NCBI GenBank assembly: GCA_037974665.1
Contig: CM075771.1
Location: forward strand, 38,672,425-38,736,424
Direction: 5' to 3'
Source: Ehretia macrophylla
Lineage: Eukaryota > Streptophyta > Magnoliopsida > Boraginales > Ehretiaceae
DNA length: 64,000 bases
The first letter of the stretch is position 1. Each line of letters starts with the position of its first letter. Of this stretch, positions 1 through 64,000 are shown piece by piece. The notes beneath the pieces were generated by a model, which was not told the origin of the DNA, did not search any database, and worked only from the letters and a program-made list of their open reading frames with translations. Both the position numbers and the translations under genes were made by a program.

Positions 1-300
1 GCTCGATGTACCCTTTTTGGAGCCCAAAATCGAACGTTTTCATCAGTTTCAGGCCACTTTTCTTCTTTTGCTCTGTTTTTCCGTCCCGGATCGTATGTCG
101 TGAGCTGTTAAAAGGACGACAACCTGAGTCGCGGGACATTATAGGGCACTACAATGTGTCGATATCTTGTCATGCGAGGATGCTGTGTTGTTGAAGCGGA
201 TGGGTTGTCGTTAAGCCCATTGGTCCTTTTGAATGGGCCATCTCTCTAGGCTAGGACTGTGAACCGTTAACACATAAAGGAATTGTGCTCTCAACATGAT

Positions 301-419
301 GGGTGCGATCATACCAGCACTAATGCACCGGATCCCATCTGAACTCCGAAGTTAAGCGTGTTTGGGCGAGAATAGTACTAGGATGGGTGACCGCCTAGGA
401 AGTCCTCGTGTTGCACCCC
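301..419 (+). rRNA. 5S rRNA: 5S rRNA gene copy 1
   Basis: Nuclear 5S rRNA, the Pol III-transcribed component of the large ribosomal subunit. The ends GGGTGC and GCACCC pair to form helix I. The internal promoter regions are box A (about 50-64), the intermediate element (67-72) and box C (80-97). Against the array majority sequence, numbered 1-119 here and in later entries, it has A40T, C61T, G72A, C93G and G97A, three of them within promoter regions, so activity is uncertain. It sits 678 bp upstream of the next copy. Confidence 0.95.
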
Positions 420-978
420 CCTTTTCAATTTTTTTTCCCCTGGTTAGGGTTGCCAAGATACTTTATCCACCAAATTTCTATTACCGAATCCCATGGCAAC
501 TTGGGCAAGACAACTTCGCTTCACGTATAGGCTGGGCCTGCAAACCGAGGGCGTAGTGCTTGTGACCAGGCCTCCGTCACTCCGGTGTCCATAACTTTTG
601 ATCCGTAAGGAGTTACGCAGCGCATAACATACCGTTGCAAAGCTCTCTGAGAGCTCTACGACGGGGGCAGCCAGCTTGCTCACTGTGCCCATTTTTCGAG
701 CCCTAAATCGAACATTTTCATCAGTTTCAGGCCACTTTTCTTCTGTTGCTCTGTTTTTCTATCCCGGATCGTACTTCGTGAGCTGTTAAAAGGATGACAA
801 CCTGACTCGCGGGACATTAGAGCGTCCTAGAACGTGTCGATATCACGTCTTGTGAGGATGCTGCGTTGTTGAAGTGGATGGGTTGTCGTTAAGTCCATTG
901 GGCCTTTTCAATGGGCCATCTCTCTAGGCTGGGACTATGAATCGTTAACACATAAAAGAATTATGCCCTCAACATGAC

Positions 979-1097
979 GGGTACGATCATACCAGCATTA
1001 ATGCACCGGATCCCATCAGAACTCCGAAGTTAAGCGTGCTTGGGCGAGAATAGTAGTAAGATGGGTGACCCTTTGGGAAGTCCTCGTGTTGCACCCC
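979..1097 (+). rRNA. 5S rRNA: 5S rRNA gene copy 2
   Basis: Full-length 119-nt copy with intact helix I ends apart from G5A. Other differences: C20T, G72A, C78G, G81A, C94T and C95T. The changes at 72-95 fall in the intermediate element and box C, so this may be a weak or silent copy. Confidence 0.93.
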
Positions 1098-1656
1098 CTT
1101 TTCAATTTTTTTTTGCCTTGGTTAGGGTTGCCAAGATACTTTATCCACAAAATTTCTATTACCGAATCCCACGGAACATTGGGCAAGACAACTTCACTTC
1201 ACGTAGAGGCTGGGCTCGCAAACCGAGGGCGTAGGGCTTGTGACCAGGTCTCCATCGCTCCAGTGCCCATAACTTTTGATCCGTAAGGAGTTATGCGGCG
1301 CACAACAAACCTTTCCAAAGCTAAATGAGAGCTCTACAACGGGGGCAGCGAGCTTGCTCGCTTTGCCCGATTTTGGAGCCCAAAATTGAACGTTTTTATC
1401 AATTTCAGGCCACTTTTATTCTTTTGCTCTATTTTTCCGACCCAGATCGTACGTCGTGAGCTGTTAAAAGGACGACAACCTGACTCGCGGGACATTAGAG
1501 GGCCATACAACGTGTCGATATCACTTTATACGACGATGCTGCGTTGTTGAAGCGGATGGGTTATCGTTAAACCCATTGGTCCTTTTGAATGGGTCATCTC
1601 TCTAGGCTGGGACTGTGAACTGTTAACACATAAAGGAATTGTGCCCTCAACATGAC

Positions 1657-1775
1657 GGGTGCGATCATACCAGCACTAATGCACCGGATCCCATAAGAAC
1701 TCTGAAGTTAAGCGTGCTTGGGCGAGAGTAGCAGTAGGATGGGTGACCCCTTGGGAAGTCCTCGTGTTGCACCCC
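1657..1775 (+). rRNA. 5S rRNA: 5S rRNA gene copy 3
   Basis: Full-length copy with C39A, C47T, T76C, C78G and C95T. It shares C78G with copy 2. The two following IGS (after copies 2 and 3) share an altered mid-spacer palindrome (GCTAAATGAGAGCT in place of GCTCTCTGAGAGCT), so copies 2 and 3 are recent neighbours by duplication. Confidence 0.93.
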
Positions 1776-2340
1776 CTTTTCAATTTTTTTTTCCTTGGTT
1801 AGGGTTGCCAAGATACTTTATCCACAAAATTTCTATTACCAAATCCCACGGAACATTGGGAATGACAACTTCGGTTCACGTAGAGGCTGGGCTCGCAAAC
1901 CGAGGGCGTAGGGCTTGTGCCCAGGTCTCAAGTCTCCGTCGCTCCAGTGCCCATAACTTTTGATCCGTAAGGAGTTATGCGGCGCACAACAAAACATTCC
2001 AAAGCTAAATGAGAGCTCTACAACGGGGGCAGCGAGCTTGCTCGCTTTGCCCATTTTTAGAGCCCAAAATTGAACGTTTTTATCAGTTTCAGGCCACTTT
2101 TCTTCTTTTGCCATGTTTTTCCATCCCGGATCGTACGTCATGAGGTGTTAAAAGGACGACAACCTGACTCGTGATACATCAGAGGGCCCTACAACGTGTC
2201 GATATCACGTCTTGCGAGGATGCTGTGTCGTTGAAACGGATGGGTTGTCGTTAAGCCCATTGGGCCTTTTGAATGGGCCATCTCTCTAGGATGGCACTTT
2301 GTACCGATAACACATATAGGAATTGTGCCCTCAACTTGAC

Positions 2341-2459
2341 GGGTGCGATCATACCAGCACTAATGCACCAGATCCCATCAGAACTCTGAAGTTAAGCGTG
2401 TTTGGGCGATAGTAGTTATAGGATGGGTGACCCCCTGGGAAGTCCTCGTGTTGCTCCCC
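2341..2459 (+). rRNA. 5S rRNA: 5S rRNA gene copy 4
   Basis: Full length with seven differences: G30A, C47T, C61T, G70T, A77T, C78A and A115T. A115T lies in the 3' strand of helix I (GCTCCC against GCACCC) and G70T in the intermediate element; likely a degenerate copy. Confidence 0.9.
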
Positions 2460-3010
2460 CTTTCCAATTTTTTTTGCCCTGGTTAGGGTTGCCAAGATAC
2501 TTTATCCACCAAATCTCTATTATCGAAAACCACGGAACATTCGGCAAGACAACTTCGCTTCACGTAGAGTCCGGGCCCGCAAACAGAGGGCGTAGGGTTT
2601 GTGACCAGGTCTCCGTCGCTCCGGTGCCCATAACTTTTGATCCGTCAGGAGTTTCGCGGCGCACAGTTGCAAAGATCTCTGAGAGCTCTATGATGGGGGC
2701 AGCCAGCTTGCTCGCTGTGCCCGTTTTTGGAGCCCAAAATCGAACGTTTTCATCAGTTTCAGTCTACTTTTTTTCTTTTGCCCAGTTTTTTCGTCCCGGA
2801 TCGTACGTCGTGAGTTGTTAAAAGGACGACAACCTGACTTGCGGTACACCAGAGGGCCCTACAACGCAACGATATCACGTCTTGCGAGGATGCTGCTTTG
2901 TTCAATTGGATGGATTGTCATTAAGCCCATTGGGCCTCTTGAATGGGCCATCTCTCTAGGTTGTCACTGTGAACCGTTAACACATATAGGAATTGTGCCC
3001 TCAACATGAA

Positions 3011-3129
3011 AGGTGCGATCATACCAGCACTAATGCACCGGATCCCATCAGAACTCCGAAGTTAAGCGTGCTTGGGCGAGAGTTGTACTAGGATGGGTGA
3101 CCCCCTGATATGTCCTTGTGTTGCACCAC
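3011..3129 (+). rRNA. 5S rRNA: 5S rRNA gene copy 5
   Basis: Full length with G1A, A74T, G98A, G99T, A101T, C107T and C118A. The first base pair region of helix I and the end of box C are both changed. Box A is intact. Confidence 0.9.
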
Positions 3130-3687
3130 CTTTTCAATTTTTTTTGCCCTGGTTAGGGTTGCCCAGATTCTTTATCCACCAAATCTCCATTACTGAATCC
3201 CACGGAACATTGGGCAAGACAACTTCGCTTCACGTAGAGGCCCGTCCTGCAAACCGAGGGCATAGGGTTTGTGACCAGGTCTCCGTCGCACTGGTGCCCT
3301 TAACTTTTGATGCGTAAGTAGTTACGCGGTGCACAGCATACCGTTGCAAAGCTCTCTAAGTGCTCTACGATGGGGGCAGCTAACTTGCTCGCTTTGCCCA
3401 TTTTTAGAGCCCAAAATCGAACGTTTTCCTCAATTTCAGGCCACTTTTGTTCTTTTACTCTCTTTTCTCGTCCCGGATCGTACGTCGTGAGCTGTTAAAA
3501 GGACGACAACCTGACTCATGGTACATCAGAAGGCCCTACAACGTGTCGATATCACATCTTGCGAGGATGCTTCATTGTTGAAGCGGATGGGCTGTCCTTA
3601 AGCCCATTGGGCCTTTTGAATGGGCCATCTATCTAGGCTGGGACTGTGAACCATTAACACATTTAGGAATTTTTCCCTCAACATGAT

Positions 3688-3806
3688 GGTTGCGATCATA
3701 CCAGCACTAATCCACCGGATCCCATCAGAACTCCGAAGTTAAGCGTGCTTGGGCGAGAGTAGTACTAGGATGGGTGACCCCCTGGGAAGTCCTCGCGTTG
3801 CACCCC
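3688..3806 (+). rRNA. 5S rRNA: 5S rRNA gene copy 6
   Basis: Only three differences (G3T, G25C, T109C). It forms a closely related trio with copies 7 and 8: all carry G3T and T109C, and copies 6 and 7 also share G25C and most of their IGS. Confidence 0.95.
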
Positions 3807-4363
3807 CTTTTCAATTTTTATTGCCCTGGTTAGGGTTGCCAAGATACATTATCCAACAAATTTCTATTACCGAATCCCACGGAACATTGGACAAGACAAC
3901 TTCGCTTAACATAGAGGCCGGGCCCGCAAACCGAAGGCGTAGGGTTTGTGACCAGGTCTCCGTCACTCCGATGCCCATAACTTTTGATCAGTAGGGAGTT
4001 ACGCAGCGCACGGCATACCGTTGCAGAGAACTCTGAGAGCTCTACGACGGGGTTAGCGAGCTTGCTCGCTCTGCCCATTTTGGATCTGAAAATCAAACAT
4101 TTTCATCAGTTTCAGGCCACTTTTGTTCTTTTGCTCTCTTTTTTCGTCTCGGATCGTACGTCGTGAGCTGTTAAAAGGACGACAACCAGACTCGCGGTAC
4201 ATCAGAAGGCCCTACAACGTGTCGATATCATATCTTGCGAGGATGCTTCGTTGTTGAAGCGGATGGGCTGTCGTTAAGCCCATTGGGCCATTTGAATGGG
4301 CCATCTCTCTAGGCTGGGACTGTGAACCATTAACACATTTAGGAATTTTTCCCTCAACATGAT

Positions 4364-4482
4364 GGTTGCGATCATACCAGCACTAATCCACCGGATCCCA
4401 TCAGAACTCCAAAGTTAAGCGTGCTTGGGCGAGAGTAGTACTAGGATGGGTGACCCCCTGGGAAGTCCTCGCGTTGCACCCC
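4364..4482 (+). rRNA. 5S rRNA: 5S rRNA gene copy 7
   Basis: Carries G3T, G25C, G48A and T109C. Nearly a duplicate of copy 6, exactly one unit (676 bp) downstream, pointing to a recent single-unit amplification. Confidence 0.95.
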
Positions 4483-5039
4483 CTTTTCAATTTTTATTGC
4501 CCTGGTTAGGGTTGCCAAGATACATTATCCACCAAATTTCTATTACCGAATCCCACGGAACATTGGACAAGACAACTTCGCTTCACATAGAGGCCGAGCC
4601 CGCAAACCGAAGGCGTAGGGTTTGTGACCAGGTCTCCGTCACTCCGATGCCCATAACTTTTGATCAGTAGGGAGTTACGCAGCGCACGGCATACCGTTGT
4701 AGAGAACTCTGAGAGCTCTACGACGGGGTTAGCGAGCTTGCTCGCTCTGCCCATTTTGGATCTGAAAATCAAACATTTTCATCAGTTTCAGGCCACTTTT
4801 GTTCTTTTGCTCTCTTTTTTCGTCTCGGATCGTACGTCGTGAGCTGTTAAAAGGATGACAACCAGACTCGCGGTACATCAGAAGGCCCTACAACGTGTCG
4901 ATATCATATCTTACGAGGATGCTTCGTTGTTGAAGCGGATGGGCTGTCGTTAAGCCCATTGGGCCTTTTGAATGGGCCATATCTCTAGGCTGGGACTGTG
5001 AACCATTAACACATATAGGAATTTTTCCCTCAAGTTGAT

Positions 5040-5158
5040 GGTTGCGATCATACCAGCACTAATGCACCGGATCCCATCAGAACTCCGAAGTTAAGCGTGC
5101 TTGGGCGAGAGTAGTACTAGGATGGGTGACCCCGTGGGAAGTCCTTACGTTACACCCC
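5040..5158 (+). rRNA. 5S rRNA: 5S rRNA gene copy 8
   Basis: Third member of the 6-7-8 trio (G3T, T109C) with further changes C95G, C107T, G108A and G113A near the 3' end. Confidence 0.93.
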
Positions 5159-5716
5159 CTTTTCAATTTTTATTGCCCTGGTTAGGGTTGCCAAGATACA
5201 TTATCCACCAAATTTCTATTACCGAATCCCACGGAACATTGGGAAAGACAACTTCGCTTCACATGGAGGCCGGGCCCGCAAACCGAAGGCGTAGGGTTTG
5301 TGACCAGGTCTCCGTCGCTCCGATGCCCATAACTTTTGATTAGTAGGGAGTTACGCAGCGCACGGCATACCGTTGCAGAGCTCTCTGAGAGCTCTACGAC
5401 GGGGCTAGCGAGCTTGCTCGCTCTGCCCATTTTTGGATCCGAAAATCGAATGTTTTCATCAGTTTCAGGCCACTTTTCTTCTTTTGCTCTCTTTTTTCGT
5501 CCCGGATCGTACGTCGTGAGCTATTAAAAGGACGACAACCTGACTCGTGGTACATCAGAAGGCCCTACAACGTGTCGATATCATATCTTGCGAGGATGCT
5601 TCGTTGTTGAAGCGGATGGGTTGTCGTTAAGCCCATTGGGCCTTTTTAATGGGCCATCTCTCTAGGCTGGGACTGTGAACCGTTAACACATATAGGAATT
5701 ATGCCCTCAACATGAC

Positions 5717-5835
5717 GGGTACGATCATACCAGCTCTAATGCACCGGATCCCATCAGAACTCCGAAGTTAAGCGTGCTTGGGCGAGAGTAGTTCTAGGAT
5801 GGGTGACCCTCTGGGAAGTCCTCTTGTTGCATCCC
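5717..5835 (+). rRNA. 5S rRNA: 5S rRNA gene copy 9
   Basis: Full length with G5A, A19T, A77T, C94T, G108T and C116T. It is the last gene before retroelement 1. Its IGS is intact up to about 6321, where the element sequence begins. Confidence 0.93.
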
Positions 5836-6321
5836 CTTTTCAATTTTTATTTCCCTAGTTAGGGTTGCCAAGATACTATATCCACCAAAAATATATTACC
5901 GAATCCCACGAAACATTGGCCAAGACAACTTCGCTTAACGTAGAGGCCGGGCCCGCAAACCGAGGGCGTAGGGTTTGTGACCAGGTCTCCATCGCTCCGG
6001 TGCCATAACCATTGATCCGTAAGGAGTTACATAGCGCACAACATACCGTTACAAAGCTCTTTGAGAGCTCTACGACAGGGGCAGCGAGCTTGCTCGATGT
6101 GCCCATTTTTGTAGCCCAAAATCGAACGCTTTCATCAGTTTTAAATACTTTTGTTCTTTTGCCCAGTTTTTCCGTCCCGGATCATACGTCGTGAGCTGTT
6201 AAAAGGACAACAACCTGACTGGCAGGACATCAGAGGGCCCTACAATGTGTCGATATCACGTCTTTCAAGGATGCTGCGTTGTTGAAGCAGATGGGTTGTC
6301 ATTAAGCCCATTGGGCCTTTT

Positions 6322-6354
6322 GAAACTAAGCTCTGATACCATTCTAATATAAGG
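6322..6354 (-). other. Remnant of an internal-domain end next to LTR1 (second PBS copy)
   Basis: The 33 bp correspond to 13300-13332 of the same element. They contain the complement of an initiator-Met-tRNA primer site (GCTCTGATACCA, 6330-6341) and the 13-bp spacer before the LTR. Its place outside the left LTR shows that another internal domain, and probably another LTR, once lay to the left and has been deleted. The junction with the 5S IGS falls in the shared bases GAAAC (6322-6326). Confidence 0.88.
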
Positions 6355-7227
6355 TGTCATGCCCCAACCCGGCCTATAAAGGTTAGACTGGGGTATGATC
6401 TAAACATTCAAGTCACGTCTCGTACTTAACCGTTCATGAAGATTTAAAACTTAACGTCTTGGCCTAAACTCCAAAATTTTTCGGTAAATCGGCAGCATAA
6501 CGGCTGTAATTGGGCTCTTTGGTTTGACCTAATTCTCTAAACGCCTCAATTATTCCAATCATTAATCCAATTCCATTAAGGACTCCTATTTGACACCAAC
6601 CGATTGGCTAACTAGTTTACCTTGAAAGTCTCGTTTGGTTAATAAGCCTAACATGATAACTATGTCCTGTTTATTTTTCAATTTCCTATCATGCAAGTAC
6701 CTATTATCCTTTAGTTTGCAAATGAACACCTAAGTGAAATTAGATAGAATTAACTTAGTTGATTGTTCATCTAGTGGTTTGAATGCCTACGATAACAACT
6801 AATTAAGAAAACGAAAGCAAACAACCAAATAAAAGTTCGTCCGGTTATAGATAGTACAATCTCAGAATTAGACCCAAATTACAACGGGGTCATTTACATC
6901 AATAAACAACGAGCAACATAAAAGAAATAGTCTTCAAGTAGCATAGTTCACAAATAGCCATAATCACGCAAGGCACACAAGACAGGCAATCACTCCAGGG
7001 GTTCATCGTTAGGCACACCATCCTCGGGTACCTGTACTTGTTCTTCTTCACTTGTGATGAAAAAGAGGGTGAGTCCTTATGAACTCAGCGAGGGGGAACG
7101 AGAAATACGTTTTGAAACTCGTTTTCCGGTTCAATTTATGAAAACTCTTTTTGAGAACATGTCACATATTACAAATAATAAGGTACGCAATTATAAGAAA
7201 CAAATCGAGTAACGGATACAAAGTAAG

Positions 7228-7371
7228 GGAACAGAAATGCCAGTCTTTCCTCCCCGAGGTTCTCTAGGAACCAAGCGAGAGTACTTACATATAAGCACAG
7301 GAACAAGAATACCAGTCTTTCCTCCCCGAGGTTCTCTAGGAACCAAGCGAGAGTACTTATACACATTGTAA
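7228..7371. repeat. 72-bp direct duplication inside LTR1
   Basis: Two adjacent 72-bp units (7228-7299, 7300-7371), each with the block AGTCTTTCCTCCCCGAGG and a following GCGAGAGTACTTA. The same pair is in LTR2 at 14206-14349. The LTRs of element 2 have a single unit (around 42490-42555), so the duplication arose in the lineage of element 1. Confidence 0.85.
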
Positions 7372-7654
7372 AAAGGATACGGTGAGCATTTGCTCTCAAT
7401 GTCAATTTCGATTCATTTGGTGCGGCCGACTTCAATAATCCACTTATCGCTCCCAATTGGGTGTACTCCGGATGTACCCCGAAACCTACGACCCAACTCT
7501 CCGAGGGTGAAATGCCAAGCGAGAGAGGGAATTGGACCATGGTAGTCACGGTAACACCGGCAAGCCCGATGCCGCCCGGCGTGTGTGAAACACTACCATG
7601 CCACATTGAAAGGTTGCAAACTCGTATACAATGCCCATTTTTGTCATTTAACAT

Positions 7655-8022
7655 TTCACATTAGGAGGTCAACAAAGTAGGTTGCCTCCGAGCAAGTATA
7701 TGATCACATTTTGACATATTGGCATATAAGGCATTGTAAGAACATATAATCATTTCATATATCCATTTGAAAGCAATTAAACTTTAACGGGCAGCCAAGT
7801 AATCACGTTCAAATAAACCATTGAATATCTTTTAACAATTCACATTAGGAGAACAACAAAGTAGGTTGCCTCCGAGCAATTTCAAGATCACATATTGCCA
7901 AGTAAACGAACGAGGCATGCTTGACATGAAATTTCACTTTGTAGAACACATAGAGTCATATGAACATTAAACGGGCAGCCATGTAACACATGCAAGTCAA
8001 GCCATATAACTCATTTCGAAGT
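7655..8022. repeat. 184-bp degenerate direct duplication inside LTR1
   Basis: Two units, 7655-7838 and 7839-8022, each starting TTCACATTAGGAG and carrying GTAGGTTGCCTCCGAGCAA, then GGGCAGCCA further on. A third GGGCAGCC lies near 8147. Also in LTR2 at 14633-15000. The LTRs of element 2 have one fewer unit, which with the 72-bp repeat accounts for most of the roughly 320-bp length difference between the two LTR types. Confidence 0.75.
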
Positions 8023-9477
8023 CCACGTAATCAAGTGATACGATTATTCACATGCAACAACATCTACGTGGTGGTTTCGGATGCAAGAAAAGCCTATTTG
8101 TCAACATGCAATGATCAAAATTACATTTAAGCTTATAAGACATTTACGGGCAGCCCACTAAGCATATAATTTCCACACAATATCTAAATGATCAACACTT
8201 AGCAAGACTACCTAGTCATTAGGGTTTCCGTTTCATGCTTAACCATGTGATTAAACCCTAAGTCAACTCAAGTTCATTCACAAGTCATGCATCATTCAAT
8301 TCAAACATCCTCAAGTACTCAAAACAGTCCACACAACATCCCAACACCACAATTCCAAGCAATTAGCACCACAAGAGGGGTTACAACAATTTTCCAAGCA
8401 TATAACTAAGTGAAACCTTTACTGCAATAGGCTGTTTTCCCACAATCAATAGGATAATCAAACAATCTCAAAATTCAGTGAATAAGATGTCAAATTAAAT
8501 CTTAAGAAGTTAACTAAACTCAGAAACAAACCTTGCATCAATTGGAGTTCAGAATCATTAGTTATGGCCGAAACAGTGAGGTAGCACAAAACTGTCCAGA
8601 TTTGCACACGTTTCAGAAATTGACGTTTTTGAGGTCCTTGGATTCATTTTTAGCTTTGGTCCATTTCTGACAAAATTTTCCATAACTGAAAAATATAGTA
8701 TCACACCAATTTTCATGCATTTTGGACAACATTTACTAAGTCAAACATGGTTCGCTCCACAAGGTCAGTGCATCTGCCAAAACCTGATTCATTTTCCCAG
8801 ATTTCCAGATTTGGTCATATTTTAATGATTTGCCATTTTGAGGACCTTAGATTCAAAATTAGCTTCGTCCTATTTCTAGAAAAAATGTTCAAAACTGTCC
8901 AAACTAGTCACCCACCAATTTTCAAGCATTTTCAACATCATTTGCTTAGCTAAACGTACCTCGAACAGACTGGTCAGAGAGCTGTCATCCACTTCGACTT
9001 CACCTAGCATCATTTTCAAGCCAAGATCTTGCCATGCATGGTTGTTTAAGCTTATGAACGACCATATAGCTCAAGTACAGAAGCAAATACACACATTTAT
9101 GAGCATGCATGTGAAATTTCAAAGAGTTTTCAAAAGCTTTTAACCCTCACCTTTGCAATCAACCAAAAGATGCACAAAAACCTTGTTGAGGCTCAAATTT
9201 CTTCCTCTTCTTGCTTAGCCGAGTTTCCAACTTGGTTTTCTCTATTTTTCCTAGCCTAGTAAGAAATCTCTTAGTACATGCATGTAGTTAGGACTTGAAG
9301 AAAAGAAATGGAAGCTTAGTAACTCACCTAGGCCGAAAATGAAGCTTCAATGCACATGCATGAGTGATTTTTGCATCATAGCTTGTTCGGTTGAGGTCCT
9401 TTGCTTGTGGCTTGCTTGGTTTAGCTATGGTGTGAAGAAGAGAAGCTATGGAGATGAAGAACTCAGCCAAAACCGAA

Positions 9478-9545
9478 ATGGAGAGAGAAAATGAGAGGGA
9501 GAGAGAGAAATGTGAGGAAAGTGAGAGAAATGAGAGAAAAATGAG
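9478..9545. repeat. GA-rich low-complexity tract in LTR1
   Basis: Purine-rich stretch made of GAGAGA, GAAATG and GAGGAA steps. Pyrimidine-rich (CT) in element sense. Matched at 16456-16523 in LTR2 and in shorter form near 44491-44520 and 51218-51246 in element 2. Confidence 0.75.
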
Positions 9546-10023
9546 GCTTTTTGCAATTTTTGAGCATGTGGTCAGCCTTGGGCTTCCAAATCTGAATTTT
9601 TGTGTATTCAAGGGGGAATTTGAAATGTTAGCATGGGCCATGAGTGGTTTGGTCGAAAATGAGAGGAAATTGAGGTGGTTTTGGGCAATTTTTTATGCAT
9701 TGATAAGTGTTTTTGTGTCATGACTTGTCTAGAATTATTTTGAATTAAACATGCATGCAAAAATCTGATTTTGTGTCATCTTTTGAATTGTTTTAACATG
9801 TGTGTAAGAGAATGTTGGGTATTTAGGGATTTTAGGTAGAATAGAATATAGGGTATGTTTAGAGGTTGGTGAGATTTTGTCTTGTAGTGAGTTTAAAATA
9901 TAATATTTAGGTGTTAGTGGATTTTGTAGAGATTTGAATTAGGATTATAATAATAGTTAGTGGATTGTGTAGGATTATTTTATTGTCTTGTGCTTTGTGT
10001 AGGATTCTTTCTTGATCAACGTG

Positions 10024-10470
10024 GTGGCACGGATTCCTAGGTCTAGGGCACGAATTACGAGGTAGACACGATCTACGAGGTAAGACACGAACTTTAAGAC
10101 TAATGCACGTACTTCAAGACTAATGCACAGATTTCAATGCAAATGCACGCAATCCCTAGATAAATGTACGTAAACCAATACAAGGCACGTAATTCAAGAC
10201 ACGACTCTTAAACCTAGGTTAAAGCACGCAATTCAAGGTTAATGCACACGAAACTAAGAGACACACGCAAATCAAGGTCTCACATGTAAATTAAGGTCAT
10301 GGCATGTTTATCTAGGTATCGCACGTATATCGAGGATTAGGGCACACAATTTTAGGTTAAGGCACGTATAACGAGGCATGCACGAAAACCAAGACATGAC
10401 ACGTAATCTAGGGTCGATCGTACAGTTCTAGTTCTAAGGCACGCAAATTGAGGTAAGGCACGTTATTCGG
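10024..10470. repeat. Degenerate CACG/ACGT repeat in the U3 side of LTR1
   Basis: More than 20 imperfect units of about 15-25 bp with the pattern GGCACG-(T/A)A-(A/T)TTCAAGGT. At least seven ACGT cores are present (for example near 10107, 10160 and 10187). In element sense this lies at the start of the LTR, where enhancers usually sit. The corresponding blocks are about 17002-17447, 45047-45460 and 51765-52195. Confidence 0.75.
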
Positions 10471-10484
10471 GATCGGGCCTCACA

Positions 10485-10497
10485 TCCTCCCCTCCTT
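10485..10497 (-). other. Polypurine tract of element 1
   Basis: AAGGAGGGGAGGA on the - strand, directly against the U3 end of the LTR (TGTGAGGCCC in element sense). It is the plus-strand primer position of a retroelement and fixes the element's direction. Confidence 0.88.
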
Positions 10498-13307
10498 AAA
10501 AGAATTTCGTCCCGAAATTCATTTTTACTTGTTAAGGTCATTTAAACGGATTCCGACCCTTGTTATTCTTCCTACTCCGGTTCATCCCGTGTTTGGTGAT
10601 CTCTTACCATAACCAATTCACTTCCTATGTTTCTCCAATTGGTCTTAAGGTCGAGTTCATTAACTAAGGTTAGAATCTCCAAACATAGTCATCAAAGTTG
10701 CATCGGTATTTTAGCTATATAACTATAATTCCAAAATCATGACTCATGTTGTGTCAATCTCGCATTCATACCTCAAAAGGAATATCACAATAATTCCATG
10801 ATCCTAAGGTGACATACCCTAATTTCAAGATGATAGGTCTATATCCGATTTACATATCCTATCTAGTAGCTTCAAAACTGTTATCACATAGGTCATACAC
10901 AAGTTACGGATCATTTCCACGATACAACCCTATTTTCAGGTTGAACTCACCAAACAAACTAATCCATCTCAAGTCGTCATCTATCGGTAGTATCATAATT
11001 CTTATCTTGAAGGTACATTGGATTAGTAAATCTTCTAATGACTAGTCTTCTAGTTATAAGCTCCTATTCACTAACATCCTTTCCCAGCTTCATTAACCTT
11101 CACGCTCGTAATCAAGGAGAAAGACCGTTGAGATTCATTAAACTCGAATTCTAAGGTTTATCAAGTATCACCAACAAATTGCCATCGAAATTGCATGGGT
11201 AAACTAATCATGTTACACTAGTTCAACTCTTACAAGTAAATTTTATCAGCTTATGATCCACAATCTATTTCCTTATTCAAATCCCTATCTTCAAGTCACG
11301 AGCCTTCAAAATTTTCTTTTAATCTTATCCAAAACTCCTAAGACGAATAGCTTCAACCTCAAATAAATTCTACTCACCTTAATCCAAGGTTACGTCATAC
11401 TTAAGAAGACAATGGTCCTACTCACTTAGCGACCTAGTCATCCCTTCGAACACTTAATGCCCGCCAATATATATTCGACATTAATGTTACTAAGCTAGGT
11501 TCATAGCCATGTAAGCGAGATCAATTCTCTACTAGGTTACCGGTTGTACAACAACAATCCTAGGACTATAAATGGGTACCGAAATGATCTAGCTCATAAG
11601 ACACTTACCATACTGATCCAAGTAGCTCATTACACAAAATAACTTCAAGGTCGTGTCAACATAAGGATTATAACCACAATATAATCTAATAGAACTTCAA
11701 AAGTAGTCAACAACTCATATAACTATCACTACAAGATCCGTCATCCATTTAACGACCACGATTCGAAGTCTACCAACAGCTAGTTTCTAGATATGAAACG
11801 GTGCACATAATACAGTTATCTAACAATAGTCTCTTGGGTCATCATGACTCTGATTCATCTCATCTTACTTTCTTCGTTTACATGTTCAACTAGCTAAGAG
11901 CATCAAGACTCATCGACCTTAGGTCCTAGGGTTCACCATGAATCATCATGCGTACTCACAATTAGCTATTTAGGATTACTAATTAAATCCTAACGACTCC
12001 ACTTCGCAACCAAATGCTTAATATCGTTTCGATGGTTTATATAATAGGTCCATCAGTGTTACTTAGGGATATATGCTTCCTAATATTCTCTAGGGTATCC
12101 AAATAACGAGAGCATAGAATGACTTACTTGCGTATTTACAGCTAAGTTCGAGGGACACCAACTAATACCGTGTTTCTTAATATCATAAATATCCAACTTA
12201 GGACCTTTAGTAACATTAGTCATTTAATGCATAATTCAATTCCTTAAACTTCTATCCGACCTAACATTTTAGGTGTAGTTTCCGAACACGAGTTCTCGTT
12301 ATGCGAATTCCTCGATTCCAATATCCCCATATCTTGTTATACTAAAGATTCATCAATCTTGTTAAACTTAATCTCTAGAGTTGCCTACATGTCTCGAGGT
12401 TATCCATTGTTAAGTTACCTAAACACATTATTCATGCCTTAATAATCTAACCCCTATCGCCCATTTCCACGAGTTCATCCCTTAATTTCTATGTCACAAT
12501 CTTACCATTGAGTGAACTTGAAACTCGTTAATATACACCTTATTAGGTTCAACGATGCTTAATTCCAATCAAGTAAGGATTCAATCGTACGAGTATATTG
12601 CCAACTTCTTAGATAGCCTATCGAGCCAATTTTAAGATGTGAGAAATGGATTCAAAGAAACCTCCAAGTCAACTTCCACTATCAGCACATGAGAATATAT
12701 ACTATTCTACATATTTAATAGTATGGTTTTATATCTTAAGCGAAGTTGTATGTCATTAAACTTTATACTTGAACCATAATTAGAAGAACGGTTTAACGGA
12801 ATCAATAACTTCATAGCTATAAAATTGACAACATAATCACAGGTATAGGTATTCCAAAAATAAGGAGATAACTTTACCTCAACAATTATACCCGTGCTAC
12901 GCATTTTATACATATGCATATCCAATAATACATACTATCCATCGAGTACCTGTGAAGATGCCAAAAATCTCTAACCGAGCCTTTTCGTTCGTCCTGCACA
13001 AATTCACTTCCCTAAAAGTCCTAATCCTAACTATCTATGTGTATAAACAGTCATTCACGGTTATATAACATGCACATGTATGAAGGAAGGAGTATAAAAG
13101 TATGCATGCATTATTGAGGGCACTAACGTGTCGCTGTGCATGACACAAAATACATATAGTCCACAAAGGCACATAGTATTCAATTCTCAAAGCAATTAAA
13201 GCACATTAGCACACATTAACACATATAAACAAGACATCATAATTACCTTAGGGCTTCTACCCATGCTCCGAGAGTTGAACCCGACTAACGCCTAGTTACG
13301 AAACTAA

Positions 13308-13319
13308 GCTCTGATACCA
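13308..13319 (-). other. Primer-binding site of element 1 (initiator Met-tRNA)
   Basis: TGGTATCAGAGC on the - strand, complementary to the 3' end of plant initiator methionine tRNA and common in Gypsy and Copia elements. It lies 13 bp inside the LTR edge at 13333. Confidence 0.9.
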
Positions 13320-13332
13320 TTCTAATATAAGG

Positions 13333-16300
13333 TGTCACGCCCCAACCCGGCCTATAAAGGTTAGACTGGGGTATGATCTAAACATTCAAGTCACTTCTCG
13401 TACTTAACCGTTCATGAAGATTTAACACTTAACGTCTTGGCCTAAACTCCAAAATTTTTCGGTAAATCGGCAGCATAACGGCTGTAATTGGGCTCTTTGG
13501 TTTGACCTAATTCTCTAAACGCCTCAATTATTCCAATCATTAATCCAATTCCATTAAGGACTCCTATTTGACACCAACCGATTGGCTAACTAGTTGACCT
13601 TGAAAGTCTCGTTTGGTTAATAAGCCTAACATGATAACTATGTCCTGTTTATTTTTCAATTTCCTATCATGCAAGTACCTATTATCCTTTAGTTTGCAAA
13701 TGAACACCTAAGTGAAATTAGATAGAATTAACTTAGTTGATTGTTCATCTAGTGGTTTGAATGCCTACGATAACTACTAATTAAGAAAACGAAAGCAAAC
13801 AACCAAATAAAAGTTCGTCCGGTTATAGATAGTACAATCTCAGAATTAGACCCAAATTACAACGGGGTCATTTACATCAATAAACAACGAGCAACATAAA
13901 AGAAATAGTCTTCAAGTAGCATAGTTCACAAATAGCCATAATCACGCAAGGCACACAAGACAGGCAATCACTCCAGGGGTTCATCGTTAGGCACACCATC
14001 CTCGGGTACCTGTACCTGTTCTTCTTCACCTGTGATGAAAAAGAGGGTGAGTCCTTATGAACTCAGCGAGGGGGAACGAGAAATACGTTTTGAAACTCGT
14101 TTTCCGGTTCAATTTATGAAAACTCTTTTTGAGAACATGTCACGTATTACAAATAATAAGGTACGCAATTATAAGAAACAAATCGAGTAACGGATACAAT
14201 GTAAGGGAACAGAAATGCCAGTCTTTCCTCCCCGAGGTTCTCTAGGAACGAAGCGAGAGTACTTACATATAAGCACAGGAACAAGAATACCAGTCTTTCC
14301 TCCCCGAGGTTCTCTAGGAACCAAGCGAGAGTACTTATACACATTGTAAAAAGGATACGGTGAGCATTTGCTCTCAATGTCAATTTCGATTCATTTGGTG
14401 CGGCCGACTTCAATAATCCACTTATCGCTCCCAATTGGGTGTACTCCGGATGTACCCCGAAACCTACGACCCAACTCTCCGAGGGTGAAATGCCAAGCGA
14501 GAGAGGGAATTGGACCATGGTAGTCACGGTAACACCGGCAAGCCCGATGCCGCCCGGCGTGCGTGAAACACTACCATGCCACACTGAAAGGTTACAACCT
14601 CGTATACAATGCCCATTTTTGTCATTTAACATTTCACATTAGGAGGTCAACAAAGTAGGTTGCCTCCGAGCAAGTATATGATCACATTTTGACATATTGG
14701 CATATAAGGCATTGTAAGAACATATAATCATTTCATATATCCATTTGAAAGCAATTAAACTTTAACGGGCAGCCAAGTAATCACGTTCAAATAAACCATT
14801 GAATATCTTTTAACAATTCACATTAGGAGAACAACAAAGTAGGTTGCCTCCGAGCAATTTCAAGATCACATATTGCCAAGTAAACGAACGAGGCATGCTT
14901 GACATGAAATTTCACTTTGTAGAACACATAGAGTCATATGAACATTAAACGGGCAGCCATGTAACACATGCAAGTCAAGCCATATAACTCATTTCGAAGT
15001 CCACGTAATCAAGTGATACGATTATTCACATGCAACAACATCTACGTGGTGGTTTCGGATGCAAGAAAAGCCTATTTGTCAACATGCAATGATCAAAATT
15101 ACATTTAAGCTTATAAGACATTTACGGGCAGCCCACTAAGCATATAATTTCCACACAATATCTAAATGATCAACACTTAGCAAGACTACCTAGTCATTAG
15201 GGTTTCCGTTTCATGCTTAACCATGTGATTAAACCCTAAGTCAACTCAAGTTCATTCACAAGTCATGCATCATTCAATTCAAACATCCTCAAGTACTCAA
15301 AACAGTCCACACAACATCCCAACACCACAATTCCAAGCAATTAGCACCACAAGAGGGGTTACAACAATTTTCCAAGCATATAACTAAGTGAAACCTTTAC
15401 TGCAATAGGCTGTTTTCCCACAATCAATAGGATAATCAAAAAATCTCGAAATTCAGTGAATAATATGTCAAATTAAATCTTAAGAAGTTAACTAAACTCA
15501 GAAACAAACCTTGCATCAATTGGAGTTCAGAATCATTAGTTATGGCCGAAACAGTGAGGTAGCACAAAACTGTCCAGATTTGCACACGTTTCAGAAATTG
15601 ACGTTTTTGAGGTCCTTGGATTCATTTTTAGCTTTGGTCCATTTCTGACAAAATTGTCCATAACTGAAAAATATAGTATCACACCAATTTTCATGCATTT
15701 TGGACAACATTTACTAAGTCAAACATGGTTCGCTCCACAAGGTCAGTGCATCTGCCAAAACCTGATTCATTTTCCCAGATTTCCAGATTTTGTCATATTT
15801 TAATTATTTGCCATTTTGAGGACCTTAGAGTCAAAATTAGCTTCGTCCTATTTCTGGGAAAAATGTTCAAAACTGTCCAAACTAGTCACCCACCAATTTT
15901 CATGCATTTTCAACATCATTTGCTTAGCTAAACTTACCTCGAACAGACTGGTCAGAGAGCTGTCATCCACTTCGACTTCACCTAGCATCATTTTCAAGCC
16001 AAGATCTTGCCATGAATGGTTGTTTAAGCTTATGAACGACCATATAGCTCAAGTACAGAAGCAAATACACACATTTATGAGCATGCATGTGAAATTTCAA
16101 AGAGTTTTCAAAAGCTTTTAACCCTCACCTTTGCAATCAACCAAAAGATGCACAAAAACCTTGTTGAGGCTCAAATTTCTTCCTCTTCTTGCTTAGCCGA
16201 GTTTCCAACTTGGTTTTCTCTATTTTTCCTAGCCTAGTAAGCAATCTCTTAGTACATGCATGTAGTTAGGACTTGAAGAAAAGAAATGGAAGCTTAGTAA

Positions 16301-17461
16301 CTCACCTAGGCCGAAAATGAAGCTTCAATGCACATGCATGAGTGATTTTTGCATCATAGCTTGTTCGGTTGAGGTCCTTTGCTTGTGGCTTGCTTGGTTT
16401 AGCTATGGTGTGAAGAAGAGAAGCTATGGAGATGAAGAACTCAGCCAAAACCGAAATGGAGAGAGAAAATGAGAGGGAGAAAGAGAAATGTGAGGAAAGT
16501 GAGAGAAATGAGAGAAAAATGAGGCTTTTTGCAATTTTTGAGCATGTGGTCAGCCTTGGGCTTCCAAATCTGAAATTTTGTGTATTCAAGGGGGAATTTG
16601 AAATGTTAGCATGGGCCAAGAGTGGTTTGGTTGAAAATGAGAGGAAATTGAGGTGGTTTTGGGCAATTTTTTATGCATTGATAAGTGTTTTTGTGTCATG
16701 ACTTGTCTAGAATTATTTTGAATTAAACATGCATGCAAAAATCTGATTTTGTGTCATCTTTTGAATTGTTTTAACATGTGTGTAAGAGAATGTTGGGTAT
16801 TTAGGGATTTTAGGTAGAATAGAATATAGGGTATGTTTAGAGGTTGGTGAGATTTTGTCTTGTAGTGAGTTTAAAATATAATATTTAGGTGTTAGTGGAT
16901 TTTGTAGAGATTTGAATTAGGATTATAATAATAGTTAGTGGATTGTGTAGGATTATTTTATTGTCTTGTGCTTTGTGTAGGATTCTTTCTTGATCAACGT
17001 GGTGGCACGGATTCCTAGGTCTAGGGCACGAATTACGAGGTAGACACGATCTACAAGGTAAGACACGAACTTCAAGACTAATGCACGTACTTCAAGACTA
17101 ATGCACAGATTTCAATGCAAATGCACGTAATCCCTAGATAAATGTACGTAAACCAATACAAGGCACGTAATTCAAGACACGACTCTTAAACCTAGGTTAA
17201 AGCACGCAATTCAAGGTTAATGCACACGAAACTAAGAGACACACGCAAATCAAGGTCTCGCATGTAAATTAAGGTCATGCATGTTTATCTAGGTATCGCA
17301 CGTATATCGAGGATTAGGGCACACAATTTTAGGTTAAGGCACGTATAACGAGGCATGCACGAAAACCAAGACATGGCACGTAATCTAGGGTCGGTCGTAC
17401 AGTTCTAGTTCTAAGGCACGCAAATTGAGGTAAGGCACGTTATTCGGGATCGGGCCTCACA
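13333..17461 (-). repeat. LTR2 of element 1 (4,129 bp)
   Basis: Matches LTR1 base for base at an offset of 6,978 with scattered substitutions (about 1% by eye in the first kilobase) and very few indels. It carries the same internal repeats: 72-bp pair 14206-14349, 184-bp pair 14633-15000, GA tract 16456-16523, CACG block about 17002-17447. The right end CTCACA runs straight into 5S gene sequence. The A at 17461 can belong to either. Confidence 0.92.
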
Positions 17462-17509
17462 GTAGTACTAGGATGGGTGACCCCCTAGGAAGTCGCCGTG
17501 TTCCACCCC
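17461..17509 (+). pseudogene. 5S rRNA: 5S rRNA 3' fragment (nt 71-119) at the edge of element 1
   Basis: Only the last 49 nt remain, directly joined to the LTR end. Box A is lost. Differences: G97A, C105G, T106C and G113C. The matching 5' part is not on the other side of element 1; about 140 bp of the unit, from the IGS TTTTGAA motif to gene nt 70, is missing at the insertion. Confidence 0.93.
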
Positions 17510-18067
17510 ATTTTAAATTTTTTTTGCCCTGGTTTGGGTTGCCACGATACTTTATCCATCAAAGCTTTATTACCAAATCCCACGGAACATTGGGCAAGAC
17601 AACTTCGCTTCACCTAGAGGCCGGGCTCGCAAACCGAGGGCGTAGGGTTTGTGACCAGGTCTCCGTCGCTCCGGTGCCCATAACTTTTGATCCGTAAGGA
17701 GTTACGCTGCGCACAACATACCGTTGCAAAGCTCTCTGAGAGCTCTAGGACGGGGGCAGCCAGCTTGCTCGATGTGCCCATTTTTGTGGCCTTAAATTGA
17801 ATGTTTTAATCAGTTTCAGGCCACTTTTGTTCGTTTGCTCTATTTTTCCGTCCTGGATCGTACGTCGTGAGCTGTTAAAAGGACGACGACCTGACTCACC
17901 GGACATCAGAGGGCCCTACAACGTGTCAATATCATGTCTTGCACGGGTGCTGCATTGTTGAAGAGGATGGGTTGTTGTTAAGCCCATTGGGCCTTTTGAA
18001 TGGGCCATCTCTCTAGGTTGGGACTGTGAACCGTTAACACATATAGGAATTGTGCCCTCAACATGAC

Positions 18068-18186
18068 GGGTGTGATCATACCAGCACTAATGCACCGGAT
18101 CCCATCAGAACTCCGAAGTTAAGCGTGCTTCGGCAAGAGTAGTACTAGGATGGGTGACCCCCTGGGAAGTCCTCATGTTGCACCCC
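18068..18186 (+). rRNA. 5S rRNA: 5S rRNA gene copy 11
   Basis: Full length, with C6T, G64C, G68A and G108A. Three of the four are CpG transitions. G68A hits the intermediate element. Confidence 0.93.
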
Positions 18187-18744
18187 CTTTTCAATTTTTT
18201 TTGCCCTGGTTATGGTTGCCAAGATACTTTATCCACCAAATTTCTATTATCGAATCCCACAGAACATTGAGCAAGACAACTTCGCTTCATGTAGATGTCG
18301 GGCCCGCAAACCGAGGGCGTAGGGTTTGTGGCCAGGTCTCCATTGCTTCGGTGTCCATAACTTTTGATCCGTTAGGAGTTACGCAGCGCACAGCTTACCG
18401 TTGCAAATCTCTCTGAGAGCTCTACGACGGTGGCAGCGAGCTTGCATGCTATGCCTATTTTTGGAGCCCAAAATCAAACGTTTTTATCAGTTTCAGGCCA
18501 CTTTTCTTCTTTTGCCCTGTTTTTCCATCCCGGATTGTATGTCGTGAGCTGTTAAAAGGACGACAACCTGACTCGCGGTACATTAGAGGGCCCTACAATG
18601 TGTCGATATCACGTCTTGCGAGGATACTGCGTTGTTGAAGCGGAAGGGTTGTCGTTGAGCCCATTGGGCCTTTTGAATGAGCCATCTCTCTAGGCTGGCA
18701 CTGTGAACCATTAACACATATAGGAATTGTGCCCTCAACGTGAC

Positions 18745-18863
18745 GGGTTCGATCATACCAGCACTATTGCACCGAATCCCATCAGAACTCCGAAGTTAAG
18801 CGTGCTTGGGCAAAAGTAGTACTAGGATGGGTGACCCCCTGCGAAGTCCTCATGTTGTACCCC
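18745..18863 (+). rRNA. 5S rRNA: 5S rRNA gene copy 12
   Basis: Full length but diverged: G5T, A23T, G31A, G68A, G70A, G98C, G108A and C114T. G68A and G70A alter the intermediate element and C114T a helix I base, so it is probably not functional. Confidence 0.9.
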
Positions 18864-19421
18864 CTTTTCAATTTTTTTTGCCCTAGTTAAGGTTGCCAAG
18901 ATACTTTATCCACCAAATCTCCATTACCAAATCCCACAGAACATTGGGCAAGACAACTTCGCTTCATGGAGAGGCCGGACCCGCAAACTGAGGGCGTAGG
19001 GTTTGTGACCAGGTCTCCGTTGCTCCGGTGCCCATAACTTTTGATCCGCAAGGAGTTAAGCGGTGCACAGCATACCATTGGAAAGCTCTCTGAGAGCTCT
19101 ACGACGGGGGTAGCAAGCATGCTTGCTGAGCTCATTTTTGGAGCCCAAAATCGAACGTTTTCATCAGTTTCAAGCCACTTTTCTTCTTTTGCCCTGTTTT
19201 TCCGTCCTTGATCGTACGTCGTGAGCTATTAAAAGGACGACAACCTTACTCGCGGTACTTCAGAGGGCTTTACAACGTGTTGATATCACGTCTTGCGAGG
19301 ATGCTGCGTTGTTGAAGCAGATGGGATGTCGTTAAGCCCATTTGGCCTTTTGAATGGGCCATCTCTCTAGGCTGGCACTATGAACCGTTAACACATATAG
19401 GAATTGTGCCCTCAACATGAC

Positions 19422-19540
19422 GGGTGCAATCATACTAGCACTAATGAACCGGATCCCATTAACACTCCGAAGTTAAGCGTGCTTGGTCGAGAGTAGTACT
19501 AGGATGGGTGACCCCCTGGGAAGTCCTCCTGTTGTACCCC
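19422..19540 (+). rRNA. 5S rRNA: 5S rRNA gene copy 13
   Basis: Nine differences: G7A, C15T, C26A, C39T, G41A, A42C, G66T, G108C and C114T. Its IGS starts the three-unit block that is duplicated 1,997 bp downstream; that IGS is marked by GACTAGGTCTTCGTCGCTAC at about 19684 and 21683. Confidence 0.9.
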
Positions 19541-20097
19541 CTTGTCAATTTTTTTTATCTCTGGTTAGGGTTGACAAGATACTTTATCCACCAAAACTCT
19601 ATTACCGAATCCCACGGAACATTGGGCAAGACAACTTCGCTTCACCTAGAGGCCGGGCCCGCAAACCGAGGGCGTAGGGTTTGTGACTAGGTCTTCGTCG
19701 CTACGGTGCCCATAACTTTTGATCCGTAAGGAGTTACAAGGTGCACGACATACCGTTGCAAAGCTCTCTGAGAGCTCTACGACGAGGGCAGGCAGCTTGC
19801 TCACTTTGCCCTTTTTGGAGCCCAAAATCGAACGTTTTCATCAGTTTCAGGCCACTTTTTTACTTTTGCTATGTTTTTCCTTCCTGGATCGTACGTCGTT
19901 AGCTGTTAAAAGTAGGACAACCTGACTAGTGGGACATCAGAGGGCCCTACAACGTGTCGATGTCACGTCTTGTGAGGATGCTACATTGTTGAAGCGGATG
20001 GGTTGTCGTTAAGCCCATTGGGCCTTTTGAATGGGCCATCTCTCTGGCTGGCACTATGAACCGCTAACACATATAGGAATTGTGCCCTCAACATGAT

Positions 20098-20191
20098 GGG
20101 TGCGATCATACCAGCAATAATGCACCGGATCCCATCAGAACTCCGAAGTTAAGCGTGCTTGGGCGAGAGTAGTACTAAGATGGGTGACCTC
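20098..20191 (+). pseudogene. 5S rRNA: 5S rRNA pseudogene, D type (25-nt 3' deletion)
   Basis: Starts normally (C20A, G81A), then jumps from nt 89-92 to the gene end, losing 25 nt (about 90-114), including most of box C and the 3' half of the outer helices. Its IGS also lacks AACTTC (near 20281), the linked mark of all D units. Confidence 0.92.
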
Positions 20192-20742
20192 CTTTTCAAT
20201 TTTTCTTGCCCTCGTTAAGGTTGCCAAGATACTTTATCAACCAAATCTCTATTACCGAATCCCACGGAAGATTGGGCAAGACGCTTCACGTAGAGGCCGG
20301 GCCCGCAAACCGAGGGCATAGGGTTTGTGACCATTTCTTTATCGCTCCGGTGCCCATAACTTTTGATCCGTAAGGAGTTACGCGGCGCACAACATACCGT
20401 TGCAAAGCACTTTGAGAGCACTACGACGGGAGCAGCCAGCTTGCTCGATTTACCCTTTTTGGAGTCCAAAATCGAACGTTTTCATTAGTTTCAGGCCACT
20501 TTTCTTCTTTTGCTCTGTTTTTCTGTCTCGGATCGTACGTCGTGAGCTGTTAAAAGGACGACAACCTGACTCGCAGGACATCAAAAGGCCTTACAACGTG
20601 TCGATATCACGTCTTGCGAGGATGCTGTGTTGTTGAAGTAGATGGGTTGTCGTTAAGCCCATTGGGCCTTTTGAATGGGCCATCTCCCTAGGCTGGCATT
20701 GTGAACTGTTAGCACATATAGGAATTGTGCCATCAACATGAC

Positions 20743-20861
20743 GGGGGCGATCATACCAGCACTAATGCACCGGATCCCATCAGAACTCCGAAGTTAAGCG
20801 TTCTTGCACGAGAATAGTACTAGGATGGGTGAGCCCCTGGGAAGTCCTCGTGCTGCACCCC
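20743..20861 (+). rRNA. 5S rRNA: 5S rRNA gene copy 15
   Basis: Differences T4G, G60T, G65C, G66A, G72A, C91G and T111C. It shares five of them with copy 18, its counterpart in the duplicated three-unit block. Box A, the intermediate element and box C are all altered. Confidence 0.92.
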
Positions 20862-21419
20862 CTTTTCAATTTTTTTTTGCCCAAGTCAAGGTTGCCAAGA
20901 TACTTTATCCACCAAATCTCTATTACCGAATCCCATGGAACATTGGGCAAGACAACTTCGCTTCACGTAGAGGCTGGGCTCGCAAACCGAGGGTATAGGG
21001 TTTGTGACCAGGTCTCTGTCGCTTCGGTGCCCATAAATTTTGATCCTTAAGGTGTTACACGGCGCACAACATACCGTTGCAAAGCTCTCTGAGAGCTCTA
21101 CGATGGGGGCAGCCAGCTTGCTCACTGTGCCCTTTTTGGAGTCCAAAATCGAACGTTTTCATCAGTTTCAGGCCACTTTTCTTCTTTTGCTCTATTTTTT
21201 TGTCTCGGATCGTACGTCGTGAGCTGTTAAAAGGACGACAACCTGACTCGCGGGGCATCAGAAGGCCCTACAATGTAGCGATATCATGTCCTGCGAGGAT
21301 GCTGCATTGTTGAATCGGATGGGTTGTCATTAAGACCATTGGGCCTTTTGAATGTGCCATCTCTCTAGGCTGGCACAGTGAACCGTTAGCACATAGAGGA
21401 ATTGTGCCCTCAACATGAA

Positions 21420-21538
21420 GGGTGCGATCATACCAGCACTAATGAACCGAATCCCATCAGAAATCCGAAGTTAAGCGTTCTTGCGCGAGAATAGTACTAG
21501 GATGTGTGACCCCCTTGGAAGTCCTCGTGTTGCACCCC
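21420..21538 (+). rRNA. 5S rRNA: 5S rRNA gene copy 16
   Basis: Differences C26A, G31A, C44A, G60T, G65C, G72A, G86T and G97T. Counterpart of copy 19 (six shared). Last gene of the first three-unit block. Confidence 0.92.
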
Positions 21539-22094
21539 ATTTTCAAATTTTTTTGCCCAGGTTAAGGTTGCCAAGATACTTTATCCACCAAAACTCTATT
21601 ACCGAATCCCACGGAACATTGGGCAAGACAACTTCGCTTCACCTAGAGGCCGGGCCCGCAAACCGAGGGCGTAGGGTTTGTGACTAGGTCTTCGTCGCTA
21701 CGGTGCCCATAACTTTTGATCCGTAAGGAATTACAAGGCGCACGACATACCGTTGCAAAGCTCTCTGAGAGCTCTACGACGAGGGTAGCCAGCTTGCTCT
21801 CTTTGCCCTTTTTGGAGCCCAAAATCGAACGTTTTCATCAGTTTCAGGCCACTTTTCTACTTTTGCTCTGTTTTTCCTTCCTGGATCTCATGTCGTTAGC
21901 TGTTAAAAGTAGGACAACCTGACTCGTGGGACATCAGAGGGCCCTACAACGTCTCGATGTCACGTCTTGTGAGGATGCTGCATTGTTGAAGCGGATGGGT
22001 TGTCGTTAAGCCCATTGGGCCTTTTGAATGGGCCATCTCTCTGGCTGGCACTATGAACCGTTAACACATATAGGAATTGTGCCCTCAACATGAC

Positions 22095-22188
22095 GGGTGC
22101 GATCATACCAGCAATAATGCACCGGATCCCATCAGAACTCCGAAGTTAAGCGTGCTTGGGCGAGAGTAGTACTAGGATGGGTGACCTC
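22095..22188 (+). pseudogene. 5S rRNA: 5S rRNA pseudogene, D type
   Basis: Same 25-nt deletion and the same C20A as the D copy at 20098, 1,997 bp upstream. The IGS lacks AACTTC near 22277. It was clearly copied as part of the three-unit block. Confidence 0.92.
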
Positions 22189-22739
22189 ATTTTCAACTTT
22201 TCTTGCCCTTGTTAAGGTTGCCAAGATACTTTATCCACCAAATCTCTATTACTGAATCCCACGGAAGATTGGGCAAGACGCTTCACGTAGAGGCCGAGCC
22301 CGTAAACCGAGGGCATAGGGTTTGTGACCATTTCTTTGTCGCTTCGGTGCCCATAACTTTTGATCCATAAGGTGTTACGCAGTGCACAACATACCGTTGC
22401 AAAGCTCTTTGAGAGCTCTACGACGGGGGCAGCCAGCTTGCTCGATTTGCCCTTTTTGGAGTCCAAAATTGAACGTTTTCTTTAGTTTCAGGCCACTTTT
22501 CTTCTTTTGCTCTGTTTTTCTGTCTCGGATCGTACGTCGTGAGCTGTTAAAAGGACGACAACCTGACTCGCGGGACATCAGAAGGCTTTACAACGTGTCG
22601 ATATCACGTCTTGCGAGGATGTTGTGTTGTTGAAGCGGATGGGTTGTCGTTAAGCCCATTGGGCCTTTTGAATGGGCCATCTCCCTAGGCTGGCATTGTG
22701 AACTGTTAGCACATATAGGAATTGTGCCATCAACATGAC

Positions 22740-22858
22740 GGGTGCAATCATACCAGCACTAATGCACCGGATCCTATCAGAACTCCGAAGTTAAGCGTTC
22801 TTGCGCGAGAATAGTACTAGGATGGGTGAGCCCCTAGGAAGTCCTCGTGCTGCACCCC
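22740..22858 (+). rRNA. 5S rRNA: 5S rRNA gene copy 18
   Basis: Differences G7A, C36T, G60T, G65C, G72A, C91G, G97A and T111C. Partner of copy 15. Confidence 0.92.
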
Positions 22859-23415
22859 CTTTTCAATTTTTTTTGCCCAGGTCAAGGTTGCCAAGATACT
22901 TTATCCACCAAATCTCTATTACCGAATCCCACGGAACATTGGGCAAGACAACTTCGCTTCACGTAGAGGCTGGGCTCGCAAACCGAGGGTATAGGGTTTG
23001 TGACCAGGTCTCTGTTGCTCCGGTGCCCATAAATTTTGATCCTTAAGGTGTTACACGGCGCACAACATACCGTTGCAAAGCTCTTTGAGAGCTCTACGAC
23101 GGGGGCAGCCAGCTTGCTCACTGTGCCCATTTTGGAGCCCAAAATCAAACGTTTTCATCAGTTTTAGGCCACTTTTCTTCTTTTGCTCTGTTTTTTCGTC
23201 TCGGATCGTACGTCGTGAGCTGTTAAAAGGATGACAACCTGACTCGCGGGGCATCATAAGGCCCTACAATGTAGCGATATCATGTCTTGCGGGGATGCTG
23301 CGTTGTTGAATCGGATGGGTTGTCATTAAGCCCATTGGGCCTTTTGAATGGGCCATCTCTCTAGGCTGGCACTGTGAACCGTTAGCACATAGAGGAATTG
23401 TGCCCTCAACATGAA

Positions 23416-23534
23416 GGGTGCGATCATACCAGCACTAATGCACCGAATCCCATCAGAACTCCGAAGTTAAGCGTTCTTGCACGAGAATAGTACTAGGATG
23501 TGTGACCCCCTTGGAAGTCCTCGTGTTGCACCCC
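23416..23534 (+). rRNA. 5S rRNA: 5S rRNA gene copy 19
   Basis: Differences G31A, G60T, G65C, G66A, G72A, G86T and G97T. Partner of copy 16. The following IGS is 780 bp instead of about 557 because part of it is repeated. Confidence 0.92.
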
Positions 23535-23994
23535 CTTCTCAATTTTTTTTGCCCAGGTTAAGGTTGCCAAGATACTTTATCCACCAAATCTCTATTACCG
23601 AATCCCACGGAACATTGGGCAAGACAACTTCGCCTCACGTAGAGGCCGGGCCCGCAAACCGAGGGCATAGGCTTTGTGACCAGGTCTCTGTCGCTCCGGT
23701 GCCCATAACTTTTGATCCGTAAGCAGTTACGTGGTGCACAACATACCGTTGCAAAGCTCTCTGAGAGTTCTACGACAGGGACAGCGAGCATGCTCGCTGT
23801 GCCAGTTTTGGAGCCCAAACTCGAACGTTTTCATCAGTTTAAGGCCACTTTTCTTCTTTTGCTCTGTTTTTCCGTCTCGGATCGTTCGTCGTGAGCTGTT
23901 AAAAGGACGACAACCTGACTCGCGGTACATCAGAGGGTCCTACAATGTGTCGATATCACTTCTTGCGAGGATGGTGCATTGTTGAAGCGGATCG

Positions 23995-24217
23995 GTTGTC
24001 GATATCACATCTTGCTCGATGTGCCCCTTTTTGGAGCCAAAAATCGAACGATTTCAACAGTTTCAGGCCACTTTTGTTCTTTTGCTCTGTTTTTCCGCCC
24101 CAGATCGTACGTCGTGAGCTGTTAAAAGGATGACAACCTGACTCGCGGGACATCAGAGTGCCCTACAATGTGTCGATATCACATCTTGCGGGGATGCTGC
24201 GTTTTTGAAGCGGATGG
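23995..24217 (+). repeat. Extra gene-less IGS segment (about 223 bp)
   Basis: After GGATCGGTTGTCG the spacer jumps back to earlier IGS motifs (GATATCACATCTTGC, then CTCGATGTGCCCC) and runs through the second half of the IGS again before the next gene. The joins fall at short shared sequences (TGTCG and CTTGC), the usual mark of slippage or template switching. Both ends are approximate. Confidence 0.8.
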
Positions 24218-24314
24218 GTTGTTGTTAAGCCTATTGGGCCATTTGAGTGGGCCATCTCTCTAGGCCGGCACTGTGAACCATTAACACATATAGGAATTGT
24301 GCCCTCAACATGAC

Positions 24315-24433
24315 AGGTGCGATCATACCAGTACTAATGCACTAGATCCCATAAGAACTCCGAAGTTAAGCGTGCTTGGGCGAGAGTAGTACTAGGATGG
24401 GTGACCGCTTGGGAAGTCCTCGTGTTGCACCCC
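24315..24433 (+). rRNA. 5S rRNA: 5S rRNA gene copy 20
   Basis: Full length with G1A, C18T, C29T, G30A, C39A, C93G and C95T. Its IGS belongs to the E group (CGCATCACG and TCTCTTTCGCTCC). Confidence 0.92.
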
Positions 24434-24989
24434 CTTTTCAATTTTTTTGCCCTAGTTAGGGTTACCAAGATACTTTATCTACCAAATCTCTATTACCGAA
24501 TCCCACGGAACATTGGGCAAGACAAATTCGCATCACGTAGAGGCCGGGCATGCAAGCTGAGGGCGTAGGGTTTGTGACCAGGTCTCTTTCGCTCCGGTGC
24601 CCATAACTTTTGATCCGTAAGGAGTTACAGGGCGCACAGCATATCGTTGCAAAGCTCTCTGAGAGCTCTACGACGGGGATAGCTAGCTTGCTCGCTCTGC
24701 CCTTTTTGGAGTCCAAAATCGAATGTTTTCATCAGTTTTAGGCCACTTTTGTTCTTTTGCTCTATTTTTCCGTCCAGGATCGTACGTCGTGAGTTGTTAA
24801 AAGGACGACAACCTGACTCGCGGGACATCAGAGGGCCCTACAACGTGTCGATATCACGTCTTGCGATGATGCTGCAATTTTTAAGCGGATGGGTTGTCGT
24901 TAAGCCCATTGGGCCTTTTGAAACCGCCATCTCTCTAGGCTGGGACTATGAACCGTTAACACATATAGGAATTGTGCTCTCAACATGAC

Positions 24990-25108
24990 GGGTGCGATCA
25001 TACCAGCACTAATGCACAGGATCCCATTAGAACTCCGAAGTTAAGCGTTCTTGGGCGAGAGTAGTACTAGGATGGGTGACCCCCTGGGAAGTCCTCGTGT
25101 TGCACCCC
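24990..25108 (+). rRNA. 5S rRNA: 5S rRNA gene copy 21 (G type IGS)
   Basis: Close to consensus (C29A, C39T, G60T). Followed by six C residues rather than five. Its IGS has the G-type mark GTGCACCTTTTTGGTGCCC near 25374. Confidence 0.94.
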
Positions 25109-25666
25109 CCTTTTCAATTTTTTTTGCTCTGGTTAGGGTTGCCAAGATACTTTATCCACCAAATCTTTATTACTGAATCCCACAGAAAATTGGGCAAGAC
25201 AACTTCGCTTCACTTAGAGGCCGGGCCCGCAAATCGAGTGCGTAGGGTTTGTGACCAGGTCTCTATCGCTCTGGTGCCCATAACTTTTGATCCGTAAGGA
25301 GTTACGCGGCGCACAACATACCGTTGCAAAGCTCTTTGAGAGCTCTACGACGGGGGCACTGAGCTTGCTCGCTGTGCACCTTTTTGGTGCCCAAAATCGA
25401 ACATTTTCAGCAGTTTCAGGCCACTTTTGTTCTTTTGCTATGTTTTTTCGTCCCGGATCAAACGTCGTGAGCTGTTAAAAGAACGAAACCTGACTCGCGG
25501 GACATCAGAGGGCCCTACAATGTGTCGACATCACGTCTTGCGAGGATACTGCGTTGTTGAAGCGGATGGGTTGTCATTAAACCCATTGGGCCTTTTGAAT
25601 GGGCCATCACTCTAGGCTGGTACTGTGAACCGTTAACACATATAGGAATTGTGCCCTCAACATGAC

Positions 25667-25785
25667 GGGTGTAATCATACCAGCACTAATGCCACGGATC
25701 CCATCAGAACTCCGAAGTTAAGCATGCTTGGGCGAGAGTAGTACTAGGATGGGTGACCCCCTGGGAAGTCCCCGTGTTGCACCCC
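25667..25785 (+). rRNA. 5S rRNA: 5S rRNA gene copy 22 (I type)
   Basis: Differences C6T, G7A, A27C, C28A, G58A and T106C. The A27C/C28A pair (GCCACGG) is shared only with copy 30 at 30904, 5,237 bp away, and both precede an H unit. Confidence 0.93.
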
Positions 25786-26343
25786 CTTTTCATTCTTTTT
25801 TGCCCTAATTAGGGTAGGCAAGATACTTTATCCACCAAATCTCTATTACCGAATCCCACAGAACATTGGGCAAGACAACTTCGCTTCACGTAGAGGCCGG
25901 GCCTGCAAACCGAGGGCGTAGGGTTTGTGACCAGGTCTCCGTCGCTCTGGTGCCCATAACTTTTGATCCTTAAGGTGTTACACGGCGCACAGCATACCGT
26001 TGCAAAGTTCTCTGAGAGCTATATGATGGGGGCAGCTAGCTTGCTCGCTGTTCCCATTTTTCGAGCCCAAAATCGAACGTTTTCATCAGTTTCTGGCCAT
26101 TTTTATTCTTTTCCTCTATTTTTCTATCCCGGATCGTACATCGTGAGTTGTTAAAAGGACGACAACCTGACTCGTGGGACATCAGAGGGCCTTACAATGT
26201 GTCGATATCACGTCTTGCGAGGATGCTGCATTGTTGAAGCGGATGGGTTGTCGTTAAGCCCGTTGGGCCTTTTGAATGGACTATCTCTCTAGGTTGGGAC
26301 TGTGAACCGATAACACATATAGGAATTGTGTCCTCAACATGAC

Positions 26344-26363
26344 GGGTGCGATCATACCAGAAC
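26344..26363 (+). pseudogene. 5S rRNA: 5S rRNA 5' stub (nt 1-20), H type
   Basis: Only GGGTGCGATCATACCAGAAC remains, joined directly to the IGS start TTTTCAATTTT. About 99 nt of gene is deleted. C18A and the preceding IGS (CTATCTCTCTAGG, GTGTCCTCAAC) identify it as an H unit, related to copies at 31580 and 34930, which keep the gene. Confidence 0.93.
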
Positions 26364-26919
26364 TTTTCAATTTTTTTTGCCCTAGATAGGGTTGCCAAGA
26401 TACTTTATCCACCAAATCTCTATTATCGAATCCCACGGGACAATGGGCAAAACAACTTTGCTTCACATAGAGGCCGGGCCCGCAAACCGAGGTCGTAGGG
26501 TTTGTGACCAGGTCTCCATCGCTCTGGTGCCCATAACTTTTGATCCGTAAGGAGTTACGCAGCGCACAGCATACCGTTGCAAAGCTCTCTGAGAGCTCTA
26601 CGATGGGGGCAGCCAGCTTGCTCGTTGTGCCCTTTTTGGGGCCCAAAATCGAACGTTTTTATCAGTTTTAGGCCACTTTTGTTCTTTTGCTCTGTTTTTT
26701 CGTCCCGAATCGTACGTCGTGAGCTGTTAAAAAGAAGATAGTCTGGCTCGTGGGACATCAGAGGGCCCTACAACGTGTCGATATCACGTCTTGCGAGGAT
26801 GCTGTGTTGTTGAAGCGAATTGGTTGTCGTTAAGCCCATTGGGCCTTTTGAATGGGCAATCTCGCTGGGCTGGCACTGTGAACCGTTAACACATATAGGA
26901 ATTGTGCCCACGGCATGAC

Positions 26920-27013
26920 GGGTACGATCATACCAGCACTAATGCACCGGATCCCATCAGAACTCTGAAGTTAAGCGTGCTTGGGCGAGAGTAGTTCTAG
27001 GATAGGTGACCCC
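26920..27013 (+). pseudogene. 5S rRNA: 5S rRNA pseudogene, D type
   Basis: Deletion join reads GGTGACCCCCTTTTC, exactly as expected from recombination between the two ACCCCCT copies of the intact gene. Other changes: G5A, C47T, A77T and G85A. The IGS lacks AACTTC near 27100. First of two adjacent D units. Confidence 0.93.
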
Positions 27014-27563
27014 CTTTTCAATTTTTTTTGCCCTGGTTAGGGTTGCCAAGATACTTTATCCACCAAATCTCTATTACTGAATCCCACGGAACAATGGGCA
27101 AGACGCTTCACATAGAGGCCGGGCCTGCAAACCGAGGGCGTAGGGTTTGTGACCAGGTCTCCGTCACTCCGGTGCCCATAACTTTTGATCCGTAAGGAGT
27201 TACAGGGCGCACAGCATATCATTGCAAGGCTCTCTGAGAGCTCTACGACGGGGATAGCTAGCTTGCTCGCTCTGCCCTTTTTGGAGTCCAAAATCGAACA
27301 TTTTCATCAGTTTCTGGCCACTTTTTTTCTTTTGATCTATTTTTCATCTCGGATCATACGTCTTGAGCTGTTAAAAGGACGACAGCTGGACTCGCGGGAC
27401 ATCAGAAGGCCCTACAACGTGTCGTTATCACGTCTTGCATGGATGCTGCGTTGTTGGAGCGGATGGGTTGTCGTTGAGCCCATTGGGCCTTTTGAATGGG
27501 CCATCTCTCTAGGCTAGGACTGTGAACCGTTAAGACATATAGGAATTGTGCGCTCAACATGAC

Positions 27564-27657
27564 GGGTGCGATCATACCAGCACTAATGCATCGGATCCCA
27601 TCAGAACTCCGAAGTTAAGCGTGCTTGGGCGAGCGTAGTACTAGGATAGGTGACCCA
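27564..27657 (+). pseudogene. 5S rRNA: 5S rRNA pseudogene, D type (second of an adjacent pair)
   Basis: Same deletion, with C28T, A71C and G85A. Shares G85A and much of its IGS with the D unit 644 bp upstream, so the pair looks like a single-unit duplication. Confidence 0.92.
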
Positions 27658-28207
27658 CTTTTCAATTTTTTTTGCCTTGGTTAGGGTTGCCAAGATACTT
27701 TATCCACCAAATCTCTATTACTGAATCGCACGGAACATTGGGCAAGACGCTTCACATAGAGGCCGGGCCCGCAAACCGAGGGCGTAGGGTTTGTGACCAG
27801 GTCTCCATCGCTCCGGTGCCCATAACTTTTGATCCGTAAGGAGTTACAGGGCGCACAGCATATCGTTGCAAAGCTCTCTGAGAGCTCTACGACGGGGACA
27901 GCTAGCTTGCTCGCTCTGCCCTTTTTGGAGTCCAAAATTGAACATTTTCATAAGTTTCAGGCCACTTTTCTTCTTTTCCTCTATTTTTCATCTCGGATCG
28001 TACGTCGTGAGCTGTAAAAAGGACGACAGCCTGACTCGTGGGATATCAGAAGGCCCTACAACGTGTCGATATCACGTCTTGTGAGGATGCTGCGTTGTTG
28101 GAGTAGATGGGTTGTCGTTAAGCCCATTGGGCCTTTTGAATGGGCCATCTCTCTAGGCTTTGAGTGTGAACCATTAATACATATAGGAATTGTGCCCTCA
28201 ACATGAC

Positions 28208-28326
28208 GGCTGCGATCGTACCATCACTAATGCATCGGATCCCATCAGAACTCCGAAGTTAGGCGTTCTTGGGCGAGAGTAGTCCTCGGATGGGTGACCC
28301 CTTGGGAAGTCCTCGTGTTGGACCCC
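28208..28326 (+). rRNA. 5S rRNA: 5S rRNA gene copy 26 (E type IGS)
   Basis: Strongly diverged: G3C, A11G, G17T, C28T, A55G, G60T, A77C, A80C, C95T and C114G. Box A and helix I are hit, so it is probably a full-length pseudogene. Confidence 0.88.
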
Positions 28327-28884
28327 CTTTCCAATTTTTTTTACCCTGGTTAGGGTTGCCAGGATACTTTATCTACCAAATCTCTATTACCGAATCCCAC
28401 GGAACATTGGGCAAGACAACTTCGCTTCACGTAGAGGACGGGCCAGCAAACCGAGGGCGTAGGGTTTGTGACCAGGTCTCCGTCGCTCTGGTGCCTATAA
28501 CTTTTGATCCGTAAGGAGTTACGCGGTGCACAGCATACCGTTGCAAAGCTCTCTGAGAGCTCTACGACAGGGGGACCGAGATTGCTCGTTGTGCCCCTTT
28601 TTAGACACCAAAATCGAACGTTTTCATTAGTTTTAGGCCTCTTTTGTTCTTTTGCTCTGTTTTTCCGTCCCGGATCGTACGTCGTGAGCTGTTAAAAGGA
28701 CGACAACCTGACTCGCGGGACATCAGAGGGCCCTACAACGTGTTGATATCACGTCTTGCAATGATGCTGCGTTTTTGAAGCGGATGGGTTGTAGTTAAGA
28801 CCATTGGGCCTTTTGAAACGGCCATCTCTCTAGGCTGGGACTATGAACTGTTAACAAATATAGGAATTGTGCCCTCAACATGAC

Positions 28885-29003
28885 GGGTACGATCATACTA
28901 GCACTAATGCACCAGATCCCATCAGAACTCCGAAGTTAAGCGTGCCTGGGCGAGAGTAGTACTAGGATAGGTGACCGCCTGGGAAGTCCTCGTGTTGCAC
29001 CCC
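28885..29003 (+). rRNA. 5S rRNA: 5S rRNA gene copy 27 (E type)
   Basis: Differences G5A, C15T, G30A, T62C, G85A and C93G. C93G and the IGS marks CGCATCACG and TCTCTTTCGCTCC link it to copies 20 and 38. Confidence 0.92.
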
Positions 29004-29549
29004 CTTTTCAATTTTTTTTGACCTAGTTAGGGTTGCCAAGATACTTTATCTACCAAATCTCTATTACCGAATCCCACGGAACATTGGGCAAGACAACTTC
29101 GCATCACGTAGAGGCCGGGCCTGCAAACCAAGGGCTTAGGGTTTGTGACCAGGTCTCTTTCGCTCCGGTGACCATAACTTTTGATCCGTAAAGAGTTACG
29201 TAGCGCACAACATACCGTTGTAAAGCTCTATGCGGGGACAGCGAGCAAGCTGGCTGTGCCCCTTTTTGGAGCCCAAAATCGAATGTTTTCATCAGTTTCA
29301 GGCCACTTTTGTTCTTGTGCTCTGTTTTTCTGTCCCGGATCGTACGTCGTGAGTTGTTAAAAGGATGACAACCTGAATCGCATGACATCAGAGGGCCCTA
29401 CAACATGTCGATATCACGTCTTGCGATGATGCTGCATTTTTTAAGCGGATGGGTTGTCGTTAAGCCCATTGGGCCTTTTGAAATGGCCATCTCTCTAGGC
29501 TGGGACTATGAACCGTCAACACATATAGGAATTGTGCTCTCAACATGAC

Positions 29550-29668
29550 GGGTGCGATCATACCAGCACTAATGCACCAGATCCCATCCGAACTCCGAAT
29601 TTAAGCTTGCTTCGGCGAGAGTAGTACTTGGATGGGTGACCCCATGGGAAGTCCTCGTGTTCCACCTT
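29550..29668 (+). rRNA. 5S rRNA: 5S rRNA gene copy 28 (F type)
   Basis: Carries the F mark G51T and G58T (AATTTAAGCTTGCTT), with G30A, A40C, G64C, A80T, C95A, G113C, C118T and C119T. Box A is changed in all F copies. Confidence 0.9.
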
Positions 29669-30226
29669 CTTTTCAATTTTTTTTGCTCTGGTTAGGGTTG
29701 CCAAGATACTTTATCCACCAAATCTCTGTTACCGAATCCTACCGAACATTGGGCAAGACAGCTTCGCTTCACGTAGAGGCCGGGCCCGTAAACCAAGGGC
29801 GTAAGGTTTTTGACCAGGTCTCCGTCGCTCCGGTGCCCATAACTTTTGATCCGTAAGGCGTTACGTAGCGCACAGCATAACATTGCAACGCTCTCTGAGA
29901 GCTCTACGACGGGGGCAGCGTGCTTGCTCGCTTTGCCCATTTTGGGAGCCCAAAATCGAACATTTTCATCAGTTTCAAGCAACTTTTCTTCTTTTGCTAT
30001 GTTTTTCCATCCCGGATCGTACATCGTGAGCTGTTAAAAGGACGACAACCTGACTCGCGAGACATCAGAGGGCCCTACAACGTGTCGCTATCACATCTTG
30101 CGAGAATGCTGCGTTGTTGAAGTGGATGGGTTGTCGTTAAGCCCAATGGGCCTTTTGAATGGGCCATCTCTCTAGGCTGGCATTGTTAACCGTTAACACA
30201 TATAAGAATTGTGCCCTCAACATGAC

Positions 30227-30345
30227 GGGTGCGATCATACCAGCACTAATTCACCGGATCCCATCAGAACTCCGAAGTTAAGCATTCATGGGCGAGAGTA
30301 GTACTAGGATGGGTGACCCCTTGGGAAGTCCTCGTGTTGCACACC
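30227..30345 (+). rRNA. 5S rRNA: 5S rRNA gene copy 29 (G type IGS)
   Basis: Differences G25T, G58A, G60T, T62A, C95T and C117A. The gene variant set matches copy 33 (E), while the IGS is G type, so gene and spacer have been reshuffled. Confidence 0.92.
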
Positions 30346-30903
30346 CTTTTCAATTTTTTTTGCCCTAGTTAGGGTTGCCAAGATACTTTATCCACCAAAT
30401 CTCTATTAGCGAATCCCACGGAACATTGGGCAAGACAACTTTGCTTAACGTAGAGGCCAGGCCTGCAAACCGAGGGCGTAGGGTTTGTGACCAGGTCTCC
30501 GTGTCTCTGGTGCCCATAACTCTTGATCCGTAAGGAGTTACACGGTGCACAGCATACCGTTGCAAAGCTCTCTGAGAGCTCTACGACGGGGGCACCAAAC
30601 TTGCTCGCTGTGCACCTTTTTGTTGCCCAAAACCTATCATTTTCATCAATTTCAGGCAACTTTTCTTCTTTTGCTATGTTTTTCCATCCCGGATCGTACG
30701 TTGTGAGCTGTTAAAAGGACGACAACCTGACTCGAAGGACATCAGAGGGCCCTACAACGTGTCGATATCACGTCTTGCGAGGATGCTGCGTTGTTGAAGC
30801 GGATGGGTTGTCATTAAACCCATTGGGCCTTTTGAATGGGCCATCTCCCTAGGCTGGTACTGTGAACCGTTAACACATATAGGAATTGTGCCCTCAACAT
30901 GAC

Positions 30904-31022
30904 GGGTGCAATCATACCTGCATTAATGCCACGGATCCCATCAGAACTCCAAAGTTAAGCGTGCTTGGGTGAGAGTAGTACTAGGATGGGTGACCCCCTG
31001 GGAAGTCCTCGTGTTGCACCCC
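30904..31022 (+). rRNA. 5S rRNA: 5S rRNA gene copy 30 (I type)
   Basis: Differences G7A, A16T, C20T, A27C, C28A, G48A and C67T. Pairs with copy 22 by GCCACGG and by GGTTGGCAAG/GGTAGGCAAG early in the IGS. Confidence 0.92.
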
Positions 31023-31579
31023 CTTTTCATTTTTTTTGCCCTGGTTAGGGTTGGCAAGATACTTTATCCACCAAATCTCTATTACCGAATCCCATGGAAC
31101 ATCGGGCAAGACAACTTCGCTTCACGTAGAGGCCGGGCCTGCAAACCGAGGGCATAGGGTTTGTGACCACGTCTCCGTCGCTCCGGTGCCCATAACTTTT
31201 GATCCGTAAGGAGTTACACGGCGCACAGCATACCGTTGCAAAGCTCTCTGAGAGCTGTACGATGGGGGCAGCAAGCTTGCTTGCTATGCCCATTTTTGGA
31301 GCACAAAATCGAACGTTTTCATCAGTTTTAGGCCATTTTTATTCTTTTGCTCTATTTTTCCATCCCGGATCGTACGTCGTGAGTTGTTAAAAGGATGACA
31401 ACCTGACTCGCGGGACATTAGAGGGCCCTACAATGTGTCGAAAGCACGTCTTGCGAGGATGCTATGTTGTTGAAGCGGATGGGTTGTCGTTAAGCCCGTT
31501 GGGCCTTTTGAATGGGCTATCTCTCTAGGTTGGGACTGTGAACCGATAACATTTATAGGATTTGTGTCCTCAACATGAC

Positions 31580-31697
31580 GGATGCGATCATACCAGAACT
31601 AATGCACCGGATCCCATCAGAACTCCGAAGTTAAGCATTCTTGGGCGAGAGTAGTACTAGGATGGGTGACCCCTGGGAAGTCCTCGTGTTGCACCCC
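31580..31697 (+). rRNA. 5S rRNA: 5S rRNA gene copy 31 (H type, 118 nt)
   Basis: One C is missing from the C run at 91-95. Also G3A, C18A, G58A and G60T. First unit of the regular five-unit higher-order repeat. Confidence 0.92.
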
Positions 31698-32254
31698 ATT
31701 TTCAATTTTCTTTGCCCTAGTTAGGGTTGGCAAGATACTTTATCCACCAAATCTCTATTACCGAATCCCACGGAACAATGGGCAAAACAACTTCACTTCA
31801 CATAGAGGCCAGGCCCGCAAACCGAGGGCGTAGGGTTTGTGACCAGGTCTCCATCGCTCTGGTGCCCATAACTTTTGATCCGTAAGGAGTTACGCAGTGC
31901 ACAGCATACCGTTGCAAATCTCTCCAAGAGCTCTACGACGGTGGCAGCCAGCTTGCACGCTGTGCCCTTTTTGGGGCCCAAAATCGAACGTTTTCATCAG
32001 TTTCAGGCCACTTTTGTTCTTTAGCTCTGTTTTTTCGTCCCGAATCGTACGTTGTGAGCTGTTAAAAAGACGACAGTCTGACTCGCCGGACATCAGAGGG
32101 CCACAAAACGTGTTGATATCACGTCTTGCGAGGATGCTGCATTGTTGAAGCGGATTGGTTATCGTTCAGCCCATTGTGCCTTTTGAATGGGCCATCTCTC
32201 TAGGCTGGGACTGTGAACCGTTAACACATAAAGGAATTGTGCCCTCAACATCAC

Positions 32255-32348
32255 GGGTGCCGTAATACTAGCACTAATGCACCGGATCCCATCAGAACTC
32301 CGAAGTTAAGCGTACTTGGGCGAGAGTAGTACTAGGATGGGTGACCCC
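32255..32348 (+). pseudogene. 5S rRNA: 5S rRNA pseudogene, D type
   Basis: 25-nt deletion plus G7C, A8G, C10A, C15T and G60A. The IGS lacks AACTTC near 32437. Confidence 0.92.
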
Positions 32349-32898
32349 CTTTTCAATTTTCTTTGCCCTGGTTAGGGTTGCCAAGATACTTTATCCACCA
32401 AATCTCTATTACTGAATCCCACGGAATATTGGGCAAGACGTTTCACATAGAGGCCGGGCCTGCAAACCTAGGGCGTAGTGTTTGTGACCTTGTCTCCGTC
32501 GCTCCAGTGCCCATAACTTTTGATCTGTAAGGAGTTACGGGGCGCACAGCATACCGTTGCAAAGCTCTCTGAGAGCTCTACGACGGGGGCAGCCAGCTTT
32601 CTCGATGTGCCCTTTTTGGAGTTCAAAATTGAACGTTTTCATCAGTTTAGGCCACTTTTCTTCTTTTGCTATGTTTTTTCATCTCGGATTGTACGTCGTG
32701 AGCTGTTAAAAGGACGACAACCTGACTCGCGGGACATCAAAAGGCCCTACAACGTGTCGATATCACGTCCTGCGAGGATGCTGCATTGTTCGAGCGGATG
32801 GGTTGTCGTTAAGCCCATTAGGCCTTTTGAATAGGCCATCTATCTAGGCTGCGACTGTGAACTATTAACACAAATAGGAATTGTGCCCTCAACATGAC

Positions 32899-33017
32899 GG
32901 GTGTGATCGTACCAGCACTAATTCACCGGATCCCATCAGAACTCCGAAGTTAAGCATTCATGGGCGAGAGTAGTACTAGGATGGGTGACCCCTTGGGAAG
33001 TCCTCGTGTTGCACCCC
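32899..33017 (+). rRNA. 5S rRNA: 5S rRNA gene copy 33 (E type)
   Basis: Differences C6T, A11G, G25T, G58A, G60T, T62A and C95T; box A carries three of them. Confidence 0.92.
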
Positions 33018-33575
33018 CTTTCCAATTTTTTTTGCCCTGGTTAGGGTTGCCAAGATACTTTATCCACCAAATCTCTATTACCGAATCCCACGGAACATTG
33101 GGCTAGACAACTTTGCTTCACGTAGAGGTCGGGCCCGCAAACCGAGGGCGTAGGGTTTGTGACCAGGTCTCTTTCGCTCCGGTGCCCATAACTTTTGATC
33201 CGTAAGGAGTTACGCAGCGCAAAACATACCGTTGCAAAGCTCTCTGAGAGCTCTACGACGGGGGGACTGAGATTGCTCGTTGTGCCCTATTTTGGAGCCC
33301 AAAATCGAATGTTTTCATTAGTTTCAGGCCATTTTTGTTATTTTGCTCTATTTTTCCGTCCCGCATCGTACGTCGTGAGCTGTTAAAAGGACGACAACCT
33401 GACTCGTGGGACATCAGAGGGCCCTACAAGGTGTCAATATTACGTCTTGCGATGATGCTGCGTTTTTGAAGCAGATTGGTTGTCGTTAAACCCATTGGGC
33501 CTTTTAAAACGGCCATCTCTCTAGGCTGGGACTATGAACCGTTAACACATATAGGAAATGTGCTCTGAACATGAC

Positions 33576-33694
33576 GGGTGCGATCATACCAGCACTAATT
33601 CTCCGGATCCCATCAGAACTCCGAATTTAAGCTTGCTTCGCCGAGAGTAGTACTAGGATGGGTGACCCCTTGGGAAGTCCTTGTGTTGCACCCC
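33576..33694 (+). rRNA. 5S rRNA: 5S rRNA gene copy 34 (F type)
   Basis: Differences G25T, A27T, G51T, G58T, G64C, G66C, C95T and C107T. Shares G51T, G58T and G64C with copy 28. Confidence 0.91.
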
Positions 33695-34252
33695 CTTTTC
33701 AATTTTTTTTGCCCTGGTTAGGGTTGCCAAGATAATTTATCTACCAAATCTCTATTAACGAATCCCACTGAACATTGGGCAAGATAACTTCCCTTCACGT
33801 AGAGGCCGGGCCTGCAAACCGAGGGCGTAGGGTTTGTAACCAGGTCTTTGTCGCTCTGGTGCCCTTAACTTTTGATCCGTAAGGAGTTACGTAGCGCACA
33901 ACATACCGTTACAAAGCTCTCTGAGAGCTCTACGACGGGGGCAGCGTGCTTGCTCACTTTGCCCATTTTTGGAGCTCAAAATCGAACGTTTTCATCAGTT
34001 TCAGGCCACTTTTCTTGTGTCGCTATGTTTTTCCATCCCGGATCGTACGTCGTGAGCTGTTAAAAGGACGATAACCTGACTCGCGGGACTTCAGATGGCC
34101 CTACAATGTGTTGATATCACGTCTTGCGAGGATGCTGCGTTGTTGAAGCGGATGGGTTGTCATTAAACCCATTGGGCCTTTTGAATGGGCCATCTCTCTA
34201 GGCTGGTACTGTGAACCGTTAACACATATAGGAATTGTGCCGTCAACATGAC

Positions 34253-34371
34253 GGGTGCAATCATACCAGTACTAATGCACCGGATCCCATCAGAACTCCG
34301 AAGTTAAGCGTGCTTGGGCGAGAGTGGTACTAGAATGGGTGACCCCCTGGGAAGTCCTCGTGTTGCACCCC
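34253..34371 (+). rRNA. 5S rRNA: 5S rRNA gene copy 35 (G type)
   Basis: Differences G7A, C18T, A74G and G82A. Box A is intact. Confidence 0.93.
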
Positions 34372-34929
34372 CTTTTCATTTTTTTTTGCCCTGGTTAGGG
34401 TTGGCAAGATACTTTATCAACCAAATCACTATTACCGAATCGCACGGAACATTGGGCAAGACAACTTCGCTTCACGTAGAGGCCGGGCCTGCAAACCGAG
34501 GGCGTAGGGTTTGTGACCAGGTCTCCGTCGCTCCGGTGCCCATAACTTTTGATCCGTAAGGAGTTACGCGACGCACATCATACCGTTCCAAAGCTCTCTG
34601 AGAGCTCTACGATGGGGGCACCGAGCTTGCTTGCTGTGAACCTTTTTGGTGCCCAAAATCGAACAGTTTCATCTATTTCAGGCCACTTTTGTTCTTTTGC
34701 TATGTTTTTTCATCCCGGATCGTACGTCGTGAGTTGATAAAAGGACGACAACCTGACTTGCGGGACATTGGAGGGCCTTACAACGTGTTGATATCACGTC
34801 TTGCGAGCATGCTACGTTGTTGAAGCAGATGGGTTGTCGTTAAGCCCGTTGCGCCTTTTGAATGGGCTATCTCTCTAGGTTGGGACTGTGAACCGATAAC
34901 ACGTATAGAAATTGTGTCCTAAACATGAT

Positions 34930-35048
34930 GGGTGTGATCATACTAGAACTAATGCACCGGATCCCATCAGAACTCCGAAGTTAAGCATTCTTGGGCGAGA
35001 GTAGTACTAGGATGGGTGACCCCCTGGGAAGTCCTCGTGTTGCACCCA
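34930..35048 (+). rRNA. 5S rRNA: 5S rRNA gene copy 36 (H type)
   Basis: Differences C6T, C15T, C18A, G58A, G60T and C119A. Starts the second five-unit block, 3,350 bp after copy 31. Confidence 0.92.
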
Positions 35049-35603
35049 TTTTTAATTTTTTTTGCCCTAGTTAGGGTCGCCAAGATACTTTATCCACCAA
35101 ATCTCTATTACCGAATCTCGCAGAACAATGGGCAAAACAACTTCGATTCACATAGAGGCCGGGCTCGCAAACCGAGGGCGTAGGGTTTGTGACCAGGTCT
35201 CCATCGCTCTGGTGCCCATAACTTTTGATCCGTAATGAGTTACGCAGTGCACAACATACCGTTGCAAAGCTCTCTGAGAGCTCTACGACGGGGGCAGACA
35301 GCTTGCTCGCTGTGCCCTTTTTGGGGCCCAAAATCGAACGTTTTCATCAGTTTTAGGCCACTTTTATTCTTTTGCTCTTTTTTTCGTCACGAATCGTAAG
35401 TCATGAGCTGTTGAAAAGACTACAGTCTTACTCGCAGGACATCAGAGGGCCCTACAACTTGTCGATATCACGTCTTGCGAGGATGCTGCGTTGTTGAAGC
35501 GGATTGGTTGTCGTTAAGCCCATTGGGCCTTTTGAATGGGCCATCTCTCTAGCCTGGCACTGTGAACCATTAACACATATAGGAATTGTGCCCTCAACAT
35601 GAC

Positions 35604-35697
35604 GGGTAAGATCATACTAGCACTAATGCACCGGATCCCATCAGAACTCCGAAGTTAAGCGTGCTTCGGCAAGAGTAGTACTAGGATGGGTGACCCC
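35604..35697 (+). pseudogene. 5S rRNA: 5S rRNA pseudogene, D type
   Basis: 25-nt deletion plus G5A, C6A, C15T, G64C and G68A. Exactly 3,349 bp after the D unit at 32255. Confidence 0.92.
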
Positions 35698-36248
35698 CTT
35701 TTCATTTTTTTTTGCCCTGGTTAGGGTTGCCAAGATACTTTATCCCCCAAATCTCTATTACTGAATCCCACTGAACATTGGGCAAGATGCTTCACGTAGA
35801 CGCCGGGCCTGCAAACTGAGGGCGTAGGGTTTGTGACCAGGTCTCCGTGGCTCCGGTGCCCATAACTTTTGATCCGTAAGGAGTTACGGTGCGCACAGTA
35901 TACCGTTACAATGCTCTCTGAGAGCTCTACGACGGGGGCAGCTGGCTTGCTCCCTGTGCCCTTTTTGGAGTCCAAAATCGAAGGTTTTCATTAGTTTCAG
36001 GCCACTTTTCTTCTTTTGATCTGTTTTTTCATCTCGGATCGTAGGTCGTGAGCTGTTAAAAGGACGACAACCTGACTAGCGGGACATCAGAAGGCCCTAC
36101 AACGTGTCGATATAACATTTTGCGAGGATGCTGCATTGTTGGAGCGGATGGGTTGTCGTTAAGCCTATTGGGTCTTTTGAATGGGCCATCTCTCTAGGCT
36201 GGGACTGTGAACCGTTAACACATATAGGAATTGTGCCCTCAACATGAC

Positions 36249-36367
36249 GGGTGCAATCGTACCAGCACTAATGCACTGGATCCCATCAGAACAATGAAGT
36301 TAAGCGTTCTTGGGCGAGAGTAGTACTAGGATGGGTGACCGCCTGGGAAATCCTCGTGTTGCACCCC
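36249..36367 (+). rRNA. 5S rRNA: 5S rRNA gene copy 38 (E type)
   Basis: Differences G7A, A11G, C29T, T45A, C46A, C47T, G60T, C93G and G102A. The IGS has the CGCATCACG mark shared with copies 20 and 27. Confidence 0.91.
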
Positions 36368-36924
36368 CTTTTCAATTTTTTTTGCCCTAGTTAGGGTTGC
36401 CAAGATACTTTATCTACCAAATCTCTATTACCGAATCCCACGGAACATTGGGCAAGACAACTTCGCATCACGTAGAGGCCAGGCCCGCAAACTGAGGGCA
36501 TAGGGTTTATGACCAGGTCACTTTCGCTCCGGTGTCCATAACTTTTGATCCGTAAGGAGTTACGCAGCGCACAACATACCGTTGCAAAGCTCTCTGTAAG
36601 CTCTACGCTGGGGCAGCGTGCTAGCTTGCTGTGCCCCTTTTTGGAGTCCAAAATCGAATGTTTTCATCAGTTTCAGGCCACTTTTGTTCTTTTGCTCTGT
36701 TTTTCCGTCCCGGATCGTACGTCGTGAGCTATTAAAAGGACGACAACCTGACTCGCAGGACATTCGAGGGCCCTACAATGTGTCAATATCACATCTTGCG
36801 ATGATGCTGCGTTTTTGAAGCGGATGGGTTGTCGTTAAGCCCATTGGGCCTTTTGAAACGGCCATCCCTCTAGGCTGGGACTATGAACCGTTAACACATA
36901 TCGGAATTGTGCTCTCAACATGAC

Positions 36925-37043
36925 GGGTGCGATCATACCAGCACTAATGCACCGGATCCCATCTGAACTCCGAATTTAAGCTTGCTTGGGCGAGAGTAGT
37001 ACTATGATGGGTGACCTCCTGGGTGGTCCTTGTGTTGCACCCC
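36925..37043 (+). rRNA. 5S rRNA: 5S rRNA gene copy 39 (F type)
   Basis: Differences A40T, G51T, G58T, G81T, C93T, A100T, A101G and C107T. The only copy here with T at 93, the base I know from other plant 5S genes. Confidence 0.91.
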
Positions 37044-37601
37044 CTTTTCAATTTTTTTTGCCCTGGTTAGGGTTGCCAAGATACTTTATCCACCAAATCT
37101 CTATTACCGAATCCCACTGAACATTGGGCAAGACAACTTCGCTTCACGTAGAGACCGGGCCCGCAAACCGAGGGCGTAGGGTTTGTCACCAAGTCTCCGT
37201 CGCTCTGGTGCCCATAACTTTTGATCCGTAAGGAGTTACGCAGCGAAAAGCATACCGTTGCAAAGCTCTCTGAGAGCTCTACGACGGGGGCAGTGTGCTT
37301 GCTCGCTTTGCCTATTTTTGGAGCCCAAAATCGAACGTTTTCATCAGTTTTAGGCCACTTTTCTTCTTTTTCTATGTTTTTCCATCCCGGATCGTACGTC
37401 GTGAGCAGTTAAAAGGATGACAACCTGACTTGCGGGACATCATAGGGCCTTACAGTGTGTCGATATCACGTCTTGCGAGGATGCTGCGTTGTTTAAGCAG
37501 ATGCGTTGTCGTTAAGCCCAATGGGCCTTTTGAATGGGCCATCTCTCTAGGCTGGCACTGTGAACTGTTAACACATATAGGAATTGCGCCCTTAACATGA
37601 C

Positions 37602-37720
37602 GGGTGCGATCATACCAGCACTAATGCACCGGATCCCATCAGAACTCTGAAGTTAAGCGTGCTTGGGCGAGAGTAGTACTAGGATGGGTGACCCCTTGGG
37701 AAGTCCTCGTGTTGCACCCC
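37602..37720 (+). rRNA. 5S rRNA: 5S rRNA gene copy 40 (G type), closest to consensus
   Basis: Just two differences, C47T and C95T, with box A, the intermediate element and helix I ends intact. Of all copies in the window this is the best candidate for a functional gene. Confidence 0.95.
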
Positions 37721-38278
37721 CTTTCCAATTTTTTTTGCCGTGGTTAGGGTTGCCAAGATACTTTATCCACTAAATCTCTATTACCGAATCCCACGGAACA
37801 TTGGGCAAGACAACTTCGCTTCACGTAGAGGCCGAGCCCGCAAACCGAGGGCGTAGGGTTTGTGACCAGGTCTCCGTCGCTCCGGTGCCTATAACTTTTG
37901 ATCTATAAGGACTTACGTGGCGCACAGCATACCGTTGCAAAGCTCTCTGAGAGCTCTACGACGGGGGCATCGAGCATGCTCGCTGTGCACCTTTTTGGTG
38001 CCCAAAATCGAATATTTTCATCAGTTTCAGGCCACTTTTGTTCTTTTGCTATGTTTTTCCATCCTGGATCGTACGTAATGAGTTGTTAAAAGGACGACAA
38101 CCAGACTCATGGGACATCAGTGGGCCCTACAGCGTGTCGATATCACGTCTTGCGAGGTTGCTGCGTTGTTGAAGTGAATGGGTTGTCGTTAAGCCCATTG
38201 GGCCTTTTGAATGGGCCATCTCTCTACGATGGGACTGTGAACCGTTAACACATGTAGGAATTGTGCCCTCAACATGAC

Positions 38279-38397
38279 GGGTGCGATCGCACCACCACTA
38301 ATGCACCGGATCCAATCAGAACTCTGAAGTTTAGCGTGCTTGGGCGAGAGTAGTAATAGGATAGGTGACCCCATGGGAAGTCCTCGTGTTGCACCCC
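38279..38397 (+). rRNA. 5S rRNA: 5S rRNA gene copy 41 (H position)
   Basis: Nine differences: A11G, T12C, G17C, C36A, C47T, A54T, C78A, G85A and C95A. It takes the H place in the block order but lacks C18A. Confidence 0.9.
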
Positions 38398-38953
38398 CTT
38401 TTCAATTTTTTTTGCCCTAGTTAGGGTTGCCAAGATACTTTATCCACCAAATCTCTATTACTGATTCCCACAGAACATTAGACAAAACAACTACGCTTCA
38501 CGTAGAGGCCGGGCCCGCAAACCGAGGGCGTAGGGTTTGTGACCAGGTTTCTATCGCTCTGGTGCCATAACTTTTGATCCGTAAGGAGTTACACAGCCCA
38601 CAACATACTGTTGCAAAGCTCTATGAGAGATCTACGACCGGGGCAGCTAGCTTGCTCGCTGTGCCCTTTTTGGGACCCAAAATCGAACGTTTTCATCAGT
38701 TTCAGGCCACTTTTCTTCTTTTGCTCTATTTTTTCGTCCCGGTTCGTACGTCGTGAGCTGTTTAAAAGACAACAGCCTGACTCGCGGGACATCAGATAGC
38801 CCTACAAGGTGTCGATATCACGTCTTGCGAGGATGCTGCGTTGTTGAAGCGGATTGGTTGTCGTTAAGCCCCTTGGGCCTTTTGAATGGGCCATCTCTCT
38901 AGGCTGGCACTGTGAACCGTTAACACATATAGGAATTGTGCCCTCAACATGAC

Positions 38954-39047
38954 GGGTGCGATCATACTAGCACTAATGCACCAGATCCCATCAGAACTCC
39001 GAAGTTAAGCGTGCTTGGGCGAGAGTAGTACTAGGATGGGTGACCCC
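38954..39047 (+). pseudogene. 5S rRNA: 5S rRNA pseudogene, D type
   Basis: 25-nt deletion plus C15T and G30A. It is 3,350 bp after the D unit at 35604. The IGS reads GGCAAGACACTT near 39129, again without AACTTC. Confidence 0.92.
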
Positions 39048-39598
39048 CTTTTAAATTTTATTTGCCCTGGTTAGGGTTGCCAAGATACTTTATCCACCAA
39101 ATCTCTTTTACCGAATCCCACGGAACATTGGGCAAGACACTTAACGTAGAGGCCGGGCCCAGAAACCGAGAGCGTAGGGTTTGTGACCAGGTCTCCGTCG
39201 CTCTGTTGCCCATAACTTTTGATCCGTAAGGAGTTACGCGGCGCACATCATACCGTTGCAAAGCTCTTTGAGAGCTCTACGACGGGCGGAGCCAGCTTGC
39301 TCGATGTGCGCTTTTTAGAGTCCAAAATTGAACATTTTCATCAGTTTCAGGCCACTTTTCTTCTTTTGCTCTGTTTTTTCGTCTCCGATCATACGTCGTG
39401 AGCTGTTAAAAGGATGACAACCTAACTCGCGGGACATCAGAAGGCCCTACAACGTGTCGATATCACGTCTTGTGAGGATGCTGCGTTGTTGAAGCGGATG
39501 GGTTGTCGTTAAGCCCAATGGGCCTTTTGAATGGTCCATCTCGTTAGGCTGGCACTGTGAACCGTTAACACATATAAGAATTGTGCCCTCAACATGAC

Positions 39599-39717
39599 GG
39601 GTATGATCATACCAGTACTAATGCACCGGATCCCATCAGAACTCCGATGTTAAGCGTGCATGGACGAGAGTAGTACTAGGATGGGTGACCCCCTAGGAAG
39701 TCTTCGTGTTGCACCCA
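39599..39717 (+). rRNA. 5S rRNA: 5S rRNA gene copy 43
   Basis: Nine differences: G5A, C6T, C18T, A50T, T62A, G66A, G97A, C105T and C119A. Confidence 0.9.
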
Positions 39718-40274
39718 CTTTTCAATTTTTTTTGCTCTGGTTAGGGTTGCCAAGATACTTTATCCACCAAATCTCTAATACCAAATCCCACGGAACATTG
39801 GGCAAGACAACTTCGCTTCACGTAGAGGACGGGCCTGCAAACCGAGGGCGTAGGGTTTGTGACCAGGTCTCCGTCGCTCCGGTGCCCCTAACTTTGATCT
39901 GTAAGGAGTTACGCAGCGCAAAACATACCGTTGCAAAGCTCTCTGAGAGCTCTATGATGGGGGCAGCTAGCTTGCTCGCTGTGCCCATTTTTGGAGCCTA
40001 AAATAGAACGTTTTCGTCAGTTTTAGGCCACTTTTCTTCTTTTGCTATGTTTTTCCGTCCCGGATCGTACGTCATGAGCGGTTAAAAAGACAACAACCTG
40101 ACTCGCGGGACATTAGAGGGCCCTACAGCGTGTCGATATCATGTCTTGCGAGGATGCTGCGTTGTTGAAGCGGATGGGTTGTCGTTAAGCCCATTGGGCC
40201 TTTTGAATGGGCCATATCTCTAGGCTGGGACTGTGAACCGTTAACACATATAGGAATTGTGCCCTCAACATGAC

Positions 40275-40392
40275 GGGTGTGATCATACCAGCACTAATGC
40301 ACCGGATCCCATCAGAACTCCGAAGTTAAGCGTGCTTGGACGAGAGTAGTACTAGGATGGTGACCCCTTGGGAAGTCCTCGTGTTGCACCCC
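40275..40392 (+). rRNA. 5S rRNA: 5S rRNA gene copy 44 (G type IGS, 118 nt)
   Basis: One G is missing from the GGG of box C (near nt 85-87). Also C6T, G66A and C95T. The IGS carries the GCACCTTTTTGATGCCC form of the G mark. Confidence 0.92.
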
Positions 40393-40949
40393 CATTTCAA
40401 TTTTCTTTGCCCTGGTTAGGGTTGCCAAGATATTTTATCCACCAAATCTCTATTACCGAATCCGACGGAACATTGGGCAAGACAACTTCGCTTCACGTGG
40501 AGGCCGGGCATGCAAACTGAGTGCGTAGGGTTTGTGACCAGGTCTCCGTCGCTTCGGTGCCATTACTTTTGATCCATAAGGAGTTACGCGGCGCACAGCA
40601 TACCGTTGCAAAGCTCTCTGAGAGCTCTAGGACGGGGCCAGCGAGCTTGCTCGCTATGCACCTTTTTGATGCCCAAAATCGAACGTTTTCATCAGTTTCA
40701 GGCCACTTTTGTTCTTTTGCTATGTTTTTCCGTCACAGATCGTACGTCTTGAGCCGTTAAAAGGACGACAACCTGACTCGCGGGACATCAGAGGGCCCTA
40801 CAACTTGTCGATATCACGTCTTGCGAGGATGCTGCGTTGTTGAAGCGGATGGGTTGTCGTTAAGCCTATTGGGCGTTTTGAATGGGCCATCTCTCTAGGC
40901 TGGCACTGTGAACCGTTAACACATATAGGAATTGTGCCCTCTACATGAC

Positions 40950-41068
40950 GGGTGCGATCATACCAGCACTAATGCACCGGATCCCATCTGAACTCCGAAG
41001 TTAAGCGTGCTTGGGCGAGAGTAGTACTAGAATGGGTGACCACCTGGGAAGTCCTCGTGTTGCACCCC
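40950..41068 (+). rRNA. 5S rRNA: 5S rRNA gene copy 45
   Basis: Near consensus, with A40T, G82A and C93A. Last complete gene before retroelement 2. Confidence 0.94.
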
Positions 41069-41625
41069 CTTTTCAATTTTTTTTGCCCTAGTTAGGGTTG
41101 CCAAGATACTTTATCTACCAAATCTCTATTACCGAATCCCACAGAACATTGGGCAAGACAACTTCGCTTCACGAAGAGGCTGGGCTCGTAAACCGAGGGC
41201 ACAGGGTTTGTGACCTGGTCTCTGTCGCTCCGGTGCCCATAACTTTTGATCCGTAAGGAGTAACGCAGTGCACAGCATAGCATTGCAAAGCTCTCTAAGA
41301 GCTCTACGACGGAGGCAGCCATCTTGCTCGCTTTGCCCTTTTTGGAGCCCAAAATCGAATGTTTTCATCAGTTTTAGGCCACTTTTCTTCTTTTGCTCTG
41401 TTTTTCCTTCCCGGATCGTATGTCGTTAGCTATTAAAAGGAGGACAACCTGACTCGCGGGACATCAGAGGACCCTACAACGTGTCGATGTCACGTCTTGC
41501 GAGGATGCTGTGTTGTTGAAGCGGATGGGTTGTCGTTAAGCCCATTGGGCCTTTTGAATGGGCCATCTCTCTAGGCTGGCACTATGAACTGTTAACATAT
41601 ATAGGAATTGTGCCCTCAACATGAC

Positions 41626-41661
41626 GAGTGTGATCATACCAGCACTAATGCATAGGATCCC
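41626..41661 (+). pseudogene. 5S rRNA: 5S rRNA gene split by element 2, 5' part (nt 1-36)
   Basis: First 36 nt, with G2A, C6T, C28T and C29A, ending at GGATCCC. The rest of the same gene is at 52208-52295. The element cuts upstream of box A, so the promoter regions stay with the right-hand part. Confidence 0.95.
41657..41661 (+). other. Left target-site duplication of element 2
   Basis: ATCCC, gene nt 32-36, repeated at 52208-52212. A 5-bp duplication is usual for plant LTR retrotransposons. Confidence 0.92.
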
Positions 41662-44600
41662 TGTCATGCCCCAACCCGGCCTATAAAGGTTAGACTGGGG
41701 TATGATCTAAACATTCAAGTCACGTCTCGTACTTAACCGTTCATGAAGATTTAACACTTAACGTCTCGGCCTAAACTCCAAAATTTTTCGGTAAACCGGC
41801 AGCACAACGGCTGTAATTGGGCTCTTTGGTTTGACCTAATTCTCTAAACGCCTCAATTATTCCAATCATTAATCCAATTCCATTAAGGACTCCTATTTGT
41901 CACCAACGGATTTGCCTACTAGTTTATCTTCAAAGTCTCGTTTGGTTAATAAGCCTAACATGATAACTATATCCCATTTATTTGTCAATTTCCTATCATG
42001 CAAGTACCTATTATCCTTTAGTTTGCAAATGAGCACCTAAGTGAAATTAGATAGAATTAACTTAGTTGATTGTTCATCTAGTGGTTTGAATGCCTACGAT
42101 AACTACTAATTAAGAAAACGAAAGCAAACAACCAAATAAAAGTTCGTCCGGTTATAGATAGTACAATCCCAGAATTAGACCCAAATTACAACGGGGTCAT
42201 TTACATCAATAAACAACGAGCAACATAAAAGAAATAGTCTTCAAGTATCATAGTTCACAAATAGCCATAATCACGTAAAGCACACAAGACAGGCAATCAC
42301 TCTAAGGAATCATCGTTAGGCACATCGTCCTCGGGTACCTTTTCTTGATCTTCTTCACCTGAGATGATAAAAGAGGGTGAGTCCTTATGAATTCAGCGAG
42401 GGGGAAAGAGAAATAAGTTTTGAAACTCATTTTTTGGTTCAACTTATGAAAATCCTTTTGCAAGCATGAATATAACAATAATACAAGTACAGGAACAGAA
42501 ATACTAGTCTTTCCTCCCCGCGGTTCTCTAGGAACCAAGCGAGAGTACTTATACAGATAGTAAAAATGATACAGTGAGCTTTTGCTCTCAGATCAGTTTC
42601 AGAATCAGAAGTTGCGGCCGACTTCAAATTATCCCCCAAACACGCCAGGTGGGTGTACTCCGGATGTACCCCGAAATCCTACGACCCAACTCTCCAAGGA
42701 AGTCTAGCCCCCAAGCGAGAGAGGGAATGGGACCATGGTAGTCACGGGTGCACCGGCAAGCCCGATGCCGCCCAGTGTGCGTGATCGCTACCATGCCAAC
42801 AGGAAATGTTGCAACCTTGTATGCAATGCACATTCATGACAGGTAATATATCACAGTAGGAGGACAACAAAGTAGGTTGCCTCCGAACAGTCATAAGATT
42901 GCACATTGACAGGTAAACAAGCAGGGCACGATAAGACAGGAAATTTCACTTGAAAGACATATAGAGTTTTATGAAAATTAAACAGGCAGCCATGTAACAC
43001 ATGTAAAACAGACCATATAACTCATTAAGAAGCCCACGTGATCAAGTGATAAGATTATTCAACATGCAATGACATCAATCATGGGTTCGGGTGCAAGAAA
43101 AGCTTATTTGTCAACATGCAATGGTCAAAATCACATTTGAAGTTATAAGACATTTACGGGCAGCCCATTAAGCATAAAATTTCCACACAATTTCCAAATG
43201 ATCAACACTTAGCAAGACTACCTAGTCATTAGGGTTTCCGTTTCATGCTTAACCGTGTGATTAAAACCCTAAGTCAACTCAAAATCATTCTCAAGTCATG
43301 CATCATTCGATTCAAATATCCTCAAGTACTCAAAACAGTCCACACAACATCCCAACACCACAATTCCAATCAATTAGTACCACAAGAGAGGTTACAACAA
43401 TTTTCCAAGCATATAGCTAAGTGAAACCTTTACTGCAATAGGCTATTTTCTCACAATCAATAGGATAATCAAACAAACTACAAATCTAGTGAATAAGATT
43501 TCAAATTAAATCTTAACAAGTTAACTAAAATCGGAAACAAACCTTGCATCAATTGGAGTTCGGGATCATTAGATATAGCCGAAACAGTGGAATAGCACAA
43601 AACTGTCCAGATTTGCACACTTTTCAGAAATTGTCGTTTTTGAGGGCCTTAGGGTCAGTTTTAGCCTTGGTCCATTTCTGACAAAGTTGTCCAGAACTGA
43701 CAAATATAGCAGTACACCAAATTTCATGCATTTTTGACATCATTTACTAAGTCAAAGATGGTTCGTTCCACAAGGTTAGTGCATCTGCCAAAACCTGCTT
43801 CATTTTTCCAGATTTCCAGATTTGGTCACATTTTAGAGATTTGCCATTTTGAGGACCTTAGATTCAAAATTCGCTTCGGCCTATTTCTGGGAAAAATGTT
43901 CAAAACTGTACAAACTAGTCACCTACCAATTTTCATGAATTGTAAACGTCATTTGCCTTACTAAACTTACCTCGAACAGGCTGGTCAGAGAGCTGTCAAC
44001 AATTTCAACTTCACCTAGCATCATTTTCAAGCCAAGATCTTGCAATGCATGGTTGTTTAAGATTATGAACGACCATATAGCTCAAGTACAGAAGAAAATA
44101 CACACATTTATGAGCATGCATGCGAATTTTTGAAGAGTTTTCAAAAAGTTTTAACCCTCACCTTAGCAATCAACCGAAAGATGCTCAAAAACCATGTTGA
44201 AGCTCAAATCTCTTCTTCTTCTTGCTTAGCCGAGATTCGAACTTGGTTTTCTCTATTTTTCCTAGCCTAGTGATCAATCTCTTAGTACATTCATGAGGTT
44301 AGAACAAGAAGAAAAGAAATGGAAGCTTAAAACTCACCTAGGCCGAAAATGGTGACTCAAAATGCTTGCATGTGTGTTTCTTGCATCCTAGCTTGCTTGG
44401 GTGAGTTTCTTTGCTTGTGGTTTGTCTTGATGCACCTGAGGATGATGAAGATGAGCAAAGAGGTGGATAGAACTCAGCCAAAACCGAAATGGAGAGAGAA
44501 GAATGAGAGGAGAGAGAGTTTGTGAGATAAAATGATTTGTGAAGCATGTTGAATGTGAGTTGTGTGTGTGTGTCGGCTATGAGCTTCACAATTCTGAATT

Positions 44601-45469
44601 TTGTGTCATCTTTAGCATAATTTGGAATTGTTTTAGTGTGTGAGTTGAGAGGGCCAAGATAGGGATGCTTGGTGTTAGCAAAAGGAGCCTTGGTGTATGA
44701 AAAATGCATGACAATGTGTAAGGTGCTGTCTAGGCATGCATCAAATAAATAATTGTTCAAACTTTGGTCCTAATACCTTTTTATGGCCGGCCAAGAGCTT
44801 GCAATTGCTGAAATTTCAGATTCTATTTAATACATTTTAGATTATAATAAGGGTGAAATTTGAGGTGCATTGGTTTTGGGTGAGAATAAAGAATAAAGAA
44901 TGTTTAGGTGTTTGTGTAGTTAAAATTGTTTATTGTTAGTGGAGTTTGTAGAGAATTTGAATTATGAATATAATATTGGTTAGTGTATTGTGTAGGATTA
45001 TTTTAGTGTCTAGTGCTTTGTGTAGGATTCTTTCTTGATCAACGTGGTGGCACGAATTCCTAGGTCTAGGGCATGAATTATGAGGTAGACGCGAACTTCA
45101 AGACTAATGCACGTACTTCAAGACTAATGCACATATTCCAATGCAAATGCACGCAACCCTAGATAAATGCACGTAAACCAATACAAGGCACGTAATTGAA
45201 TGCAATGCACGTAAATTGAAGTACGACTCTTAAACCTAGGTTAGGACACGCAATTCAAGGTCAGGGGACACGAAGCGAGGTAACGTACGAAATTCGAAGT
45301 CAGGGCACGTAAGTTGAGGATTAGGGCACATAATTCTAGGTCAAGACACGAATGACGGGGCATGCACGAAAACCCAAACATGGCACATAATCCAAGGTCG
45401 GTCATACAGTTCTGGGTCTAAGGCACATAAATTAAGGTCATGGCACGTTATTCAGGGTCGGGCCTCACA
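41662..45469 (-). repeat. LTR3, left LTR of element 2 (3,808 bp)
   Basis: TGTCATGCC...GCCTCACA on the + strand. It has single units where LTR1 and LTR2 carry the 72-bp and 184-bp duplications. A CACG-rich degenerate repeat lies at about 45047-45460. The only reading frames are short, and they break at different places from those of element 1. Confidence 0.92.
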
Positions 45470-45482
45470 TCCTCCCCTCCTT
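45470..45482 (-). other. Polypurine tract of element 2
   Basis: AAGGAGGGGAGGA on the - strand, identical to that of element 1 and directly against the LTR. Confidence 0.88.
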
Positions 45483-48371
45483 AAAAGAATTTCGTCCCGA
45501 AATTCATTCTTGCCTATTGAGGTCATTTAGACGGATTATGACCTTTGTTATTCTTCCTACTCCGGTTCGTCCCGTGTTTGGTGATCTCTTACCACAACCA
45601 ATTCACTTCCTATGTTTCTCCAATCATTCTGTTCGGTGTGACCTCTACATTTATAGTTCGTTCCTTTGAACAACTATCTTTTCTCCAATTGATCTTAAGG
45701 TCGAGTTCATTAACTAAGGTTATAATCTCCAAACATAGTCATCAAAGCTGCATCGGTATTCCAACAATAGAACTATAACTCCAAAATCATGACTCATGTT
45801 GTATCAATCTCGCATCCATACCTCAAAAGGAATATCACAATAATACCGCGATCTTATGGTTACATACACTAATTTCAAGACGAGAGGTCTATATTAGATT
45901 TACATATCCTATCCACTAGCTTCAAAATTGTTAACACCTAGGACATACTCATGTTATGGGTCGTTTCCACAATACGACTCTATTTTCAAGAAGAACTCAC
46001 CAAACAAACTAATCCATCTCAAATCGTCATCTATCAATGGTATCATAGCCCTTCTTATCTCGTAGGTACATTAGATCAGCAAATCTTCTAATGACTAGTC
46101 TCCCGATTACAGGCTCCTTTTCACTAACATTCCTTCCCAGCTTCGTTAACCTTCACGCTCGTACTTAAGAAGAAAGACCGTTGATATTCGTTAAACTCAA
46201 ATTCTAAGGTTTATTAAGTATCACCAACAAATGCCAGTGAAATTGCATGGGTAAACTGATCATGTGGCACTAGTTCAACTTTTCAAGTAAGCTTCATTAG
46301 CTTGTAATCCACAATTTATTTCCTTATTCAAATCTCTAATTTCAAGTCACAAGGCTTCAGAATTTTCTTTTAATCTTATCCAAAACTCCTAAGGCGAATA
46401 GTTTCAATTCTCAAATAAATTTCACTCACCTCAATCCAAGGTTACGTCATACTTAAGAAGATAATGGTCCTACTCACTTAGCGACCTAGTCATTCCTTCG
46501 AACGCTTAATGCTCACCAATATATCTTCAACCTTAATGTTACTAAGTTGGGTTCATAGCCATGTAAGTGATATCAATTCTCCACTTAGGTTACCAGCCGT
46601 ACAACAATAATCCTAGGACTATAAATGGGTACCAAGATGATCTAGCTCATAAGATACCTACCATACTAATCCAAGTAGCTTGTTACACAAAATAACTTCA
46701 AGGTTGTGTCATCATAAGAATTATAACCACAATCATCCTACAATATAATCTAATAGAATTTCAAAAGTAATCAACCACTCATTTAGCTATCACTACAAAA
46801 TTTACCCTTTATTCAACAACTACGATTCGAAGTCTCAACCGCTAGTTTCTAGAAGTGAAACGGTGCACATAAATACGGTTGTCTAATAGTAGTCTCTCGA
46901 GTCATTATGACTCTAATTCATATATATCTTAACTATATGAAATCTTACTCTTCTTATTTACAGGTTCAACTAGCTAAGAGCATCAAGACTCATCGACCTT
47001 AGGTCCTAGGGTTCACCATGAATCATCATGCATACTCACTATTAGCTATTTAGGATTACTAATCATATCCTAATGACTCCACTTTGCAACCAGATGCTTT
47101 AATCTCATTTCCATGGTTTATATAATAGGTCCATCGGTCTTACTTAATGATATATGCTTTCCAACATCCTCTAGGGTATCTAAACAACGAGTGTATAGAA
47201 TGACTTACTTGCATAATCACAACTAAACCCGAGAGGCACCAAATTAATACCATGATTCTAAATATCACCGATATCCAACTTAGGACCTTTAGCAATGTTA
47301 TTCATCTAATGCACAATTCCATTCCTTACACTTCTATCCGACCTAACATTTTAGGTGCAGTTTTCCAAACACGAGTTCTAGCTACGTGAATTCCTTGATT
47401 CCAACATTCCTATACCTTGTTATACCAAAGATTCATCAACCTTGTTAAACTCAGTCTCCAGAGTTACCTACATGTCTTGAGGTTATCCATTGTTAAGTTA
47501 CTTAAACACATTATTCACGCCTTAATAATCTAACCCCTATCGTCCATTTCCACGAGTTCATCTCTTAATTTCTAGGTCACAATCTTACCATTGAGTGAAC
47601 TTGAAACTCGTTAATATACACCTTATTAGGTTCAACGATGCTTAATTCCAATCAAGTAAGGATTCAATCATATAATTAGTCTATTATACCATTTTAAGAT
47701 ATAAGAATTTGATTCAAAAGCAACTCCTAAGTCAAACTTCCACTATAAGCATGTGAACATATATATACTACTCCACATCTCCAATAGTATATTCTTATAT
47801 CTAAGGGAAGTTGTATGTCCTTAACATTTATTCTTGAACCACAATTAGAAGAACGGTTTGACGTAATTAAGAACTTTATAGCTATAAAATTGATAACTTA
47901 ATCACAGGCATGTGTATTCCAAAGATAAAGAGATAATTTTATCTCAACAATTATACCTGTGCTACGCATTTTATATATATGCATATCCAATAAGATATAT
48001 GATCCATTGAGTAGCTGTGAAGATGCGAGAAATCTCTAACCGAGCCTTTCGTTCGTCCTGCACAAATTCACTTCCCTGAAAGTCCTAACCCTAACTATCT
48101 ATGTGTATAAACAGTCATTCATGGTTATATAACATGCACATGTATCAAGGAAGGAGTATAAAAGCATGCATGTATTATTGAGGGCACTAACGTGTCGGTA
48201 TGCATGACACATAATACATATAGTCCACAAAGGCACATAATATTCAATGCACAAGGCATCTAAAGCACATTAGCACACATTAACACATATAAACAAGACA
48301 TCATAGTTACCTTAGGGCTTCTACCCACGGTCCAAGAGTTGAACCCGACAAATGCCTAGTTACTAAGCTAA

Positions 48372-48383
48372 GCTCTGATACCA
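48372..48383 (-). other. Primer-binding site of element 2 (initiator Met-tRNA)
   Basis: TGGTATCAGAGC on the - strand, 13 bp from the LTR edge at 48397. Confidence 0.9.
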
Positions 48384-48396
48384 TTCTATTCTAAGG

Positions 48397-51300
48397 TGTC
48401 ACGCCCCATCCCGGCCTATAAAGGTTAGACTAGGGTATGATCTAAACATTCAAGTCACGTCTCATACTTAACCGTTCATGAAGATTTAACACTTAACGTC
48501 TTGGCCTAAACTCCAAAATTTTTCGGTAAACCGACAGCATAACACCTGTAATTGGGCTCTTTGGTTTGATCTAATTCTCTAAACACCTCAATTATTCCAA
48601 TCATTAATCCAATTCTATTAAGGATTCCTATTTGTCACCAACTGATTTGCCTACTAGTTTATCTTCAAAGTCTCGTTTGGTTAATAAGCCTAACATGATA
48701 ACTATATCCCGTTTATTTGTCAATTTCCTATCATGCAAGTACCTATTATCCTTTAGTTTGCAAATAAGCACCTAAGTGAAATTAGATAGAATTAACTTAG
48801 TTGATTGTTCATCTAGTGGTTTGAATGCCTACGATAACTACTAATTAAGAAAACGAAAGCAAACAACCAAATAAAAGTTCATCCGGTTATAGATAGTACA
48901 ATCCCAGAATTAGACCCAAATTACAATGGGGTCATTTACATCAATAAACAACGAGCAACATAAAAGAAATAGTCTTCAAGTAGCATAGTTCACAAATAGC
49001 CATAATCACGCAAAGCACACAAGACAGGCAATCACTCTAAGGAATCATCGTTAGGCACATCGTCCTCGGGTACCTGTTCTTGATCTTCTTCACCTGAGAT
49101 GATAAAAGAGGGTGAGTCCTTATGAACTCAGCGAGGGGGAATGAGAAATAAGTTTTGAAACTCATTTTCTGGTTCAACTTATGAAAATCCTTTTGCAAGC
49201 ATGAATATAACAATAATACAAGTACAGGAACAGAAATACCAGTCTTTTCTCCCCGGGGTTCTCTAGGAACCAAGCGAGAGTACTTATACAGATAGTAAAA
49301 AGGATACAGTGAGCTTTTGCTCTCAGATCAGTTTCAGAATCAGAAGTTGCGGCCGACTTCAAATCATCCCCCAAACATGCCAGTTGGGTGTACTCCGGAT
49401 GTACCCCAAAATCCTACGACCCAACTCTCTGAGGAAGTCTAGCCCCCAAGCGAGAGAGGGAATGGGACCATGGTAGTCACGGGTGCACCGGCAAGCCCGA
49501 TGTCGCCCGGTGTGCGTGATCGCTACCATGCCAACAGGAAATGTTGCAACCTTGTATGCAATGCACATTCATGACAGGTAATATATCACAGTAGGAAGAC
49601 AACAAAGTAGGTTGCCTCCGAACAGTCATAAGATTGCACATTGACAGGTAAACAAGCAGGGCACGATAAGACAGGAAATTTCACTTGAAAGGCATATAGA
49701 GTTATATGAAAATTAAACAGGCAGCCATGTAACACATGTAAAACAGGCCATATAACTCATTAAGAAGCCCATGTGATCAAGTGTAAAGATTATTCAACAT
49801 GCAATGACATCAATCATGGGTTCGGGTGCAAGAAAAGCTTATTTGTCAACATGCAATGGTCAAAATCACATTTGAAGTTATAAGACATTTACGGGCAGCC
49901 CATTAAGCATAAAATTTCCACACAATTTCCAAATGATCAACACTTAGCAAGACTACCTAGTCATTAGGGTTTCCGTTTCATGCTTAACCGTGTGATTAAA
50001 AGCCTAAGTCAAAATCATTCTCAAGTCATGCATCATTCGATTCAAACATCCTCAAGTACTCAAAACAGTCCACACAACATCCCAACACCACAATTCCAAG
50101 AAATTAGTACCACAAGAGAGGTTACAACAATTTTCCAAGCATATAGCTAAGTGAAACGTTTACTGCAATAGGCTGTTTTCTCACAATCAATAGGATAATT
50201 AAACAAACTCTAAATCCAGTGAATAAGATTTCAAATTAAAGCTTAACAAGTAAACTAAAATCGGAAACAAACCTTGCATCAATTGGAGTTCGGGATCATT
50301 AGATATAGCCGAAACAGTGGAATAGCACAAAACTGTCCAGATTTGCACACTTTTCAGAAATTGTCGTTTTTGAGGTCCTTAGGGTCGGTTTTAGCCTTGG
50401 TCCATTTCTGACAAAGTTTTCCAGAACTGAAAATATAGAAGCACACCAAATTTCATGAATTTTTGACATCATTTACTAAGTCAAAGATGGTTCGTTCCAC
50501 AAGGTCAGTGCATCTGCCAAAACCTGCTTCATTTTTCCAGATTTCCAGATTTGGTCACATTTTAGAGATTTGCCATTTTGAGGATTTTAGAGTCAAAATT
50601 AGCTTCGGCCTATTTCTGGGACAAATGTTGAAAACTGTCCAAACTAGGGACCTACCAATTTTCATGAATTTTTAACATCATTTGCCTTGCTAAACTTACC
50701 TCGAACAGGCTGGTCAGAGAGCTGTCAACAATTTCGACTTCACCTAGCATCATTTTCAAGCCAAGATCTTGCCATGCATGGTTGTTTAAGCTTATGAACG
50801 GCCATATAGCTCAAGTACAGCAAATACACACATTTATGAGCATGCATGTGAATTTTTGAAGAGTTTTCAAAAAGTTTTAACCCTCACCTTAGCAATCAAC
50901 CAAAAGATGCTCAAAAACCTTGTTGAAGCTCAAATCTCTTCTTCTTCTTGCTTAGCCGAGATTCCAACTTGGTTTTCTCTATTTTTCCTAGCCTAGTGAT
51001 CAATCTCTTAGTACATTCATGAGGTTAGAACAAGAAGAAAAGAAATGGAAGCTTAAAACTCACCTAGGCCGAAAATGGTGACTCAAAATGCTTGCATGTG
51101 TGTTTCTTGCATCCTAGCTTGCTTGGGTGAGTTTCTTTACTTGTGGTTTGTCTTGATGCACCTTAGGATGATGAAGATGAGCTAATAGGTGGAGAGAACT
51201 CAGCCAAAACCTAAATGGAGAGAGAAGAATGAGAGGAGAGAGAGTTTGTGAGATAAAATGATTTGTGAAGCATGTTGAACGTGAGTTGAGTGTGTGTGTC

Positions 51301-52207
51301 GGCTATGAGCTTCACAATTCTGAATTTTGTGTCATCTTTAGCATAATTTGGAATTGTTTTAGTGTGTGAGTTGAGAGGGCCAAGATAGGGATGCTTGGTG
51401 TTAGCAAAAGGGACCTTGGTGTATGAAAAATGCATGACAATGTGTAAGGTGTTGTCTAGGCATGCATCAAATAAATAATTGTTCAAACTTTGGTCCTAAT
51501 ACCTTGTTATGGCCGGCCAAGAGCTTGCAATTGCTGAAATTTCAGATTCTATTTAATGCATTTTAGACTATAATAAGGGTGAAATTTGAGGTGCATTGGT
51601 TTTGGGTAAGAATAAAGAATGTTTAGGTGTTTGTATAGTTAAAATTGTTTATTGTTAGTGGAGTTTGTAGAGAATTTGAATTATGAATATAATATTGGTT
51701 AGTGTATTGTGTAGGATTATTTTAGTGTCTAGTGCTTTGTGTAGGATTCTTTCTTGATCAACGTGGTGGCACGGATTCCTAGGTCTAGGGCATGAATTAC
51801 GTGGTAGACACGAACTTCAAGACTAATGCACGTACTTTAAGACTAATGCACAGATTCCAATGCAAATGCACGCAACCCTAGATAAATGCACATAAACCAA
51901 TACAAGGCACTTAATTCAATGCAATGAACATAAATTGAGGTACGACTCTTAAACCTAGCTTAGGACACGCAATTCAAGGTCAGGGGACACGAAGCGAGGT
52001 AACGTACGAAATTCGAAGTCAGGGCACGTAAGTTGAGGATTAGGGCACATAATTCTAGGTCAAGACACGAATGACCAGGCATGCACGAAAATCCAAACAG
52101 GGCACGTAATCCAAGGTCGGTCATATAGTTCTAGGTCTAAGGCATGCAAATCAAGATCTCGCACGTAAATTAAGGTCATGGCACGTTATTCAAGGTCAGG
52201 CCACACA
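48397..52207 (-). repeat. LTR4, right LTR of element 2 (3,811 bp)
   Basis: Matches LTR3 at an offset of about 6,735. Starts TGTCACGCC and ends GCCACACA, one base off the GCCTCACA of the other LTRs. The CACG block is at about 51765-52195. Confidence 0.92.
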
Positions 52208-52212
52208 ATCCC
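52208..52212 (+). other. Right target-site duplication of element 2
   Basis: ATCCC, matching 41657-41661. Confidence 0.92.
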
Positions 52213-52295
52213 ATCAGAACTCTGAAGTTAAGCGTGCATGGGCGAGAGTAATACTAGGATGGGTGACCCCCTGGGAAGTCCTCGTGTTGCACCCC
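52208..52295 (+). pseudogene. 5S rRNA: 5S rRNA gene split by element 2, 3' part (nt 32-119)
   Basis: Continues the gene from ATCCC to the normal end. Differences C47T, T62A and G75A. It keeps all internal promoter regions but now has the LTR upstream in place of the -28 box and start. Confidence 0.95.
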
Positions 52296-52514
52296 TTTTC
52301 AATTTTTTTTGCCCTGGTTAGGGTTGCCAAGTTACTTTATCCACCAAATCTCTATTACCGAATCCCACGGAACATTGGGCAAGACAACTTCACTTCACGT
52401 AGAGGCCAGGCCTGCAAACCGAGGGCTTAGGGTTTGTGACCAGGTCTCCGTCGCTCCGGTGCTCATAACTTTTGATCCGTAAGGAGTTACGCAGTGCACA
52501 GCATACCGTTGGAA

Positions 52515-52564
52515 AGCTCTCTGAGAGCTCTACGATGGGGGCAGCGAGCTTGCTCGCTGTGCCC
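52515..52564 (+). repeat. Representative IGS palindrome and hairpin
   Basis: AGCTCTCTGAGAGCT (52515-52529) is a perfect palindrome around a central T. It is followed by AGCGAGC-TT-GCTCGCT (52543-52558), whose stem extends outward to GGGGGC and TGTGCCC with one bulge. Both are present, with scattered substitutions, in nearly every IGS of the window at the same place, about 210 bp after the gene end. Their function is unknown. They could form a cruciform or simply reflect the origin of the spacer. Confidence 0.75.
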
Positions 52565-52852
52565 ATTTTTGTAGCCCAAAATTGAACGTTTTCATCAGTT
52601 TCAGTCCACTTTTCTTCTTTTGCCCTGTTATTCCATCCCGGATCGTACGTCGTGAGCAGTTAAAAGGACGACAACCTGACTCGCTGTACATCAGAGGGCC
52701 CTACAACGTGTCGATATCACGTGTTGCGAGGATGTTGCGTTGTTGAAGCAGATGGGTTGTCGTTAAGCCCATTGGGCCTTTTGAATGGGCCATCTCTCTT
52801 GGCTGGCACTGTGAACCGTTAACACATATAGGAATTGGGCCCTCAACATGGT

Positions 52853-52971
52853 TGGTGCGATTATAGCAGCACTAATGCACCGGATCCCATCAGAACTCTG
52901 AAGTTAAGCGTGCTTGGGCAAGAGTAGTACTAGGATGGGTGACCCCCTAGGAAGTCCTCGTGTTGCACCCC
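52853..52971 (+). rRNA. 5S rRNA: 5S rRNA gene copy 47
   Basis: Differences G1T, C10T, C14G, C47T, G68A and G97A. The sequence just before the gene is also altered (CATGGTT for CATGACG), so initiation may be affected. Confidence 0.92.
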
Positions 52972-53529
52972 CTTTCCTATTTTTTTTGCCCTGGTTAGGG
53001 TTGGCAATATACTTTATCCACCAAATCTCTATTACCGAATCCCACGGAACATTGGGCAAGACAACTTCGCTTAACGTAGAGGCCGGGCCCACAAACCGAG
53101 GGCGTAGGGTTTGTGACCAGGTCTCCGTCGCTCCGGTGCCCATAACTTTTGATCCGTAAGGAGTTACACGGTGCACAGCATACCGTTGCAAAGCTCTCTG
53201 AGAGCTCTACGATAGGGGCAGCGAGCTTGCTCTCTGTGCCCCTTTTTGGAGCCCAAAATCGAATGATTTCATCACTTTCAGGCCACTTTAGTTCTTTTCC
53301 TACGTATTTCCGTCCCGGATCGTACGTTGTGATCTGTTAAAAAGACGACAACCTGACTCGCGGTACATAAGTGGGCCCTACAACGTGTCGATATCACTTC
53401 TTGCGAGGATGCTGCGTTTTTGAAGTGGATGGCTTGTCGTTAAGCCCATTGGGCCTTTTGAATGGGCCATCTCTCTAGGCTGGCACTGTGAACTGTTAAC
53501 ACATATTGGAATTGTGCCCTCAACATAAC

Positions 53530-53648
53530 GGGTGCGATCATACCAGCACTAATGCACCGGATCCCATCAGAACTCCAAAGTTAAGCGTTCTTGGGCGAGA
53601 GTAGTACTAGAATGAGTGACCGCCTGGGAAGTCCTCGTGTTGCACCCA
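53530..53648 (+). rRNA. 5S rRNA: 5S rRNA gene copy 48
   Basis: Differences G48A, G60T, G82A, G86A, C93G and C118A; three lie in box C. Confidence 0.92.
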
Positions 53649-54205
53649 CTTTTCAATTTTTTTTACCCTATTTGGGGTTGCCAAGATACTTTATCTACCA
53701 AATCTCTATTACCGAATCCACGGAACATTGGGCAAGACAACTTCGCTTCACGTAGAGGCCGGGATCGCAAACTGAAGGCATAGGGTTTGTGACCAAGTCT
53801 TTGTAACTCCGGTGCCCATAACTTATGATTCGTAAGGAGTTACGCAACGCACAGCATACCGTTGCAAAGATCCCTGAGAGCTCTACGACGGGGGCAGCGA
53901 GCACGCTCGCTGTGCCCATTTTTGGAGCCCAAAATTGAACGTTTTCATCAGTTTCGGTCCACTTTTCTTCTTTTGCTCTATTTTGCTGTCCCAGATCATA
54001 CGCCATGAGCTGTTAAAAGGACGACAACCTGACTTGCGGGACATCAGAGGGCCCTACAATGTGTCGATATCACGTCTTACGAGGATGCTGCATTGTTGAA
54101 GTGGATGGGTTGTCGTTAAGCCCATTGGGCCTTTTGAATGGGCCATCTCTCTAGGCTGGGACTGTGAATCGTTAACACATATAGGAATTGTGCCCTTAAC
54201 ATGAC

Positions 54206-54324
54206 GGGTGCGATCGTACTAGCACTAATGCACCGGATCCCATCAGAACTCCGAAGTTAAGCATTCCTAGGCGAGAGTAGTACTAGGATGGGTGACCCCC
54301 TGGGAAGTCCTCGTGTTGCACACC
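54206..54324 (+). rRNA. 5S rRNA: 5S rRNA gene copy 49
   Basis: Differences A11G, C15T, G58A, G60T, T62C, G64A and C117A. Box A is badly altered. Its IGS (GGCATGACAACTA) opens the first four-unit block. Confidence 0.91.
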
Positions 54325-54883
54325 CTTTACAATTTTTTTTTAGCCTTGGTTAGGGTTGCCAAGATACTTTATCCACCAAATCTCTATTACCGAATCCCAC
54401 GGAACATTGGGCATGACAACTATGCTTCACGTAGAGGCCGGGCCCGCAAACCGAGGACGTAGGGTTTGTAACCAGGTCTCCTTTGCACCAGTGCCCATAA
54501 CTTTTGATCCATAAGGAGTTACGCAGCGCACAGCATACCGTTGCAAAGCTCTCTGAGAGCTCTACGACGGGGGTAGCTAGCTTGCTCGCTTTGCCCTTTT
54601 TGGAGCCTAAAATCAAACATTTTCATCAGTTTCAATCCACTTTTCTTCTTTTGCTCTATTTTTCCTTCCCGGATCATACGTCGTGAGCTGTTAAAAGGAG
54701 GGCAACTTGACTCGCGGGACATCAAAGGGCCCTACAATGTGTCGATGTCACGTCTTGCGAGGATGCAACGTTGTTGAAGCAGATGGGTTGTCATTAAGCC
54801 CATTGGGCCATTTCAATAGGCCATCTCTCTAGGCTGGCACTATGAACCGTTAATACATATAGGAATTGTGCCCTCAACATGAT

Positions 54884-55002
54884 GGGTGCGATCATACCAG
54901 CACTAATGCACCGGATCCCATCAGAACTTCGAAGTTAAGCATGCTTGGGCGAGTGTAGAACTAGGATGGGTGACCCCCTGCGAAGTCCTCGTGTTACACC
55001 CC
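54884..55002 (+). rRNA. 5S rRNA: 5S rRNA gene copy 50
   Basis: Differences C46T, G58A, A71T, T76A, G98C and G113A. C46T, A71T and T76A are shared with copy 54, 2,707 bp downstream. Confidence 0.92.
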
Positions 55003-55560
55003 CTTTTCAATTTTTTTTTGCCCTGGTTAGGGTTGCCATGATACTTTATCCACCAAATCTCTATTACCAAATCCCACGGAACATTGGGCAAGACAACTTC
55101 ATTTCACATAGAGGCCGGGCCCGCAAACCTAGGGCATAGTGTTTGTGACCAGGTCTCCGTCCCTCCGGTGCCTATAACTTTTGATCCGTGAGGAGTTATG
55201 CAGCGTACAACATACCGTTGCAAAGCTCTCTGAGAGTTCTACGACGGGGGCAGCGAGCTTGCTCACTGTGCCCTTTTTGGAGCCCAAAATCGAATGTTTT
55301 CATCAGTTTCAGGCCACTTTTCTTCTTTTGCTCTATTTTTCCGTCCCGGATCGTACGTCGTGAGTTGTTAAAAGGATGACAACCGGACACACAGTACATA
55401 AGAGGGCCCTAAAATGTGTCGATATCACATCTTTCGACGACGCTGCGTTGTTGAAGCGGATCGGTTGTCGTTAAGCCCATTGGGCCTTTTGAATTGGCCA
55501 TCTCCCTTGGCTGGCACTGTGAACCGTTAACACATATAGGAATTGTGCCCTCAACATGAC

Positions 55561-55679
55561 GTGTGCGATCATACCAGCACTAATGCATCGGATCCCATCA
55601 AAACTCCGAAGTCAAGCATGCTTGGGCTAGAATAGTATTAGGATGGGTGACCCCCTGGGAAGTCCTCGTGTTGCACCCC
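55561..55679 (+). rRNA. 5S rRNA: 5S rRNA gene copy 51
   Basis: Differences G2T, C28T, G41A, T53C, G58A, G68T, G72A and C78T. G2T, G58A and C78T are shared with copy 55. Confidence 0.91.
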
Positions 55680-56238
55680 TTTTTCAATTTTTTTTGCCCT
55701 GGTTAGGTTTGCCAAGATACTTTATCCACCAAATCTCTATTACCGAAACCCACGGAACATTGGGCAAGACAACTTTACTTCACGTAGAGGCCGGTCCCGC
55801 AAACCGAGGGCGTAGGGTTTGTGACCAGGTCTCCGTCGCTCTGGTGCCCATAACTTTTGATCTGTAAGGAGTTACGCGGCGCACAGCATACCGTTACAAA
55901 GCTCTCTGAGAGCACTACGACGGGGGCAGCGAGCTGGCTGGCTGTGCCCCTTTTTGGAACCTAAAATCGAATGTTTTCATCAGTTTCAAGCCGCTTTTGT
56001 TCTTTTGCTCTGTTTTTCCGTCCCAGATCGCACGTCGTGAGCTGTTAAAACGACAACAACCTGACTCGCGGGACATTAGAGGGACCTACAACGTGTCGAT
56101 ATCACGTCTTGCGACGATGCTGCATTTTTTGAAGCGGATCGGTTGTCGTTAAGCCCATTGGGCCTTTTGAAACGGCCATCTCTCTATGCTGGCACTATGA
56201 ACCGTTAACACATATAGGAATTGTGCCCTCAATATGAC

Positions 56239-56357
56239 AGGTGCGATCAGACAAGCACTAATGCACCGTATCCCATCAGAACTCTGAAGTTAACCGTTCT
56301 TGGGCGAGAGTAGTACTAGGATGGGTGGCCCCTTGGGAAGTCCTCATGTTGCACCCC
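56239..56357 (+). rRNA. 5S rRNA: 5S rRNA gene copy 52
   Basis: Differences G1A, T12G, C15A, G31T, C47T, G56C, G60T, A90G, C95T and G108A. C15A, G31T, C47T, G56C, A90G and C95T are shared with copy 56. Confidence 0.9.
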
Positions 56358-56914
56358 CTTTTCAATTTTTTTTGCCCTGGTTAGGGTTGCCAAGATACTT
56401 TATCCATCAAATCTCTATTACTGAATCCCACGGAACATTGGGCAAGACAACTTCGCTTCACGTAGAGGTCGGGCCCGTAAACCGAGGGCGTAGGGTTTGT
56501 GACCAGGTCTCCGTCGCTCCAGTGCCCATAACTTTTGATCAGTAAGGAGTTACGCATCGCACAGCATACAGTTGCAAAGCTCTCTGAGAGCTCTACGACA
56601 GGGGTAGCGAGCTTGCTCGCTGTGCCCATTTTTGGAGCCCAAAATTGAACGTTTTCATCAATTTCAGGCAACTTTTGTTCTTTTGTTATGATTTTCCATC
56701 CCAGATCGTACGACGTGAGCTGTTAAAGGACGAGAACCTGACTCGCGGGACATCAGAGGGCCCTACTGCCTGTCGATATCACGTCTTGCCAGGTTGCTGC
56801 GTTGTTGAAGCGGATGGGTTGTCGTTAAGCCGATTGGGCCTTTTGAATGGGCCATCTCTCTAGGCTGGCTCTGTGAACCGTTAACACCTATAGGAATTGT
56901 GCCCTCAACATGAC

Positions 56915-57033
56915 GGGTGCGATCATACCAGCACTAATGCACCGGATCCTATCAGAACTCCGAAGTTGAGCGTGCTTGGGCGAGAGTAGTACTAGGATGG
57001 GTGACCCCCTGGGAAGTCCTCGTGTTGTACCCC
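56915..57033 (+). rRNA. 5S rRNA: 5S rRNA gene copy 53
   Basis: Differences C36T, A54G and C114T. A54G and C114T are shared with copy 57. Confidence 0.94.
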
Positions 57034-57590
57034 CTTTTCAATTTTTTTTGCCCTAGTTAGGGTTGCCAAGATACTTTATCCACCAAATCTCTATTACCGA
57101 ATCCCACGGAACATTGGGCATGACAACTACGCTTCACGTAGAGGCCGGGCCCGCAAACCATGGACGTAGGGTTTGTAACTAGGTCTCCTTCGCTCCAGTG
57201 TCCATAACTTTTGATCCATAAGGATTTACGCAGCCCACAGCATACCGTTGCAAAGCTCTCTGAGAGCTCTACAACGGGGGCAGCCATCTTGCTCGCTTTG
57301 CCCTTTTTGGAGCCTAAAATCGAACATTTTCATCAGTTTCAATCCACTTTTCTTCTTTTGCTCTATTTTTCCTTCCCGGATCATACATCGTGAGCTGTTA
57401 AAAGGAGGGCAACCTGACTTGCGGGAAATCAAAGGGCCCTACAATGTGTCGATGTCACGTCTTGCGAGGATGCTGCGTTGTTGAAGTGGATGGGTTGTCA
57501 TTAAGCCCATTGGGCCTTTTCAATGGGCCATCTCTCTAGGCTGGCACTATGAACAGTTAATACATATAAGAATTGTGCCTTCTAAATGAT

Positions 57591-57709
57591 AGGTGCGATC
57601 ATACCAGCACTAATGCACCGGATCCCATCAGAACTTCGAAGTTAAGCGTGCTTGGGCGAGTGTAGAACTAGGATGGGTGACCCCCTGGGAAGTCCTCATG
57701 TTGCACCCC
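57591..57709 (+). rRNA. 5S rRNA: 5S rRNA gene copy 54
   Basis: Differences G1A, C46T, A71T, T76A and G108A. Partner of copy 50. Confidence 0.93.
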
Positions 57710-58268
57710 CTTTTCAATTTTTTTTTTCCCTGGTTAGGGTTGCCATGATACTTTATCCACCAAATCTCTATTACCAAATCCCACGGAACATTGGGCAAGA
57801 CAACTTCGTTTCACGTAGAGGCCGGGCCCGCAAACCTAGGGCGTATGGTTTGTGACCAGGTCTCCGTCCCTCCGGTGCCCATAACTTTTGATCCGTAAGG
57901 CGTTATGCAGCGCACAACATACCGTTGCAAAGCTCACTGAGATTTCTACGACGGGGGCAGCGAGCTTGCTCACTGTGCCCTTTTTGGAGCCCAAAATCGA
58001 ATGTTTTCATCAGTTTCAGGCCACTTTTCTTCTTTTGCTCTATTTTTCCGTCCTGGATCGTACGTTGTGAGCTGTTAAAAGGACGACAACCTGACTCGCA
58101 GTACATAAGAGGGCCCTAAAATGTGTCAAAATCACGTCTTTCGACGACGCTGCGTTGTTGAAGCGGATCGGTTGTCGTTAAGCCCATTGGGCCTTTTTGA
58201 ATTGGCCATCTCCCTTGGCTGGCACTGTGAACCGTTAACAAATATAGGAATTGTTCCCTCAACATGAC

Positions 58269-58387
58269 GTGTGCGATCATACCAGAACTAATGCACCGGA
58301 TCCCATCAGAACTCCGAAGTTAAGCATGCTTGGGCGAGAGTAGTATTAGGATGGATGACCCCCTGGGAAGTCCTCGTGTTGCACCCC
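58269..58387 (+). rRNA. 5S rRNA: 5S rRNA gene copy 55
   Basis: Differences G2T, C18A, G58A, C78T and G87A. Partner of copy 51. Confidence 0.93.
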
Positions 58388-58945
58388 TTTTTCAATTTTT
58401 TTTGCCCTGGTTAGGGTTGCCAAGATACTTTATCCACAAAATCTCTATTACCGAATCCCACGAAACATTGGGCAAGACAACTTCGCTTCACGTAGAGGCT
58501 GGGCCCGTAAACCGATGGCGTACGGTTTGTGACCAGGTCTCCGTCGCTCTGGTGACCATAACTTTTGATCGGTAAGGAGTTACGCGGCGCACAGCATACC
58601 GTTGCAAAGCTCTCTGAGAGCACTACGACGGGAGCAGAGAGCTGGCTCGCTGTGCCCCTTTTTGGAACCCAAAATCGAATGTTTTCATTAGTTTCAAGCC
58701 GCTTTTGTTCTTTTGCTCTGTTTTTCCGTCCCGGATTGCACGTCGTGAGCTGTTAAAACGACAACAACCTGACTGGCGGGACATTAGAGGGCCCTACAAC
58801 GTGTCGATATCACGTCTTGCGACGATGCTGCATCTTAAAAGCGGATGGGTTGTCGTTAAGCCCATTGGACCTTTTGAAAAGACCATCTCTCTAGGCTGGC
58901 ACTATGAACCGTTAACACATATAGGAATTGTGCCCTCAATATGAC

Positions 58946-59064
58946 GGGTGCGATCATACAAGCACTAATGCACTGTATCCCATCAGAACTCTGAAGTTAA
59001 CCGTGCTTGGGCGAGAGTAGTACTAGGATGGGTGGCCCCTTGGGAAGTCCTCGTGTTGCACCCC
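58946..59064 (+). rRNA. 5S rRNA: 5S rRNA gene copy 56
   Basis: Differences C15A, C29T, G31T, C47T, G56C, A90G and C95T. Partner of copy 52. Confidence 0.92.
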
Positions 59065-59621
59065 CTTTTCAATTTTTTTTGCCCTGGTTAGGGTTGCCAA
59101 GATACTTTATCCACTAAATCTCTATTACTGAATCCCACGGAACATTGGGCAAGACAACTTCGCTTCACGTAGAGGCCGGGCCCATAAACCGAGGGCATAG
59201 GGTTTATGACCAGGTCTCCGTCGTTCCGGTGCCCATAACTTTTGATCCGTAAGGAGTTACGCAACGCACAGCATACCGTTGCAAAGCTCTCTGAGAGTTC
59301 TACGACAGGGGCAGCGAGCTTGCTCGCTGTGCCCATTTTTGGAGCCCAAAATTGAACGTTTTCATCAGTTTCAGGCCACTTTTCTTCTTTTGTTATGATT
59401 TTCCATCCCGGATCGTACGACGTGAGCTGTTAAAGGACGACAACCTGACTCGCGGGACATCAGAGGGCCCTACAACCTGTCGATATCACGTCTTGCGAGG
59501 ATGCTGCGTTGTTGAAGTGGATGGGTTGTCGTTAAGCCGATTGGGCCTTTTGAATGGGCCATCCCTCTAGGCTGGCACTGTGAACCGTTAACACCTATAG
59601 GAATTGTGCCCTCAACTTGAC

Positions 59622-59740
59622 GGGTGCGATCATACCAGCACTAATGCACCGGATCCCATCAGAACTCCGAAGTTGAGCGTGCTTGGGCGAGAGTAGTACT
59701 AGGATGGGTGACCCCTTGGGAAGTCCTCGTGTTGTACCCC
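59622..59740 (+). rRNA. 5S rRNA: 5S rRNA gene copy 57
   Basis: Differences A54G, C95T and C114T. Ends the second four-unit block; its IGS no longer matches that of copy 53. Confidence 0.94.
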
Positions 59741-60297
59741 CTTTTCAATTTTTTTTGCCCTAGTTAGGGTTGCCAAGATACTTTATCCACCAAATCCCTA
59801 TTACCGAATCCCACGGAAGATTGGGCACGACAACTTCGCTTCACGTAGAAGCCGGGCCTGCAAACCGATGGCATAGGGTTTGTGACCAGGCCTCTGTCGC
59901 TCCGGTGCCCATAACTTTTGATCCGTAAGAAGTTACGCAGCACACAGCATACCGTTGTAAAGCTCTCTGAGAGCTCTACGACGTGGGCAGCAAGCTTGCT
60001 CGCTATGCCCATTTTTGCAGCCCAAAATCAAACGTTTTCATTAGTTTCAGGCCACTTTCTTCTTTTGCTCTGTTTTTTTGTCCCAAATCGTACATCGTGA
60101 CTTGTTAAAAGGACGACAACCTGACTCGCGGGCCATCAGAGAGCCCTACAATGTGTCGATATCACGTCTTGCGAGGATGCTTCATTGTTGAAGCGGATGG
60201 GTTGTCGTTAAGCCTATTGGGCCTTTTGAATGGGCCATCTCTCTAGGCTGGGAGTTTGAACCATTAACATATATACGAATTGTGCCCTCAACATGAC

Positions 60298-60415
60298 GGG
60301 TGTGATCATACCAGCACTAATGCACCGGATCCCATCAGAACTCTGAAGTTAACCGTTCTTAGGCGAGAGTAGTACTAGGATAGTTGACCCCTGGGAAGTC
60401 CTCGTGTTGCACCCC
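60298..60415 (+). rRNA. 5S rRNA: 5S rRNA gene copy 58 (118 nt)
   Basis: One C is missing from the 91-95 run. Also C6T, C47T, G56C, G60T, G64A, G85A and G87T. Shares C47T and G56C with copies 52 and 56. Confidence 0.9.
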
Positions 60416-60945
60416 TTTCCAATTTTTTTTGCCCTGGTTAGGGTTGCCAAGATGCTTTATCCACCAAATCTCTTTTACCGAATCCCACGGAACATTGGTC
60501 CAGAAAACTTCGCTTCACGTAGAGGTCGGGCCCGCAAACCGAGGGCGTAGTGTTTGTGACCAGGTCTCCGTCGCTCCAGTGCCCATAAATTTTGATCCGC
60601 AAGGAGTTACGTAGCGCCCAGCATACCGGTGCAGAGCTCTCTGAGAGCTCTACGATGGGGGCAGCCAGCTTGCCTGACGTGCCCATTTTTGAAGCCCAAA
60701 ATCGAACATTTTCATCAGTTTTAGGCCACTTTTTTTCTTTTGCTCATTTTTTCCATCCCGGATCGTACGTCGTGAGCTGTTAAAAGGATGGCAACCTGAC
60801 TCGCGAAAAAATGAGAAGGCCATACACCGTGTCGATATCACGTCTTGAGAGGATGCTGTGTTGTTTAAGCGGATGGGTTGTCGTTAAGCCCATTAGGCCT
60901 TTTGAATGGGCCATCTCTCTAGGCTGGGACTGTGAACCGTTAACA

Positions 60946-60973
60946 CATATAGGAATTGTGCCCTCAACATGAC
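60946..60973 (+). promoter_or_regulatory. Upstream Pol III signals of copy 59 (representative)
   Basis: CATATA at -28 to -23 (60946-60951), GC at -14/-13 (60960-60961) and C at -1 (60973). In Arabidopsis the comparable signals are a TATA-like box near -28, GC near -12 and C at -1. The same arrangement stands before nearly every gene of the array, mostly as ACACATATAGGAATTGTGCC. Confidence 0.8.
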
Positions 60974-61092
60974 GGGTGCGATCATACCAGCACTAATGCA
61001 CAGGATCCCATTAGAACTCCGAAGTTAAGCGTTCTTGGGCGAGAGTAGTACTAGGATGGGTGACCCCCTAGGAAGTCCTCGTGTTGCACCCC
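60974..61092 (+). rRNA. 5S rRNA: 5S rRNA gene copy 59
   Basis: Differences C29A, C39T, G60T and G97A. It is close to copy 21 (C29A, C39T, G60T), 36 kb away, showing that variants are shared across element 2. Its upstream signals are intact. Confidence 0.94.
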
Positions 61093-61093
61093 C

Positions 61094-61108
61094 TTTTCAA
61101 TTTTTTTT
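61094..61108 (+). terminator. Pol III terminator of copy 59 (representative)
   Basis: TTTTCAATTTTTTTT starts two bases after the gene end. Four T residues are enough for Pol III and the second run of eight is a back-up. Almost all units have this double run. Confidence 0.85.
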
Positions 61109-61225
61109 GCCCTGGTTAGGGTTGCCAAGATACTTTATCCACCAAATCTCTATTACCGAATCCCACGGAACATTGGGCAAGAAAACTTCGCTTAACGTAG
61201 AGGCCGGGCCCGCAAACCGAGGGCG

Positions 61226-61233
61226 TAGGGTTT
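61226..61233 (-). promoter_or_regulatory. Telo-box-like motif in the IGS (representative)
   Basis: TAGGGTTT, the complement of the plant telo-box AAACCCTA, lies about 135 bp after the gene end in most units. A TTAGGGTT motif lies about 24 bp after the gene end. Telo-boxes occur in promoters of plant translation genes; a role inside a 5S spacer is not shown. Confidence 0.5.
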
Positions 61234-61476
61234 GTGACCAGGTCTCTGTCGCTCCGGTGTCCATAACTTTTGATCCGTTAGGAGTTACGCTGCGCACAAC
61301 ATACCGTTGCAAAGCTCTCTTAGAGCTCTACGACGGGGTCAGCAAGCTTGCTCATGTACCTATTTTTGAAGCCCAAAATTGAACGTTTTCATCAGTTTCA
61401 GGCCACTTTTATTCTTTTGCTCTGTTTTTTCATCCCGGATCGTACGCCGTGAGCTGTTAAAAGGATGTCAACCTGA

Positions 61477-61612
61477 CTCGCTTTGCCCATTTTTGAAGAC
61501 CAAAATCGAACGTTTTCATCAGTTTCAGTCCACTTTTGTTCTTTTGCCCTGTTTTACCGTCCCGGATCGTACGTCTTGAGTTATTAAAAGGAGGACAACC
61601 TGACTCGCCGAA
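61477..61612 (+). repeat. Extra gene-less IGS segment (about 137 bp)
   Basis: After CAACCTGACTCGC the spacer restarts at an earlier motif (CTTTGCCCATTTTTGAAG) and repeats the T-rich part and CTGTTAAAAGG-like stretch. The join is at the shared CTCGC. This makes the unit 813 bp long. Confidence 0.82.
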
Positions 61613-61786
61613 CATCAGAGGGCCCTACAACGTGTCGATATCACGTCTTCCGAGGATGGTGCGTTGTTGAAGCGGATGGGTTGTCGTTAAGCCCATTGGG
61701 CCTTTTGAATGGGACATCTCTCTTAGTTGGCACTGTGAACCGTTAACACATATAGGAATCGTGCCCTCAACATGACGGGTGCGATC

Positions 61787-61905
61787 ATACCAGCACTAAT
61801 GCACCGGATCCCATCAGAACTCCGAGGTTAAGCGTGCTTGGACGAGAGTAGTACTAGGATTGGTGACCCCCTGGGATGTCCTCGTGTTGCACCCCCTTTT
61901 CAATT
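61787..61905 (+). rRNA. 5S rRNA: 5S rRNA gene copy 60
   Basis: Differences A50G, G66A, G85T and A101T. Confidence 0.93.
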
Positions 61906-62453
61906 TTTTTTGCCCTGGTTAGGGTTGCCAAGATACTTTATCGACAAAATCTCTATTACCGAATCCCACGAAACATTGGGCAAGACAACTTCGCTTCACG
62001 TAGAGGCTGGGCCCGTAAACCGATGGCGTACGGTTTGTGACCAGGTCTCCGTCGCTCCGGTGCCCATAACTTTTGATCCGTAAGGAATTACGCAGCGCAC
62101 AGCATACCGTTATGAAGCTCTCTGAGTGCTCTACGACAGGGGCAGCCAGCTTGCTCGTTGTGCCCCCTTTTGAAGCCCAAAATCAAATGTGTTCATCAGT
62201 TTCAGGCAACTTTTCTTCTTTTGCTCTATTTTTTTATCCCGGATCGTACGTCATGAGCTGTTAAAAGGACGACGACCTGACTCGCGGGACATCAGAGGGC
62301 CCTACAACGTGTCGATATCACATTTTGCGAGGATGCTGCGTTGTTGAAGTAGATGGGTTGTCGTTAAGCCCATTGGGCCTTTTGAATGGGCCATCTCTCT
62401 AGGCTGGGACTGTGAACCGTTAACACATTTAGGAATTGTGCCCTCAACATGAC

Positions 62454-62572
62454 GGGTGCGATCATAGCAGTACTAATGCACAGGATTCCATCAGGGCTCC
62501 GAAGTTATGCATGCTTGGGCGAGAGTAGTACTAGGATGGGTGACCCCCTGGGAAGTCCTCGTGTTGCACCCC
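62454..62572 (+). rRNA. 5S rRNA: 5S rRNA gene copy 61
   Basis: Differences C14G, C18T, C29A, C34T, A42G, A43G, A55T and G58A. The A42G/A43G pair is shared with copy 62 only. Confidence 0.91.
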
Positions 62573-63131
62573 CTTTTCAATTTTTTTTTGCCCTGGTTAG
62601 GGTTGCCAAGACACTTTATCCAGCAAATCTCTATTACCAAATCCCACGAAACATTGGGCAAGACAACTTCGCTTCACGTAGAGGCCGGGCGCACAAACCG
62701 AGGGCGTAGGGTTTATGACCAGGTCTCTGTCGCTCCGGTGCCCATAACTTTTGATCCGTAAGGAGTTACGCTGCTCACAGCATACCGTTGTAAAGCTCTC
62801 TGAGAGCTCTACGACGGGGGCAGTGAGCCTGCTCGCTTTGCCCCTTTTTGGAGACCAAAATCAAACATTTTCATAAGTTTCAGGCCACTTTTCTTCTTTT
62901 GCTCTGTTTTTTTGTCCCGGATCGTACATCGTGAGCTGTTAAAAGGACGACAACCTAACTCGCGGGACATCTGAGGGCCCTACAATGTGTCGATATCATT
63001 TCTTGTTAGGATGCTGCGTTGTTGAAGCGGATGGGTTATCGTTAACCCCATTGGGCCTTTTGGATGGGCCATCTCTCTAGGCTGTGACTGTGAACCGTTA
63101 ACACATATAGGAATTGTGTCCTCAACATGAC

Positions 63132-63250
63132 GGGTGCGATCATACCAGCACTAATGCACAGGATCCCATCAAGGTTCCGAAGTTAATCGTGCTTGGGCGA
63201 GAGTAGTACTTGGATGGGTGACCCCTTGGGAAGTCCTCGTGTTGCACCCC
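63132..63250 (+). rRNA. 5S rRNA: 5S rRNA gene copy 62
   Basis: Differences C29A, G41A, A42G, A43G, C44T, G56T, A80T and C95T. Confidence 0.91.
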
Positions 63251-63826
63251 CTTTTCAAATTTTTTTGCCATGGTTAGGGTTGCCAAGATACTTTATCCAC
63301 CAAATCTCTATTACCGAATCCCACGGAACATGGGGCAAGACAACTTCGCTTCACGTAGAGGCCAGGCCCGCAAACCGAGGGCGTAGGGTTTGTGACTAGG
63401 TCTCCGTCGCTCCGGTGCCCATAACTTTTGATCCGTAAGGAGTTACGCAGCGCACAGCAAACCGTTGTAAAGCTCTCTGAGAGCTCTACGACCGAGGCAG
63501 CGAGCCTGCTTGCACTGCCCATTTTTGGATACCAAAATCGAACGTTTTCATAAGTTTCAGGCCACTTTTCTTCTTTTGTTCTTTTGCTCTATTTTTTTGT
63601 CCCGTATCGTACATCGTGAGCTGTTAAAAGGACGACAACCTGAGTCACGGGTCATCTGAGGGCCCTACAACGTGTCAATATCACGTCTTGCGAGGATGCT
63701 GCGTTGTTGAAGCTGATGGGTTGTCGTTAAGCCCATTGGTCCTTTTGAACGGGCCATCTCTCTAGGCTGGGACTGTGAACCGTTAACACATACAGGAATT
63801 GTGCCCTCAATAGGATGGGTGCGATC

Positions 63827-63945
63827 ATACCAGCACTAATGCACCGGATCCCATCAGAACACCGAAGTTAAGCGTGCTTGGCCGAGAGTAGTACTAGGAT
63901 GGGTGACCCCCTGGGAAGTCATCGTGTTGCACTCCCTTTTCAATT
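63827..63945 (+). rRNA. 5S rRNA: 5S rRNA gene copy 63
   Basis: Differences T45A, G66C, C105A and C117T. Last gene in the window; its IGS runs off the end. Confidence 0.93.
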
Positions 63946-64000
63946 TTTTTTGCCCTGGCTAAGGTTGCCAAGATACTTTATCCACAAAATCTCTGTTACC

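Follow-up and report, generated by a model that had tools for sequence, protein, structure and literature searches.

The window analysed here, a 64-kb stretch on C8, holds an array of ~677-bp 5S units, seven of which carry the same two deletions (D units), and these seven most probably belong to one pseudogene lineage that has been copied in blocks, as passive cargo, within a decaying 5S-derived satellite, both along the array and between chromosomes. Arrays of rRNA genes are textbook cases of concerted evolution and are expected to purge broken copies. Here, the two linked deletions mark a broken copy, which can be traced one unit at a time via local multi-unit duplications into other chromosomes; this shows how large the copying step is: a block, not one unit.

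The window contains 61 matches to 5S_rRNA (Rfam, RF00001), and 60 units were aligned; the remaining match, at 52179 (45.7 bits), was left out because an LTR element interrupts the unit. We define a D unit by a 25-nt deletion in the gene together with a 6-nt deletion (AACTTC) in the intergenic spacer (IGS). The first gap covers consensus nt 91–115 and occurs in exactly seven of the 60 units; the second covers consensus 210–215, 95 nt beyond the end of the first, and occurs in the same seven of 59 units, unit 63817 being cut by the window end before the AACTTC site. Neither gap is found in any other aligned window unit. All seven nevertheless match 5S_rRNA above the Rfam gathering score (60.7–74 bits, ranks 54 to 60 of 61), each match extending past the deletion junction. 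Copies of ACCCCCT start at consensus nt 90 and nt 115, a spacing of 25 nt. In all of this the initial annotation, which had reported the shared losses and the repeat from reading the sequence, was accurate. The D units are as follows.

20098..20742, + strand: D unit 1, subtype T, 645 bp; reciprocal nearest neighbour of 22095, three units away
22095..22739, + strand: D unit 2, subtype T, 645 bp; reciprocal nearest neighbour of 20098
26920..27563, + strand: D unit 3, subtype B, 644 bp; nearest is the adjoining D unit 27564
27564..28207, + strand: D unit 4, subtype B, 644 bp; nearest 26920, second nearest 32255
32255..32898, + strand: D unit 5, subtype B, 644 bp; nearest 27564 (seven units back), second nearest 35604 (five units on)
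35604..36248, + strand: D unit 6, subtype B, 645 bp; nearest 26920, second nearest 32255
38954..39598, + strand: D unit 7, subtype C, 645 bp; tree neighbours on C4 and C5

Position 39047, given as the end in the initial annotation, falls in mid-unit, the last D unit ending at 39598. The coincidence of both length changes in the same seven units, and again on C4 and C5 (see below), is non-random.

Within the window the D units lie in repeated groups of units:

18068..41626, + strand: array block of 34 units between two LTR elements, holding all window D units
19422..23415, + strand: three-unit tandem duplication, with 19422/20098/20743 as source and 21420/22095/22740 as copy
24990..33575, + strand: seven-unit register, pairs 24990–30227, 25667–30904, 27564–32255 and 28208–32899
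30904..38953, + strand: five-unit register, pairs 30904–34253, 31580–34930, 32255–35604, 32899–36249, 33576–36925 and 34930–38279

The three pairs of the tandem duplication differ by 0.056, 0.040 and 0.037, against a mean of 0.116 (~12%) between window units. In the seven-unit register the partner is the nearest unit for at least one member of each pair, and in the five-unit register it is the nearest or second nearest. Averaged over blocks and compared with shuffles, offsets 3 (z = -3.0) and 5 (z = -2.6) were the lowest, both by a modest margin, with offset 7 weaker (z = -1.6); around the D units the nearest units lie at these three offsets, and at 54206–58946 they lie four apart. In higher-order repeats of satellite DNA, each unit most resembles those a fixed number of units (k) away, which gives multi-unit registers, and here too units at fixed offsets are closer to each other than to their neighbours. 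Unlike long regular satellite higher-order arrays, the registers seen here (3, 4, 5 and 7 units) are local and decayed. The pattern is one of D units that spread in multi-unit blocks.

Among the rows compared from other loci, 19 more, on C4 and C5, carry both deletions, as expected if the type was copied after inactivation, in more than one place. At C4:86.46, 88.58 and 32.97 Mb the D subtypes follow the order T-B-C, as they do in the window. In 20 kb compared unit by unit (C4:88.577–88.597 Mb), the nearest window unit fell within the 34-unit D block for 26 of 28 units, the order of that block resembled that of the C4 segment (Spearman 0.83 along the array, with a P-value that assumes independence), and best matches differed by 4–11%. 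The longest ordered run of best matches was 14, compared with a mean of 8.7 and a maximum of 15 in 10 000 shuffles, which themselves yield long runs, since after local duplication several units share one and the same best match in the window. The units around D at C4:88.58 Mb also match those around D in the window, in similar order.

A tree of 212 rows from the window, C4, C5 and other loci, and AU tests with the deletion columns removed, separate the history of the pair from that of each deletion. When all 26 two-deletion rows were constrained to one clade, the AU test did not reject the arrangement (P = 0.753), and the likelihood was better than that of the free quick tree, where eight intact rows and L069 fell inside the common ancestor of the 26. 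L069, a C5 unit of T-type background with the 25-nt loss and without the 6-nt loss, could be added to the clade (P = 0.831). Along the tree the 6-nt deletion (26 carriers) needs at least four changes and the 25-nt deletion (49 carriers) at least 23, and a single clade of all 49 was rejected (P = 1.59e-55), which rules out a single origin of every 25-nt deletion. Many units with the 25-nt loss alone group with undeleted units from the locus where they lie, as on C9 (L073), C6 (L021) and C1 (L009). Subtype clades B and C had moderate support (SH-aLRT 73 and 75), and the group with only the 6-nt loss was not joined to the D group with support.

Separate IGS and gene trees of the window, also suggested earlier, gave a mixed outcome. 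On the IGS tree the D label changes twice for its seven carriers, and one D clade, although 3.2 log-likelihood units below the free tree, was not rejected (P = 0.44). On the short 84-nt gene alignment the D rows are scattered (seven changes for seven carriers), and one clade was again not rejected (P = 0.24). Taken together, the linked deletions, as a shared inactivating change, support one lineage that was later copied, although a clade that is not rejected is weaker than a clade that is shown. The initial annotation's inference of one origin followed by copying therefore stands for the pair and fails for the 25-nt deletion as a one-off event.

That the 25-nt loss recurs can be attributed to the common 5S type, which reads ACCCCCT and so forms a perfect 7-nt direct repeat; this form is exact in 2611 places in the genome, whereas the ACCTCCT form is exact in 17. 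The deletion fits slippage between the repeats, as first proposed, or a process like it, but a single event does not account for all of its carriers in the genome. This points to a deletion hot spot in the genome's own 5S type, which keeps yielding the same loss. AACTTC, too, is lost by itself, in 19 of the 20 places fetched for the 6-nt loss. Units with only one deletion in many backgrounds, which the initial annotation had named as a refutation, thus literally do occur; this takes away the uniqueness of each deletion and leaves the single origin of the pair standing.

Might the same pieces, then, have been lost independently in all seven copies? Both the recurrence at the ACCCCCT repeat and the solitary 6-nt losses speak for this, but the two losses coincide in the same seven of 59 window units, and among 108 full units from loci chosen by 5S score, not by junction, none had either loss. 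With the AU tests, this makes a repeated double event very unlikely, and we give next to no weight to the idea that each unit acquired the pair separately. The possibility that assembly errors produced the repeats, the D copies or the genome-wide count deserves equally little: repeat arrays are difficult to assemble, but assembly duplication would give near-identical copies, which argues against it given the divergence among window units and between C4 and the window, and the array is interrupted by LTR elements with diverged LTRs. A spread of D unit by unit through gene conversion, with no block duplication, is the more serious rival, if still an unlikely one. L018_2065p combines a full-length gene with a D-like 3′ IGS, and with L069, perhaps a second chimera, it implies that exchange does shuffle parts of units; moreover, over its full length D unit 38954 is nearest, within the window, to the undeleted unit 24990 and only then to D unit 20098. 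Against conversion of single units, neighbours of several D units have been copied along at the same offsets, and the surroundings at C4:88.58 Mb match those in the window.

It is also very improbable that D units are kept for a useful short 5S-like RNA. In favour, ATATAGG is kept in the upstream stretch of six of the seven (ATAAAGG in 32255), and over gene nt 1–90 D genes differ from the consensus by 3.5%, compared with 5.3% for non-D genes. On the other hand, a functional 5S rRNA gene is full-length and able to close helix I, the 3′ strand of which is missing from D units, the predicted fold weakens from -41.5 to -23.9 kcal/mol with loss of the terminal stem, and D spacers drift like others (IGS divergence 6.67%, versus 6.70% in non-D units). 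Divergence and fold thus leave a functional short 5S unsupported.

Nor is it supported that the neighbours of D units are intact genes, as had been assumed: each of the 52 scored non-D genes departs from the consensus by 2–10 differences, and not one matches it exactly, not even the best-scoring:

40950..41068, + strand: full-length 5S gene with the highest score in the window, 114.5 bits

Divergence from the consensus in non-D units is 5.24% in the gene, slightly below that of the spacer. Since genes diverge a little less than spacers do, and the genes of D units less than those of other units, weak constraint or homogenization may be at work.

For a block-copied D lineage we propose the following history. 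As the repeats and trees suggest, slippage, single-strand annealing or microhomology repair in one unit would have removed the 25 nt between two ACCCCCT copies; earlier or later, the same lineage also lost AACTTC. The D unit would then have multiplied with its neighbours in the observed blocks of three, five and seven units, as unequal exchange gives. Segments of ~20 kb with the subtype order T-B-C are present both in the C8 window and at three sites on C4, and related units with both deletions occur on C5; whole stretches of array have therefore probably been copied from one locus to another. Finally, D and full-length copies alike may drift under little purifying selection, and D would never have been removed because of this.

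Amplified 5S pseudogenes have been described within 5S units of Gnetum montanum, with 105 200 5S copies, and Ephedra altissima, whose pseudogenes have a 40-bp deletion (PMC6526317); the initial annotation's view that amplification of a non-functional 5S type is unusual thus needs revision. As in those plants, non-functional copies have here multiplied alongside full-length ones. In what that study presents on the matter, the Gnetum pseudogene is part of a tentative alternating unit derived from short reads, whereas the D units are a minority lineage whose individual units could be traced through assembled arrays and from chromosome to chromosome, and the deletion lies at the 5′ end in Ephedra but at the 3′ end here.

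The larger surprise is the setting, of interest by itself. The genome is probably that of a flowering plant, as an rbcL-like frame (L102) matches Rubisco large chains, the top ones from plants. In the 1.58-Gb genome we counted 224 565 matches to the 5S gene core in the assembly, roughly 10% of the genome, and 5S units were confirmed on 16 of 20 contigs. Pikes (Esox) offer a likeness, with extremely amplified 5S rDNA (> 20 000 copies by sequencing, > 200 thousand by slot blot), very many copies on most chromosomes, long and inverted blocks, IGS variants and a discussion of array spread between chromosomes (PMC5437419). As far as that account goes, Esox shows little pseudogenization, whereas the cores fetched here are diverged and our figure is an assembly count. 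A further study, based on read clustering, likewise found 5S rDNA to be a leading genomic repeat, which its authors call unprecedented; its relevant passages, in contrast to our analysis, trace no truncated lineage.

Elements such as the Cassandra TRIM or 5S-derived SINEs are dispersed, with LTRs or a tail, and do not form tandem units. A 5S-bearing retroelement of this kind is contradicted by the runs of ~677-bp tandem units with one common spacer at 67 of 68 fetched loci, the other (L058) comprising only parts of two adjoining units. Abundant tandem arrays in many chromosomal places are what defines satellite DNA, and we consider it more likely than not, with less assurance than for the D lineage, that the 5S unit has become a dominant satellite of this genome. 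At least 16 of the 20 chromosomes would then hold some 225 000 units with a gene, each ~677 bp long (~150 Mb, or ~10% of the genome), together with a gene-less ~341-bp companion with the same spacer. Whole array blocks would pass from one chromosome to another, with the D lineage as a natural tracer of their movement. Matches to the IGS core number 495 126 genome-wide.

An Rfam search of the window (C8:38,672,425–38,736,424) identified 61 matches to 5S, each on the + strand, and 60 units, mostly of ~677 bp, were aligned. Exactly seven of the 60 carry a 25-nt gap at consensus nt 91–115, as the initial annotation had stated, and ACCCCCT does start twice, 25 nt apart, at consensus nt 90 and nt 115. 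The loss of AACTTC said to accompany this gap was likewise confirmed: a 6-nt gap at consensus 210–215 occurs in the same seven units (D units hereafter; 644–645 bp) and no other aligned unit has either gap, the last unit being truncated by the window end such that its second gap is not scorable. All seven lie in a 34-unit block (18068–41626) between two LTR elements:

Window 6322–17461 (left edge approximate): LTR element inserted in the array, with two 4.16-kb LTRs, 99.1% identical.
Window 41662–52207: second, related LTR element, with ~3.8-kb LTRs, 96.25% identical.

The latter has a 5-bp target duplication, ATCCC (41657–41661 and 52208–52212), within a 5S gene. The former has the look of a large LTR derivative that lacks coding sequence, and no ORF reaching 200 aa is present anywhere in the window.

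The proposal of one origin followed by copying was supported for the linked pair of deletions, but not for the 25-nt loss by itself. All trees were made with the deletion columns taken out. In the window spacer tree, the D type needs two changes for its seven carriers, and a single D clade, 3.2 log-likelihood units worse than the free tree, is not rejected (AU p 0.443); the corresponding gene tree, from a short alignment of 84 nt, is uninformative (seven changes; one clade, p 0.241). Loci outside the window were picked by similarity, by D junction and by 5S score, and this genome search did recover units with both deletions: among 335 full units, a set into which L001, L005 and L026 bring window units again and in which a unit may be counted twice where loci overlap, 29 had both deletions, 23 only the 25-nt deletion, 282 neither, and one had another deletion over the second place. 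Thirty-six of the 40 junction-pattern loci yielded a full-length D unit (37 units), while none was found in the other four (L031, L033, L072, L078).

The wide tree has 212 rows. Left out were identical rows, loci L001, L005 and L026, and all 108 units from the loci chosen by score, L039–L068, which carry neither deletion. On this tree, at least 23 changes are needed to place the 25-nt deletion in its 49 carriers, and four to place the 6-nt deletion in its 26. Forcing the 26 two-deletion rows into one clade altered the likelihood by +31 relative to the free quick tree (p 0.753). The same constraint on all 49 carriers of the 25-nt deletion altered it by −588 (p 1.6e-55), which rules out a single origin for every such deletion. 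Many of the lone carriers, though not every one, adjoin intact units of their own locus in the tree. Given these clade tests, change counts and placements, the linked pair fits one origin, whereas the 25-nt loss by itself has arisen many times.

The 6-nt-loss pattern had 112 matches at up to three mismatches, among them a different repeat on contig C11. The 6-nt gap occurs without the 25-nt gap in 19 of 20 fetched places, the remaining one (L100) being too diverged for scoring and left out. Units with one deletion only, which the initial annotation had set against its own reading, do therefore exist, as the 23 with only the 25-nt loss among the 335 units and as these 19 places. When the 19 rows are added (231 rows), the 6-nt loss takes seven changes; a clade of the two-deletion rows plus locus L069 gives p 0.93, and one that also takes in the 6-nt-only rows gives p 0.525. 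Two 6-nt-deleted units on different chromosomes, L098 (C10:12.57 Mb) and L099 (C19:63.06 Mb), are just 0.5% apart, and so small a divergence suggests recent transfer between them.

Three subtypes, each with members on contig C4, account for most two-deletion rows in the tree:

Subtype T: window units starting at 20098 and 22095; SH-aLRT 96.
Subtype B: window units starting at 26920, 27564, 32255 and 35604; SH-aLRT 73.
Subtype C: window unit starting at 38954; SH-aLRT 75.

Outside the three stand L006 (C5) and L036 (C4:29.8 Mb). The order T, B, C along transcription recurs in the window and at C4:86.46–86.48, 88.58–88.60 and 32.98–32.96 Mb. A 20-kb stretch at C4:88.577 Mb was compared with the window unit by unit: for 26 of its 28 units the best window match falls in the D block (34 of the 59 window units), at distances of 0.04–0.11, and unit order tracks that of the window (Spearman 0.83). 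The longest run in order spans 14 units, a length that shuffles can also reach (mean 8.7, maximum 15). That flanks were copied together with the D units argues for block copying. Exchange inside units also happens, as chimeric units show.

Many units around the D units in the window have their closest relatives 3, 5 or 7 units off (means over the 34-unit block: offsets 3 and 5, a modest signal at z −3.0 and −2.6; offset 7, a weak one at z −1.6). The units at 20098 and 22095 are the corresponding unit of a 3-unit duplication, and those at 27564, 32255 and 35604 belong to registers of 7 and 5 units; for 38954, distances within the window point to no clear D partner. At 54206–58946 closest relatives are 4 units off, and 54206–59621 is a 4-unit tandem duplication without D units:

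Window units 54206, 54884, 55561 and 56239, paired in order with 56915, 57591, 58269 and 58946: distances 0.043–0.062.

Genome-wide, the 5S core has 224,565 matches (reversed control, 0). If every core stands for one 677-bp unit, arithmetic gives about 152 Mb, ~10% of the 1.58-Gb genome. 5S units were fetched from 16 of its 20 contigs (C1–C12, C14, C17–C19). The genome also has an rbcL-like frame whose matches among the Rubisco large chains of the PDB are led by plant chains, which suggests a flowering plant. Against the core count the D type is rare: exact hits to its junction pattern number 24 and one-mismatch hits 44, counted among the matches listed, and the total of 684 at three mismatches takes in mutated undeleted genes. 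The seven of 60 in the window are a local excess due to copying. A second shared deletion, of 37 nt (spacer columns 244–280), in five units on C6 and C10 (L052, L059, L053, L030), marks a second traceable subtype.

None of the 59 scored window units has a gene identical to the consensus. Non-D genes (n = 52) show 2–10 differences from it, with divergences of 5.24% for genes and 6.70% for spacers; the D units diverge by 3.5% (gene nt 1–90) and 6.67% (spacers). D genes, at 3.5% against 5.24%, are thus decaying no faster than their neighbours. The 25-nt deletion takes out the 3′ strand of helix I, and the predicted fold goes from −41.5 kcal/mol for the consensus to −23.9 for its deleted form (3′ end assumed). 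We read the D units as probably passive pseudogenes. At C1:1.2585–1.2685 Mb, genes are 1.98% and spacers 8.5% from the window consensus, a contrast partly due to the window-derived spacer consensus, and three of 14 genes are exact; between units there, the values are 3.9% and 6.8%. The exact consensus gene has 2,611 copies in the genome, all at C1:0.87–1.49 Mb among the matches listed, which start from C1 and do not give the distribution of most copies.

Amplification of a non-functional 5S type, held to be unusual in the initial annotation, has precedents. PMC6526317 reports 105,200 5S copies and amplified pseudogenes in Gnetum montanum, and 5S pseudogenes with a 40-bp deletion in Ephedra altissima; PMC5437419 describes 5S in pikes as strongly amplified and arranged in blocks on most of the chromosomes, with sequencing putting it above 20,000 copies and slot blot above 200 thousand. 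In Prosopanche panguanensis, 5S is the top repeat in abundance. Given these precedents, the D lineage belongs to an already known kind, and the copy number of its host array may perhaps be worth more than the lineage itself.

A spacer core has 495,126 genome matches, and its surplus over the 5S core presumably stems in part from a ~341-bp tandem satellite that lacks the 5S gene, found at C11:45,340,500–45,343,500 and 83–86% identical to spacer columns 164–504; satellite and 5S unit may derive one from the other. Among the matches listed, the strand of 5S cores flips from + to − at C1:3,057,378–3,057,943, the junction of two large blocks of opposite orientation.
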